NCBI GenBank assembly: GCA_032622095.1
Contig: CP136063.1
Coordinates: 40,212,106 to 40,276,105, forward strand
DNA length: 64,000 bases
Direction: 5' to 3'
Source of the DNA: Siphonodentalium dalli
Lineage: Eukaryota > Mollusca > Scaphopoda > Gadilida > Siphonodentaliidae
The notes below the pieces were generated by a model. That model made no database searches and was not told the origin of the DNA. It saw nothing but the letters and a program-made list of their open reading frames with translations. Positions 1 through 64,000 of this stretch are shown here, one piece after another. How positions within the stretch are numbered: position 1 is the first letter of the stretch; each line of letters begins with the position of its first letter. Position numbers and translations under genes: made by a program.

Positions 1-254
1 ACAATACAGTTGTGCTTGACATATAAGCCCATGCACACGGCTCAGCCATTTTACAATTCCGGCGGCGGAGATTTTTAAATGTGGCTGGCGTTAGATATAA
101 TATGGCTGGCGGCGGCTTGTGGCCAATATGGCTGGCGGCGGCGGCGTGCGATGGCGGCTTCGGGCTCTACGTGCCAGTGTGTATGTGTTTTCCCCACCTT
201 TTGATTAATATCGGTCTTAGGTCTATATGTTATCGTTAATTTATTGACTTTCAG
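1..254. other. Intronic or upstream sequence with GGC-rich short repeats
   Basis: No exon is supported here. The stretch holds several short direct repeats of 'atggctggcggcgg' type between about 60 and 165 and ends in a splice acceptor (tttcag) at 249-254, directly before the first recognisable exon. It is probably the tail of an intron of the gene that continues to 4043. Confidence 0.6.
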
Positions 255-3200
255 GTAAATTTGGGAGTTATACGGGAAAATCCGTCTACATCAGCGGGAA
301 CGATTAAAATCGTTGAAACTCTACAGAAGTATGTCCCCAAAGTTAATGGTCAGTTACAGCCAGCAATCCTGTTTGGAGATGGTCTCTCGTGCGAACGCCA
401 TAACGATGCACACAAGGCCCGTGCCAAAATGACGACCCCAGAGCTGAGGCTAGAAGGACTCGAACCAGGAATGCAGGATTTTCACAAACGGATGATCAGC
501 ATGCAGGTAACCTTATAATTATGTTGTGATAATTATATCTGAAGCAATGAACTCTCATACTGAATAAGTGCCTCCACAACTCTGATATATTTATATATGC
601 TAGTCGTATGTACATCTTACCACGAACAACATATATACGCAGCACACACGGCATGCATGGGTTGAACTCAGTTTCCGCGTGCATATAGACACCAGACTTT
701 CAGTTTACGATATTATATAATTATCTAACAGATTATTTTCTGAGAATTAAAGCCTACTTTATTAAGTATAGCATTATTATATTACAGTAACCACAATTAA
801 TGCCGAATGATAGTTTCACAAGTCTTAATAACCATATGCCAACATCTTATTATACTTTTGGTGTGTTACATTGAAGATAATTCTGTTATCCAACCTACAA
901 CATGGCGATCTTGAACAACATTCCATACTTGTTAAGTGTTAAATTTTGTGTCTACATTACAACTAATCCGTCCTAATAGAAACTTATTTATACTCCCAGG
1001 ACACGATGGATTTGCTTTTTAGCGGATCGAGCGTTGGAGAGAGGGGGACTTTGGCTCATATCAAAAACTTATATGGCCATCGCTCCGTTGCGAAAGATGT
1101 ATCAAAGTGCTTTAACCATGCTGCGGACTTACTTGAACACGCCACCGACAGTATGATAATAACCATGGCTATGGATCATTTGGGTATTGTCACTTGTGGT
1201 GACCATCCATGTGATGTAAACGAGACAAGCATGAAGGACATGGAGGAACTCTTGAATGGAACCGCGGAGCATATAGGTACGTATAAATAATTCCCTTCAA
1301 TGAGGAAATTGTGTCCTCATTTTATACATTCGTGTTTACTGCTTTATCTAATTAAATCAGTATTATTTGTACAGTCCTGAATAAAGTCCATTGTATCTTG
1401 TTGCATCCGTGATTATATTCGCTATGTTAACACATGTTTATGTTATATAGCCATCCATGCAATAATATTCAAGCTATACGCATTTATTCTAATTTATAAA
1501 CAGAGTAACCTATCAACTCAGTTACCTAATCACTCCATACCCAAATGATTCATCTCATTTATCCAAAAGCCTACCAGATATAACACTTTACTGCACAGAA
1601 TTAATTTGCCACCCAGCTTCATTAATGAATATTGCACAATGTCCTCTCATTTGCCTGTAAGCCCACTTTCCATGACCACTAGCTTGCATCTCTGTCTACA
1701 TACAATTTGATGCGACTCGTTGTCACTTTCTCTCAGTGTGTCAATATACAGTATACATTTCTATGCATGTTCGCCAATAGTCTCTGAGATATGGGCAGAT
1801 CCGGGTTATGAAGATTTGTGGCGTGAGGCGCAGATACAGGAGAAACAGAGAGAATCTTTGTTGGGTGGATCAGTTGAAGAAGGTGAGCGTTCTATATGTT
1901 TTTATTGAGGTGATTGCGGATGCTATTGAATGTATTCGTGTGTGATTATAGGTAATGAATCGCAGTTCGATTGTGTCATACTCATATGTTTTGATCGACA
2001 GCAATTAAAGTTATTACACAGAGTTTACTCTGCGGGTCAACATCAAATGTCCCCAATCGAACTTTGAGTCATTAATTATAGTTAAGAAGTGAGATTGATA
2101 TTAAAACTCACATGTTATCGATTGCAGATGACGAACCCGCTACTGTTGAAGCCACCGAATACCTGTTCTGCATTTGTAAGGACGACAAAGGTGACGATGC
2201 TCCGATGGTGTGTTGTGATAACGATCTGTGCCCAAATGGCGAATGGTTTCACTACGAGTGTATGGGACTTACGGTGGAAGATATTCCAGGTAGACTTATA
2301 ACTATGACATTTTAGATTTAGCTCAATAGGATAACACAAGTTATTTTATATATAACGTCTATTAAATACAAAATATGATGATGGTCTTCAATGTCGATTC
2401 TAAAAAAATATACATTATTGTGTTCTTAATAGGTGGAAAACGACGGTGGTATTGTGGTGGTGATTGCAAGAAGGCCGGTGGCAAGAAGAAGGGGAAAGTC
2501 AAAGAAGACTGTAGCAGAAGACAATATGCAAAAACTCTTGTGTGGAGGGGAGTGGGTGACAGAATTAGGAAGGAGGCGACTAGAGCCGGGGACGGATTGT
2601 CAATAGTACGGTTGTATTTATTCGACGCCATCGACTTCTATACCAACAAGCACCCGAAGTACCTGATTCTCGCCCATCGGCTGATTGTTGGTATGTTTAT
2701 TAAGTATATCAGTAAAGTTTATGAATGAATACACGTGTGTTGTTTTAGACAACATAATTCTATCAATATTTTGCCTAACTGAATTCTCTTTATAAATTTT
2801 TTGAAATTGTTATATAAATACGAGTAAGGAAAAACACTATACAGATGATTGTGAAAATTCAACAGACATTTCAACATTCATTCGTGGCCTATTGCTCGGT
2901 ATCGTATAATTTGCCACAATGAAGCATGTCTATGAATCATGTTCCACGATGAAAAGTCTACCTAGATGACGATAACAACAACTGGAATCGCTCCTAATAT
3001 CAACATGTCATTGTTAACTTTGTCACACAGGAATAAATGGTTGGCTTTCAGAAAAGCTAAAGGAAGACCTCGTCAACAACAGGACGGTAAACTATTCTGG
3101 TGGGCTGATGCGGAATATTCCAATGGACCAAGCTAACGAATATTTGAACAAGGTACCAATTTCATTTAGCATTTCCCTTAAGTTAGGAATATCATAACTT

Positions 3201-4043
3201 TTTGTCCAGTAAGATTCATGTGTTGACAAGGAGCAAAAAAGGCCAATTCGTATTACTAATATCAGCCATTGTGATATCCCTCAAAAGTTCATTTAATTTT
3301 GTTTCCATCAACGTGTAATAGTATATGTAACATGTGTGGCCGTATCTGTTTGCAGTGAGCATACAAATTAATACAATATGAATTATATATAACATTCAAC
3401 ACTTATTTTTGTTAGGAACTAATAGAGAGTTTGTCAAGGACGGGTCAGCTAACTGACAAAACAGTGGACCGCCATGGGACCATGGTTGGCGGGATTACGA
3501 GAGAGGTACAGGAAAGTTACCACGATCTGTGTGGATTGAAGAATCGGGGTCCAGGACGAGGTATTCTAAGAAGTTCACCAGTTCAATAATATTGTTAATA
3601 ATATGCTATTCAATCTGACATCAACCTATTTTTTGTCTCTGCCGAACGAAAATATTCACAAATTATGATGCTGAATCGATCATGTGTTGTGGTCGTATCA
3701 CACATTGCATAAATTTAAAATTTACGCAGTCCTAATGTATGTCTCATTTATTAGATATTAGATCATACTGTGTATATACCACATTTAAAACGCATGTTCT
3801 TTTATTTTCTTTGCAGCCAAACATTTCGACAGATCAAACGACATTCAGAAGTTGGCAGAGGAGTGTTTGCGGGAGGGCGTATTTAATAAGTCGGCAACAC
3901 CACTCAAATCATTCAAGAACGTCAAACTCCCGACCGTCACAGATCCCCATAAATTTATATCCAAATTGGCACATCTGTCTGAGAGGCTTGATTTGAGGAG
4001 GCGGGTGGTGGCTCGCAAACCACGCGGAAAGAAGAAGAAATAA
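255..4043 (+). CDS. DUF6589-like protein with an ING-type PHD finger (5' partial, 8 exons)
   Basis: I read exons 255-506, 1000-1276, 1781-1882, 2128-2289, 2433-2690, 3031-3152, 3416-3560 and 3817-4043. All junctions are GT-AG with matching phases, giving 514 residues and a TAA stop. The 5' end lies outside the window. Exons 1-2 carry DUF6589 hallmarks: FGDGLSCER, then RLEGLEPGMQDFHKRM, then GERGTLAHIKNLYGHRSV. Residues ~225-280 (exons 4-5) form a PHD finger, CxC-x10-CC-x4-C, WFHYEC and WYC-x3-C, with the methionine and tryptophan of the ING-type methyl-lysine pocket. ING PHDs usually read H3K4me3; whether this one does is inference. The C-terminus is basic (RKPRGKKKK). DUF6589 genes are multicopy in invertebrates and often mobile, but I see no element ends around this one. 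Confidence 0.8.
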
Positions 4044-4533
4044 ACCCACTTTCGACACATGTTTTTGTCTTTGTCTGATTTTGTTTGTATTATACACTTG
4101 ATGACTACACTTTGTGTCGAACGATTACAGTCCATCTGAGCGAATAGGGAAAGCATACAACAATTGTCAGCAAACTGTCCATTCCCATTTCCCAAATTCA
4201 TGGAAAATCTTCTGGTTTTCTAAAGAAAAAAAATAGAAATTTCCCTTCCATTTACAAGATTTTCTTCATACTTAATTTGCATAACAGTATTTGATTACGT
4301 TATCTTCACACTGACAGCTCTAGTATTATAATCGTTATCGGTCATAGGCCTTACTAAGTGTAAACCTCTATGACGCAATTTGTTTCCCAATGGCAAAGAC
4401 CCAGGACCCATTCCCTAAAACAGGTTGGACAAATTTATGTTATTAGATGAGAAACTGGATTACGACACGGCGCATAGTGATGGAATACGACGATTGAAAA
4501 CAGGTAAGTATGGTTATTTAATTTAATTTGTAT

Positions 4534-4646
4534 GTATATATATATATATATATAGGCAGGTTTCTGTTCTACTTCTGTATCTTTTACGTCCAAGAGATCA
4601 GGCATGTTTCTGTTCTATTTCTGTATCTTTTACGTCCAAGAGATCA
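4534..4646. repeat. TA microsatellite followed by a 46-bp tandem duplication
   Basis: A (TA)n run at about 4534-4552 is followed by two near-identical 46-bp units at 4555-4600 and 4601-4646, each beginning ggca(g/t)gtttctgttcta and ending ccaagagatca. They differ at only a few positions, so the duplication is recent. Confidence 0.8.
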
Positions 4647-5612
4647 CTGTGGGTTCCATAGTATACGTTCAATCCCGGTGAAAAAAATGAGATAAGCAAA
4701 GTTATTAGATGAGAAACCTTATTGAAATATCTAAATAGTTTCGCGCTAGAGTACGAATTTACTTTTTCGGAGGGTACGAGCTGGTCAGGGTACGAAAATA
4801 CTTGCTCCCACGACAGCGAGTGCGGTGTGACCGGAGTTCGATCGAGCACAACCCAACGTTTAAAAATGTTTAAAAATCCGTCGGCTCCCGCGGTATATTC
4901 TCAATAAATCTCTCATTTTTGGAAAAGGAATATGAAAGGTATGTCAGGGTGATGCAGTAGCACATGTATTACCCGGAAAACATCGCGGTTTGGTCGTATC
5001 TTGCGTCACATTCTTCCTTTCCGGACTTGAAGAAAAAGCTCCGTTGCGAGGCATGGGGGAAATTTCGACGGGATATCTTTAGTATCCCGTAGATTTTCGA
5101 CTAATATCGCACTGATATGAACGAATATCATTGTCGGACAAACTGCTCAACGAATCAATGCCTATTTGCGAGGTATTTGATGGTGTGTGTTTGACATCTG
5201 CTGTCTCGATATTTGGTGGCTCCAGCTCCCCAAACATGGTTCAATTGTATCTGTTTCCGCACAAGATCCAATGAGCAAAGGGCTTGGCTTACATTTGATT
5301 ACCTAACTGACGCTAACAGACAATCTCATTTAAGATTTTATTTTGTCGAACAGACGATCGATACAGTTAAGTTACGAAACCGTCGGATGATAGGCGGCAA
5401 TGAAAATAGGAATGTTTCTATCGAGATGCATGAGTATAAAAAGCGGTCTTAAGCAGCGGTATGGAGAATAGAACAATGCCATAGTACATAGTTTACGAAA
5501 ACACAATTGTGCCTGATTCTGTACATCCTGGATGAACTACTTCTGATAACAATATAGATATTTATGTACATTCTTTACTGAGCAACATTTCCGATTCTTT
5601 GTGTGTTTTCAG
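4647..5612. other. Intergenic, no gene recognised
   Basis: Short open frames exist but have no recognisable family signature. The 16-bp string 'ttattagatgagaaac' occurs at about 4440 and again at about 4702. Nothing else is supported. Confidence 0.5.
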
Positions 5613-5737
5613 GACAGCATCATACCGATACTCCTGTTTCGGGACGTCATCATACCTGTATTCGTGTTTTTCGTGACGTAATCGTACCGGTATTCGTGTT
5701 TTCGTGACATCATCATGCCGATACTCGTGTTTTTCGT
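5613..5737. repeat. Four-copy ~31-bp tandem repeat
   Basis: Units start at 5613, 5643, 5675 and 5706, each of the form gac(g/a)tcatcat-acc-g-tattcgtgttttcg. They differ from the adjacent 33-bp minisatellite in sequence although the period is close. They end just before the conserved flank of the first isolated minisatellite monomer. Confidence 0.75.
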
Positions 5738-5745
5738 TTCCTCAC

Positions 5746-5793
5746 ATCATTCCAAAATAAGGAGCAACGGATACCGTACCCAGCAAACTATAA
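5746..5793. repeat. Isolated first monomer of the 33-bp minisatellite
   Basis: One monomer (aaggagcaacggataccg... to actataa) is separated from the main array by the MITE at 5794-6462. Its left flank and start, 'atcattccaaaataaggag', recur at 63668-63686. If the MITE and one TAA copy are removed, this monomer joins the first unit of the array. Confidence 0.85.
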
Positions 5794-6462
5794 GTGCCAC
5801 CGCACACGCTGCGATTAAAATCGTAAGTGGAGGAAATTGCAGGAGGAAGCATCCAATGCGCATGCTCACGACAATATCGTAGCCAAATAGTAGCGATCAA
5901 CCACTGTTTGATTTTACCAGGAAAATCGTGACGTGACCTTGGCAACGCGCGCGATCGTAGCTGTCACATGACAACTGTCGCACTTGTCATGTTGTAAATA
6001 CCACGAAAAGAATAAATTCAAAAATGGTGTTGTTTACAAACTTCTTGGACTTACAAAAACGGAGCCACATTGGTGGAGATGTGGCACGGCAGGGAGTGCA
6101 GGCCTATACCACATATCAGCCATCAACATTCTGCTATGCAGACAAGGAGTAGAGGACTGTCGCAATTGTTGAAATTCAATTGGGGCAGCTGAGCCTGTTG
6201 AGTTGACAGGTACAAAAATGGCAAAATAAAAAACATTCAACATCAACTTGTTAGTTTAGAAAATTGAGAAACATGCCATCTATATGTATATAATTGCATA
6301 ATGCGGAGAATGTGATATAACATTTTGCTATCATGAGATCGATCACGTGGATAAGATCGTAGCTGCAAACATAGCAGCACCGTAGCGTCTGCGGGCAAGT
6401 TACTTTTCTCCAACTGCGATTTTCCCCACTTACGATTTAAATCGTAGCGTGTGCGGTGGCAC
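5794..6462. mobile_element. 669-bp MITE inserted in the minisatellite (TSD TAA)
   Basis: The ends are inverted repeats of about 37 bp, beginning GTGCCACCGCACACGCT on both sides, with about three differences. The flanks are TAA at 5791-5793 and TAA at 6463-6465, a clean 3-bp target duplication. Each terminal repeat contains a small palindrome (ACGATT-AATCGT). A TAA duplication fits PIF/Harbinger-type elements, but the terminal sequence is not one I recognise and no transposase is present, so it is non-autonomous. Confidence 0.85.
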
Positions 6463-6970
6463 TAATGAGCAATGGATACCGTACCCAGTAAATGAAGAGC
6501 AATGTATACCGTACCCAGTAAATGAAGAGCAATGTATACCGTACCCAGCAGACTATAAGGAGCAATGGATACCGTACCCAGCAAACTATAAGGAGCAATG
6601 GATACCGTACCCAGCAGACTATAAGGAACAATGGATACCGTACCCAGCAAACTATAAGGAACAATGGATACCGTACCCACCAAACTATAAGGAACAATGA
6701 ATACCGTACCCAGCAAACTATAAGGAGCAATGGATACCGTACCCAGCAAACTATAAGCAATGGATACCGTACCCAGCAGACTATAAGGAACAATGGATAC
6801 CGTACCCAGCAAACTATAAGGAGCAATGGATACCGTACCCAGCAAACTATAAGGAGCAATGGATACCGTACCCAGCAAACTATAAGGAGCAATGGATACC
6901 GTACCCAGCAAATATAAGGAGCAATGGATACCGTACCCAGCAAACTATAAGGAGCAATGGATACCGTACC

Positions 6971-7243
6971 CAGCAACTATAATGAACAATGAATACCGTA
7001 CCCAGCAGACTATAAGGAGCAATGGATACCGTACCCAGCAAACTATAAGGAGCAATGGATACCGTACCCATCAAACTATAAGGAACAATGGATACCGTAC
7101 CCAGCAACTATAATGAACAATGAATACCGTACCCAGCAGACTATAAGGAACAATGGATACCGTACCCAGCAAACTATAAGGAGCAATGGATACCGTACCC
7201 ATCAAACTATAAGGAACAATGGATACCGTACCCAGCAACTATA
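6971..7243. repeat. 131-bp higher-order repeat inside the minisatellite
   Basis: The 32-bp variant monomer (cagcaactataatgaacaat) recurs with its 'aatgaacaat' part at 6981, 7112 and 7243, exactly 131 bp apart (three 33-bp units plus one 32-bp unit). The units between are nearly the same in order, so a four-unit block was duplicated as one piece. Confidence 0.8.
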
Positions 7244-7939
7244 ATGAACAATGAATACCGTACCCAGCAGACTATAAGGAGCAATGGATACCGTACCCAG
7301 CAAACTATAAGGAGCAATGGATACCGTACCCAGCAAACTATAAGGAGCAATGGATACCGTACCCAGCAGACTATAAGGAGCAATGGATACCGTACCCAGC
7401 AAACTATAAGGAGCAATGGATACCGTACCCAGCAAACTATAAGGAACAATGGATACCGTACCCAGCAGACTATAAGGAGCAATGGATACCGTACCCAGCA
7501 GACTATAAGGAGCAATGGATACCGTACCCAGCAAACTATAAGGAGCAATGGATACCGTACCCAGCAAACTATAAGGAACAATGGATACCGTACCCAGCAG
7601 ACTATAAGGAGCAATGGATACCGTACCCAGCAGACTATAAGGAGCAATGGATACCGTACCCAGCAAACTATAAGGAACAATGGATACCGTACCCAGCAGA
7701 CTATAATGAACAATGGATACCGTACCCAGCAAACTATAAGGACTAATGTATACCGTACCCAGCAAACTATAAGGACTAATGGATACTGTACCCAGCAAAC
7801 TATAAGGACTAATGGATACCGTACCCAGCAAACTATAAGGAACAATGGATACCGTACCCAGCAGACTATAAGGAGCAATGGATACCGTACCCAGCAGACT
7901 ATAAGGAACAATGGATACCGTACCCAGCAACTATAAGGA

Positions 7940-8245
7940 GCAATGGATACCGTACCCAGCAAACTATAAGGAGCAACGGATACCGTACCCAGCAAACTAT
8001 AAGGAACAATGGATACCGTACCCAGCAGACTATAAGGAGCAATGGATACCGTACCCAGCAAACTATAAGGAGCAACGGATACCGTACCCAGCAAACTATA
8101 AGGAGCAATGGATACCGTACCCAGCAGACTATAAGGAGCAATGGATACCGTACCCAGCAAACTATAAGGAGCAACGGATACCGTACCCAGCAAACTATAA
8201 GGAGCAATGGATACCGTACCCAGCAGACTATAAGGAACAATGGAT
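7940..8245. repeat. 99-bp higher-order repeat inside the minisatellite
   Basis: A three-unit pattern repeats three times: a unit with caacgg instead of caatgg, then an AAC unit, then a GAC unit. In peptide terms the order is NYKEQR, NYKEQW, DYKEQW. This indicates local amplification of a 3 x 33 bp block. Confidence 0.75.
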
Positions 8246-11200
8246 ACCGTACCCAGCAAGCTATAAGGAGCAATGGATACCGTACCCAGCAAACTATAAG
8301 GAACAATGGATACCGTACCCATCAAACTATAAGGAGCAATGGATACCGTACCCAGCAGTTTATAAGGAGCAATGGATACCGTACCCAGCTGACTATAAGG
8401 AACAATGGATACCGTACCCAGCAGACTATAAGGAGCAATGGATACCGTACCCAGCAGACTGTAAGGAACAATGGATACCGTACCCAGCAAACTATAAGGA
8501 GCAATGGATACCGTACCCAGCAAACTATAAGGAACAATGGATACCGTACCCAGCAGACTATAAGGAGCAATGGATACCGTACCCAGCAGTCTATAAGGAG
8601 CAATGGATACCGTACCCAGCAGACTATAAGGAGTAATGGATACCGTACCCAGCAGACTATAAGGAGCAATGGATACCGTACCCAGCAGACTATAAGGAGC
8701 AATGGATACCGTACCCAGCAGACTATAAGGAGCAATGGATACCGTACCCAGCAAACTATAAGGAGCAATGGATACCGTACCCAGCAAACTATAAGGAGCA
8801 ATGGATACCGTACCCAGTAAACTATAAGGAGCAATGGATACCGTACCCAGCAGACTATAAGGAGCAATGGATACCGTACCCAGTAAACTATAAGGAGCAA
8901 TGGATACCGTACCCAGCAGACTATAAGCAGCAATGGATACCGTACCCAGCAAACTATAAGGAGCAATGGATACCGTACCCAGCAGACCATAAGGAGCAAT
9001 GGATACCGTACCCAGTAAACTATAAGGAGTAATGGATACCGTACCCAGCAGACTATAAGGAGCAATGGATACCGTACCCAGTAAACTATAAGGAGCAATG
9101 GATACCGTACCCAGTAAACTATAAGGAGCAATGGATACCGTACCCAGCAAACTATAAGGAGCAATGGATACCGTACCCAGTAAACTATAAGGAGCAATGG
9201 ATACCGTACCCATCAAACTATAAGGAGCAATGGATACCGTACCCAGCAACTATAATGAACAATGGATACCGTACCCAGCAGTCTATAAGGAGCAATGGAT
9301 ACCGTACCCAGCAAACTATAAGGAGCAATGGATACCGTACCCAGCAGTCTATAAGGAGCAATGGATACCGTACCCAGCAAACGATAAGGAACAATGGATA
9401 CCGTACCCAGCAGACTATAAGGAGCAATGGATACCGTACCCAGCAAACTATAAGGAGCAATGGACACCGTACCCAGCAGACTATAAGGAGCAATGGATAC
9501 CGTACCCAGCAGACTATAAGGAACAATGGATACCGTACCCAGCAAACTATACGGAGCAATGGATACCGTACCCAGCAAACTATAAGGAACAATGGATACC
9601 GTACCCAGCAAACTATAAGGAGCAATGGATACCGTACCCAGCAAACTATAAGGAGCAATGGATACCGTACCCAGCAAACTATAGGAACAATGGATACCGT
9701 ATCCATCAAACTATAAGGAGCAATGGATACCGTACCCAGCAAACTATAAGGAGCAATGGATACCGTACCCAGCAGACTATAAGGAGCAATGGATACCGTA
9801 CCCAGCAAACTATAAGGAGCAATGTATACCGTACCCAGCAAACTATAAGGAGCAATGGATACCGTACCCAGCAAACTATAAGGAACAATGGATACCGTAC
9901 CCAGCAAACTATAAGGAGCAATGGATACCGTACCCAGCAAACTATATTGGATACCGTACCCAGCAAACTATCAGGAGCAATGGATACCGTACCCAGCAAA
10001 CTATAAGGAGCAATGGATACCGTACCCAGCAAACTATAAGGAGCAATGGATACCGTACCCAGCAAACTATAAGGAACAATGGATACCGTACCCAGCAAAC
10101 TATAAGGAACAATGTATACCGTACCCAGCAGACTATAAGGAGCAATGGATACCGTACCCAGCAGACTATAAGGAGCAATGGATACCGTACCCAGCAAACT
10201 ATAAGGAGCAATGGATACCGTACCCAGCAAACTATAAGGAACAATGGATACCGTACCCAGCAGACTATAAGGAACAATGGATACCGTACCCAGCAAACTA
10301 TAAGGAGCAATGGATACCGTACCCAGCAGACTATAAGGAGCAATGGATACCGTACCCAGCAGACTATAAGGAGCAATGGATACCGTACCCAGCAAACTAT
10401 AAGGAGCAATGGATACCGTACCCAGCAGACTATAAGGAGCAATGGATACCATACCCAGCAGACTATAAGGAGCAATGGATACCGTACCCAGCAAACTATA
10501 AGGAGCAATGGATACCGTACCCAGCAAACTATAAGGAACAATGGATACCGTACCCAGCAGACTATAAGGAACAATGGATACCGTACCCAGCAAACTATAA
10601 GGAGCAATGGATACCGTACCCAGCAAACTATAAGGAGCAATGGATACCGTACCCAGCAAACTATAAGGAGCAATGGATACCGTACCCAGCAAACTATAAG
10701 GAGCAATGGATACCGTACCCAGCAAACAATAAGGAGCAATGGATACCGTACCCAGCAAACTATAAGGAACAATGGATACCGTACCCAGCAAACTATAAGG
10801 AGCAATGGATACCGTACCCAGCAAACTATAAGGAACAATGGATACCGTATCCAGCAGACTATAAGGAACAATGGATACCGTACCCAGCAAACTATAAGGA
10901 GCAATGGATACCGTACCCAGCAAACTATAAGGAACAATGGATACCGTACCCAGCAAACTATAAGGAGCAATGGATACCGTACCCAGCAAACTATAAGGAG
11001 CAATGGATACCGTACCCAGCAAACTATAGGAACAATGGATACCGTACCCATCAAACTATAAGGAGCAATGGATACCGTACCCAGCAAACTATAAGGAGCA
11101 ATGGATACCGTACCCAGCAAACTATAAGGAGCAATGGATACCGTACCCAGCAAACTATAAGGAGCAATGGATACCGTACCCAGCAAACTATAAGGAACAA

Positions 11201-13127
11201 TGGATACCGTACCCAGCAAACTATAAGGAGCAATGGATACCGTACCCATCAAACTATAAGGAGCAATGGATACCGTACCCAGCAAACTATAAGGAACAAT
11301 GGATACCGTACCCATCAAACTATAAGGAGCAATGGATACCGTGCCCAGCAAACTATAAGGAGCAATGGATACCATACCCAGCAAACTATAAGGAGCAATG
11401 GATACCGTACCCAGCAACTATAATGAACAATGAATACCGTACCCAGCAAACTATAAGGAGCAATGGATACCGTACCCAGCAGACTATAAGGAACAATGGA
11501 TACCGAACCCAGCAAACTATAAGGAGCAATGTATACCGTACCCAGCAAACTATAAGGAGCAATGGATACCGTACCCAGCAGACTATAAGGAACAATGGAT
11601 ACCGTACCCAGCAGACTAAGGAACAATGGATACCGTACCCAGCAAACTATAAGGAGCAATGGATACCGTACCCAGCAAACTATAAGGAACAATGGATACC
11701 GTACCCAGCAAACTATAAGGAGCAATGGATACCGTACCCAGCAAACTATAAGGAACAATGGATACCGTACCCATCAAACTATAAGGAGCAATGGATACCG
11801 TACCCAGCAAACTATAAGGAGCAATGGATACCGTACCCAGCAAACTATAAGGAGCAATGGATACCGTACCCAGCAGTCTATAAGGAGCAATGGATACCGT
11901 ACCCAGCAAACTATAAGGAGCAATGGATACCGTACCCAGCAAACTATAAGGACTAATGGATACCGTACCCAGCAGTCTATAAGGAGCAATGGATACCGTA
12001 CCCAGCAAACTATAAGGAGCAATGGATACCGTACCCAGCAAACTATAAGGAGCAATGGATACCGTACCCAGCAACTATAATGAACAATGAATACCGTACC
12101 CAGCAACTATAATGAACAATGAATACCGTACCCAGCAGACTATAAGGAACAATGGATACCGTACCCAGCAGACTATAAGGAGCAATGGATACCGTACCCA
12201 GCAACTATAATGAACAATGGATACCGTACCCAGCAAACTATAAGGAGCAATGGATACCGTACCCAGCAACTATAATGAACAATGAATACCGTACCCAGCA
12301 GACTATAAGGAACAATGGATACCGTACCCAGCAAACTATAAGGAGCAATGGATACCGTACCCAGCAACTATAATGAACAATGAATACCGTACCCAGCAGA
12401 CTATAAGGAACAATGGATACCGTACCCAGCATACTATAAGGAACAATGGATACCGTACCCAGCAAACTATAAGGAGCAATGGATACCGTACCCAGCAAAC
12501 TATAAGGAACAATGGATACCGTACCCAGCAAACTATAAGGAGCAATGGGTACCGTACCCAGCAAACTATAAGGAGCAATGGATACCGTACCCAGCAAACT
12601 ATAAGGAGCAATGGATACCGTACCCATCAAACTATAAGGAACAATGGATACCGTACCCAGCAAACTATAAGGAGCAATGGATACCGTACCCAGCAAACTA
12701 TAAGGAGCAATGGATACCGTACCCAGCAAACTATAAGGAGCAATGGATACCGTACCCAGCAAACTATACGGAGCAATGGATACCGCACCCAGCAAACTAT
12801 AAGGAGCAATGGATACCGTACCCAGCAGACTATAAGGAGCAATGGATACCGTACCCAGCAGACTATAAGGAGCAATGGATACCGTACCCAGCAAACTATA
12901 AGGAGCAATGGATACCGTACCCATCAAACTATAAGGAGCAATGGATACCGTACCCAGCAAACTATAAGGAGCAATGGATACCGTACCCAGCAAACTATAA
13001 GGAGCAATGGATACCGTACCCAGCAACTATAATGAACAATGAATACCGTACCCAGCAGACTATAAGGACTAATGTATACCGTACCCATCAAACTATAAGG
13101 AGAAATGGATACCGTACCCAGCAAATT

Positions 13128-13309
13128 TAGTGAACGGTCAGGCGACCACGATTCGATCGTTAGTTGAGGAATCGGGCCCAACAAATATCGTGGATAGTCT
13201 GTTCACAAGATTGTGATGTCGTCGTATATGATGATATCGTAGGTTGTTCGTAAGCATCCGATTGTCCACCCTGCAATATTTCCAGTCACGATTTATGACG
13301 TTTGATCGC
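13128..13309. other. Unassigned sequence after the minisatellite
   Basis: No gene or known repeat recognised. The array decays at about 13127 (agcaaatttag). Confidence 0.4.
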
Positions 13310-14045
13310 AAAATAAAAGTACAATCATTATCAAAGCACACGTTTGGATAACACCGCCATAAACAGTTTCATATTATGATGCTGAGCTCATATTGTCAAT
13401 AAAATTATAGTTATAACTGATAAAACTAGAATGTACTGATAAAGTATTTCTGCCAATTGGGTTGAGTTGGGACTTGTGAAATTTTTAATCTCAACCAATT
13501 GAAATGCCGTTGAAATTCGAAAGGGTTGGGGAGCAACGCAAATGACGTCATCGTAAACAAGGCGCTTCGAATCGTACGGTCACCGCAATGATAATTGAAA
13601 TGAAGGCAATGTGGATTTTAATTCATTCATTTCAACTGTTTTTGCGTCCTAATATATTAAAACTTTGTGGGAAATCTTGGAAGGTGTTTATGAAGGATTG
13701 TTTTATATATATATTGGATTTACCTTCCAAAAATGTGAGTTTGAGACCTGCATTTGTTGTCATGAATATTAATCTGACAGCGCTTGTCTGCAAGTACAGT
13801 AATGGCCGAATTCGCGTGTTTGATGAAAAAGTTACAAAGATGCTCCACTCGATTCTCTTAAAATGCACCCTAATTGGTCAAGTTCTTTTGATGATTCTGT
13901 CTAAATACATCTTAGCTATTATTCGTATTTGCTGTCCCGGTCGAAAAAGGTTTAGTTTGACCACAGGTTTTGGTAGTTTTATATACCTTTTTCATGAAAA
14001 TGTAATCACTATTGTATAATAAAATGAACAGGTTTATAACTAATT
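13310..14045 (+). mobile_element. Dispersed element X, copy 1
   Basis: This segment matches the reverse complement of about 60050-61006 along most of its length. Examples are 'ggataacaccgccataaac' against 'gtttatggcggtgttatcc', and shared stretches around 13690-13740 and 13830-13950. A shorter piece (about 13960-14045) recurs inverted at 27681-27765. No domain is recognisable in its open frames, and the ends could not be fixed. Confidence 0.65.
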
Positions 14046-14109
14046 CTGTAGCAGAAATCACGAAATTTTAAAACATCATTACTTTGTGCACACTTGTGCA
14101 ATTTATGTA

Positions 14110-14815
14110 ATACAAACGCTTTATATATATATGTTATGCTTCCGAAACATGGCGAGCATTGCTCTTAGAACATGCTTGGGACTATACAACACACCAGGCG
14201 CTCTCAAATGTGATTTTTGAGACAATGCAAATTTTTTTGAGATTGGGTGGGATACGAACCCCGGCCCGACGACGAGCGCGCCTTGCGACTCAAAGTCCGA
14301 CGTCAATACCACACGGCCACCGAAGCAACCCCAAAAAAGGAAGCTCGAATGGCCGCTGTATTCCGACGTCGCACTTAGGACACTATATTCACATTTTAAG
14401 GTCTCTTTATATATATGTATATATGAGGTTCGGCACAGCAGCAATGTTATATATTTTATGCCTCCGAAACATGGCGAGCATTGCTCTTAGAACATGCTTG
14501 GGACTATACAACACACCAGGCGCATATTTTTAGAAGCAAATTTGATTTTTGAGACAATTCAAATTTTTTGAGATTGGGTGGGATACGAACCCCGGCCCGA
14601 CGTCAATACCACACGGCCACCAAAGCAAGGCGCGCTCGCCGTCGGGCCGGGGTTCGTATCCCACCCAATCTCAAAACATTTGCATTGTCTCAAAAATCAA
14701 ATTTGCTTCTAAAAATAGGCGCCTGGTGTGTTGTATAGTCCCAAGCATGTTTCGGATGCATAACATATATAACATTGCTGCTGTGCCGAACCTCATATAT
14801 CTATTATATATTTTT
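14110..14815. repeat. SINE-bearing repeat blocks, two reverse then one forward
   Basis: A ~340-bp repeat occurs in reverse orientation at about 14110-14400, truncated in reverse at about 14421-14615, and truncated forward at about 14625-14815. It includes 'cctccgaaacatggcgagc' and 'gcttgggactatacaacac'. A tRNA-like head lies on the minus strand at about 14243-14327. The blocks abut head to head near 14620, forming a palindrome-like junction. Confidence 0.75.
14243..14327 (-). mobile_element. tRNA-derived SINE head
   Basis: Read on the minus strand it has an A-box-like TGGCCGTGTGGTA and a B-box-like GGTTCGTATCC, separated as in a tRNA with a long variable arm (Ser/Leu type). No intact acceptor stem is visible and the same head occurs several times, so this is a SINE part and not a working tRNA. 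Confidence 0.6.
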
Positions 14816-17765
14816 GGAAGATCTGTCTGTGTATCTGTGGTCTGTCTGTGGTCTGTGTGTTCGCGATGAACTCGAAACGGCCGACCCGATTTCGATGAAA
14901 CTTGGTATGTGGGGGTATTTTCGGCCGGGGGGGTGGCATAGGCATATTTATTTTCAGATCCGAGGTCAACTTTTCACGTGCCGAGGTCAAATCTGTTTTT
15001 ACGCTGTGTTACGGGACTTTCATTTGAGTTCGGTGCTTACAAATCGATTCGAAACAGCGCGAATAATAAAATGCCAGTCATAATAATGACACTGTGAGAA
15101 TCTTTCGTGTTTCCTCTTTCCAACGATATATAATGCGTATGTACCCGTTTTAGTTATCTGCCTCAATTATCAAGAAGAAGTGGTACTATCTTCCATCAGG
15201 ATAAAAACAATGCGTAACTTCTATGACGTCGTTAGAGGTCATAACGTTAGATCACGTTAACGCTTAACCGGCCGATGCATTTGACTGTTTCAGACGTCTT
15301 GGCGATATCTCGGGCACCGATGGTAATTTATCTTTACGTTGAAACTTGATAATTAATGAGCGTGTGTATATGAGGCGCGTTTATATACTTGAGTGGAAAT
15401 CAAATCGGGTTAAACTGGCGGATTTTTACGGACGAAATTTGATGCATAGGGTATCTCGGTATCCGCTGGGCCGATTTCCCGGTATCCGCTGGGCCGATTT
15501 CCACCATTTTTGGGGTGTTGGTGTTTGACCCCACCTGACCTTGACCTGCAAAATGGTCAATTCAAGGTCAAAGCCCGGACGAAGTCGGGTCACCTTCTAG
15601 TCTATTATATATTTTGGAAGATCTGTCTGTGTATCTGTGTGTGGTCTGTGTGTGTGTTCGCGATGAACTCGAAAACTGCCGACCCGATTTCGATGAAACT
15701 TGGTATGTGGGGGTATTTTCGGCCGGGGGTGGCATAGGCATATTGATTTTCAGATCCGAGGTCAACTTTTCACGTGCCGAGGTCAAATCTGTTTTTACGT
15801 TGTGTTACGGGACTTTCATTTGAGTTCGGTGCTTACAAATCGATTCGAAACAGCGCGAATAATTAAATGCCAGTCATAATAATGACACTGTGAGAATCTT
15901 TCGTGTTTCCTCTTTCCAACGATATATAATGCGTATGTATCCGTTTTAGTTATCTGCCTCAATTATCAAGACGAAGTGGTACTATCTTCCATCAGGATAA
16001 AAACAATGCGTAACTTCTATGACGTCGTTAGAGTTCATAAGGTTAGATCACGTTAACGCTTAACCGGCCGATGCATTTGACTGTTTCAGACGTCTTGGCG
16101 ATATCTCGGGAACCGATGGTAATTTATCTTTACGTTGAAACTTGATAATGAATGAGCGTGTGTATATGAGGCGCGTTTATATACTTGAGTGGAAATCAAA
16201 TCGGGTTAAAAGGTCAAATCGGGTAAAACCGGATGGATTTCGACGGGTACTTTTGTTCGGGCAGTGTTTTGGACGGGTCAAATCGTGACCCCACTTGACC
16301 TTGGCCTTCAAAATAGACAATTCAAGGTCAAACCCGGACGAAGTCGGGTCACCTTCTAGTCTATTATATATTTTGGAAGATCTGAGTGTGTGTCTGTGTG
16401 TGTGTTCGCGATGAACTCGAAAACGGCAGACCCGATTTCGATGAAACTTGGTATGTGGGGGGTATTTTCGGCCGTGGGGTGGCATGGGCCTATTAATTTG
16501 TCCGTGCGACGTGACCTTGACATTGAAATCGGGTCATTTCAAGGTCAAACGCCCGAATATCACGGGATTTCGATGAAACTTGGTATGTGGGGGTACGTTC
16601 GGCCGGGGTGTGACATAGGCCTATTAATTTGCCCGTGCGACGTGACCTTGACCTTGAAATCGGGTCATTTCAAGGTCAAACGCCCGAATATAACGGGATT
16701 TCGATAAAACTTGGTATGTGGGGGTCCTTTCGTATGGGGAGTCACATAAGCATATTCATTTGTCCGTGCGACGTGACATTGACCTTGAAATCGGGTAACT
16801 TCAAGGTCAAATCGCCAATTTTGATGGGATTTCGACGAAATTTGATACGTGGGGTTACTTTTGTCCACTGATTGTTTTGGACGGGTCATATCGTAACCCC
16901 GACCTGACCTTGACCTTCAAAATGATCAATTCAAGGTCAAATTGGGTAAAACCGGATGGATTTCGACGGGCACGTTTGTCGGGTACTTTTCTCCGGGTAG
17001 TGTTTTGGACTGGTCAAATCGTGACCCCACTTGACCTTGACATTCAAAATGGACAATTTAAGGTTAAAGCCCGGACGAAGTCGGGTCACCTTCTAGTCTA
17101 TTATATATTTTGGAAGATCTGTGTGTTCGCGATGAACTCGAAAACGGCCCACCCGATTTCGATGAAACTTGGTATGTGGGGGTATTTTCGGCCGGGAACG
17201 AACATAGGCATATTAATTGTCCGTTCGACATCACCTTGACCTTGAAATCGGGTAATTTCAAGGTCAAACGCCCGAATATCACGGGATTTCGATGAAACTT
17301 GGTATGTGGGGGTACCTTCGTATGGGGAGTCTCATAAGCATATTCATTTGCCCGTGCGACGTGACATCGACCTTGAAATCGGGTCAATTCAAGGTCAAAT
17401 CGCCAATTTTGATGGGATTTCGACGAAATTTTATACATAGGGGTACTTTTGTCCGGGCAGTGTTTTGGACTGGTCAAATCGTGACCACAACCTGACCTTG
17501 ACCTTCAAAATGATCAATCGAGGTTAAATCGGGTAAAACCGGATGGATTTCGACGGGTACTTTTGTCGGGTACTTTTGCCCGGGCAGTGTTTTGGACGGG
17601 TCAAATCGTGACCCACCTGACCTTGACCTTCAAAATGGACAAGTACGGGTACTTTTGTCCGGGCAGTGCTTTGGACGGGTCAAATCGTTACCCCACCTGA
17701 CCTTGACCTTCAAAATGGTCCATTCATGGTCAAATCCCGGACGAAGTCGGGTCACCTTCTAGTAC
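14811..17765. repeat. Four tandem ~0.75-kb repeats rich in TCAAGGTCA half-sites
   Basis: Units begin with 'attttggaagatctg' near 14811, 15611, 16370 and 17106. The boundary string 'cggacgaagtcgggtcacc' closes each unit, at about 15576-15594, 16336-16354, 17073-17091 and 17739-17757. Inside are shorter subrepeats containing tgaccttgacctt and ttcaaggtcaaa in opposed orientation around a 'gatttcgatgaaacttgg' core. No coding content is supported. Confidence 0.8.
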
Positions 17766-17854
17766 ATATATATAAAGATACCTTAAAATGTGAATATAGT
17801 GTCCTAAGTGCGACGTCGGAATACAGCGGCCATTCGAGCTTCCTTTTTTGGGGT

Positions 17855-17940
17855 TGCTTCGGTGGCCGTGTGGTATTGACGTCGGACTTTGAGTCGCAAG
17901 GCGCGCTCGCCGTCGGGCCGGGGTTCGTATCCCACCCAAT
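17855..17940 (+). mobile_element. tRNA-derived SINE head
   Basis: A-box-like tggccgtgtggta and B-box-like ggttcgtatcc in a Ser/Leu-tRNA-like arrangement. It is nearly identical to the head at 18187-18273. Confidence 0.6.
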
Positions 17941-18186
17941 CTCAAAACATTTGCATTGTCTCAAAAATCAAATTTGCTTCTAAAAATAGGCGCCTGGTGT
18001 GTTGTATAGTCCCAAGCATGTTCTAAGAGCAATGCTCGCCATGTTTCGGAGGCATAAAATATATAACATTGCTGCTGTGCCGAACCTCATATATACATAT
18101 ATATAAAGAGACCTTAAAATGTGAATATAGTGTCCTAAGCGCGACGTCGGAATACAGCGGCCATTCGAGCTTCCTTTTTGGGGTTG

Positions 18187-18273
18187 CTTCGGTTGCCGTG
18201 TGGTATTGACGTCGGACTTTGAGTCGCAAGGCGCGCTCGCCGTCGGGCCGGGGTTCGAATCCCACCCAATCTC
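18187..18273 (+). mobile_element. tRNA-derived SINE head with perfect B box
   Basis: This copy has the canonical B box GGTTCGAATCC (18252-18262), plus an A-box-like segment near 18194. It is followed by 'cacccaatctcaaa' and the same SINE body as the other copies. Confidence 0.65.
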
Positions 18274-18312
18274 AAAAAATTTGCATTGTCTCAAAAATCA
18301 AATTTGCTTTAT

Positions 18313-19073
18313 ATATAGTTCACAACATCAACATATATATTACTTCCTTCTTTGAACACCACTCGTTCCTTGAAATGTGTATTTTGAAAAAGTAAATTTG
18401 TTAAAATCGTGCGTCTGGTACAGTTGTCGGCATTACAAAGGTTGTACTCGATTGGGGAACTAGCTATACAGAGCCTATACCCGGTCTGTTCGATTACCCA
18501 GCTCGGGAAGTTCTCACAATCCAATTTGCATGGAGCTGTTTACCTTGACCTTGAAATTTTCGTTTGTGAACATATTAATATCACTTATAAAACTATATTT
18601 TTGATGCCCAACTTAATACCACGAGCCGATATATTTACAAATTGTCATATTTGTTTGCGATCTATAGCATAGCCATATAAATATCACAGTCATTCTGGGT
18701 CATTTATCTTTTTTATTTGTATTTTCATTGTAACTGAAATAGAAGTTAGCCTAGGCGGGGCCGTCTTCGTATGGGGCCGTCTTCGCGCGGGGCCAACTTC
18801 TCAAGATACCGTCGTAAGTTTCTCAAGACGTACTTTTTGTTAGTTTTTAATTCATTTTATAAGTAATTGACATAGGTTATAACAAACCAAAAGGAAATCA
18901 ACATTTCTGGCATTATATTAACGACAATAAACGAAAGTGAAATTACCCAACTTCGCATTTTACCGATTTCGGACTCGGAGTACAAGTTTTATTGAAATTA
19001 TTTATGTCAAGGTCAATTTCACCGGAACTAAGTTCTGTTGTCACGCGGGTGCTCAACCTGCAGAAGCGTTACT
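18313..19073. other. Spacer, no gene recognised
   Basis: Only short open frames without family signatures. A small direct repeat of 'ggggccgtcttcg' occurs near 18757-18790. The last five bases before 19079 (gtaaa) are one copy of the target duplication of the next element. Confidence 0.5.
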
Positions 19074-19078
19074 GTAAA

Positions 19079-19303
19079 CAGGTCGGGCAAAGATGCAAAA
19101 TTGGCTTACTAGCGAAATCGGGCTCAGTAAGCCAGTTCGATCTCTCGTTTTAATGTGTTTTGACAACGCACACCTGACTTTGCCAGGTGCCGCGACAATG
19201 CGCAATTCAGTTTTCAACTCATCATTTACGACGCATTAGAGCGCTTTAAAAACCACCATTGTCTCACCTACTCGCAACGGCGGTAATCCTTTTAATTGGT
19301 GTT
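19079..19303 (+). repeat. Left terminal inverted repeat of the 8.4-kb element
   Basis: Matches the reverse complement of 27256-27480 with one visible difference. It contains two internal hairpins: ggcttact...agtaagcc and cacctg...caggtg, the latter like sub-terminal protein-binding sites. Confidence 0.9.
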
Positions 19304-20241
19304 ACTTATTGTCTGTTTGCTTTAATTTTAGTGACTGTTTCATAGCCTTGTTCTCGCTATTAAGTTTCTTTTCGACGCGTTCTTGGTCCGGAAATGATAA
19401 ATTGTGACGGCAGCAGAAAATTTTCACAAGGAAACGCTTATGATTGGCTGTATATATATCTGGCGAGATGCTTGAACCACCTTTATGATTAGTACTCTTT
19501 TTAAAATCTACGGAAGACTGCATCAGTTTTGCGGCACAAATACATTCCCGCCGTCATTTTACCACTCTCGTAGCCGGTTTTCCCAACCGCTCTCGGTGCA
19601 AAAAACATGTATCGAGTTATCTTTCTTAATCACAAAGCGCCATAGAGAGTTACTCTGTGCAAATCGCGGTACCGAAGAGTGCCAATCGAGAGTGCGCTGT
19701 GTGAAGGTTGACTGATCGGTGTACATTAAAGTGAACTACCGCGATGCTCTTTTTATAGACTTGCATTGCTAGGTATATTATAACGAACACGAGCATATAA
19801 CGAAAAAGTAGTAAACAACCACGATAAACGTGCACTGTCAGTTATATCACACACTAAAATGACAAAATTACGTAGGAAATTATGGTTTCGCTAGGATACA
19901 AACACATTAAAGTGTCTCATATGTTGAGAACACATGTCATATATAGCGTGTACCTACCTCTGTAAGGTGCTGTGAATCCGTGGACGTCGAAATTTCAAAT
20001 GTACGTACAATGGGTCCACATGAACTAGCCCCGCTGTTTCAGCCAATCGGAGCATCACTTGTGGATATGTGAGTTGTTTGTTAAGATTATCAACCAATAG
20101 CCATTACCCACAGACAACTGCAACATTATCTCACAAGCAACAGGATTTCCCATTGGCCCCAATAAAACATGATAGTCACAGGTAGACGTGTATTTAAGCA
20201 CATATTGAAGGCACAAATGTTGTCAAACATATATTTCCGAA
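19304..20241. promoter_or_regulatory. Upstream region of the transposon gene
   Basis: No coding region is recognised between the left terminal repeat and the start codon at 20242. A TATA-like tatttaa lies about 50 bp upstream of the ATG. Promoter function is inferred from position only. Confidence 0.3.
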
Positions 20242-23200
20242 ATGGAGAACGATAGCAAAATTCGCTGTGGTTGCAGCTTGCATAACTCGATCGCCGGTGA
20301 CAAGCCGTTCACTTTCAAGAAAGTTGGCAGCAAGAAGATAAAAAAACGAATATTGGAAACACTTTACGAAAAGAATCTGATGTCAAGGTACGTCTAACAT
20401 TTTTTCTATATAAGCCCAGTTCCACTGAAATGGCCAGTGTCACCCTTACCGTTCAGTTGGGTACCCAGCTGTTTGAATTTTCACTTGAGTACCGGTACCC
20501 ATCTTTTATAAAATTTGATGTGGCTTGTTGACATTCATCGAAAAGCTCTCGGCGAGAGCTTTCCGATGAATGGCAACAAGCCACATATCCGACTAAATCA
20601 TGAAAATTTACCCATAGTTTTGCTGTGGTTAAGTGGTCAATTACGTTCGGCATTATCGAACGCCAAATTGTAAATATTTACATCTCTATTCGGGACGCAA
20701 CCATCGGCGATAATGTAAAAGAAATGATTTCACCACTGAGAGTCAGTGCTTGTAATTAATATATAAGAATGGGGGTGTGTATCTTTAAATAAATTGGTTT
20801 TAAATATTTTGCAATATATGTTTTCAATGTTAAACACACTGGATATGTTCATATTATCCAAATACCACGACAATGATAGCTTTATAAAAATAAATATCTG
20901 TACTTTTGCGTGATAGCATCAGTTTGCATTACCAGCATCATATATTAAGTCAACGGGACCAACCAGCATCACAGTATATTAGCAGGACCACTTGGCCAGT
21001 GGTGACTATGTCCTGTTGTTTCTAATAAGGTGTTTTAAAAATTACAGTGGTTGGAACAAGAGAGTCAACGACTGTTGAGTCGTTAACTTTATTGTAAAGT
21101 TTGGGAATAATATCGCCTGTACTTGTCAATCATCTTTAAATAGGTGATACCATGTTTCTCAAAGGGTAGCAATCAATTCACCGCGGATAATGCATAACTT
21201 ACATGTCAAAATATATTATTGAAGTCCGAGTCAGAAAACATTCAGATTGGAGGGGAGGTGGGAGGGCATAAAATATATGAAGTATGTATGAGCATAAATT
21301 GAAAGTTGCATTTGAGTCTCTGTATTGACAACCGATTAATAGTAGGCTATTTTCATCTCATTTCAGAAAAGCTGTGCGCCTCTGTAGTTTGTGCGAGGAA
21401 GATGTTGAACTACAAATGTCACCAGAAACATCTTCGGCAACGTCAGACAACACACCAAAAGATGATATAAATGCTGAAACTGTCATTTCTAAAATAAGGG
21501 AAGGTGGATTTTCTCCTACAGAGTTGTCGGCAATTGCGAGAGCAATTGGTGAATCTCAAAATGACACTATATATAAACAGAGTGAAATAAATATGAATTA
21601 TGATTCCTTAGGAAATTTCAACCGAACATATTGGTTGTCGTGCCAAAATGGTGTTTTAGTCTCCTTCTTGGAAGGAATCAGTCAATGCAACATTAAAAAA
21701 GATAAGAAAATCAACACTTTGTGTATGGCGATTGAGCAAATTAGATATTTGAGAAATACAAAATATATTGGACCTATTTCATTCATGGTTAACCTTTTGA
21801 CATATTTCGTTACTTCCAGTAAGACAGTGTGTAATATTTTAGGGATATTACACGCTTCAGCCTCATATACATTCATATTGGACTGGGCAAAGGCCAATGC
21901 ATCACAACCACTAACATGTCCAGTTTCCGGAAATGTGGTCACATTCTTTGACAACAATCAGGTTTTGGGAAGGCGGTGGCGCGTAAACATCAATGCAAAA
22001 CCACTTCTCAGTGTCATCACCAACATTGTACATATATCTCCTATTTATTATAAAAATGTTCAACATGATGAAAAGTTATCACCAACAATATGGCTGAAAA
22101 CCAACCTCACAAAACAAAAACAAATTGTTGATTTGATGAGGGAGGAAATAGTTAATTCGCAAAGTATGTTTAAGGAAGAGCGAGACAAATTCATTTCGGA
22201 AAGGTTAAAAAGTGTAATGAATGAGCAGATAGTTTCCGATGGACACGTCACTGACTTTCTGGACACGGATGCTACAAATGATGTTGGTGCAGAAATAGAA
22301 CCCTCCAAAGTTACGTTTTCGAATACCGGAACAAGAATCCTTGAAAAAAGTAAGACATTAGACTCTCGGTACACGGAGTTGCTAGTGCTCACCCACCTGG
22401 AAAACCAACTATTAACATGGGTGATCCTATTGAAACAAACCCATGTTCGTATGTAGCCGTAGAGAGTGTTCTCAGATCCCTCGCATCAAGAGCTATCGAA
22501 AACTGTGAGCGCAAATGGTCTGTGATTGGGTGTGATGGAAACCCCTACGTCATTGGTGCAAAAATTATTCAGCGAACACCCGAAAATGACATTTTAAAAA
22601 ACATCTTACTGACACCAGGTCTCGGCCACATCGAAATTAATATTGTTAGAGCTGTGTTTAAAATTTCGTGGGATTTGATACTAAAGGACGTAGGGAAGAT
22701 GTTGGGGTTTAAAACACCAAATGCTATGGCGGCATGCAAAGGGGCATATGATCACCACAAGTCCTGGCAAATTCTCCAGATATTCATGTACGCCACTACA
22801 GACGAACTTTTGCTTCCATATATACGCGACTGTATCAGCAGAGGAGACTCTCCATCTGTATCAGGTTTTGACAATTGGACAAATTCCCATTCTCAAGATG
22901 CAAATTTTTGCCTGATACATGATTTAGTGTTTACTTATGTTTTCGGACTTAATCTATTCAGGATAGGCGTCAGAAGAAATTCAAGTGAAATAATTGTAGC
23001 CGCAACTAATAAATTGTCTCTGCTTTCTTTTGGACTTAATATGCCTAATTACATGGAAAGTTTTATGAGGGATTTGGCGTGTCGTGTTCAGCGGCCACTT
23101 GATGTTGCTGATTTTATGGATAAGACAATGTCATTTTCGCAATCCGGAAATCCATGTGCCGGTGAAGGAGGTGATTTTCTATTAGAAAATAAAAACAGAA

Positions 23201-26200
23201 GGACGAAAATGTGGGTTCCACCTGGTGTTCCCGACAGTGCAAGATGGTTCAGGGTATGTAGCAACCTGGACAAACTTGAAAGGGTAAGTTTAATAATTAT
23301 TAATATACAATCAATATTTCACTTCTTTCCCTTTTTCACGTATTTGCCACGCTTTGGCGCTTTACCTTTGCTACCACGTGGCTCCTCATCGGAGTCAGCC
23401 GGGGGTGCTACGAAAATGTCAACATTTTTCTTACATGCATCCACAGGCTTGTCTTTTCGCAAAGCCGCAAGCTTGTGCTCATGGCAAAAGAACTTTAATG
23501 CTTTGATTTCTTTGTTTTCAAGGCCAACTAAGCCGACACAGTAACCATGCACCCAGTACTTGCATGCTTTTACTTTACACCCTACCCAGCGACCAAGCTC
23601 GTCGCAGGGTACGGTGTAAATACGTCCGCAGACGCGGCATCTATTCTTGCCGGACGCAATTTCGCCCGTGTTGGTTGCTGACGAAACTCTTCTTATTTGG
23701 GGAGCCGACGTTGATGGCAGATTTACTGGCCCTGTTGTTGCTGCTGCTGTTGTTGTTGTTGTTGGTCGTGGTGGTGGTGGTGATGGCACTGCTGACGACA
23801 CGCCCTTTTGTTTATTTTTAACCACACCCTTCAATTGAAATTGTGATGTATGTTTCTAGGTGAATTGACACATAATTTTGTGACGTTCAAGTTAAAACTT
23901 ATGACTATTGCAATAGTTGGTCTGAAACACTAAGAACATGTTTTTGATTGTATCGTGATACACTCAAAACGATATACTTAGTGTTTCAGACCAACTTAAC
24001 TATAACAATTTGGATCCCAATATATGTCGTAACAAAACTTTTAGGCAATATAGTTCCATATAAAACTTGTGCAGCTATAATGTAACATAACATAACGTTG
24101 TTTATGGTTGATTCAGTGAAACGTCACCATTAGCATTAATGGACAAGGTTATGGTTTATGTTGTATGTGAAGTCGTTCATTCCTGCTTTAAATCTTTAAA
24201 TTCAAAATATAAATTCACAATGGTTCAAAATACAAATTATTATGGTATACATTGTTATCTTTGGTGGGCGGTAATCAACAGCTACTGTTTACATAAAATT
24301 TCTGATCCATTTAAAGATACGGTGGCGTTTGTTGTGGATATTATTGTTCAAATGGTCACTTCCGTTAAAGCCGCCATAAACAGAAAGAATATTTAAATAT
24401 AGCAAGAGAATGTTCTTGTACTAAACCCAAATGTTTGCATAAATAGTAGGTTATAGTCAAGTTCATACGCTTTGCTATGTAAACAAAAGCCAAAAACATT
24501 TAACAACATGGATTTTGTTTACATAACAAAGCATACATAAATGATAATAACATATTGTTTATACTATATTTATTATAGGTATAAAATCACACATGTGCAT
24601 ATTTTAATATTCTGTCTGTTTATGTCAGTTTTAAAGGGTGACTATTTTAACAGCATACCCACCAGGACGACAATCCGTGTCTTTAATTATTTGTTCACAA
24701 ATCCTCTAATTAATTTCATTTTATTTATTCTGAATACACATCATGCTGTTGTACGCATTACAAAAAATGTATGTCATAATTGTATTAAATTGAATTGGAC
24801 ATTTAACATTATTGGATATGTTGTGGACAATCCTTCAAGCATTTCATTAATATATCGAACTTTATGAATGATGAAATAAAACTGTACCTCATAAACTTCC
24901 GCGAAATGTCCTTCGGTGACGAAATACATCTTCTTTCTCCTTTCGTATTCCACGTCAACGAACACATCAGCCCCCATGGCAACACTCAGTTCCCATGCCT
25001 ATTTTTGATATACAAAATGAATAAACACTATTATTAAAAAATAGCTTAATTGAATGAATGCATGTTGCAACTTTACTTTTCTTTCCATCTGGACAATTTT
25101 CCTGCCCGGAACAACAAGGGATATAACTCGACTTCTATTAACACATGTACGCAGTAAGATTATCGACATAACAGAATGCTCTCTTTGCTTAGCGCATCTT
25201 ATTACATGGTACATTTTCGCATGGAGCAATGACGTCATACATTAAAGTTGCGATTTGTTTTTAACTATTATCAAATTCAACAGGCTGCTTAATGAAAATT
25301 TCTTCCATAGTCTACGAATTACGTATTTTGTTAAATTGTAGATACGATGCAACATGGAAACTATGTTTGGCCAGTCGGCAACTCTCCAAGATCAGGGCGA
25401 AGAGAAGCACCAGGCTAGAAATATTGATCTGTCCAAAGAAATCAATGGCTGCAGGAAACTGTTGAGGGGCTCCTCAATTATCTATAGCAATATCGACAGG
25501 GTTGCTGCAGTTTCCTTTTCCGGTAAATATATATAATCATATCCCAATCGATCCTATACCAAAAACGAGCAATTGGGAATTGATGTTATAACTATACACT
25601 AAATGAATGATGGATGTACAATATATTGCAAAAGGCATGTGTAATTGGATACAACAGTATTATGTTTCAATAATTAGTTGTAATGATGTGTCAATAACTG
25701 TGTGATTCAAACGGTACATAATTACTTCCTTGTCGAATCGTGTTTTGTTTCTTTTTACAGGAGAAACGCTTGATGATAGACTGCATGTCTTCAGCGATCG
25801 ATGCAATCGAAACCGTGAGACGTATCTAACCAGATTAGAAGAGAAGGGGGAATACAGACAGGCCCTCGAAGAACCCATCTTCATTAAGCACGCAGACAGG
25901 GTACTGGCAGAGTCCATCCAAAGCAATACAATCCCAGTGTTAAAGGCCATGGCAGAGGGATATCTTGACCAATTGGACCTGGTTGGTGACACCGACGCGC
26001 ATGCACAATTAAGCAGCGACTACCAGACAGCAAAGAAGTGGAAAAAGGTCGACATCGTAAAAGTTTGTCAGCGGCTAAAAAATGCTGTTGCTGCGACACA
26101 AGACTATTCAACCTCAGGTATGTGTCATTACACATTTGCATGCATTAAATTATATAGATTATGATATGCATTGGCCAATGTATGTCAAATGTATACAAGG

Positions 26201-26662
26201 GCGATAAAATATGCCTCACCTTTTTCAAAACAGTGTTACTGCGCTTTCGAAATAATTGTGACCTCTTGACGTTGTCTGTTTCCAAGCTTGGCTTTCTCAC
26301 CCCCGTGCATGTGTTTTCGATCTGCATGGTTGGCCTTTTAAATTTTTCCCCGGATTTGTACCTTTTTTCCTCTCTATTAACTTCTATTGATGTGGTTCGG
26401 CCGACTCGTCCTCGCTGTTCCCAGATTGGGTTTCGGAATCTGACGACTGGAAAAATATGTAGGCTTATAGCCAATTGCTATTTTCAGACCAAACATTCCA
26501 ATTCAGTAGAGTAATTTCTATTATTAAAATCATTAATTTTATTTCAATGTTGTGTTTACAATTGTTGACAAACTGCATTATCTATTAAACTACACTTTCA
26601 TTGCAGTAAACGTAGAGTTTGCGAGCACAGAAGATGATACTTGTGCGTCGATGGCGATGTAA
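20242..26662 (+). CDS. DUF6589-like protein of the 8.4-kb transposon (5 exons, one frame change)
   Basis: Exons: 20242-20387, 21367-23283, 25342-25522, 25761-26117 and 26607-26662, with GT-AG junctions, matching phases and a TAA stop, about 885 residues. The N-terminus has paired cysteines (CGC, then CSLC) that may bind zinc. The centre has LTCPVSGNVVTFFDNN, then the strongest block, PGLGHIEINIVRAVFKISWD, followed by HHKSWQILQI, DELLLPYIRDC, GGDFLLENKNRRTKMWVPPG and LDKLER. These resemble a lophotrochozoan multicopy family related to DUF6589. The frame must change between about 22354 and 22416, as the upstream frame runs to a stop at 22456 while conserved sequence (PPGKPTINMGDP) continues in another frame; this is an indel, unseen small intron or sequence error. 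It is the likely transposase by size and position, which is inference. Confidence 0.75.
20519..20657. mobile_element. Hairpin MITE fragment in intron 1
   Basis: 20519-20585 is a nearly perfect ~33-bp-arm hairpin (tgtggcttgttg...caacaagccaca) centred on ctctcggcgagag. It is followed by 'acccatagttttgctgtgg' and 'taagtggtcaattac', the terminal repeat also found in the MITEs at 45619-45788 and 58597-58731. It is a truncated or rearranged member of that family. Confidence 0.65.
23319..25200 (-). CDS. MADS-half plus PHD-finger gene, antisense within the transposon intron
   Basis: Minus-strand exons 24888-24998 (37 codons) and 23319-23828 (169 residues plus TGA) join in phase 0. The first encodes AWELSVAMGADVFVDV..., matching the AxELSxLTG half of a MADS domain, and equals in length the 111-nt MADS exon at 55088-55198. 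The second has a Ser/Pro/Thr-rich linker, then a PHD-like finger (CRVC...WVGC...C..WVHGYC...FFCHEH), an acidic patch and a basic tail. A tentative upstream exon ends near 25076 at AAA|GTAAAG (…VVPGRKIVQMERK), but it does not convincingly supply the DNA-contact half of MADS. The gene lies wholly within the 23284-25341 intron of the plus-strand gene. Confidence 0.65.
23917..23994. repeat. Inverted repeat, 18-bp perfect arms
   Basis: Arms ttggtctgaaacactaag (23917-23934) and its exact complement (23977-23994) enclose 42 bp that hold a smaller palindrome (tatcgtgata). It may be a small MITE or a cruciform-forming site in the MADS-PHD intron. Confidence 0.75.
24465..24537. repeat. Inverted repeat, ~20-bp arms
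   Basis: gctttgctatgtaaacaaaa (about 24469-24488) pairs with 'ttttgtttacataacaaagc' (about 24513-24532) with one mismatch. Unclassified hairpin, possibly a MITE relic. Confidence 0.65.
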
Positions 26663-26884
26663 CTAGTCAAAGTTCACCTATAAGTGTATGCAGGTCGCAG
26701 GATTTCCGGTGTAACGATATAAGATGTGTGAGTACATTTATCTATCTATCTTTTATCTCTGAATAATTCGTACGACATTCGTTCAAAGTGGCATATTGTT
26801 ATTAACAAATTAACTTGAAACAATGTAAGCCTACGTACCGATTTCATTTTCTGACAGCAATGCACGTCAATATGCGTTCTATAA

Positions 26885-26940
26885 AATTATGACCAAGCAC
26901 TGTTACGAGTATCATTATATTCACCACTGCTTGGTCATGT
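26885..26940. repeat. Inverted repeat downstream of the transposon gene
   Basis: atgaccaagcactg and cactgcttggtcat form ~13-bp arms around about 27 bp. It lies between the last exon and the right terminal repeat and could be a 3'-end or transposase-binding structure. Confidence 0.6.
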
Positions 26941-27255
26941 GACAGGTTAATGAGTTCGGGACACGGGTAATCGTGATAACGAGCTCATTTCATGGTCAAT
27001 CGTCACGCTTCCGAATTTGATCTTTGTTATTTTGTGATTGTCCGTGCGTGCTTCCATACTATTGTTCTCTTAACCATGAAAATAATGTGAATTTGCGAAA
27101 TACTATCCTCCAATCAAATTTCTTGCAACCAAAAGCTTACCTTGACCTTTGTAAACAGCTTGTCTTCAAAAAATGACGTGGCCGGCCATCACCTGAATTG
27201 CGCTACTAACTTCATCTAGGAAGAATATATGAAGCTTAATTATCGGCTGTCATTA

Positions 27256-27480
27256 AACACCAATTAAAAGGATTACCGCCGTTGCGAGTAGGTGAGACAA
27301 TGGTGGTTTTTAAAGCGCTCTAATGCGTCGTAAATGATGGGTTGAAAACTGAATTGCGCATTGTCGCGGCACCTGGCAAAGTCAGGTGTGCGTTGTCAAA
27401 ACACATTAAAACGAGAGATCGAACTGGCTTACTGAGCCCGATTTCGCTAGTAAGCCAATTTTGCATCTTTGCCCGACCTG
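27256..27480 (-). repeat. Right terminal inverted repeat of the 8.4-kb element
   Basis: Reverse complement of 19079-19303, equal in length, with one visible difference (ccc versus ctc near 27340). It ends GCCCGACCTG, followed by the gtaaa target duplication. Confidence 0.9.
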
Positions 27481-27485
27481 GTAAA

Positions 27486-27995
27486 TGGTTGAAAAAAACC
27501 TTTTGTTTCTTCCTAATAGTTGGAAGAATCTTTAGTAAGACGAACACTGTAAGTAAAGGTAGTGTTAATTATATGTGTATGAACGCGCGACGGTTAATTA
27601 ACGCCGATAGGGTAAATAGTATTACAACGAAAGAAATTCCAATTTCCTCACTGGATATTTAATCTACTTCCGATTTCTAGTTATAAACCTGTTCATTTAT
27701 TTACAACAACGGTCACATCATTCTTATGAAAAAGGTACATAAAACTACCAAAACCTGTGGTTTGACTAAAACGCTATTAACAAGAGTTTGTTTACAAAAT
27801 GAGCACACTAGATGACCCGTACATGCTGTAAATTTATGATAGAAAAAAATCAATTTCTTCCATCTAAAACATGATTACGTGCTGGACTCAATCAGTTTAA
27901 GAATATATAAGTATTACACACATACACACGAAGTCTCAAAACAAAATTGTTGCATAAAATTTCTGGTCTCTGTTAACGATAACCAGTATTGTTCG
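27486..27995. other. Repeat-derived spacer with an element X fragment
   Basis: 27681-27765 is the reverse complement of about 13960-14045 (element X). The last ~50 bp ('ttctggtctctgttaac' through 'attgttcgtta') match the left edge of the palindromic MITE at 33970-34020. No gene recognised. Confidence 0.55.
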
Positions 27996-27998
27996 TTA

Positions 27999-30900
27999 TA
28001 GTCCAGACGCCAAGTCTGAAAAGGTCGCTATTTTAGGAGTTAGTTCAACCGGTCACCAAGAAAATTTCCACGTGTTGCCTGTTGTGGGGGACTACAGTGC
28101 GGTCCATGCAAGGATGGATGTAATTTCTGAAAGTGTTGCAATTTTTTTCTACTCATGGTTTTTAATTGAATTAAGCTTAAAATTACCATAAACTGAAAAA
28201 TCAAACTACAGATGACAGTTTATGTCATGTTGGCATTAGTATCCTCCAAAATCTTAGTAATAGATATATTATTCCACATCGCCACACAAGATTTTGGAAA
28301 ATAAATACTATTTTCGAAAAAAAATGATGTAAGGGTTTTGTTTTGGCTAATATTTGCTTTCGTTTAAATTTATTTCTGAAACTGATGGCACACCGCTTGT
28401 AATATCCCCAATGAATTCATTGTGTTAAAGCGTTATAATTTTTTACAATAAACTGGGAAGTCAAATTGCCAGATAAAATCTTCAGATAGTGCCTTGAATG
28501 ATTATTTTTTGTAAAAGATATAACCCTCCCCCCCCCCCCCTAAAATTAAAAAAATGTCACTTTTTCAGTTTCGTTAATAAGACACTTGTTCTGTAATATA
28601 ACAATGGAAATACACCCGTACCCGATCGTACCGTGCACACAATGTCACCGGAGGGTCAGATTAGTACCGAGATGTAGCTTTAAGCCAAACCTTTGGATTG
28701 CAAATAAATATTCAAGACGGCCTCCAGATCCAATAAGCGAAATCAGACCATACGGATGTGATCAATTTATATTTAGTTGCAGGACTTAAAACCCAAGTTT
28801 GAATAACTTCTGTATGTCTAAAAGTTCATACAACAACTGACAAAAGTTAACTTTCATAGTTTCGTAAAGTAATATAATCCTGAGTTATAGGAATTTTCAT
28901 GTACAACAAGCACTGAACTGGCAATATTATTTTGTTTTGTGAAAAAGTTATTTTTCGCCATCATTCATTGTTATCAGCTTAAAATAACCATAAACCGAAA
29001 ACTCGAACTAGCTATGACAAGTTATGGCTTTATGGCATTACTAATCATCATTATGTTAAAATAAAGATTAAATATGTCGTAGCTACAATACAATCTCGAA
29101 TAGTTAGAAAAATACGCAACGAAGTGCATTTTTAGGGCTAAAATCAGCTTTCGATTCATTGATGTTTTCTAACTGATACTGCCCGCTTTCTAATTTTTCG
29201 GAAAATTCCTGGTATCAAACCGTAATAATTTGCTGCATTTAACTGGAAATTACAGTGATTCAATTGAAATGGAGACAAGTCCTCTCAAATTAATACCCGT
29301 TGCCAAAAAGTGTAAAGTTTCGTTGAATTTCAAACGGTGTTTAATATGTCAGAAATTAAAAGATGAGAATCTGCGGAAAGCTTCCGAATCTTGTTTGGAA
29401 TCGTTTTCAGTTGCTCTGGATGTTCGTCGATCATCATCTGTGTCTGACTTACCAGCGTAGTTATCGACATTCCATGAAGATCTCAACATAAGTTTGCATA
29501 AGAGTTGTTTCTCCAATCTCCAGTTTCACAAGTTGTTCGAATTTCAGATCAAACAGCCCACATCCTCGACTGTTGATCAGACAAATCCAAAAGTTACAAG
29601 AGAATATTTCGACTTCAAAACTAGATATATTATATGCACAAATTTGTTTCACTTGGGAGTAAAGACATTAGTTCGGGTCAGTACATTTACATTTTTCGAA
29701 ACTATCGAACGATGTGCGAAGGAAAAGGAGGATGACATGATGCTACGGCGTGTTGGGTGTGACTTTTCGAAGTTGATAGCACTTGAGGCAATATATCACA
29801 GGTTGTGTCATAGTAAATATCTGCTGGAGACCACCGACTCTAGTATCACGATTACCCCACACGATGTTGCACTGGAACATTTGATGAGTGATATTCTCCC
29901 GACTTAGAAAAGGGTGTCACATATGATATGGTCATATACTATCAAAGTTCCTGGAAATATTACGACAAATAGGCAACACTAAACAGAAACTGAAGGAACA
30001 GATTGAAAAGATTTACTCTGACAAAGTGTTTTTTATTGATAAATCACGGACTAAACCTGAACTCGCGATCAGTAAATCCCTTAATATACATAATGCCATC
30101 AATGTCACAGCAAACACCAGGGTTATGATCAAGGAACTGTTATCGTCCAGTATTACAGATGCTTTGGAACAAATTGAGAGAGAAGGACTGATAGTGCCAA
30201 ACAATTTGACATATGGGGCAGTGACACGAGGCGCTGGTGATAATTTCAACAGAGCGACAGAATATGTAGGTGGATATCACCACGACGTGGTGAATCTGGT
30301 GTTATATCAGGCCACTGACCTCAGTGCTTCGGTGTTATGCCAAAAAAGTATGAACGCCAACCAGAAACCCATATCCCATTTGGTAATACTATTCGTGTGT
30401 GTCCTAATCTCGGAGGAAAGCAACCGGGCCCAGTGCATCTAACTGGAAAATGCGCATCCGTTGGTTCAACGTGTGTTCCAAAGTACATGAATCCACGAGA
30501 TTGGTAGACAAAAGCTATGTTCTCTTACGCACAATACCGACTAAGTTATTCAATGTACATTTTGAGAGAGGTGAATCGGAATATGTTCCTGGCTGGAGTG
30601 TATATCACGCTAGTGTCACTAATCGAATCAACGTGACGAAGACTAACATTGGATGTTGTCCTACTGGTTCAACGACTGATTTTGAAACAGTATATACAAC
30701 GACGAAACGGTTCCAGAATTTGTTCAGGATTTGTATTATGTAGCATACGACGAAGCAATATACTGCAAGGCTCAGATGATTAAATGTATGAAACCTGGTG
30801 AATTTGATAACGACGATGGGAGGGATGCCCAGTGCTATGAATTGGCTTCGAACACATTCTTATATAAGCTGGGTGCATGGTGACGCCACTGTGAACCGGA

Positions 30901-33628
30901 TTGTATACGGAAAGTCATATAAGCGTGGAGTAGTTCGTTTGAATAAGCTGATGAACGAAGCATTTGGACAGTTGAGGGGGAAGTCGTTTTTAGACTGGCT
31001 TAGTTGCAACGAAGTACACATTGAACCGCCGCATCTGATTGACCATATTCTCGAAAAGGCCGATAGAGTGATGACGAAGTTCAGAGACTTGAAAGAGGAG
31101 AGCAGGCAAAGCTTGCAGACAAGTGTTGACGAATTCCAACCAGCCGCAGAGCTTCTTTTAGAATAGTTTGACAAGTTCGTAGAGCATGACAGGAAAGTAT
31201 CAAAACAGATATTTTCTAGGGACAACTATGTCTATGATCTCTCACAATTGTTCCTTGATTACATTGCTGCTAAGTGCGATTGCAGTGGGTTGCTTGAAAT
31301 GGAGACACTAGCAGAAATGATTACTCTGGATTTCATGTGTAGACATGTAAACTACTCCCGGTGGGGCATAGTCAATGTAGCGGATTCGAGACTAATGTTC
31401 GAGAAGAAACTGCATATAGCATTCGTCGTTTTTCAGAAAGACACTTCTGTTCATCACACATGCAAGCCTTTCTCTGAAGTTTGGCATGATATTGCTATAG
31501 AACAATCGATAAATATGGACTATGGTAAATATCGGGATTTGTGTTGCCAGACTGCAGCTCTAAACCGGCTCTATCTCACGGCCCATTCAAAATCCCCAGT
31601 TGCGTTGCAAACTTTGGAAATGAGTGGACTGCATGACGCGAACAGAACTCCACAAAATAAACATGGTCAACTTCTTTTTCAATAATTGGTCCCTAAAGAT
31701 ACCATTGTTATTGTCACATGACCAGCAAGTGTTTCTTGCGGGTGGATTTCCAGATTCAAAGAAAGCAATTTTTTTATCAAATGATGGTTGCGGTTGGTCT
31801 GACCGCGAAGAATGTTCGTACACATGGGGCGTGCAGCAAGTGAACTGCAAGTTGAAATATTCATTGTGTGGAGTGGTGACTCAGACGTTCTGGCGATGTG
31901 CACAATGTGTTGTGTACTACTAGGTATACGAGAGTTATTCTTCCTAATTGGTGCAAACGACGTCGATATATCCCAGTGCATGATTGTGCGAAGGTTTTTG
32001 GCAAGGACATGTCACTGATTATTCCAGCAGTTCATGCATTGAGCAGATGCGATTCGATAAGCGCATTCAGTTCTATTTGGAAATTGATATGGTTCAGAAC
32101 ATTGAAAGATCACCCAGAACTTATCCCGGCTTTTACGCAGATGGTGAGGACCCGACTTGCATTCCGAATCATGTGAGGGAAACAGGTGTGTGTCTTGTTC
32201 CTTTGGTTTATTCCAACCGTAATTCGACACCACTGGATGACTTGCGCTACGAATTGTTCAGCAAGAAGAACGTGAGAAGCGACAAACTCACACCGACTAT
32301 GGAATCATTCAGATTGTACCTAAACGCGTTAAATATCAAACGTATATATGGACTCATGCTCTTGTCCCAATGTTGTTGCTGCCATCACCACGACTCAATG
32401 GCTGGATACTTAATAATTATAATGGGCACCTTGTTCCGAAAACGATGTCACTCGCTCCAGCTCCGACTGCCGTTCTCGAACTCACAATCTGCAAGTGCAA
32501 GTCCGATTGCAGTACAAGACGCTGCCGTTGCAGGAAAGAGGATGTTCAATGCACCGATGCATGTGGCTGCGATCAAGAACTTTGTGACAATAACTGTACG
32601 AGTGACGGAGAAGTGAGCAATGAGAAAAGTTTATAGCATACCCAACTTTCTTTATTGCGTACCAATTAGTAATTTGCACATGTTATTTTACTTAGTGGCG
32701 AAAAATAACATTTTTCCCAAAAACCAAATGATTATATTGCCAGTTCAGTGCTTGTTGTGAATGTAAATTTTTACAACTCAGGATTATATCACCTTAAAAA
32801 TCTATGGAGGTTAACTTTTTCAGTTGCTGTGTGAACTTTTAGACATACAGAAGTTGTTCAAACTTGACCTTTATGTCCTGTAACTAAATATAATATGATC
32901 ACATCCGTATGGTCTGATTTAAATTATTGAATGATGGGAGCCGTCTTGAATATTTATATGCAATCACTAGTTTTAGCTCAAAGCTACAACTCGGTACTAA
33001 TTTGACCCTCCCGTGACATTGTAACAACGGTAAGATCGGTTACGGGTGTATTTCCATTGTAATATTACATAACAAGCGTCTTATTATCAAAACTGCCAAA
33101 AATGACAATTTTCTAATTTTAGGGGGGAGGTTTATATTTTTTACAAAAAATAATCATTCAAGGCATTATCCAAAGTTTTGTTCTGGCAATTTGACTTCCC
33201 AGTTTGTCGTAGAAAATTATTACGCTTTAATATTCGGAATTAACTAGGGAAATTACAAGCTGTGTGTTATCAGTTTCAGAAATAAATTGAAACGAAAGCA
33301 AATATTTGCCCAAAAAACGCACTTAAATAAATTTTTTTCGAAAATAGTATTTATTTTACAAAATCTTGTGTGGGGATGTGAAATAATATCTCTATTCCTA
33401 ACATTTTAAAGGGAAATAATGCCAATATGTCATCTGTAGTTTGAAATATCAGTTTATGGTTATTTTAAGCTTTATTCAATCAAAAACCATGAAAAAAAAA
33501 AAAAAAATTGCAACACTTTCAGAAATTACGTCCACCCTTTATACATGAACCGCAATGTAGTTCACCACAACAGGCAATAGGCGGAAATTTTCTTGGTGGC
33601 CGGTTGAACAGAATCTAAAAAAAAACTA
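27999..33628. mobile_element. Academ-like DNA transposon, copy 1 (5.6 kb)
   Basis: The element begins TAGTCCAGACGCCAAG. Its two ends are long inverted repeats of about 1 kb (27999 to ~28990 against ~32650 to 33628), sharing for example the 'caaccggtcaccaagaaaa' / 'ttttcttggtggccggttg' segment. TTA flanks it at 27996-27998 and 33629-33631. The extreme right end has lost about 15 bp, leaving only 'acta'. A 3-bp duplication plus an XPG/PIN-like GCD motif fit the Academ superfamily; this assignment is inference from remembered family features. Confidence 0.75.
29269..32636 (+). pseudogene. Degraded XPG/PIN-like and CXC-domain protein of transposon copy 1
   Basis: Conserved coding sequence runs through several frames with stops (for example at 29458 and 29905). 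In order: a Cys-pair N-terminus (FKRCLICQKLKDE), CFSNLQFHK, the YHRLCHSKYL box, FIDKSRTKPELAISKSLNI, PGWSVYHASVTN, IGCCPT...TDFETVYTTTKRF, GGMPSAMNWLR, then DSDVLAM and HALSRCDSISAFSS. The last two correspond to the acidic and GCDTTSAF-like motifs of a multicopy invertebrate family that I take as XPG/PIN-like. The C-terminus keeps a CXC (tesmin/TSO1-like) cluster, CKCKSDCSTRRCRCR...CGCDQELC. In this copy the usual GCD glycine is Arg. The start at 29269 is the first Met shared by all three copies. Confidence 0.7.
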
Positions 33629-33631
33629 TTA

Positions 33632-33990
33632 GCTGAACACCTTTAAAATTGTATTATCTCTTAAATAACAAATTTTAAATAGTTGCGTGGGTATAAAATA
33701 ATAGATATGAACCGAAGACCCCTGTCCGAAAATGTTTCTATCAACTAATATTTATTTTATTTCGAATATTAAATCGAGACCTTTCATGTGTCTATGTTTA
33801 GAACAGACCATTCGGATGATATATATTGCGATATAGAGCACTGGGCTATTCGTATGGCTACGCGCCGAAAGTCAAATGTCCCAGATTGTTTGTTTGTTTT
33901 GTTTTGTTCCACATATATAAGCGACAATGAGTATACTTAACATTTATTTGTCAAAACATTGTACAATAAAATTTCTGGTCTCTGTTAATA
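33632..33990. repeat. Dispersed repeat shared with 41741-41975
   Basis: About 220 bp, from 'aaatagttgcgtgggtata' to 'gagcactgggct', recurs in direct orientation at 41775-41960 with a few differences. The left edge continues the palindromic MITE sequence into which transposon copy 1 inserted. Confidence 0.7.
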
Positions 33991-33994
33991 GTAA

Positions 33995-34558
33995 TCACTA
34001 TTGTTTATTAGCTGAACAAACACACCTGTTTAGACCAGAACATATTCGATATAAAATTAATATTAATCGACAGAAGCATTTCCGAACAGGAGTCTTCGAT
34101 TCAAATCTAATATTTTATACCCCGGTAACTATATAATACATGTTTAAAAAGAGATAACCCACCTTTAAAATTTTGAAAAAGAACAGTTTTATCGACATAA
34201 ATCGATTCAAATGGGAAATCCCATGTTAAATTTTTTGTTTCTTTTTCCGTTTTTTTATGTTTAAAAAATCTATTTCTCGAGTCCGAAAGCTTATTTCTTG
34301 TACAATCAAGTTATTTAAAGATCGGATATGTATATTAAACATTCATTCATAGTCCGAACCTCATAACTTGGATATTAGTCGTTTTATTAATGGTGGATTA
34401 TCTCTTTGTAAACATGTATTATATATTTAACAGGGTATAAAATATTAGATACAAATCGAAAACTCCTGTTCGGAATTGTTTCTATTGATTAATTTTAATT
34501 TTATTTCGAAAATGTTATGGTCTAAAAAGGTGTTTGTTTAGCTAACGAACAATAGTAG
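33995..34558. mobile_element. Palindromic MITE with ~170-bp inverted repeats
   Basis: The left arm (33995 to ~34165, starting actattgtttattagctga) and right arm (~34387-34558, ending gctaacgaacaatagt) are imperfect inverted copies. Pieces of the same family occur at 27950-27998/33629-33660, 56542-56620, 59840-59910 and 63901-64000. No transposase is present. Confidence 0.75.
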
Positions 34559-34569
34559 TTCGATTCCCA

Positions 34570-34675
34570 ATGCCTATGGATGATTGGACCCTCCTCGATG
34601 AATATATTGATGAGGCTATATACATCTCCCAGAGCATAATACTACTAGGGGGTTTTAATTCAAATTATCTTAAAC
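34570..34675. repeat. Repeat shared with 63793-63890
   Basis: 'gattggaccctcctcgatga' through 'actaggggg ttttaattcaa' recurs near the right end of the window, where it directly follows two diverged minisatellite monomers. The rest of the 34560-35233 spacer shows no gene. Confidence 0.7.
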
Positions 34676-35045
34676 TGAACTAAACTGAAGTTATTGGTAA
34701 TTCAAAGTATACATATTGCACATAATAACAACGGGGCTCTGTGGAAGGCTTATGAATGAGAGACCTATAATAGAATAATAACAACGAATATTAACTGACT
34801 GAAGGTAGGTGCTCTATTTAGGAGTGAGATGGGCAGGGTGGAGCGATGACACGGTGTGCATAATATTTTTAGGAGATGCTAATAAAGTATATATATCAAT
34901 TTAAATCCAAGAACAATTTAATATGTTTTAATCAGTGGACCTCATTTCGATTGAGACATGTGAGAGTTTAGATTATGCGTACCTATTTAAATTATATAGA
35001 GAAGATCGTTAATACGGTTTAGTTTATTATACTCGTTTTCTTACA

Positions 35046-35107
35046 AGGTAATCTTTTAAGTAGTTGAGGTATTCTGGGTTGTCTTTTAAGTAGTTGAGGT
35101 ATTCTGG
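35046..35107. repeat. Two-copy 30-bp tandem repeat
   Basis: 'tcttttaagtagttgaggta' followed by ttctgg occurs twice in direct succession. Confidence 0.75.
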
Positions 35108-35236
35108 GATACTAATGTAAATGCATAATGTGCAGTCTCAGGTGAGGCTATTCCATAATTATCGTACTTTGTTTGATTTTGCACTTTTTTAGTTTAGTCC
35201 TTTTGAATTTCTAATAAATATTACATTTTGTTTATG

Positions 35237-38200
35237 TAGTCCAGACGACAAGTCTGAAAAAGGCTCTATTTTAGGAGTTAGTTCAACCGGTCACCAAGAA
35301 AATTTCCACGTGTTGCCTGTTGTGGGGGACTACAGTGCGGTTCATGCAAGGGTTGATGTAATTTCTGAAAGTGTTGCAATTTTTTTCTATTCATGGTTTT
35401 TAATTGAATTAAGCCTAAAATTACCATAAACTGAAAACTCAAACTACAGATGACAGTTTATGTCATTTTTGCATTATTTTCCTTCAAAGTCTTAGTAATA
35501 GATACATTATTCCACATCGCCACACAAGATTTTGGAAAATAAATACTATTTTCGAAAAAAAAATATTTAAGGATTTTTTTTGGGCAAATATTTGCTTTCG
35601 TTTCAATTTATTTCTGAAACTGATGGCACACAGCTTGTAATCTCCCTAATGAATTCCTTGTGTCAAAGCATAATACATTTCTACAATAAACTGGGAAGTC
35701 AAATTGCCAGATACAAACTTCAGATAGTGCCTCTAATGATTATTGTTTGTAACAAATATAACCCTCCCCCTAAAATTAGAAAAATTGTCATTTTTTGCAG
35801 TTTCGTTAAAAAGACGCTTGTTCTGTAATATTACAATGGAAATACACCCGTACCCGATATTACCGTGTTCACAATGTCACCGGAGGGTCAAGTTAGTACC
35901 GATATGTAGCTTTAAACCAAACCTTTGGATTACATATAAATATTAAAGACGGCTTCTACATCCAATAAGCGAAATCAGACCACACGGATGTGATTAATTT
36001 ATATTTAGTTGCAGGACTTAAAACCCAAGTTTGAACAACTTTTGTATGTCTAGAAGTTCATACAGCAACTGAAAAAAGTTAACTTTCATAGTTTCGTAAA
36101 GTAATATAATCCTGAGTTATAGGAATTTGCATGTACAACAAGCACTTAACTGGCAATATTATTTTGTTGTGTGAAAAAGTTATTTTTCGCCATCATTCAT
36201 CGTTATCCGCTTAAATAACCATAAACCGAAAACTCGAACTAGCTATGACAAGTTATGGCTTTATGGCATTACTAGTCATCATATGTTAAAATAAAGATTC
36301 CATATGTCGTAGCTACAACACAAGCTCTAATAGTTATACTGATTTCGAAAAATACTCAATGAAGTGCATTTTTAGGGCTAAAATCAGCGTTCGATTGATT
36401 AATGTTTTCTAACTGATAGTGCCCGCTTTGTAATTTTCCGGAAAATTCCTGGTATCAAACCTTAATAATTTGCTGCATTTAACTGGAGATTACAGTGACT
36501 CAATTGAAATGGAGACGAGTCCTCTCAAATTAATACCCGTTGCCAAAAAGTGTAAACTTTCGTTGAATTTCAAACGGTGTTTAGTATGTCAGAAATTAAA
36601 AGACGAGAATCTGCGAAAAGCTTCCGATTCTTGTTTGGAATCGTTTTCAGTTGCTCTGGGTGTTCGTCGATCATCATATGAAGAATATGGAATTGACCTT
36701 AAAGATATCGACATAAGTTTGCATAAGAGTTGTTTCTCCAATCTCCAGTTTCACAAGTTCTTCGGATCTCAGATTAGTCAAAGAGCCCACATCCACGACT
36801 GTTGATCAGACAAATCCACAAATTACAAGAGAATATTTCGACTTCAAAACTAGATGTCTTATATGCTCAAATTTGTCTCACTTGGGAGTAAAGACATTAG
36901 TTCGGGTCAGTACATTTACATCTTGCGAAACTACCGAACGATGTGCGAAGGAAAAGGAGTATGACATGATGCAACGGCGTGTTTGGTTTGACTTTTCGAA
37001 GTTGATAGCACTTGAGGCAAGACATCACAGGTTGTGTCATAGTAAATATCTGCTGGAGACCACCACCTCCAGTAACACGATTACCCCACACGGTGTTGCA
37101 CTGGAACATTTGATGGGTGTATTCTCCCGGACTTTGAAAAAGGTGTCACATATGATATGGGTCATCTACTATCAAAGTTCCTGGACATATTACGACAAAT
37201 AGGCAAACCGAAGTGTAGCAAGGTCTACACTACACAGAAACTGAAGGAAAAGTTTGAACTGAATTACTCTGACAAAGTGTGTTTTATTGATAAATCACGG
37301 ACTAAACCTGAACTCGCGATCAGTAAATCCCTTAATATACAGAATGCCATCAAGTCGCATCAAACACCAGGGCTATCCTCAAGGAACTGCAGTTATCGTC
37401 CAGTACTACACATGTTTTAAACAAATTGAGAGAGACGGATTGACAGTGCCAACCAATATGACATATGGGGCAGCGACAGCATCTGTAGGTGGATATAACC
37501 ACGACGTGGTGAATATGGTGTTATATCAGGCAGCTGATCTCAGTAGGGTTGCTTCGGTGTGATTCCAAAGAAGGATGAACGCCAACCAGAAACCCATATT
37601 TCATTTGATAATACTATTCGTGTGTGTCCTAATCTCAGAGGGAAGCAACCGGGCCCAGTGCATCTAACCGGACAATGCGCATCCGTTGGTTCAACGTGTG
37701 TTCCAAAGAACATGCATACATGAGACAAAAGCTATGTTCTCTTACACAATACCGACTAAGTTATTCGATGTACATTTTGAGAGAGGTAAATCGGGATATG
37801 TTCCTGGCTGGAGTGTATATCATGCTAGTGTCACTAATCGAATCAACGTGACGAAGACTAACATTGGATGTTGTCCGATGGTTCCTGGTTCAGCGACTGA
37901 TTTTGAAACAGTATATACAACGACGAAACGATTTCAGACTTTGTTCAGGACTCTAGGACATAATTGGTCTTATGTAGCATACGACGAAGCAACATACTGC
38001 AAGGCTCATATGATTGAATGAAGGAACCCTGATGAATTTGATAACGACGATGGTATGGATGTACAGAGCTATGAAGTGGCTTCGAAGACATTGTTATAGA
38101 AGCTGGGTGCATGGTGGCGCCACTTTAAACCGGATTGTATGCGGAAAATCGTATAACCGTGGATTTCGTTTGCATAAGCTGATGAACAAAACATTTGGAC

Positions 38201-40626
38201 AGTTGATGTGGAAGTCGTTTTAGACTGGCTTAGTTGCAACGAAGAACACATTGAACCGCCGCATCCAATTGACCATGATAATGTGTTGCATGAAATTAGG
38301 ACACCAGCAGAAATGATTCCTCTGGATTTCATGTGTAAACATGTAAACTACGCCCTGTGGGGCCATAGTCAATGTAGCGGAGTCGAGACTAATGTTCGAG
38401 AAGAAACTGCATATAGCATTTGTCAGTCTTTCTCTGAAGTTTGGCATGTTATGGCCATAAAACAATCCATAAATATGGACTGTGGTAAATATCGGGATTT
38501 GTGTTGCCAGTATGCAGCTCTAAACCGGTTCTATATCACGCCCCATTCAAAATCCTCAGTTGCGTTGCAAACTTTGGAAATGAATGGAATGCATGACTCG
38601 AACAGAACTTCACAAAATAAACATGGTCAACTTCTTATCCAATAATTGGTCCCTAAAGATACCATTGTTATTGTCGCATGGCCAGCAAGTGTTTCTTGCG
38701 GGTGGATTTCCAGATTCAAAGAAAGTAATGTTTTTATCAAAGGATGGTTGCGGTTGGTCTGGGTATCTTGAGCCCGAACGCGAATAAACTTGACTCAAGA
38801 TTGTTCGTACACATGGGGCATGCAGCAAGTGAACTGCAAGTTGAAATATTCATTGTTTGGAGTGGTGACTCAGACGTTCTGGCGATGTGCCCAATGTTTT
38901 GTGTACTACTGGGTATACGAGTTATTCTTCCTAACTGGTAATGGCAAACGACGTCGATATATCCCAGTACATGATTTGCAAAGGTTGTGGGAAAGGACAT
39001 GTCACTGATTATTCCAGCAGTTCATGAATTGGGCGGATGCGATTCGACAAACGCATTCAGTTCTATTAGGAAATTGAAATGGTTCAGAACATTGAAAGAT
39101 CACCCAGAACTGATCCCGGCGTTTACGGCAGACGGGGGAGGACCCGACTCGCATTCCGAACCATATGAGGGAAACATTTGTGTCTCTTGTTTCTTTGGTT
39201 TATTCCAACCGTGATTCGACATCCCTGGATGACTTGCGCTACGAAGAACGTGAGAAGGGACAAACTACCACCGACCATGGACTCATTCAATTCGCACCCA
39301 AAACGCGTTAACTATCGAACGTATATATGGACTCATGCTCTTTTCCCAATGTTGTTGCTGCCATTACCACCACCCAAATGGCTGGATACTTAATAATTAT
39401 AATTGGCACCTTGTTCCGGAGATGATGTCACTCGCTTCAGCTCCGACTGTCGTTCTCGAACTCAACATATGCAAGTGCAAGTCCGATTGCAGTACATGAC
39501 GTTGCCGTTGTAGGAAAGAGGATGTTCAATGCACCGATGCATGTGGCTGCGATCAATAACTGTGTGACAATAACTGTACGAGTGACGGAGAAGTGAGCGA
39601 TGAGAACAGTTTATAGCATACCCAACTAGTTTTATTTCGTACCAATTACTATTTGCACATGTTATTTTACTTAGTGGCGAAAAATTAAATTTTTCCCAAT
39701 AAACAAAATGATTATATTGCCATTTCCGTGCTTGTTGTGAATGTAAATTCTTACAACTCAGGATTATATCACCTTACAAAACTATGGCAGTTAACTTTTT
39801 CAGTTGCTGTATGAACTTTTAGACATTCAGAAGTGGTTCAAACTTGAGCTTTATGTCCTGCAACTAAATATAATATGATCACATCCGTATGGTCTGATTT
39901 CACTTATTGAATGATGGATGCCGTCTTGAATATTTATATGCAATCACTAGGTTTAGCTTAAAGCTACAACTCGGTACTAATTTGACCCTCCGTTGACATT
40001 ATGACAACGGTAAGATCGGGTACTGGTGTATTTCCATTGTGATATTACATAACAAGCGTCTTATGATCAAAACTGCCAAAAATGACAATTTTCTAATTTT
40101 ATGGGGGAGGTTTATATTTGTTACAAAAAATAGTCATTCAAGGCATTATCCAGAGTTTTTTTCTGGCAATTTGACTTCCCAGTTTGTCGTAGAAAATTAT
40201 TACGCTTTAACATTCGGATTTAACTAGCGAAATTACAAGCTGTGTGCTATCAGTTTCAGAAATAAATTGAAACGAAAGCAAATATTTGCCCAAAAAACGC
40301 ACTTAAATAAATTTTTTTCGAAAATAGTATTTATTTTCCAAAATCTTGTGTGGCGATGTGAAATAATATCTCTATTCCTAACATTTTAAAGGGAAATAAT
40401 GCCAATATGACATAAAGTGTCATCTGTAATTTGAAATATCAGTTTATGGTTATTTTAAGCTTTATTCAATCAAAAACCATGAATAAAAACAATTTGCAAC
40501 ACTTTCAGAAATTACATCCACCCTTACATCAACCACAATGTAGTTCCCCACAACAGGCAATAGGCGGAAATTTTCTTGGTGGCCGGTTGAACAGAATCTA
40601 AAAAAAAATTCCTGGCGTCTGGACTA
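35237..40626. mobile_element. Academ-like DNA transposon, copy 2 (5.4 kb, both ends intact)
   Basis: It starts TAGTCCAGACGACAAG and ends CTGGCGTCTGGACTA, with ATG flanking at 35234-35236 and 40627-40629 (3-bp target duplication). The inverted repeats are about 0.95 kb (35237 to ~36185 and ~39650 to 40626). This copy defines the termini of the family and is alignable with copy 1 over nearly its whole length. Confidence 0.85.
36509..39617 (+). pseudogene. Degraded transposon protein, copy 2
   Basis: Collinear with 29269-32636: RCLVCQKLKDENLRKAS, HHRLCHSKYL, DKSRTKPELAISKSLNI, PGWSVYHASVTN, GCCPMVPGSATDFETVYTT, WSYVAYDEATYCKA, DSDVLAM and a GGCDSTNAF variant of the XPG/PIN-like motif. The CXC cluster near 39465-39600 has in-frame stops (after CST and CDQ). 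Relative to copy 1 it carries an extra internal deletion around 38280-38310, where about 190 codons' worth of copy-1 sequence is missing. Frames change many times, so it cannot make protein. Confidence 0.7.
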
Positions 40627-40726
40627 ATGCATGTGTATTATAGCTATGTGGATATCCGCAATATGCGTGAACAATTTTGATAATTAATCATTTAGGGCAT
40701 GCATATGTTAATATTGTAGTATTCTA

Positions 40727-41095
40727 ATGAGCTGCATGCTACCAATACCATCAAATATCAGTAGTGTGTTTAGCTTACAAATAGACAAAATATCACTTGT
40801 ATCCTTTGAAATAATTTTGAGGGCAGAAGTTACAGTCACTCCGGAGATCGTGCTTTCAGAGTTTGTGCTCCATCATTGTGGAACTCTCTGCCTGGTGAAA
40901 TTCGAGGCCGTTGGGACTTAATGAAGTTGCGTGATCTGTTAAAGACTCATTTCTTTAAATTAGCTTTTGAAACTGACCAACATGCAGCTACTGGTATCGT
41001 AATTTGTATTTCTCATCAACTTTTTTCAACTTCGTTCCGCATGTGAACATGCATATAGAATTTGCGCGTTATAAATGTATTAAATAATAATAAAA
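40727..41095 (+). pseudogene. 3' end of a non-LTR retrotransposon (RT C-terminus)
   Basis: A frame through about 40850-40975 reads AFRVCAPSLWNSLPGEIR...LKTHFFKLAF, the characteristic C-terminus of CR1/L2/RTE-like reverse transcriptases. The 3' tail ends in 'gcgcgttataaatgtatt' followed by aataataa repeats. Only this fragment is present; upstream RT motifs are missing. Confidence 0.75.
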
Positions 41096-41740
41096 TTTCT
41101 TCTGTATATTTCTGAATTTGGTTAAGTTTTTGTTGTCCCAGGCTACATTGTCTTCAATGGTGATGCCTAAAATAATGTTTTTTCGCCACTCTATTAAAGT
41201 TCTTATTGTTTATTCTGATATATCGCCAACACATTGAACGCATTGTTTTCTATAAGTAAGATAATCATTGAACCAGTTCAGTGAAACCCCTCGACATTCA
41301 TAGTGCTCTAATTTTTGAAGCATTATAAACAAGAATTGTACTAAGAGAAACATTCTAGCTTATAAGAACACATATTAGAGAGCAAGAATTTTATGCTTGT
41401 GTTTTAGAAAGTAATCAGTGAAAGCGATACGATTTTTTTCTAATTTTTGAAAAAAAGTTTTGGAGAGTAAGAAATGTTTTCTTGTGTTAGAAAAAGTGAT
41501 AAAGTGATTTCGTTCCTGATTTTAGAATTTTTTTTTTAAAGAACAAGACTAAAACACCTATAAGAAATGCATGACATAAATCTAATATAATAAGAAAATA
41601 AAAACGTTTGTTATCACCCAACCAGACCAGACCATATCTCCAAGAAGACAACAGGAACAACTAATATTATCCCAAATATTCCCCTGTATATCATGCAATT
41701 ATATTTATATATAAAGTGTTTTTAACGAAAATTATTTTAT
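41096..41740. other. AT-rich spacer
   Basis: No gene. A degenerate direct repeat built on 'gagagcaagaattttatgct' / 'gagagtaagaaatgttttct' spans about 41375-41525. Confidence 0.5.
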
Positions 41741-41975
41741 TAAAGATGGATTATCTTATTAAATAATTTTTTTTAAATAGTTGCGTGGGTATAAAATAAT
41801 AGATATGAACTGAAGACCCCTGTTCGGAAAAGCTTCTATCAATTAATATTGATTTTATTTCGAATATTAAATCGGGACCGTTCATGTTACTATTTTTAGA
41901 ACAGACCATTTGGATGATACCATATTGTGATATAGAGCACTGGGCTGTTCCTACGGCTACGCAAATGTCACAGAT
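41741..41975. repeat. Dispersed repeat, second copy
   Basis: Direct-orientation copy of the 33632-33890 repeat (aaatagttgcgtgggtata ... gagcactgggct). Confidence 0.7.
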
Positions 41976-42099
41976 TCGCTGCTTGTGTTGGATGAGTGTA
42001 AACATAACTTTGGAAACATATTTCTGCAGGTAGCGCCACTGCCTACACCTTTGTTTTTGTGCTTTCGTTGCATATCTGTGCGGGAGAAGGAGCTTAGTA

Positions 42100-43400
42100 A
42101 ACGGGATTACAGACTGGGAGTGTTGTGTGTGAAGTGCAACCTGTGTCAATTGAAAGTGCAGACACAAGCAGAAACATAATTCCAAATGGATCAGCTTTGG
42201 GAATCATAGACATTGTTTCTGATTGTTTATCACACGGACAGTTGGATGTTGTTCATAGACTTCTTGTTGAATATTCTGATGTTTTCTCTCATAATGATCT
42301 AAATATAGGATTTTATCAATGAGTAAAGCATAAGATTCCAATGAAGGATGAAACCCCATTGAAGCAGAGACATGGACCTATTCCACTGGCTATGGTGAAT
42401 AAAGTTAGAGATCACCTACACCAACTTCTTGCGCTGGAGTCATCAGAAGGTCACACATCCCATATGCATCAAACATGGTGTTAGTCAGAAAGAAAACAGG
42501 TGAGCTACGTATAGTATTCGACTATCGAATTCTTAATAAGAGAACTGTGCCAGACTCATATTGTCGTCCAAGAGTTGAAGAATTGTTGGACAGGTTATCA
42601 GGCAATGCATACTACTCTGTGCTCGATCTCAAATCTGGTTTTTATAATATTGAGATCCAAGAAGAGCACAAGGAACGTACAGCATTCACAGCTGGAAATC
42701 TTGGATTTGTTCAGTACAAAAGATTGGCAATGGGATTATCAGGATCGCCAAGTACATTTCAAAGAGTTATGGAACAATGTCTTGATGAATTAAATCTAAA
42801 CATTTGTAACGTTTACCTCGTCATTGTGTACGCTGATTCGTTTGATGAACATGTTTCTCGATTTAGACAAGTTTTCCAGAGATTCCAGGAGTGCGGATTG
42901 AAAATGTCACCAAAAAAGTGTCAACTATTCCAGGACAAATTGGTTTATGTTGGGAATACAGTATCTACAGACGGTGTTACAGCAGACCCTCCAAAGGTGG
43001 AGAAGATTGCTAGCTGGCCGACGCCCACCAATCCTGATGAGTTGCGATGGTTTATTGGATTCTGCAGTTATTACAGAAAAAATTTGTCTGCAATTTCTCA
43101 CAGAAAGCTCGTCCACTTACAGATTTGTTGCCACCAACAAGTAAGTCAAAGAAGAAAGGTAAGAAGAAATCTATTCAAAAGAATTGGGTGTGGGATGAGG
43201 AGTAAACAAAGTCCTTCAATGTTCTTAAAGCGTGTTTAAGTTCTCCTCCAGTTCTTGGATACCCAGACTATTCAAAACCCTTTGAGTTGCTCATAGATGC
43301 ATCTTCTCAAGGATTGGGCTCAGTAATTTATCAAGAATCTGATGGCAACATAAGAGTAATTGCCTATGCAAGCAGAGGTCGAAATGCTTCAGAGACAGTT
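42100..43400 (+). pseudogene. Gypsy (Ty3)-type retrotransposon pol fragment, RT and RNase H
   Basis: From about 42130 a pol frame reads LLVEYSDVFSHNDLNIGF and PLKQRHGPIP. The RT then runs from 42475: VLVRKKTGELRIVFDYRILN, LDLKSGFYNIEI, RLAMGLSGSPSTFQRVME and LKMSPKKCQLFQDKLVYVG. RNase H start follows (~43226-43395: DASSQGLGSVIYQESDGN, VIAYASRG). At the catalytic box the two adjacent aspartates are absent in frame (VYLVIVYADSF, about 42812-42840), which removes the metal-binding pair and kills polymerase activity. A frame break lies around 43130-43230. No LTRs, gag or integrase are visible; the fragment stops at a junction with the next gene near 43400. Confidence 0.85.
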
Positions 43401-44411
43401 GTTCTGCCATTCTCTTGGAGCTGCAGAACCGGATACTCAAGGGAAGGGAATGGACGATCATCGGTGGTGACAGGGTTCCGTATATTTATGGCACACGCCT
43501 GGTGGAGAGCAGATTCACTTGTGACCAGTGCAACACCAATGTCACAAGTGAAAAGGACTTCCACGATCACATGTCAGTCCAACACTCATTGAAGATAACA
43601 CCATCTCAACTAGCCCGTTACAGAACTTTCGGCAACCTGCTACATGTCCCAGGCCTAGGGCATATAGAAATACACATGCTCAGGAAATATTTTAAGGTGT
43701 TATGGGACGTCTGTTTTAAAGACTTGGCGCATATGCTATGTTTCCGACCGGTGAAGGCTTTAGCAGCATGCCAGGCTGCCACTAATCACCACAAGGCATG
43801 GCAGATGTTCCAGATTTTTTCCCGAGGGACATTAGACGAGCTCCTTCTTCCATTATGCAGGGACGCCATCGAGAAAGATCTACCACTGACAACAGAATCC
43901 TACTTCTCTTGGTTGTCAGGTGTTAGAAATGACAACTATTTATTTATGTTCATGGCAATTGCAACATACTGATTTTCATTGCATCTATTTCGGGCATCTG
44001 TGAGAAGGCAGAACTGGGAGATGATGGAGGCCGATCAACTTAGGTTTTCGCCGCTGTTCTACATTGTCACCGCGCCAAATTACCAAGAGCTGTTGCTGAG
44101 GGACAGGGTGATGATGGCACAATGCCCACCTGCAGTTAAACAGTATATCATCAAGCATCTGTCGATGAACGTTTCTGGTCGATCAAGCCAAGCCGAAGGG
44201 GGAGACTTCATCCTGTAGGCCAGAAACAGAAGGATAAAGATGTGTTTGCCACCAGGGCTTCCCGACGAACGACGGTGGTTGCAGGCAGCTAGGAGCGTCG
44301 ACTCTCTTGAGCAGGTGAGCTTGAATGCTGCAATATGTTTCATTGTTTGAGGGTTCACGAGTGTCTGAAAAAATGTACAAACCAAAAAGGTTTGATCGTG
44401 CCAAAACGGCA

Positions 44412-44480
44412 ATATAGTCGTAGATAGCTATGGCTAAATAGAAATTATGCCAATATAGTCGTAGATAGCTATGGCTAAAT
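44412..44480. repeat. 30-bp direct duplication
   Basis: 'caatatagtcgtagatagct' followed by atggctaaat occurs twice, 41 bp apart, in the intron after exon 1 of the second DUF6589-like gene. Confidence 0.8.
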
Positions 44481-44876
44481 GCATCGGATTTTGAAAGTCA
44501 ATAAAGTTATGGTGGGATTATAAGATTTGATTGAGATAGATATCAATGATACTACAAAAATACTTATAGGAATTGTTGGAAAGTCTACATGAAGGAAGAA
44601 GGTCTGGTGTGGCTGACTATTTCAGTGACATGCAATTAGCCGAGTCAACTATTAAACAAATACAATTCCCTTACTAATAATGTTACAGGTGGTCGTTGGT
44701 CTCAAGCAACTAAACCAACTGATCAATGATATGGCGACAGAGGAACAGCACATCGAGGTAGACACGGCCAATGACCAAGAGGCAGAAAACGTATTGGATT
44801 CCGAGGCAATGGTTGAGGCAAAATGTTCGTCCCTACCTGAATCGCTTCCTTCAATCAGGACTTACTCAGGAAACAG

Positions 44877-46979
44877 GTGAATGTTGATACCTTCATACAC
44901 GCGCGGATAGTGCCACTATACTCGCGCTTTTACAGGGGGAACTCGTGGAAATGGGATAGTGTTATACCTGAAAATATGAACGTTTAGAATAATACTGGCA
45001 AAGACATCCAAAAGCATGATCCACTTAACCGAAGATTTAGTTGAACAATCCAGGTGATAATTTCAAAATCAAGCTACAAACTAGAATTTTTAAACTTCCT
45101 ATTGGAAGTTTGATACTTCCATATAATTATCATATATATTCCAATCCAAATCCCCTCTCAATCATTACCTTTCCCATAACCCAAATCTTAACATAACCAT
45201 ACCTATCGGCAACCCGTACCATGTCCCAATACTAAATGTTTCTATAAGCATAACCATGCTCTAGCCGTAACCATAACCACAATAATTCTAACTATATCTA
45301 TAACTTTAAAAAGTCATGGAATATAAGTAGTGGCTCACCTTTTCGATCGTAATTTTGTTTATCTCGATTAATCCGTTCCACAACTATTGAAGTATTTATT
45401 TAGTTACACCCATGCATACTACAGACCTTATATTATGATACATGTTTATCATAAACACATCAGTTCGCAAAAATAAAAGATTAAGAATGAGGCTACTTTT
45501 GAAATTATATTTCTCGTAAAAAGTGACCCCTAGTAGACCCTTTGGTATCATCTAGATGGTCTCCTGTAATTTCTGTAGAAGACAGACACAGGCAGACAGA
45601 CAGAAATTCGCAGATATACAGTAATGCCCTATGTAATCGACCCCTTAAACACAGCAGAATTATGGGTAACTTTTCGGGATTCAGGAGAGCTTTCGGATGA
45701 ATGTCAGCAGGCTATATTTCCCGCTAAATCCTGAAATATTACCCATAATTCTGCTATGTTTAAGGAGTCGATTACTTAGGGCATACTGTAGATATAGATG
45801 TAAGCATGTTATTAAATTATTCATGAATTCCAAATTAAATCACACGACGTCAGATGCACCTATCCCATGACACTCCACGTGACAATTCACCGTGTGTTCC
45901 AATTTTAGTTTGTCATGATCCAACCGGTTGGGCACCAATAGCAGGTCAGACCGACAAACAAATGAACACACACACAGTTCGGTTTTATTAGTATACATAC
46001 CCACATGTGTACAATATATATATTTAATTGGCAACGGGAATAAAGAACATGCACGGGTTCCACATGCACACATGTGTCTATCTCTTGTGCCTATATTCCA
46101 AATTAAAGACTTGAGATGTTAAAAATTATAACTGCTATGGGATGGTATATTCTCGTGAAATATACGGATAGTTATAGTCTGTCCACAATGAAGTGCGAAG
46201 TTTTAAATCAATGCCGATCTGTAATTTGCCAAGTGTTAAGTCTTGGTTTATCAGTTTGTCGGGTCAGTGATTTCAACGGCCAGTACTATAAGTGACGGTT
46301 ATATCTACGTGCAGCGGATATATTTATTTATGAAATAATTATGCGCGAATGGCAATCACTCACACATCTGATAACACATGTCTTGATTACGCCTTATTAT
46401 AAAATTAGTAACATGCTAAAAACGAGCCCAAATCACCAGAATGGGACAAAGGCGAATATGTTTTATTTGAAGTTCTATCATGCTCGGGAACGCTCTAGAA
46501 AGATCATTGAAATGTCACTATATATGTGTATCAGGAATCAAGCATTAAATATAATTTAGAAACATATCAAAATAGCATAACAGGTAATGCTGTCAAGACA
46601 CGTTATGTCATTACAAACGTTTATACCGATTGTACTGACTGTCCAACCGATTGTACTGACTGTACAAGATCGCGAACTTTTCCACAGCTTGTGCGAATTT
46701 TGTATACATTTTTGGTTCAAAGCGACTTAATCGGACAGGTGCGCAACACACTGTGCCATCAGAAGTAGGCCAGTCATGCAGCCAATTCTATTTTAAAGAG
46801 CGCGGATTTGGGAAAGCTGCATTGTGTGAGAACGTAACATGATTCGCGTACATCTATATGCATTTCGGTATGTTGCTTTCCCGAGTAATGGTGCCTTTTC
46901 TGTGTACATAAATAGCACCAAACTGAACATACGCCTTCTCACCAGCAAAATGATAAATAGCCGATGTGTTGAAACGGTA
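44877..46979. other. Intronic sequence, part 1
   Basis: Apart from the MITE at 45619-45788, a degenerate 'cataacc' stretch (about 45170-45300) and a short 'gattgtactgactgt' direct repeat (46628-46664), no feature is supported. Open frames here are short and have no family signature. Confidence 0.5.
45619..45788. mobile_element. 170-bp near-palindromic MITE, Tc1/mariner-like (TA duplication)
   Basis: The ends read cagtaatgcccta...tagggcatactg, flanked by ta at 45617-45618 and 45789-45790. Inverted repeats of ~60 bp (through 'gcagaattatgggtaa') surround a small centre with 'gagctttcggatgaatgtc'. The same family is at 58597-58731 and, in part, at 20519-20657. Confidence 0.8.
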
Positions 46980-47496
46980 GTATACCCAGGGGGGGGGGGG
47001 GGTCGGACAAAAATTTCAGGCACGTATGGCATTTTTTCCCTTTCGATCATTTTTTGTACCCACCCACCCCCTTCGCCAATTTTTTTTCCGTTTTCGGCAG
47101 TTTTTTCCGACCATTTTTTGACCCCCACTCCCCTTTTAACACTAAAACAGAGATTTGCGGGGGGGAATTCACTGTAAACAGCTGTATATGAATTTCTGTG
47201 CATACTATTTATCATGGATGTTGACATGGACATGTAAATAGGAATGAGTCCTTTTGAGGTCATTCGGCCAAAAAAACATGGCTGCCAGCGGCCATCTTGG
47301 ATTTAAAAATTTGCAACAAAATACAACACGATAACTGCCTGCAGTCAGTTTACAGTTTACAGTTGCCAAAACACTAAAAAACAAGCAGGAAATTATTTTT
47401 TTTAGTTGCGGAAAAAATTGCTTGTTGGTGGATTTGATCACCCACCCACCCCGGCATACGTGCCGGAATTTTTGTTTTCACCCCCCCCTGGTATAC
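46980..47496. mobile_element. ~517-bp MITE with G-tract termini
   Basis: The left end gtataccca plus 14 G (46989-47002), then acaaaaatttcaggcacgta, is mirrored by the right end 'ggcatacgtgccggaattttt' region, a C-run and ctggtatac. Inverted repeats are ~50 bp. No transposase. The target duplication could not be fixed. Confidence 0.7.
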
Positions 47497-48788
47497 CATA
47501 AACAAATATAGCATGTCGAGCTTGTAAAATAGACGGATATTTTTGAGAATATACGGATATGAATGCGCGTATTTTACCATTTAATATGTTATTGCAAGTC
47601 TCCACAGTCATGCATAAGTTCATAATACCAAGTTAACAATCGTTATTCACACAAAAACATACTTATATATGTCGTTCAATGTAATTATGCTACATTGATC
47701 GACCACCCATTTCGGAACAGCGAAATAGCGTATGGTATGATGACATTAAACTCTCTTTGCTCGCTTGCCTATATCGCGATGTTCCCAACAGTTTAAGGTG
47801 CCGTATTTTAACAAATAGATTGTCATGAAATGGTAGCATTCTGGAAATGATATATACATGGCAGCTTGTACCTACACATTCCATATGCAATTCGCTTAAT
47901 TTTGGTGTGATTCATATTCTTGTATACCCGCAGGTGGTGAATTAGTCGGCGCTTTAAGGCATTTATTGTATATTTTCCGAGTAGCGAACGAATGTACGAC
48001 GTCGACGTTGTCGCCTATTCGTAAGTTATAAGACTTTACATTACGTCTCGTCCAATTAATGCGAAATATGCAATCGGCGGTCTTAACAGTCGGACAATAA
48101 AGTCATATATTTTCACTCGTGACACATACAGATGATAAAGAGACAATTTTTAAATGGTCAGATCTGAATTCAACAAAATTATGCACTATGTCAGATGGTG
48201 AACCAATACCAAACCGCAAAGTGTCACGTTCCGAAATTATGATACCAAAATTAGCGACTAAGGGGTGGCAAGGTTGGGGCGTCGGACGGGATACGCTGAC
48301 TCCCATTCATTCAATTTGAATATATCATATATTAAAATGGTTTTCGGGCGCGTGAACGGATAGAAAATAGTTTCAATTGAATTGAGAACTGCAAGCGAAA
48401 GTCCGCGCATAAGACGGATTGTGCTTTATGAAAACGTGGTCCATGCTGAGAAGTGTTATAACAATATACGACGGACACCACAGTTCTGTTAATTCTCAAA
48501 TGTCAAAGTCGAGAATTATTTTTGTAAAAAATGGGGGTTTTAAAAAAAGTGAAAACAAAACGAACTACTATTCTAAAACTAATGAATTTCGACCGTTTTT
48601 GGACTCAAAATATGTCATTTTTTAGCCGCATCGTGATAAAACCGCATAATCACGGCCGGTCGGCAAGACAGACAGCCGACTTTGTTTTGAGTGATTACCC
48701 ATTAGCCAATACAACACTTAATACAGTGCGCCAACATGAATGGATGTTGAAATATATCGCCAGTGGTCATTTGTGTAATTTTTGACAT
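47497..48788. other. Intronic sequence, part 2
   Basis: No recognised gene or repeat family. Confidence 0.45.
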
Positions 48789-49497
48789 TGTCAAAATGTC
48801 CTGGTTTGGTCTTCTGTCTATGTTTAAGACGCTCACATAGAGCAAATCCAGCTGTTGCGCTTCGTCTAGGAGAAGATCGGGACACAAGCACTTTCTACAC
48901 ATGGACTTTATTAGTACATTTTTCGATGTGTTATAACTTGGTCATTTCTCACCCGATTTACAAAATTCTTTCACGAGTAGCATCAGTACATAGTATAGAT
49001 ACCCGACAGTAAAAATGGTTGGAATCGGTGACAAGAAAAAAATTGACAAAGTTTGCACCCCTCCCCGGGTCAACAAATTGTTTTCGGACCTTGGTGAAAA
49101 TTTCCCCGATTCGTGGCCTTTCGTTAGTTAACACGATTACGAGAACCGAATTCAGCTGCTTGACTTCTTACAGGAGAAAATCTCCGCACAAACTTTTTCC
49201 AAATTTTTTGTTTAAGGGCCATAACTCTGGTAAGCAAGTTAGGACACCAACCTAAATGTCCCGAGTCGCTGTAGGTCGGCAAGGTACACATACCTACCAA
49301 ATTTCAATGTTTTATCTTTTAAACTTTCTGAGATATAAGGGTTACAAAATATATTAAGAATAAATAATAATAATAGTGAAAAATAAAAAATTGAATAACA
49401 ATATACTTCCATATTAAAATATGAAAGTATAATAATAATAGTGAAAAATAAAAAATTGAATAACAATATACTTCCATATTAAAATATGGAAGTATAA
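48789..49497. repeat. Duplicated repeat, copy 1
   Basis: A segment starting tgtcaaaatgtcctggtttg is repeated at 50096 with ~1307-bp offset and few differences over the first ~450 bp. It ends in aacaatatacttccatatt...aatatggaagtataat, a palindromic terminus also found at 49411-49436 and 50710-50745. Confidence 0.8.
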
Positions 49498-50095
49498 TAA
49501 GGGAATCGCTCGGAATTGATTGGAATGTCGATAGTATGGTTTATTGACATTTCTGTGTTCAGTTGGAACGTTCTGGTGTGACCCCACCCATGCCTCGAAA
49601 TTTGATGACGCGGGTAGAAAAGTCGCCATATATCGGCCAATTTTCGAGATATCGAGCTAATATTTGCGCCATTGTGTTCGTATTTTATGCCCCTATAATA
49701 TTTACCAGGGTTTTGGTGAGGTATTGCGCCGATATTTTACTATGTAGGCCAATATGTATGTTTCTGGTTCATACTTTTTTGAATATCTCCGGACTCATTC
49801 GACATAATGCAGCAAATGAATAATCGTTTAAAAGAGCTAAAAATTCCCCATCGAATGATACTAAACACGTCACGATTGGTTGAAGAAATATAAATTCATA
49901 GTGCTTTCCCTGTAAACTTGAAAAAAGGAAAGAGCCACCATTTCTACATTTGTCAACCGATTCACAAAATTCACACACGATAATACTTAGTACATCCTAC
50001 AGATACTTCACAACCATTTTGGTTCAAATCGGCGACAAAAAAAAAATTGACATATTTTGCCCCTCCCTTAGCCCAGGAAAAATTGAGCGGACCTT

Positions 50096-50755
50096 TGTCA
50101 AAATGTCCTGGTTTGGTCTTCTGTCTATGTTTAAGACGCTCACATAGAGCAAATCCAGCTGTTGCGCTTCGTCTAGGAGAAGATCGGGACACAAGCACTT
50201 TCTACACATGGACTTTATTAGTACATTTTTCGATGTGTTATAACTTGGTCATTTCTCACCCGATTTACAAAATTCTTTCACGAGTAGCATCAGTACATCG
50301 TATAGATACCCGACAGTAAAAATGGTTGGAATCGGTGACAAGAACAAAATTGACAAATTTTGCACCCCTCCCCGGGTCAACAAATTGTTTTCGGACCTTG
50401 GTGAAAATTTCCCCGATTCGTGCCCTTTCCTTAGTTAACACGATTACGAGAACCGAATTCAGCTGCTTGACTTCTTACAGGAGAAAATCTGCGCAGAAAC
50501 TTTTTCCAAAATTTTGGTTTAAGGGCCATAACTCTGGTAAGCAAGTTAGGGGACAAACCTAAATGCTCCATTACCATGCATCTTGGCATGGTGCATATAC
50601 CTACCAAATTTCAATGCTTTAACTTTTAAACTTTCTGAGATATAAGGGTTTCAAAATATATTAAGAATAATAAATAATAATAATAATAGTGAAAAATAAA
50701 AAATTGAATAACAATATACTTCCATATTAAAATATGGAAGTATAATAATAATAAT
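50096..50755. repeat. Duplicated repeat, copy 2
   Basis: Second copy of 48789-49497, with small differences such as 'gggtcaacaaattgttttcg' retained and divergence after about 50560. Confidence 0.8.
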
Positions 50756-50963
50756 GAAAAATAATCGAAAAAGGGCCATAACTCTGTCAAAAGATATTGG
50801 ACCAACATCTGGATACCATTATTTTTAGTAGACCTTAGATGCCTATATTCGCTAGAGATTTCGCGGTCCTCCTCCCATTAGTTTCTGAGTATTTTCAATT
50901 AAACAGAAAACGGCCGCAGTAGAAAAACAATATACTTCCTTGGTTACACCATGGAAGTATAAT
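50745..50963. repeat. Exact ~220-bp repeat, copy 1
   Basis: Identical by eye to 52485-52703, starting in the ataataat run, through 'aaagggccataactctgtca' and ending accatggaagtataat. The family termini are again tatacttcc/ggaagtata. Confidence 0.85.
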
Positions 50964-51429
50964 AATAGGGCAAATCATGAGCTCAATAAATCGCAGTTAA
51001 GGGACGTAAAATATGAAGTAGGATGATTATCTCTTTCCCTTAACATGTGTGGGTTGATCTCAAGTGTTTGGAAGTGACCCCACCCCTGCCTCGAAATTGG
51101 GTGACGGGATTGGGAAATAGTCAAACCCGGCCCAAAATGCGAATTTTGAGAGCCCGTAACTCCGTTATTTTCCGATGGATTTTAAAATTGTTTTGAGTAT
51201 TGTGATCAGCTAGTTACATTGATTATTTGTTATAAATTTTGTCTGATTCAGAGACGAATAACATTTTGTTTATTGGAAAGAATACGGGCCCACATTCAAA
51301 GTTTGAGGGCCTAAATCTCCGCCATTTTTTAACGGATTTACGATCTGTTTTCAGTTTTATGATCAACGTGTAAGGTAGATGTTATATACCAAGTTTCATA
51401 TGATTCGGAGACGAACTAAATTTTGGTAC

Positions 51430-51905
51430 CTCGGACCACCCCTCCCCTGACCCACAGCACTGAACCGACACTTGCAAAATTTGGCACATCGCGTGCTCTC
51501 TTCAGACCGCGCGCACTGCGATATCAGATAACATCCTAAGTTCGAGATCTTCGGAGGAGATGAAGTCACAGGCACATGGGCCCAAATTTGCATAGTTTGA
51601 AGGACCGCAACTCCGTCATTTTTCAATGGATTTTCGAAATTGTTTCAGTTTCTAGATCGGTTGGCGGTGTAGATGTTACACTCCAAGTTTCATCTGATTC
51701 GGAGAAGAATAAAAAATTGGTACCCCGGACCGCCCCTCCCCTGATCCACAACACTGAACCGACACTGGCAAAATTTGGCACATCACGTGCTCTCTTCAGC
51801 CCGCACGCACTGGGATATCAGACGACATCCAAAGTTCGACATCTTCGGAGGAGATAGGGTCACAAGCACATGGGACCGACACTTGCAAACTTTGAGGGCC
51901 CGTAA
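51430..51905. repeat. ~292-bp tandem duplication
   Basis: 'ctgaaccgacacttgcaaaa' / 'tttggcacatcgcgtgctct' at about 51460-51500 recurs at about 51752-51795, along with the surrounding 'cggaggagat' segments. This is a direct duplication with moderate divergence. Confidence 0.7.
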
Positions 51906-52484
51906 CTCTTGCATTTCTTCTCGGATTACAAAAATCCTTTCCGGTATGGGTTTGTTGTCGTTCAGGGAATCTACATACTTAAATAGATGAATGTCAATAA
52001 TAAAAAAAAATTGCGAAAATATTGCCCCCACCCCAGTGTAAAAATATATGTCCAACCCTGTCAAATTTTCTTCCTCGGACTAAGCTGACAACGGTCAACA
52101 CGACTACAAAAACCAAATACAGTTATCTGGAATGATACGGGAGGACAACAGAGTACAATAAAATAGAGGTTTGCCAACTATGGGCGGTAACTCTTCAGGG
52201 AAAGCGCGGACCCAAGTTTTTATGCCCGTGGGCAGTAGTGCATATCGAGATGTGCATACGGTCTAATTTTCGATGCTCTGCTTCTTATAATTTCCGAGAT
52301 AATAAAATGACATTTTTTCAGATAAAGGGAGATAACTCCTCGGAGAAAACGCGGACAATATTCTTTATGCGACGATGGCATACAACTCTTTGACCCCAAA
52401 ATACGTACCAATATTTAGTGTGCTACTCCTGGTACTTTTCGAGTAATAAGGGTTGCAAAAGTGTCCAGTATAATAATAATAATA

Positions 52485-52703
52485 ATAATAATAATGAAAA
52501 ATAATCGAAAAAGGGCCATAACTCTGTCAAAAGATATTGGACCAACATCTGGATACCATTATTTTTAGTAGACCTTAGATGCCTATATTCGCTAGAGATT
52601 TCGCGGTCCTCCTCCCATTAGTTTCTGAGTATTTTCAATTAAACAGAAAACGGCCGCAGTAGAAAAACAATATACTTCCTTGGTTACACCATGGAAGTAT
52701 AAT
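52485..52703. repeat. Exact ~220-bp repeat, copy 2
   Basis: Identical by eye to 50745-50963 and located about 250 bp before the 52952 exon. The exact match argues for recent duplication or gene conversion inside the intron. Confidence 0.85.
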
Positions 52704-53676
52704 TAACGGCGAAGTACATACATATCACAAACGATAGCGATACCAATGACCATATAATGGGCATATGCGGTAACAGTGTATGTATAATAAAAAATACAAC
52801 TGGCCATCTCTTCAGTGATTATAATTACATACCTAAGTTGTTCGTTAGTTTGCCATTTGTTATGTGATTTTAATAATGAAATTCGGTAGAAATTGTACAT
52901 GGCTTGGTATGTACATAGAGTAAGCCAAATGAATATATTTCAAACCCACAGGTCCTATATCAGACGAACAAAACTGGAGGAAGAGATTCACCGCTGGAGG
53001 CAGGTGTTGAGGAAATCATCGAATTTCGATCCGTCGGAAGTTCGGTACTTAACAACATTGTCTGGTGAATTCATGAGTGCAGATGCCAGAAACTTCCACC
53101 AGATAGCCATCCAGAACATGCAGGAATATTATGAAAACTGCCAGACAAAATGTCGATTTTCGCGACCAGAACACCAGCGTTTGCTCAATATCACAGTAAA
53201 AAACGAAGAAGCGAGTAAGGCATACGAGAGAAAGACCAACGCTGAGCTATCCAAGCTGATCATAGCAGGGTTTACCTCTCTCACGGTATCTGGAAATCTG
53301 GTCGAAGGGGCTGCGTTTGAAAAGCGGAGGAAGGACGGCGTCAAGAAGGGGAAGAAATCAGACCTCGTTCTCTTTGCCAAGGAGATTGAGAGTACGATTT
53401 TTTCCATACGCTCCAGAACGTCTGCAGACAGAGGTGAGACCAACACACCACAGTCGTATGCTACATATCATCACACGTAACTTCATCTCATCTTTCCAAT
53501 ACCTTTGTTGCGTAAAGAAACAAAAAAAAAGGGACCACTTTATAATAATTGATGTTCAGACGGAAGAATTATAAAGGACAAAGAGCTTCTTCCACAATTT
53601 ATTCATTCCAACAGTTTGACTGGTAATATGACCCGACGACCACTACGCCTCCCTGTGGTGGCGACTGGTTCCGTGC

Positions 53677-55876
53677 TCAAGTTAATATCCAGAGCAGCAC
53701 CGAGCCAGCACCACGACCACGCCCACCTCGAGCACCTGCACCACGACCACGCCCACCGCGAGCACCTGCACCTCGTCCCCGTCTTCCTCGACAGACTGGA
53801 AATTCCCCGTCTCCAGCCGTGGATACTGTTGACAAAATAAAGTGGAATTAATATATAACATCGAACACACCTATAACATCACTGGGTGCTATTTGTTGTC
53901 AAATTCATATAATATCTAATTCATGCCATCATTATACTATACTATTAGTCTATTCTTGACGAACTTTTCATGGTTTGGTACGTTTGTTTTCAAAATTGTA
54001 ACATACATGTACAACGATGGTCACTCGAGCCTTTAACGGAAAAAAAGTTTTATAATGTTGATAATGAAGCTGTATATGTTATTGGTAATATTTCATAACA
54101 AACTATTTGACATTACTCGACATTCTAAATCTGATAAGTTTTGTGACCTATATGAAATATATTCACACAGTTCGCGTACCTCCAATCGGCTTCTTGGGTG
54201 CCAACCTGTGCGACTCACACATATAATTTATCTTTGATAAATCATCAGGGTCGCCTCCAAACCCCGAACAAACAGCGTGCGCCCACACCGGACATTCCCA
54301 CTCAGGCTTCTTCGGGTCATGATATTCGCACCCAAGCCACATGTTTATAGCATTGTCTTCAATGCTGTATACCGTGTCGCACACGCCACATATATTTAGC
54401 CCAGGAAGAAGCTCGTGCCACTGGGTCTCTTTGTCATATACCTGAAAGTATGTTAGTGAGCCTTAATCATTCGTGTCATAATAAGTGGTCGAATTGGAGA
54501 ATTTGGAATAAAGTGTACCTATATATAGTTGGAATAAGAAAACTAACCGATCGGAGCAGGGGTGTTGGGGACAGAATCAGTGACATCGAAGGTCCAGGAT
54601 CTGACGACGGTGCTGCTGTTCGTATTGACGATGTGATGCCGACCGATGGTCCTGTCTTGCCAGGGTCGACACGGGTTGTCTTGTTGTGTGTCTAGATTTG
54701 AAAACAAGACATTTCAAATAGAATAATAGTGACTCGATTCCCTATTTGCTAATATATTGTGATGGTGCCATATAAATCAGATTTCACCATAAGGATATTT
54801 CAGTCATAAATTTTGTAGCTATTTTCACTGGTGCTATTTTATATATTGAGCAATATGCATGTTGATTCAATATATGTTTTTGTGTTCTGGTTGGAAGATA
54901 TCTTTGTGGTTATCATATTACCAATTCGCGGGTGAATGCCATTTTACATTACTATGCTACTCAGAGCTTATATATTTATTGTTAATGTCAAGAAAAATCG
55001 TGTCGTTATATGATATTAATATATGCATACGTGTCTACTGAGACAAACATCAATAACGCATTTAGCAACAAAAGACACTGTACATACTTCTTCGAATTTG
55101 GCGAGATAGAAGTCGGATCCATACACCCATTCCCGTCCCGTCGCCGACATAACTCTCGCATATGTTTCTGCCCCAGTCAATTTATTGATTTCAAAAGCCT
55201 GAAAAAATATATGAACACTTTAATAATTGAGCTGATATCCAGTTCTGATATTAGTTTTACATCATCTTGTAGTTGTGTTATACGTTGTTGTGAAATATAA
55301 ATTTATTTTCACAGGTATCGTTTTGTCGTATTGCTTGGTGAAACTAGTTGGTCAAAATTACCTGATTCCATTCTATTTTATTTCCCCGCTACACCAATAC
55401 TTACTTCCTTAAATAGAGTGCTTTTCCTGTGATGAAGCGTGGAATTTCTCTGCCCTTGGTCGGCGATGAAAGCTACTTCTATCTTCCCTCTTTTCTTCCC
55501 CCCCCCCCTGGCAGGTTGACCTGGTACGTTGTTACCGGGGTTGTAGTGTAGTGGCCCTCTCGTGGGATCAACAAGTATCGGTTCCTGGATGGAGACGAAA
55601 AATTGTTATTTTTCTTTACATTAATTTAACGTATTACCAATAGGACCCATTAAATTTGTCACATGATAAGTCAACAAGGAATCTCAATGGTGCTCAATTA
55701 TATCTCGGTAGAATAGATAACATTTAAACTACCATAATATTATTCATTGCAGGTTCAGCGGATTGATTATGGTCATGATCATTCGGGAGGTGAAGGAAAG
55801 CTGATCTACTTTTGTTTATAATGTTTCGTCATAAATACTGTTACAACATTATTGTGCACTCACGGTTACTTACCAT
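53677..55876 (-). CDS. MADS-domain, PHD-finger and RG-repeat protein (divergent, 6 exons)
   Basis: Minus-strand exons 55874-55876 (possible ATG), 55405-55584, 55088-55198, 54548-54691, 54180-54441 and 53677-53825 (TGA), with GT-AG sites and matching phases, give ~282 residues. Residues ~31-90 align with an SRF-type MADS box without gaps: KIEVAFIAD, QRNSTLHHRKSTLFKEAFE, INKLTGAETY, then VMSATGREWVYGS, with the RK pair and the A(F)E-xxLTG helix in register. Residues ~164-222 form a PHD-like finger (CGVC, WLGC, ECPVWAHAVC, YMCESH). The tail repeats GRGAGARGGRG. Suggested role: sequence-specific DNA binding joined to chromatin reading in the nucleus (inference). It converges with the gene ending at 53619, about 60 bp away. 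The first exon is uncertain; later exons look intact. Confidence 0.75.
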
Positions 55877-56527
55877 TGGGTGCGGCGATTGCAGTACGTG
55901 CTGTTTTATATGTCAGTTTTGGTGTCGTTATTCTGATCTGTGAAGAACGAGAACTGTATAAATACACGACAATAAATGTTTAAAAATGTGAGTTGTTGTT
56001 TAAAGTTTAGAAAATGTCGGACTCGATGCGTAGAAATGCATACAAAGTGTACTTTCTTACGTTTTTTTGAAATTCCCGCCATGGTTGAAGTAACTGCATT
56101 ATTGTTCATATGGTTTTCTGTACTTTTTGTACAATACTCACAGTACATGTTTTAAGATTAAAATTACAGTTAGTTTCAGCCAATGAAATTGCAGCTTACA
56201 TCACATGTATGTCGCCAAAGGATTAAAGAAATGGCCGCACGCTTGCTCGACTTCAAAGGCTGACAGGAAATCTTGATTTTTAAAGTTGCACAAGAGGCAC
56301 GCCAAATGGTAATAGGTAAAAGTATAACAAACTTACATTTTTCTCGCTAAAGATGCTGCGTCAAATTGTTACTGCCTTCGCAGCAGGTGCAAAACAGTAG
56401 AACTGATAAAACCGGAAGTGATTTTCAGTTGTTGCGATTGATTTAGCGGAGAAATCAGGATTATTTATAAAAGTTGTCAAATGTAGCTACAATAGCTACA
56501 TATAGCTATTGTAGTTGTATCTGGGAA
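55877..56527. other. Upstream region of the MADS-PHD gene and sub-terminal DNA
   Basis: A minus-strand ATG near 56082 begins a short frame (MAGISKKR) that ends at a GTAAG donor and could be an alternative first exon, though its phase does not connect simply. A hairpin 'tagctacaatagcta' / 'tagctattgtagttg' lies at about 56482-56516. Confidence 0.4.
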
Positions 56528-56528
56528 T

Positions 56529-56539
56529 TGCCCGACCTG
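56529..56539 (-). repeat. Terminus matching the 8.4-kb transposon end
   Basis: TGCCCGACCTG here is identical to the last 11 bp of the right terminal repeat ending at 27480, and is likewise followed by 'gtaa'. It sits 3' of the second DUF6589-like/MADS-PHD pair in the same relative position. The inner ~200 bp of the terminal repeat are not conserved. Confidence 0.55.
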
Positions 56540-56541
56540 GT

Positions 56542-56620
56542 AACTACTATTGTTCGTTAGTTAAACAACCACACCTTTTTAGACCAGATAATATTCGAAA
56601 TACAATGAAATAAACTGATT
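56542..56620. mobile_element. Fragment of the palindromic MITE family
   Basis: 'actattgttcgttagttaaa' through 'tttttagaccagataatatt' matches the ends of the MITE at 33995-34558. It abuts the terminus at 56539, which therefore appears to be inserted at the edge of this MITE. Confidence 0.7.
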
Positions 56621-57440
56621 AAAGAGGCTGCACTTGATATATGCTGTAAATTGGTCAGTATTTTTGATATGGTTACAGTTCCACATATGACTCTGACCTG
56701 ATTGATTAAGTATATCCCTAACTTTGCCAAACCATGAAAACTTGTGTTCTGTATTCAATGTGTAGTTCATTATGGATCTGCATAGTCGGAATAGTACATT
56801 TTAATAACTTTATTGCTCGATGTTGATAACCTTGCACCAATATTTAATTGTGTTTGTACTAATGTGGATATCAACTGGTAATACACCAGTTTCACTATAA
56901 ATCATGGAGTTAGGGGTTGAGGATTTCAGCTTCAAAATACGGTTGATAAATCATCTCTGGACAGTCTCCAAAAGATCATTATTCCCAAAAACCCCAGATC
57001 TCACTGCCATACAGAATGATAGGGAGAACATGCGAATCAAATAAATCCAAATGATCAGTTATAGTCAATGAGTGTTTCATTACTATTATTGTGTACATTG
57101 TTCGAGTGGATTTTTCCCGCTAAATATTCCGTTATAAAAGCTTCTATTCTACTGAACGTGATACCAAGATGGATACTATATAAATTTTCTGGCCCTTAAA
57201 ATAGAATTTGTCTGGCCCTTAAAATATATATTTTTTCAATAATGAGTTTTTTTTTAGAAACGCATAATTTTGGTCGTCTCCACATTCACTGTCAGTATAC
57301 ACTTGTCACAGTATTCCTCAAACAGGCCAAGTATATATTTCAAGTCTATTGTACTTCCGTCCATGCGTACTGTGTCATCAGCATATAATACTATGAAGAT
57401 TTTTATGTACGCATTGAGTGTTTCTCTATTTCATTATTGA
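56570..57440 (-). pseudogene. Non-LTR retrotransposon RT remnant
   Basis: Read on the minus strand, 57400-57230 encodes FIVLYADDTVRMDG...LKYILGLFEEYCDKCILTVN, including the YADD catalytic box of a non-LTR reverse transcriptase. 57060-56930 continues with HLDLFDSHVLPIILYGSEIW and INRILKL. Further on come YSETGVLPVDIHISTNTIKYW and FSWFGKVRDIL. Frames are broken by stops (for example after VQR), and both ends are missing. Jockey/CR1-like placement is inference. Confidence 0.8.
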
Positions 57441-57549
57441 TAGTGCTCAGTGCGTTAATGTTATGTGCGTGTGAGTATGTTTCGGTGTCATTAAAGTACA
57501 ATGAGATGAGCAAATGTGATAAATCGTCACCTGTCTGACCCCTGCAAGA
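57441..57549. other. Spacer
   Basis: Nothing recognised. Confidence 0.4.
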
Positions 57550-57740
57550 CTGCCTCTAATAAAGAGCGTCCATGTTTTCGTCGCGGTGTAGACAATAAAG
57601 AGCGTTCTCAATTATGAACGTGCTCTATTTCGATATGTCATGGGTGATTTTTTATGTGGTATTGTGACAATTAAATATAAAGAGCGTCCATGCTTCCGTC
57701 TCCCAAAAGCGGTAGACAATAAAGAGCGTTCTAAATTACG
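57550..57740. repeat. Direct repeat, two ~60-bp units
   Basis: 'ataaagagcgtccatg' followed by 'gtagacaataaagagcgttct' occurs near 57557-57617 and again near 57679-57738. Confidence 0.75.
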
Positions 57741-58590
57741 CACTGTGTTGTCTTTTTGGAGGTACTAAATAATGGATCGCTAGCCCGCCCACAACTGAAC
57801 ACACTACATCTACTAGCCATCTTGGAATATGTGGAGATGGCAGATACTCGGGATATTTATATCGAAAGTAAAACAACAAACAAAGGCGCATAAACAGAGT
57901 TAACATTATTCAGCCCAGTGTTTATATAAATTTGGGCGCTTCTTATATATGTATGACCAGAGCGATAATGTTCGAATTCTTTCTATTCACTTTGTGGCAT
58001 TTTAGAGTGCAAACAAGTTCGCGACTGACACTGATGAATAGTCACTGAGTGATTACAAATCACAGAATGAATACGCGAGACAATCAAAGCACTGATTACT
58101 GCCATCTATTTACCAAAAACAGACACGTGCCGGCATGTTAATTATTAATGGCTACAAAAACAACAACCATTGTAGGGGCTATTAATTACTTTATTCACAT
58201 CGTTATTGTCTTCTATTCCAGATAAACGGCCAAAGCGTAACGTAATCTATACACCACACGCGCACATACGACTCCGCATTTTAGTATCGGCTGACTTACG
58301 ATTACGTCCTCGTAGTCTGCATAATAAACTCCGGCTCCGAATCTATGTTTTTAATTCGCTCCCCACAAGTACGTCACTCGTAGTTTAGTCACGGAAATCT
58401 CCGAATACCGGTGGTGGTATTATTAATTTATTTTACGGGTTATTTATTACGCGATCATTTTAATCACAACAGGGAGGGCTTTCCGATTGCGTTTTGTAGT
58501 TTCTAGAGCGAATAAGTCCTTTACGTGGTCAATTACTTTGTACATTACTGTATGAGGATTGAGTTATCATTACACCTCAAATCCTTATAT
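57741..58590. other. Spacer, no gene recognised
   Basis: Only short open frames. 58529-58556 (gtcaattactttgtacattactgta) is an extra, isolated end of the 45619-type MITE family. Confidence 0.5.
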
Positions 58591-58596
58591 TGGTTA

Positions 58597-58731
58597 CAGT
58601 ATAATGCCCAAAGTAATTGACCACTTAACCACAGCATAATTATGGGTGATTTTTCAGGATTTAAGATAATGAAAAAATACCCATTATTTTGCTGTGGTTA
58701 AGTGATCAATTACTTTGGACATTACAGTGTG
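58597..58731. mobile_element. Tc1/mariner-like MITE, second member
   Basis: Inverted repeats built on 'aagtaattgaccacttaacc' and 'acagcataattatgggt' are mirrored on the right (acccattattttgctgtgg, ttaagtgatcaattacttt). It is related to 45619-45788. The right end is slightly rearranged (cattacagtgtgta). Confidence 0.75.
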
Positions 58732-58949
58732 TAGATGGAGTTAAACATCACATCAGTGTGTTGGGGATTTGGACCTTGACTTGGGATCTTTTGTTTTTAA
58801 CGCAACAAATGCGCATACACCTTATACACAAATTTCTTATGTAACCAGAGTTTTTCTTGGATAAGATGAGTTTGAAGCCTGCTTACATTTCAAAATGTTG
58901 TCAGTTTTGTATTGTCTGCAGCGGAACTCGACGCGTTGAAGCAAAAGTT

Positions 58950-60010
58950 ACAAAAGTTAAAATGTGTACGTAACGAGACTATAATACAACTGAAAAAAAT
59001 TAATTGAGGGAGGGTGGGCGATACAGGGAACTAAGGGTTGAACCGATATAAATTTGTAGAGCGATAACGACGAATGTTGACATATTATGCATCTGAACTC
59101 TACTGTTGCATCAAGGCTATAAAATAGGGGGGTGTCAGAATCTTAGTCATTTCTATATAGTGCCAGAATAGTCATTTATGGACTTCTAGAAGATGTTGGG
59201 TTGGTTATATGGACTCGGAGAAAAAGGCCTTTGTACCGATGAACTGACATAAATTAGTGGAGCGATGTTGCCATGTAATGCATCGCGACTGTACTAAAGC
59301 AGCAATGATATAAAATTGGAGGGGGGATCTGAAATTATCTCTATCTCTATAGATGGCACCAGGATTATATAGATAGGAATAGCAATTGATATATATATAC
59401 GGTATACTATAGTAATACCGTAGACATATAAGTATCACGCGATAAAATATTACGTAAAGTGACTCTACCGATGAAAGAAATAAATAAATTGGACCGGGAT
59501 TAGAGGTTGGGTTGGTTATATGTGGATAATTGGATATGGAATTCATTCCGATGAAACGATACACATTAGAGGAGCGATAAAGACAAATGTTGACACTTAG
59601 TCAGGCTATGCGGGGAGAAAATAGGGGTTGATACGATAGACCGAAATAAATTTGTCGGGTGATAATGACCAATGTTGATGTATAAATAAAGTAACGCGAC
59701 TGTACTGGACTCTCATTCTCAAAATTTTAAGCCGAGACGTCGTGTGTGTGAGTGGGATAGATACTAATATATTCCTAAAATGACAGAGTACAGCACGTAA
59801 TTATGTTTTATATGAAAGAAATGAATTTTTTTCAATGATAAAATTTAACATGGCATTTGCCATTAAAATCGATTTATGTCGATAAAACTGTCATTTTTCA
59901 AAATTTTAAGCTGACACTTGGTGTATGTGGGTGGGATACTTATATATTCATAAAATAACAGAGTCCAGCGCGTAATTATGTTTTATATGGAAGAAATTGA
60001 ATTTGTTTTC
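58950..60010. repeat. Degenerate tandem repeats
   Basis: Loose repeats of gatataaattt-tagagcgata-cgac and aatgttgacatatt types occur near 59050, 59250, 59560 and 59650. A clearer ~175-bp tandem pair lies at about 59718-59895 and 59896-60010 (ctcaaaattttaagc ... 'gcgtaattatgttttata'). 59840-59910 also matches, inverted, the centre of the palindromic MITE (34166-34235). Confidence 0.6.
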
Positions 60011-60049
60011 AATAATAAATTTGCAGCGTGGACGGGTCATCGAGTGCGC

Positions 60050-61006
60050 TCAATTTGTAAACAAAGTTTTGTCAACAGTAGTTTTGGTCAAACTATCCCT
60101 TTTTAGACCGGGACAGCAGATCCGAATAGCAGCTAAGATGTATTTAGATAGAATTATCAAAATAATTTGACCGATGAGAGTGCATTGTAAGAGAATCGAG
60201 TGGAGAAATATTGGTGACATTTTCACAAAACACGCTAATTCGGCAATGACTGTACTGGCACTTGTACTGCAGACGAGCGCGCGTTAATATTCATGCCAAA
60301 AATGCAGGCGTCAAACTCATCTTTTTGGAAGGTTAATCCAACATTTATATATCAGAACAATCCTCCCAAAACACCTTCCAATATCCAAGAAAGTTTTAAT
60401 AGCTTAGAAGACTGAACAGCCGAAATGAATTAATTAATAATCGCCACTGGATGCTTCGCTTCGCAGTGACGGTTGGCAATTATCACGATACGACAGGGGA
60501 ACACTTTGACGTTCGTACTCATATTTCACCAATTTTTGTACCTGGCTTTCCAATCCTAAGTTTCACGGGAAAATGGCTAATTTTACTCTATTTGTCGTTA
60601 TATACATATTATACATATTTATCACACCATTTATTATTCATTTTCATAAAAATAAAATAAAAGAAGCCGAAGATGACATGTTTAAACTGTTTGAAGAACG
60701 AATTTGGCGATAAGTTGTTATCAGAGTACGTTATACTTGTGATAGTTACGTTACGCACACGGTGTTCCCATATCCTATTGCGATAATCGCTTAACCCTTC
60801 GGTTTACAACGGCATTTCAATTGGTTGAAATTGAAATTTCTCAAGTTCCAGCTCAACACGAATCTAGTGACCCAATTGGTAGAAATACTTTAGCAGTAAT
60901 TCTTAGTTTTATAAGTCATAACTCTAATTTTATTGACGATACGAGCTCAACATCATAATATGTCACTGTTTATGGCGGTGTTATCCAAACGTGTGCTTTG
61001 ATAATG
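60050..61006 (-). mobile_element. Dispersed element X, copy 2
   Basis: Reverse-complement counterpart of 13310-14045, with an extra ~350 bp at about 60440-60790 that copy 1 lacks. It stops abruptly at 61006, where the Academ-like element copy 3 begins. Confidence 0.65.
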
Positions 61007-62282
61007 TAGTCCAGACGCCAAGTCTGAAAAGGGCTCTATTTTAGGAGTTAGTTCAACCGGTCACCAAGAAAATTTCCACGTGTTGCCTGTTGTTGGGGAC
61101 TACAGTGCGGTCCATGCAAGGGTGGATGTAATTTCTGAAAGTGTTGCAATTTTTTTCTATTCATGGTTTTTAATTGCATTAAGCCTAAAATTACCATAAA
61201 CTGAAAACTCAAACTACAGATGACAGTTTATGTCATTTTGGCATTATTTTCCTTCAAAATCTTAGTAATAGATATATTATTCCACATCGCCACACAAGAT
61301 TTTGGAAAATAAATACTATTTTCGAAAAAAAAATATTTAAGGGTTTTTTTTGGGAAAATATTTGCTTTCATTTCAATTTATTTCTGAAACTGATGGCACA
61401 CAGCTTGTAATCTCCCAAATGAATTCCTTGTGTCAAAGCGTAATAAATTTCTACAATAAACTGGGAAGTCAAATTGCCAGATACAGACTTCAGATGGTGC
61501 CTCGATTGATTATTGTTTGTAAAAAATATAACCCTCCCCCCTAAAATTAGAAAATTGTCATTTTTTGCAGTTTCGTTAAAAAGACGCTTGTTATGTAATA
61601 TTAATATGGAAATACACCCGTACCCGATCTCACCGTGTTTACAATGTCACCAGAGGGTCAAGTTAGTACTGGGCTGCTGTAGCTTTAAACCAAACCCTTG
61701 GATTGCATATACATATTAAAGACGGCTTCTACATCCAATAAGCGAAATCAGACCATACGGATGTGATCAATTTATATATAGTTGCAGGACTTAAAACCCA
61801 AGTTTGAACAACTTTTGTATGTCTAGAAGTTCATACAACAACTGAAAAAAGTTAACTTTCATGGTTTCGTAAAGTAATATAATCCTGAGTTATAGGAATT
61901 TACATGTACAACAAGCACTTAACTGGCAATATTATTTTGTTGTGTGAAAAAGTTATTTCTCGCCAACATTCATCGTTATCCGCTTAAAATAACCATAAAC
62001 CGAAAACTCGAACTAGCTATGACAAGTTATGGCTTTATGGCATTACTAATCATCATTATGTTAAAATAAAGATTTCATATGTCGTAGTTACAACACAATC
62101 TCTAATAGTTATACTGATTTCGAAAAATACTCAATGAAGTGCATTTTTAGGGCTAAAATCAGCGTTCGATTGATTAATGTTTTCTAACTGATACTGCCCG
62201 CTTTGTAATTTTCCGGAAAATTCCTGGTATCAACCTTAATAATTTGCTGCATTTAACTGGAGATTACAGTGATTCAATTGAA

Positions 62283-62411
62283 ATGGAGACGAGTCCTCTC
62301 AAATTAATACCCGTTGCCAAAAAGTGTAAACTTTCGTTGAATTTCAAACAGTGTTTAGTATGTCAGAAATTAAAAGACGAGAATCTGCGAAAAGCTTCCG
62401 ATTCTTGTTTG
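62283..62411 (+). pseudogene. Truncated N-terminus of the Academ-like protein, copy 3
   Basis: Starts at the same Met as the other copies (METSPLKLIPVAKKCKLSLN), keeps CLVCQKLKDENLRKASDSCL, then departs from the family at about 62411 into unrelated sequence with a stop at 62484. Only ~43 of several hundred codons remain. Confidence 0.75.
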
Positions 62412-63490
62412 GTAATTACTTTACCTCAGTATTTCCAACTCAACTGTAAGCATGGATGGAGTTGTCTCGACAATAATGCCCAATGATGTAAATATGAGGG
62501 AATTTCGGTGATTTTTCAAAATCTGTCCGCCATTGTGGGCACCATTTTGGATTTGGGGGACTTTTATTTGGATATGGTACAAGGAAAGTTCTTCGCCTAA
62601 GTGTTCCCAACCCACAATAGTAAGCAGGTGTGGAGTTTTCGTGACAATAATGCTCACTGATGTTAAAATAAGCGATTTTCGGCGATTTTGTTATTTCTGG
62701 TGGCCATTTTGGCCGTCATCTGGATTTTGGTAAATATTCCTCAACTCAGGTATGAGAAGAATCCTAGGTCGAGTATCTACTGCACATATATATGCATGGG
62801 TGTTGTAATAATAGCAATAACATTCATTGATTCGAAACATTACATCGCGTTATTAACGTAGATTCGGCTTCGACCTATTATACCGGCGTTTGGGAAAACG
62901 TGATATCGGACAAAAACATCCCGCAATGAATGTATATTATGGTCCCCATGTGATCGCCAATGACTCCTCTATATGATAAATGTATAACATGACGCAAGGA
63001 TGCCAACATTTTCCCACAGAGACAAACGAAATGTGGTAACATGTAAGAAAAATAACATATTTTCACATTTCGGCGGCCATCTTGGCCGCCATATTGAATT
63101 CTGGTGTCCGATTTTTGGCTAATTTGTAAGGGTTATATATTAGAATAACGAATCGAGCGGAAAACAAGACCGTATGTGATATCATCTTTATTATAACGGC
63201 GAGCAAAGAGACCTGGAGCATTAAAAAAAATGGCCGCCATGATGGACGCCAACTTGTCTGGAGTCTCTGCGGCCACTTTTTTTCTTGTTAACAAGTGAAA
63301 AAAATTATAGGAGACCTTAAGGAAGCAAATTAGAGGGGTGAAGTTGAGTCCTGTGGGGGGTGCTGAGGTCGACCAATATCTCCTGGACTATACGTCAAAT
63401 GACACAGTTATTGCTCAAATTTAAATGGTGAGTATACGCGATTTGGCCTATATGGACCTCGCAAGTAAAAAATTTCAATTTAGGGTCATT
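62412..63490. repeat. Degenerate repeats with gcggccat/ggccgccat motifs
   Basis: Two diverged ~170-bp units (around 62435-62560 and 62605-62735) share 'gtggagtt-tc-gacaataatgc' and 'ccattttgg' parts. Several 'ggccgccat' strings follow at 63070-63090 and 63230-63240. No gene is supported. Confidence 0.5.
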
Positions 63491-63667
63491 TTCGTCTGGA
63501 CACATTTAAAACGATGAATTAAAAAATATTGCAACACTCTCAGAGTATACATCCATCCTAACTAGGAGCGCATTGTGGTCATCGACAACATGTCGAAATT
63601 TTCTACTACGCCGGTTGAACAAAACCATTTCTAAATGCACGTAGCGTCTGGACTAAACGGTACTCGA

Positions 63668-63803
63668 ATCATTCCAAAATAAGGAGCAATGGATACTGTA
63701 GCCAGTAAACTTACAACAATTCTCCGATGTGTATGCATGCTAATAAGGAGCAATGGATGCCGTACCCAGTCAACTTAAAACTATTATCCTATGTCTATGC
63801 ATG
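63668..63803. repeat. Two diverged minisatellite-like units (~65 bp period)
   Basis: aataaggagcaatggatact and aataaggagcaatggatgcc begin two units near 63679 and 63742. Each is followed by a cagt(a/c)aactta end and a 'tatgcatg' tail. The left flank 'atcattccaaaataaggag' is identical to that of the isolated monomer at 5746. This looks like the dispersed source element of the 33-bp array. Confidence 0.8.
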
Positions 63804-64000
63804 ATTGGACCCTCCTCGAAGAATATATTGACCAGGCTAGTAACATCTCCCAGAACATAATACTACTAGGGGTTTTAATTCAAACGACCTTGGTCCAAAC
63901 TTAAAGCTGGATTATCTCTTCAGCAACATTATATATAAAGTTCTGGGTATGACAAACTGGATATGAACTAATAAATACGATTCGAAGACCTCTGTCCGAA
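63804..64000. repeat. Shared repeat and partial palindromic MITE at the window edge
   Basis: 63804-63890 matches 34575-34675 (ggaccctcctcga ... actactagggg). 63901-64000 (ggattatctcttcag...cgaagacctctgtccgaa) resembles the right-arm interior of the MITE at 34393-34480. It is cut by the end of the window. Confidence 0.65.

Follow-up and report, generated by a model that had tools for sequence, protein, structure and literature searches.

P elements make 8-bp duplications of their target site, and RAG1 has a split C2/H2 site. Among hAT transposases a C/DxxH motif between the second D and the E is regarded as a signature, and Academ elements are credited with duplications of 3-4 bp (AcademX) or 9-10 bp (AcademH), in PMC10045372. 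Transib and RAG-like elements have ends with the consensus CACTWMCAAA or the RSS heptamer, and RAG-like elements follow a two-gene plan, as presented in PMC7204232; this plan is the nearest parallel in layout to the element reported here. The CMCT clade is defined by C(2)C and H(3-4)H between the second D and the E (PMC12730594). KDZ1 elements are about 11 kb long with 241-bp ends, and CNEST, a new superfamily of the CMC group that occurs in fungi and has relatives in animals, is characterised by ends of 33 bp, CACGG termini and duplication of TA (both from PMC12810828). Finally, TDD-4 and TDD-5 have 5-bp duplications (PMC2836005).

The window, that is, the whole 64,000-nt stretch of DNA that we analysed (C3:40212106-40276105, from an assembly of 2.23 Gb in nine contigs), contains a DNA transposon of 8.4 kb with inverted ends of 225 bp and a GTAAA duplication. 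An unguided search for inverted repeats recovered its two arms, of 225 nt each, at 19079-19303 on the + strand, starting CAGGTCGGGCAAAGATG, and at 27256-27480 on the - strand. By direct comparison the arms differ at one position, TIR position 141 (T/C), and their similarity ends at 225. Direct comparison of the flanks places one GTAAA at 19074-19078 and the other at 27481-27485 (neither assigned a strand), the left boundary falling between TACTGTAAA and CAGGTCGGGC and the right between GCCCGACCTG and GTAAATGG. A perfect 5-bp match between two random flanks has p of about 0.0012 at the window's base composition. The equal ends, the single mismatch and the duplication had all been read in the initial annotation of this DNA, and they are borne out here. 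A search of Rfam gave no match.

When the two flanks are joined over a single GTAAA, the resulting sequence has at least 40 matching places in the genome (40 of 92 candidates scored), the window not among them. All 40 scored matches cross the junction, and the first 12 span the full 203 nt at 90-94% identity. Each of the five junctions that we fetched is uninterrupted, with the element absent; two have a single GTAAA and three have TTAAA. The window copy sits inside a different repeat, in other copies of which the site is empty.

The 225-bp end is itself dispersed: of 134 candidates in the genome 40 were scored, which gives at least 40 matches, two of them the window's own ends. Both ends were read for 13 pairs belonging to the window's family, which we call family 1, and an exact 5-bp duplication is present in 10 of them: GTAAA (the window), TTAAT, TTAAA, GTAAA, ATTAT, ATGAA, GTTAA, TTTAT, ATTAT and ATGGA. 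The remaining three pairs (L014, L015 and L021/L042) have the flanks TTAGA/TTGGA in common, and seem to be a single locus that was copied segmentally. The initial annotation had named further copies, with matching ends and different 5-bp duplications, together with empty-site alleles, as the expected signs of a transposon; such copies are present, both full-length and internally deleted, and the empty sites exist as well, at paralogous rather than allelic positions. A segmental inverted duplication around ordinary genes, with no mobile element involved, would account for the inverted repeats themselves and for nothing further. Since the 225-bp end is dispersed and other sites have other 5-bp duplications, the element is not a local inverted duplication; we consider this explanation, refuted by the dispersed copies with their own duplications and by the empty sites, to have almost no chance of being correct. 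The element is a real mobile element, with dozens of related copies in the genome and mobility in the recent past.

When the main exon of the transposase (described below) was used to search this genome, at least 104 matches were obtained (69 of 647 candidates scored), which belong to several families. The transposases of families 2 and 3 are 35-46% identical to that of the window family, and both families share the CAGGTCTGGCAAA ends and the 5-bp duplications. Family 2 has a reading frame of 705 aa, with two matched pieces 36% and 46% identical, and ends of 241 bp starting CAGGTCTGGCAAATGTG; the duplication is exact in six of its eight pairs, the other two reading GCAAT/TCAAT (by eye) and CAGTT/TTTAA. 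In family 3 the frame is 722-723 aa, with pieces 35-45% identical and one in-frame TAA in both copies whose ends were read; the ends, of about 260 bp, have the same start as those of family 2, and both duplications, TTAAA and GTAGA, are exact. For a further family, 49% identical (L052/L053), the ends were not found, similarity continuing to the limits of the fetched stretches. Across families 1-3, an exact duplication is present in 18 of 23 pairs, a count that takes in paired ends only and leaves out single ends for which no partner was read. The 16 exact duplications pooled from families 1 and 2 have T at position 2 in 15 cases and A at position 4 in 13, so that the pattern is mostly nTnAn.

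Three internally deleted copies of 1.07 kb lie at three different sites and are 99.5-99.8% identical to one another. They retain about 530 bp of each end; identity to the window copy is about 96% in the right part and 88% in the left. These copies moved recently, presumably with transposase supplied in trans, and the element may be active at present. A copy on C9, read at its two ends, is 26 kb long.

The gene on the + strand has five exons, with GT-AG sites common to the copies. Exon 1 (20242-20387), whose start and splice donor are common to five copies, contains CxCxxH, the opening half of a zinc-like motif (CxCxxH...CxxC) that 6 of 11 aligned relatives possess. It is followed by exon 2 (21367-23283), which holds the catalytic core, by exon 3 (25342-25522), by exon 4 (25761-26117), which encodes part of the C-terminus, and by exon 5 (26607-26661) with the stop codon. 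The copy L012 encodes a stop-free protein of 885 aa, and is the only one of the five copies examined in which the transposase is intact. In the window, exon 2 is one base short near 22385 by comparison with L009, L012 and L013, and the frame is broken; four bases are absent from exon 4 in L009, L013 contains one stop, and L010/L011 have gaps in exons 2 and 4. The initial annotation had described a multi-exon gene carried as cargo; the gene is better named a transposase, and its window copy is frameshifted.

Three candidate catalytic residues, numbered as in P0001, are conserved in the aligned proteins. The codon of D195, in the motif FFDNNQ, lies at 21950-21952, and that of D390, in GCDG, at 22534-22536, all on the + strand; both residues are conserved in 11 of 11 proteins, the first as the last residue of the predicted strand 191-195, and the second directly after strand 385-389. 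The codon of E607 (GEGGDFxLE), at 23185-23187 on the same strand, falls in the predicted helix 602-615, and the residue is present in all nine rows that reach the site, two of the 11 proteins ending before it. The initial annotation had proposed to look for an RNase H-like fold, and the predicted structure has such an arrangement. We take the + strand gene to be a transposase with conserved D, D and E.

The predicted model aligns with the P-element (6p5a, 6pe2) and Hermes transposases and with a retroviral integrase core. Among the families listed in the structural comparison it comes nearest to P and hAT, and RAG1 scores below P and Hermes. One possible reading, which we hold to be doubtful, is that the element represents a new subgroup, a divergent branch of the P/hAT group of C/DxxH transposases, with a 5-bp duplication such as hAT5 also makes. 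Against this, all 11 aligned proteins have GxGH in place of C/DxxH at the conserved H that follows the second D. The initial annotation had proposed a comparison with all transposase profiles; the comparison that we made was with Pfam, in which the main exon and P0002 were scanned at E<=10 and each of the remaining exons by itself at E<=1. These scans gave no match to the hAT, P and THAP profiles, to the hAT transposase or C-terminal dimerisation profile (main exon, and the C-terminal exons by themselves, E<=1), or to the KDZ or CxC profiles. P elements, moreover, duplicate 8 bp as compared with the 5 bp found here, and the present element is further distinguished from them by ends of 225 bp and longer and by its PHD gene.

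Searches of protein databases identified the relatives P0002-P0009, which are 28-42% identical in alignments, and three of which carry the names of bivalves (Pinctada, Saccostrea and Argopecten). A search with a larger profile gave seven proteins, every one already among these relatives, and viral contigs contained no relative of the transposase. The known distribution therefore consists of the three bivalve-named matches, ENA records and the genome studied here. Relatives are matched by DUF6589 (Pfam PF20231), with E=6.5e-6 for P0002, 2.5e-5 for L052 and 1.3e-3 for L054; in a separate scan, three of nine aligned members matched at E<=1. The best score, 25.5 bits for P0002, is below the curated cut-off of 27. 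PF20231 is assigned to P0002 and P0005 in the protein database. The window family has no match to DUF6589, whether exon by exon or with the main exon of L012 (P0001). The DUF6589-like gene of the initial annotation is thus retained as a weak, sub-threshold match of the relatives, and not as a match of the window family's own protein. The literature that we searched does not name DUF6589.

A second gene lies on the - strand. Its exon with a PHD finger, at 23319-23828 and with a stop at 23319-23321, is inside an intron of the transposase; a middle exon at 24888-24998 retains its splice sites in five of five copies and has no Pfam match, and a putative first coding exon (MERK, with the start codon inferred) lies at 25077-25088. 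In the window, the accessory exon matches PHD at E=5.9e-5 and zf-HC5HC2H at E=2.9e-5, and each match falls slightly short of its curated cut-off. The PHD scores are 23.4 bits in the window and 22.2 in L054, both under the cut-off of 24, and 28.3 in L052, above it. Of the antisense MADS-half/PHD gene that had been proposed at first, the PHD part stands, and its conservation extends across the families; an exon-by-exon scan of Pfam gave no support to the MADS-half label, which we have dropped.

This gene is open in four of the five copies, and frameshifted in L010/L011. Protein-altering changes are rarer than silent changes in both genes: the uncorrected ratios per site for the transposase are 0.16-0.39 for pairs with the window and 0.16-1.36 over all ten pairs (the value above 1 depends on a single silent change), and those for the accessory gene are 0.22-0.52 and 0.11-0.61, respectively. 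We take this to mean that both proteins were under selection until recently.

An antisense PHD frame follows the catalytic exon in four families, represented by the window, L052 of the 49%-identity family, L054 of family 2, and L076/L077 of family 3, where it was recognised by eye; three aligned PHD proteins have 25 invariant columns. An exon that resembles, by eye, exon 4 of the window lies beyond the PHD gene in L052 and in L076/L077, and therefore three of the four families have the PHD gene within an intron of the transposase gene; no such exon was found for family 2.

A transposase accompanied by an opposite-strand PHD gene, a 5-bp duplication and CA..TG ends are features that the element shares with Transib, RAG-like and ProtoRAG elements, and a compact C2H2 after the second D, present in 5 of the 11 aligned relatives, might also suggest a deep relationship with Transib/RAG. 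We considered filing the element there on account of the C2H2, and dropped this: P and Hermes rank above RAG1 structurally, and therefore the element is not so filed. The window family lacks this C2H2, which, where it occurs, is compact as compared with the split C2/H2 of RAG1. In the PDB at E<=10, neither one protein nor the family profile matched a RAG1, P-element or Hermes chain, and the profile matched no Transib chain; RAG2_PHD and Kelch profiles had no match in the three PHD reading frames scanned. The ends here start CAGGTC (CAGGTCKGGCAAA), with CAGG in place of CACT, unlike CACTWMCAAA or the RSS heptamer, and the PHD gene, tail to tail in RAG-like elements, is here inside the transposase intron in three of four families. 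Altogether we judge a deep relationship with Transib/RAG to be improbable.

The remaining groups compare as follows. KDZ elements share the long inverted ends, the large size and an N-terminal CxC-type zinc motif, and differ in their duplications of 8 bp (4-8 bp in KDZ2 and KDZ3) as well as in the lack of any KDZ/CxC profile match here. The 5-bp duplication fits neither kind of Academ element, a group that we compared by duplication length. TDD-4 and TDD-5 have the same duplication length as the element here, and the Ginger2/TDD ends are TGTNR, compared with CAGGTC. The C(2)C and H(3-4)H of the CMCT clade were not seen, the compact C2H2 being restricted to 5 of 11 proteins and to families other than the window's. 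CNEST is ruled out as the identity of the element because of its TA duplications, 33-bp ends and CACGG termini. The profile and end tests give the element no place in P, hAT, Transib/RAG, KDZ or Academ.

We therefore favour, with good though not full confidence, a cut-and-paste DDE transposon of a superfamily-level lineage for which we found no described home. Among the matches listed in literature searches on new superfamilies, 5-bp duplications, Academ/KDZ, hAT5, PHD and RAG, titles and the starts of abstracts held no description of the element. Our comparison covered Pfam and this literature, with Repbase outside it, and so the lineage is probably, rather than provably, undescribed. The element ends in long inverted repeats starting CAGGTCKGGCAAA, and its insertion produces a 5-bp duplication; given the fold and the duplication, the transposase would pair both ends, cut at CAGG and join the ends to target strands 5 bp apart. 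The antisense PHD protein would be an accessory, probably a reader of histone tails that directs or regulates transposition. We read the RAG-like layout as convergence, because the sequences of the two proteins show no match to their RAG counterparts, with a deep common origin still conceivable. On the fuller proposal, of an undescribed eukaryotic superfamily with relatives in at least three bivalves and an independently evolved RAG-like plan (a DDE transposase with an opposite-strand PHD partner, CAGG ends and 5-bp duplications), our opinion is evenly balanced.

If this proposal is true, it provides a second, separately evolved pairing of a chromatin-reading subunit with a transposase. The pairing of DDE transposase and PHD protein, apparently of independent origin here, is the same that became RAG1-RAG2 in vertebrate immunity, and there would be two systems in which to test why chromatin readers are recruited by transposases. 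DUF6589 and its relatives, whose function was hitherto unknown, would gain a likely job, that of transposase, and a seemingly superfamily-level lineage would be added, with several families within one genome.

The terminal pattern CAGGTCNGGNAAAN{1,3}TG occurs 2408 times in the genome, compared with 35 times for the reversed control, a number that is not a copy number, as it includes motif variants outside any family described here and runs with a spacing of about 241 bp. The first 100 places, all on C1, contain many convergent pairs about 1.2 kb apart. Also among these 100 places are other variants of the motif, and runs with the spacing of about 241 bp that resemble tandem repeats.

The sister copy of the window element on contig C9 (loci L024/L025, C9:102144905-102170992), whose sequence was read at both ends only, spans 26 kb; its ends match, and it carries an ATGGA duplication. 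Other DNA lies between approximately 500 bp of one end and the remaining element; it may have been captured as cargo or may be an insertion nested in the copy. The transposase of a second sister copy, L013 (C7:24727173-24735580), contains one stop as well as an E to A change within the invariant GHxEIN motif, and in its accessory gene a PHD cysteine has been changed (C to S).

Among the 11 transposase proteins of alignment A4, which comprises the window family and its relatives, a C2H2 finger immediately C-terminal to the second D (the candidate catalytic D390) is found in five; the other six, including the window family, have no C2H2 finger after this residue.

The window transposon itself contains two near-perfect hairpins, with arms of 34 bp (window 20518-20586) and 40 bp (23915-23996). 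When the genome was searched with the terminal pattern, CAGGTCTGGTAAATTG was met on contig C1 at steps of ~241 bp, for example at 64528584-64529809; this spacing perhaps reflects a tandem repeat derived from the end of an element.

Elsewhere in the window, an inverted repeat pair (14230-14602 and 17763-18183; 98% complementary, ~3.3 kb apart) is possibly another element. A repeat family, 85-87% alike, occurs in two orientations at 28031-28533, 32939-33433, 35269-35956, 39917-40613 and 61030-61676. Positions 6463-13125 hold a satellite array of ~203 copies of a 33-bp unit (94% matches), the start of which is also contained in a 64-bp repeat at 63678-63803.
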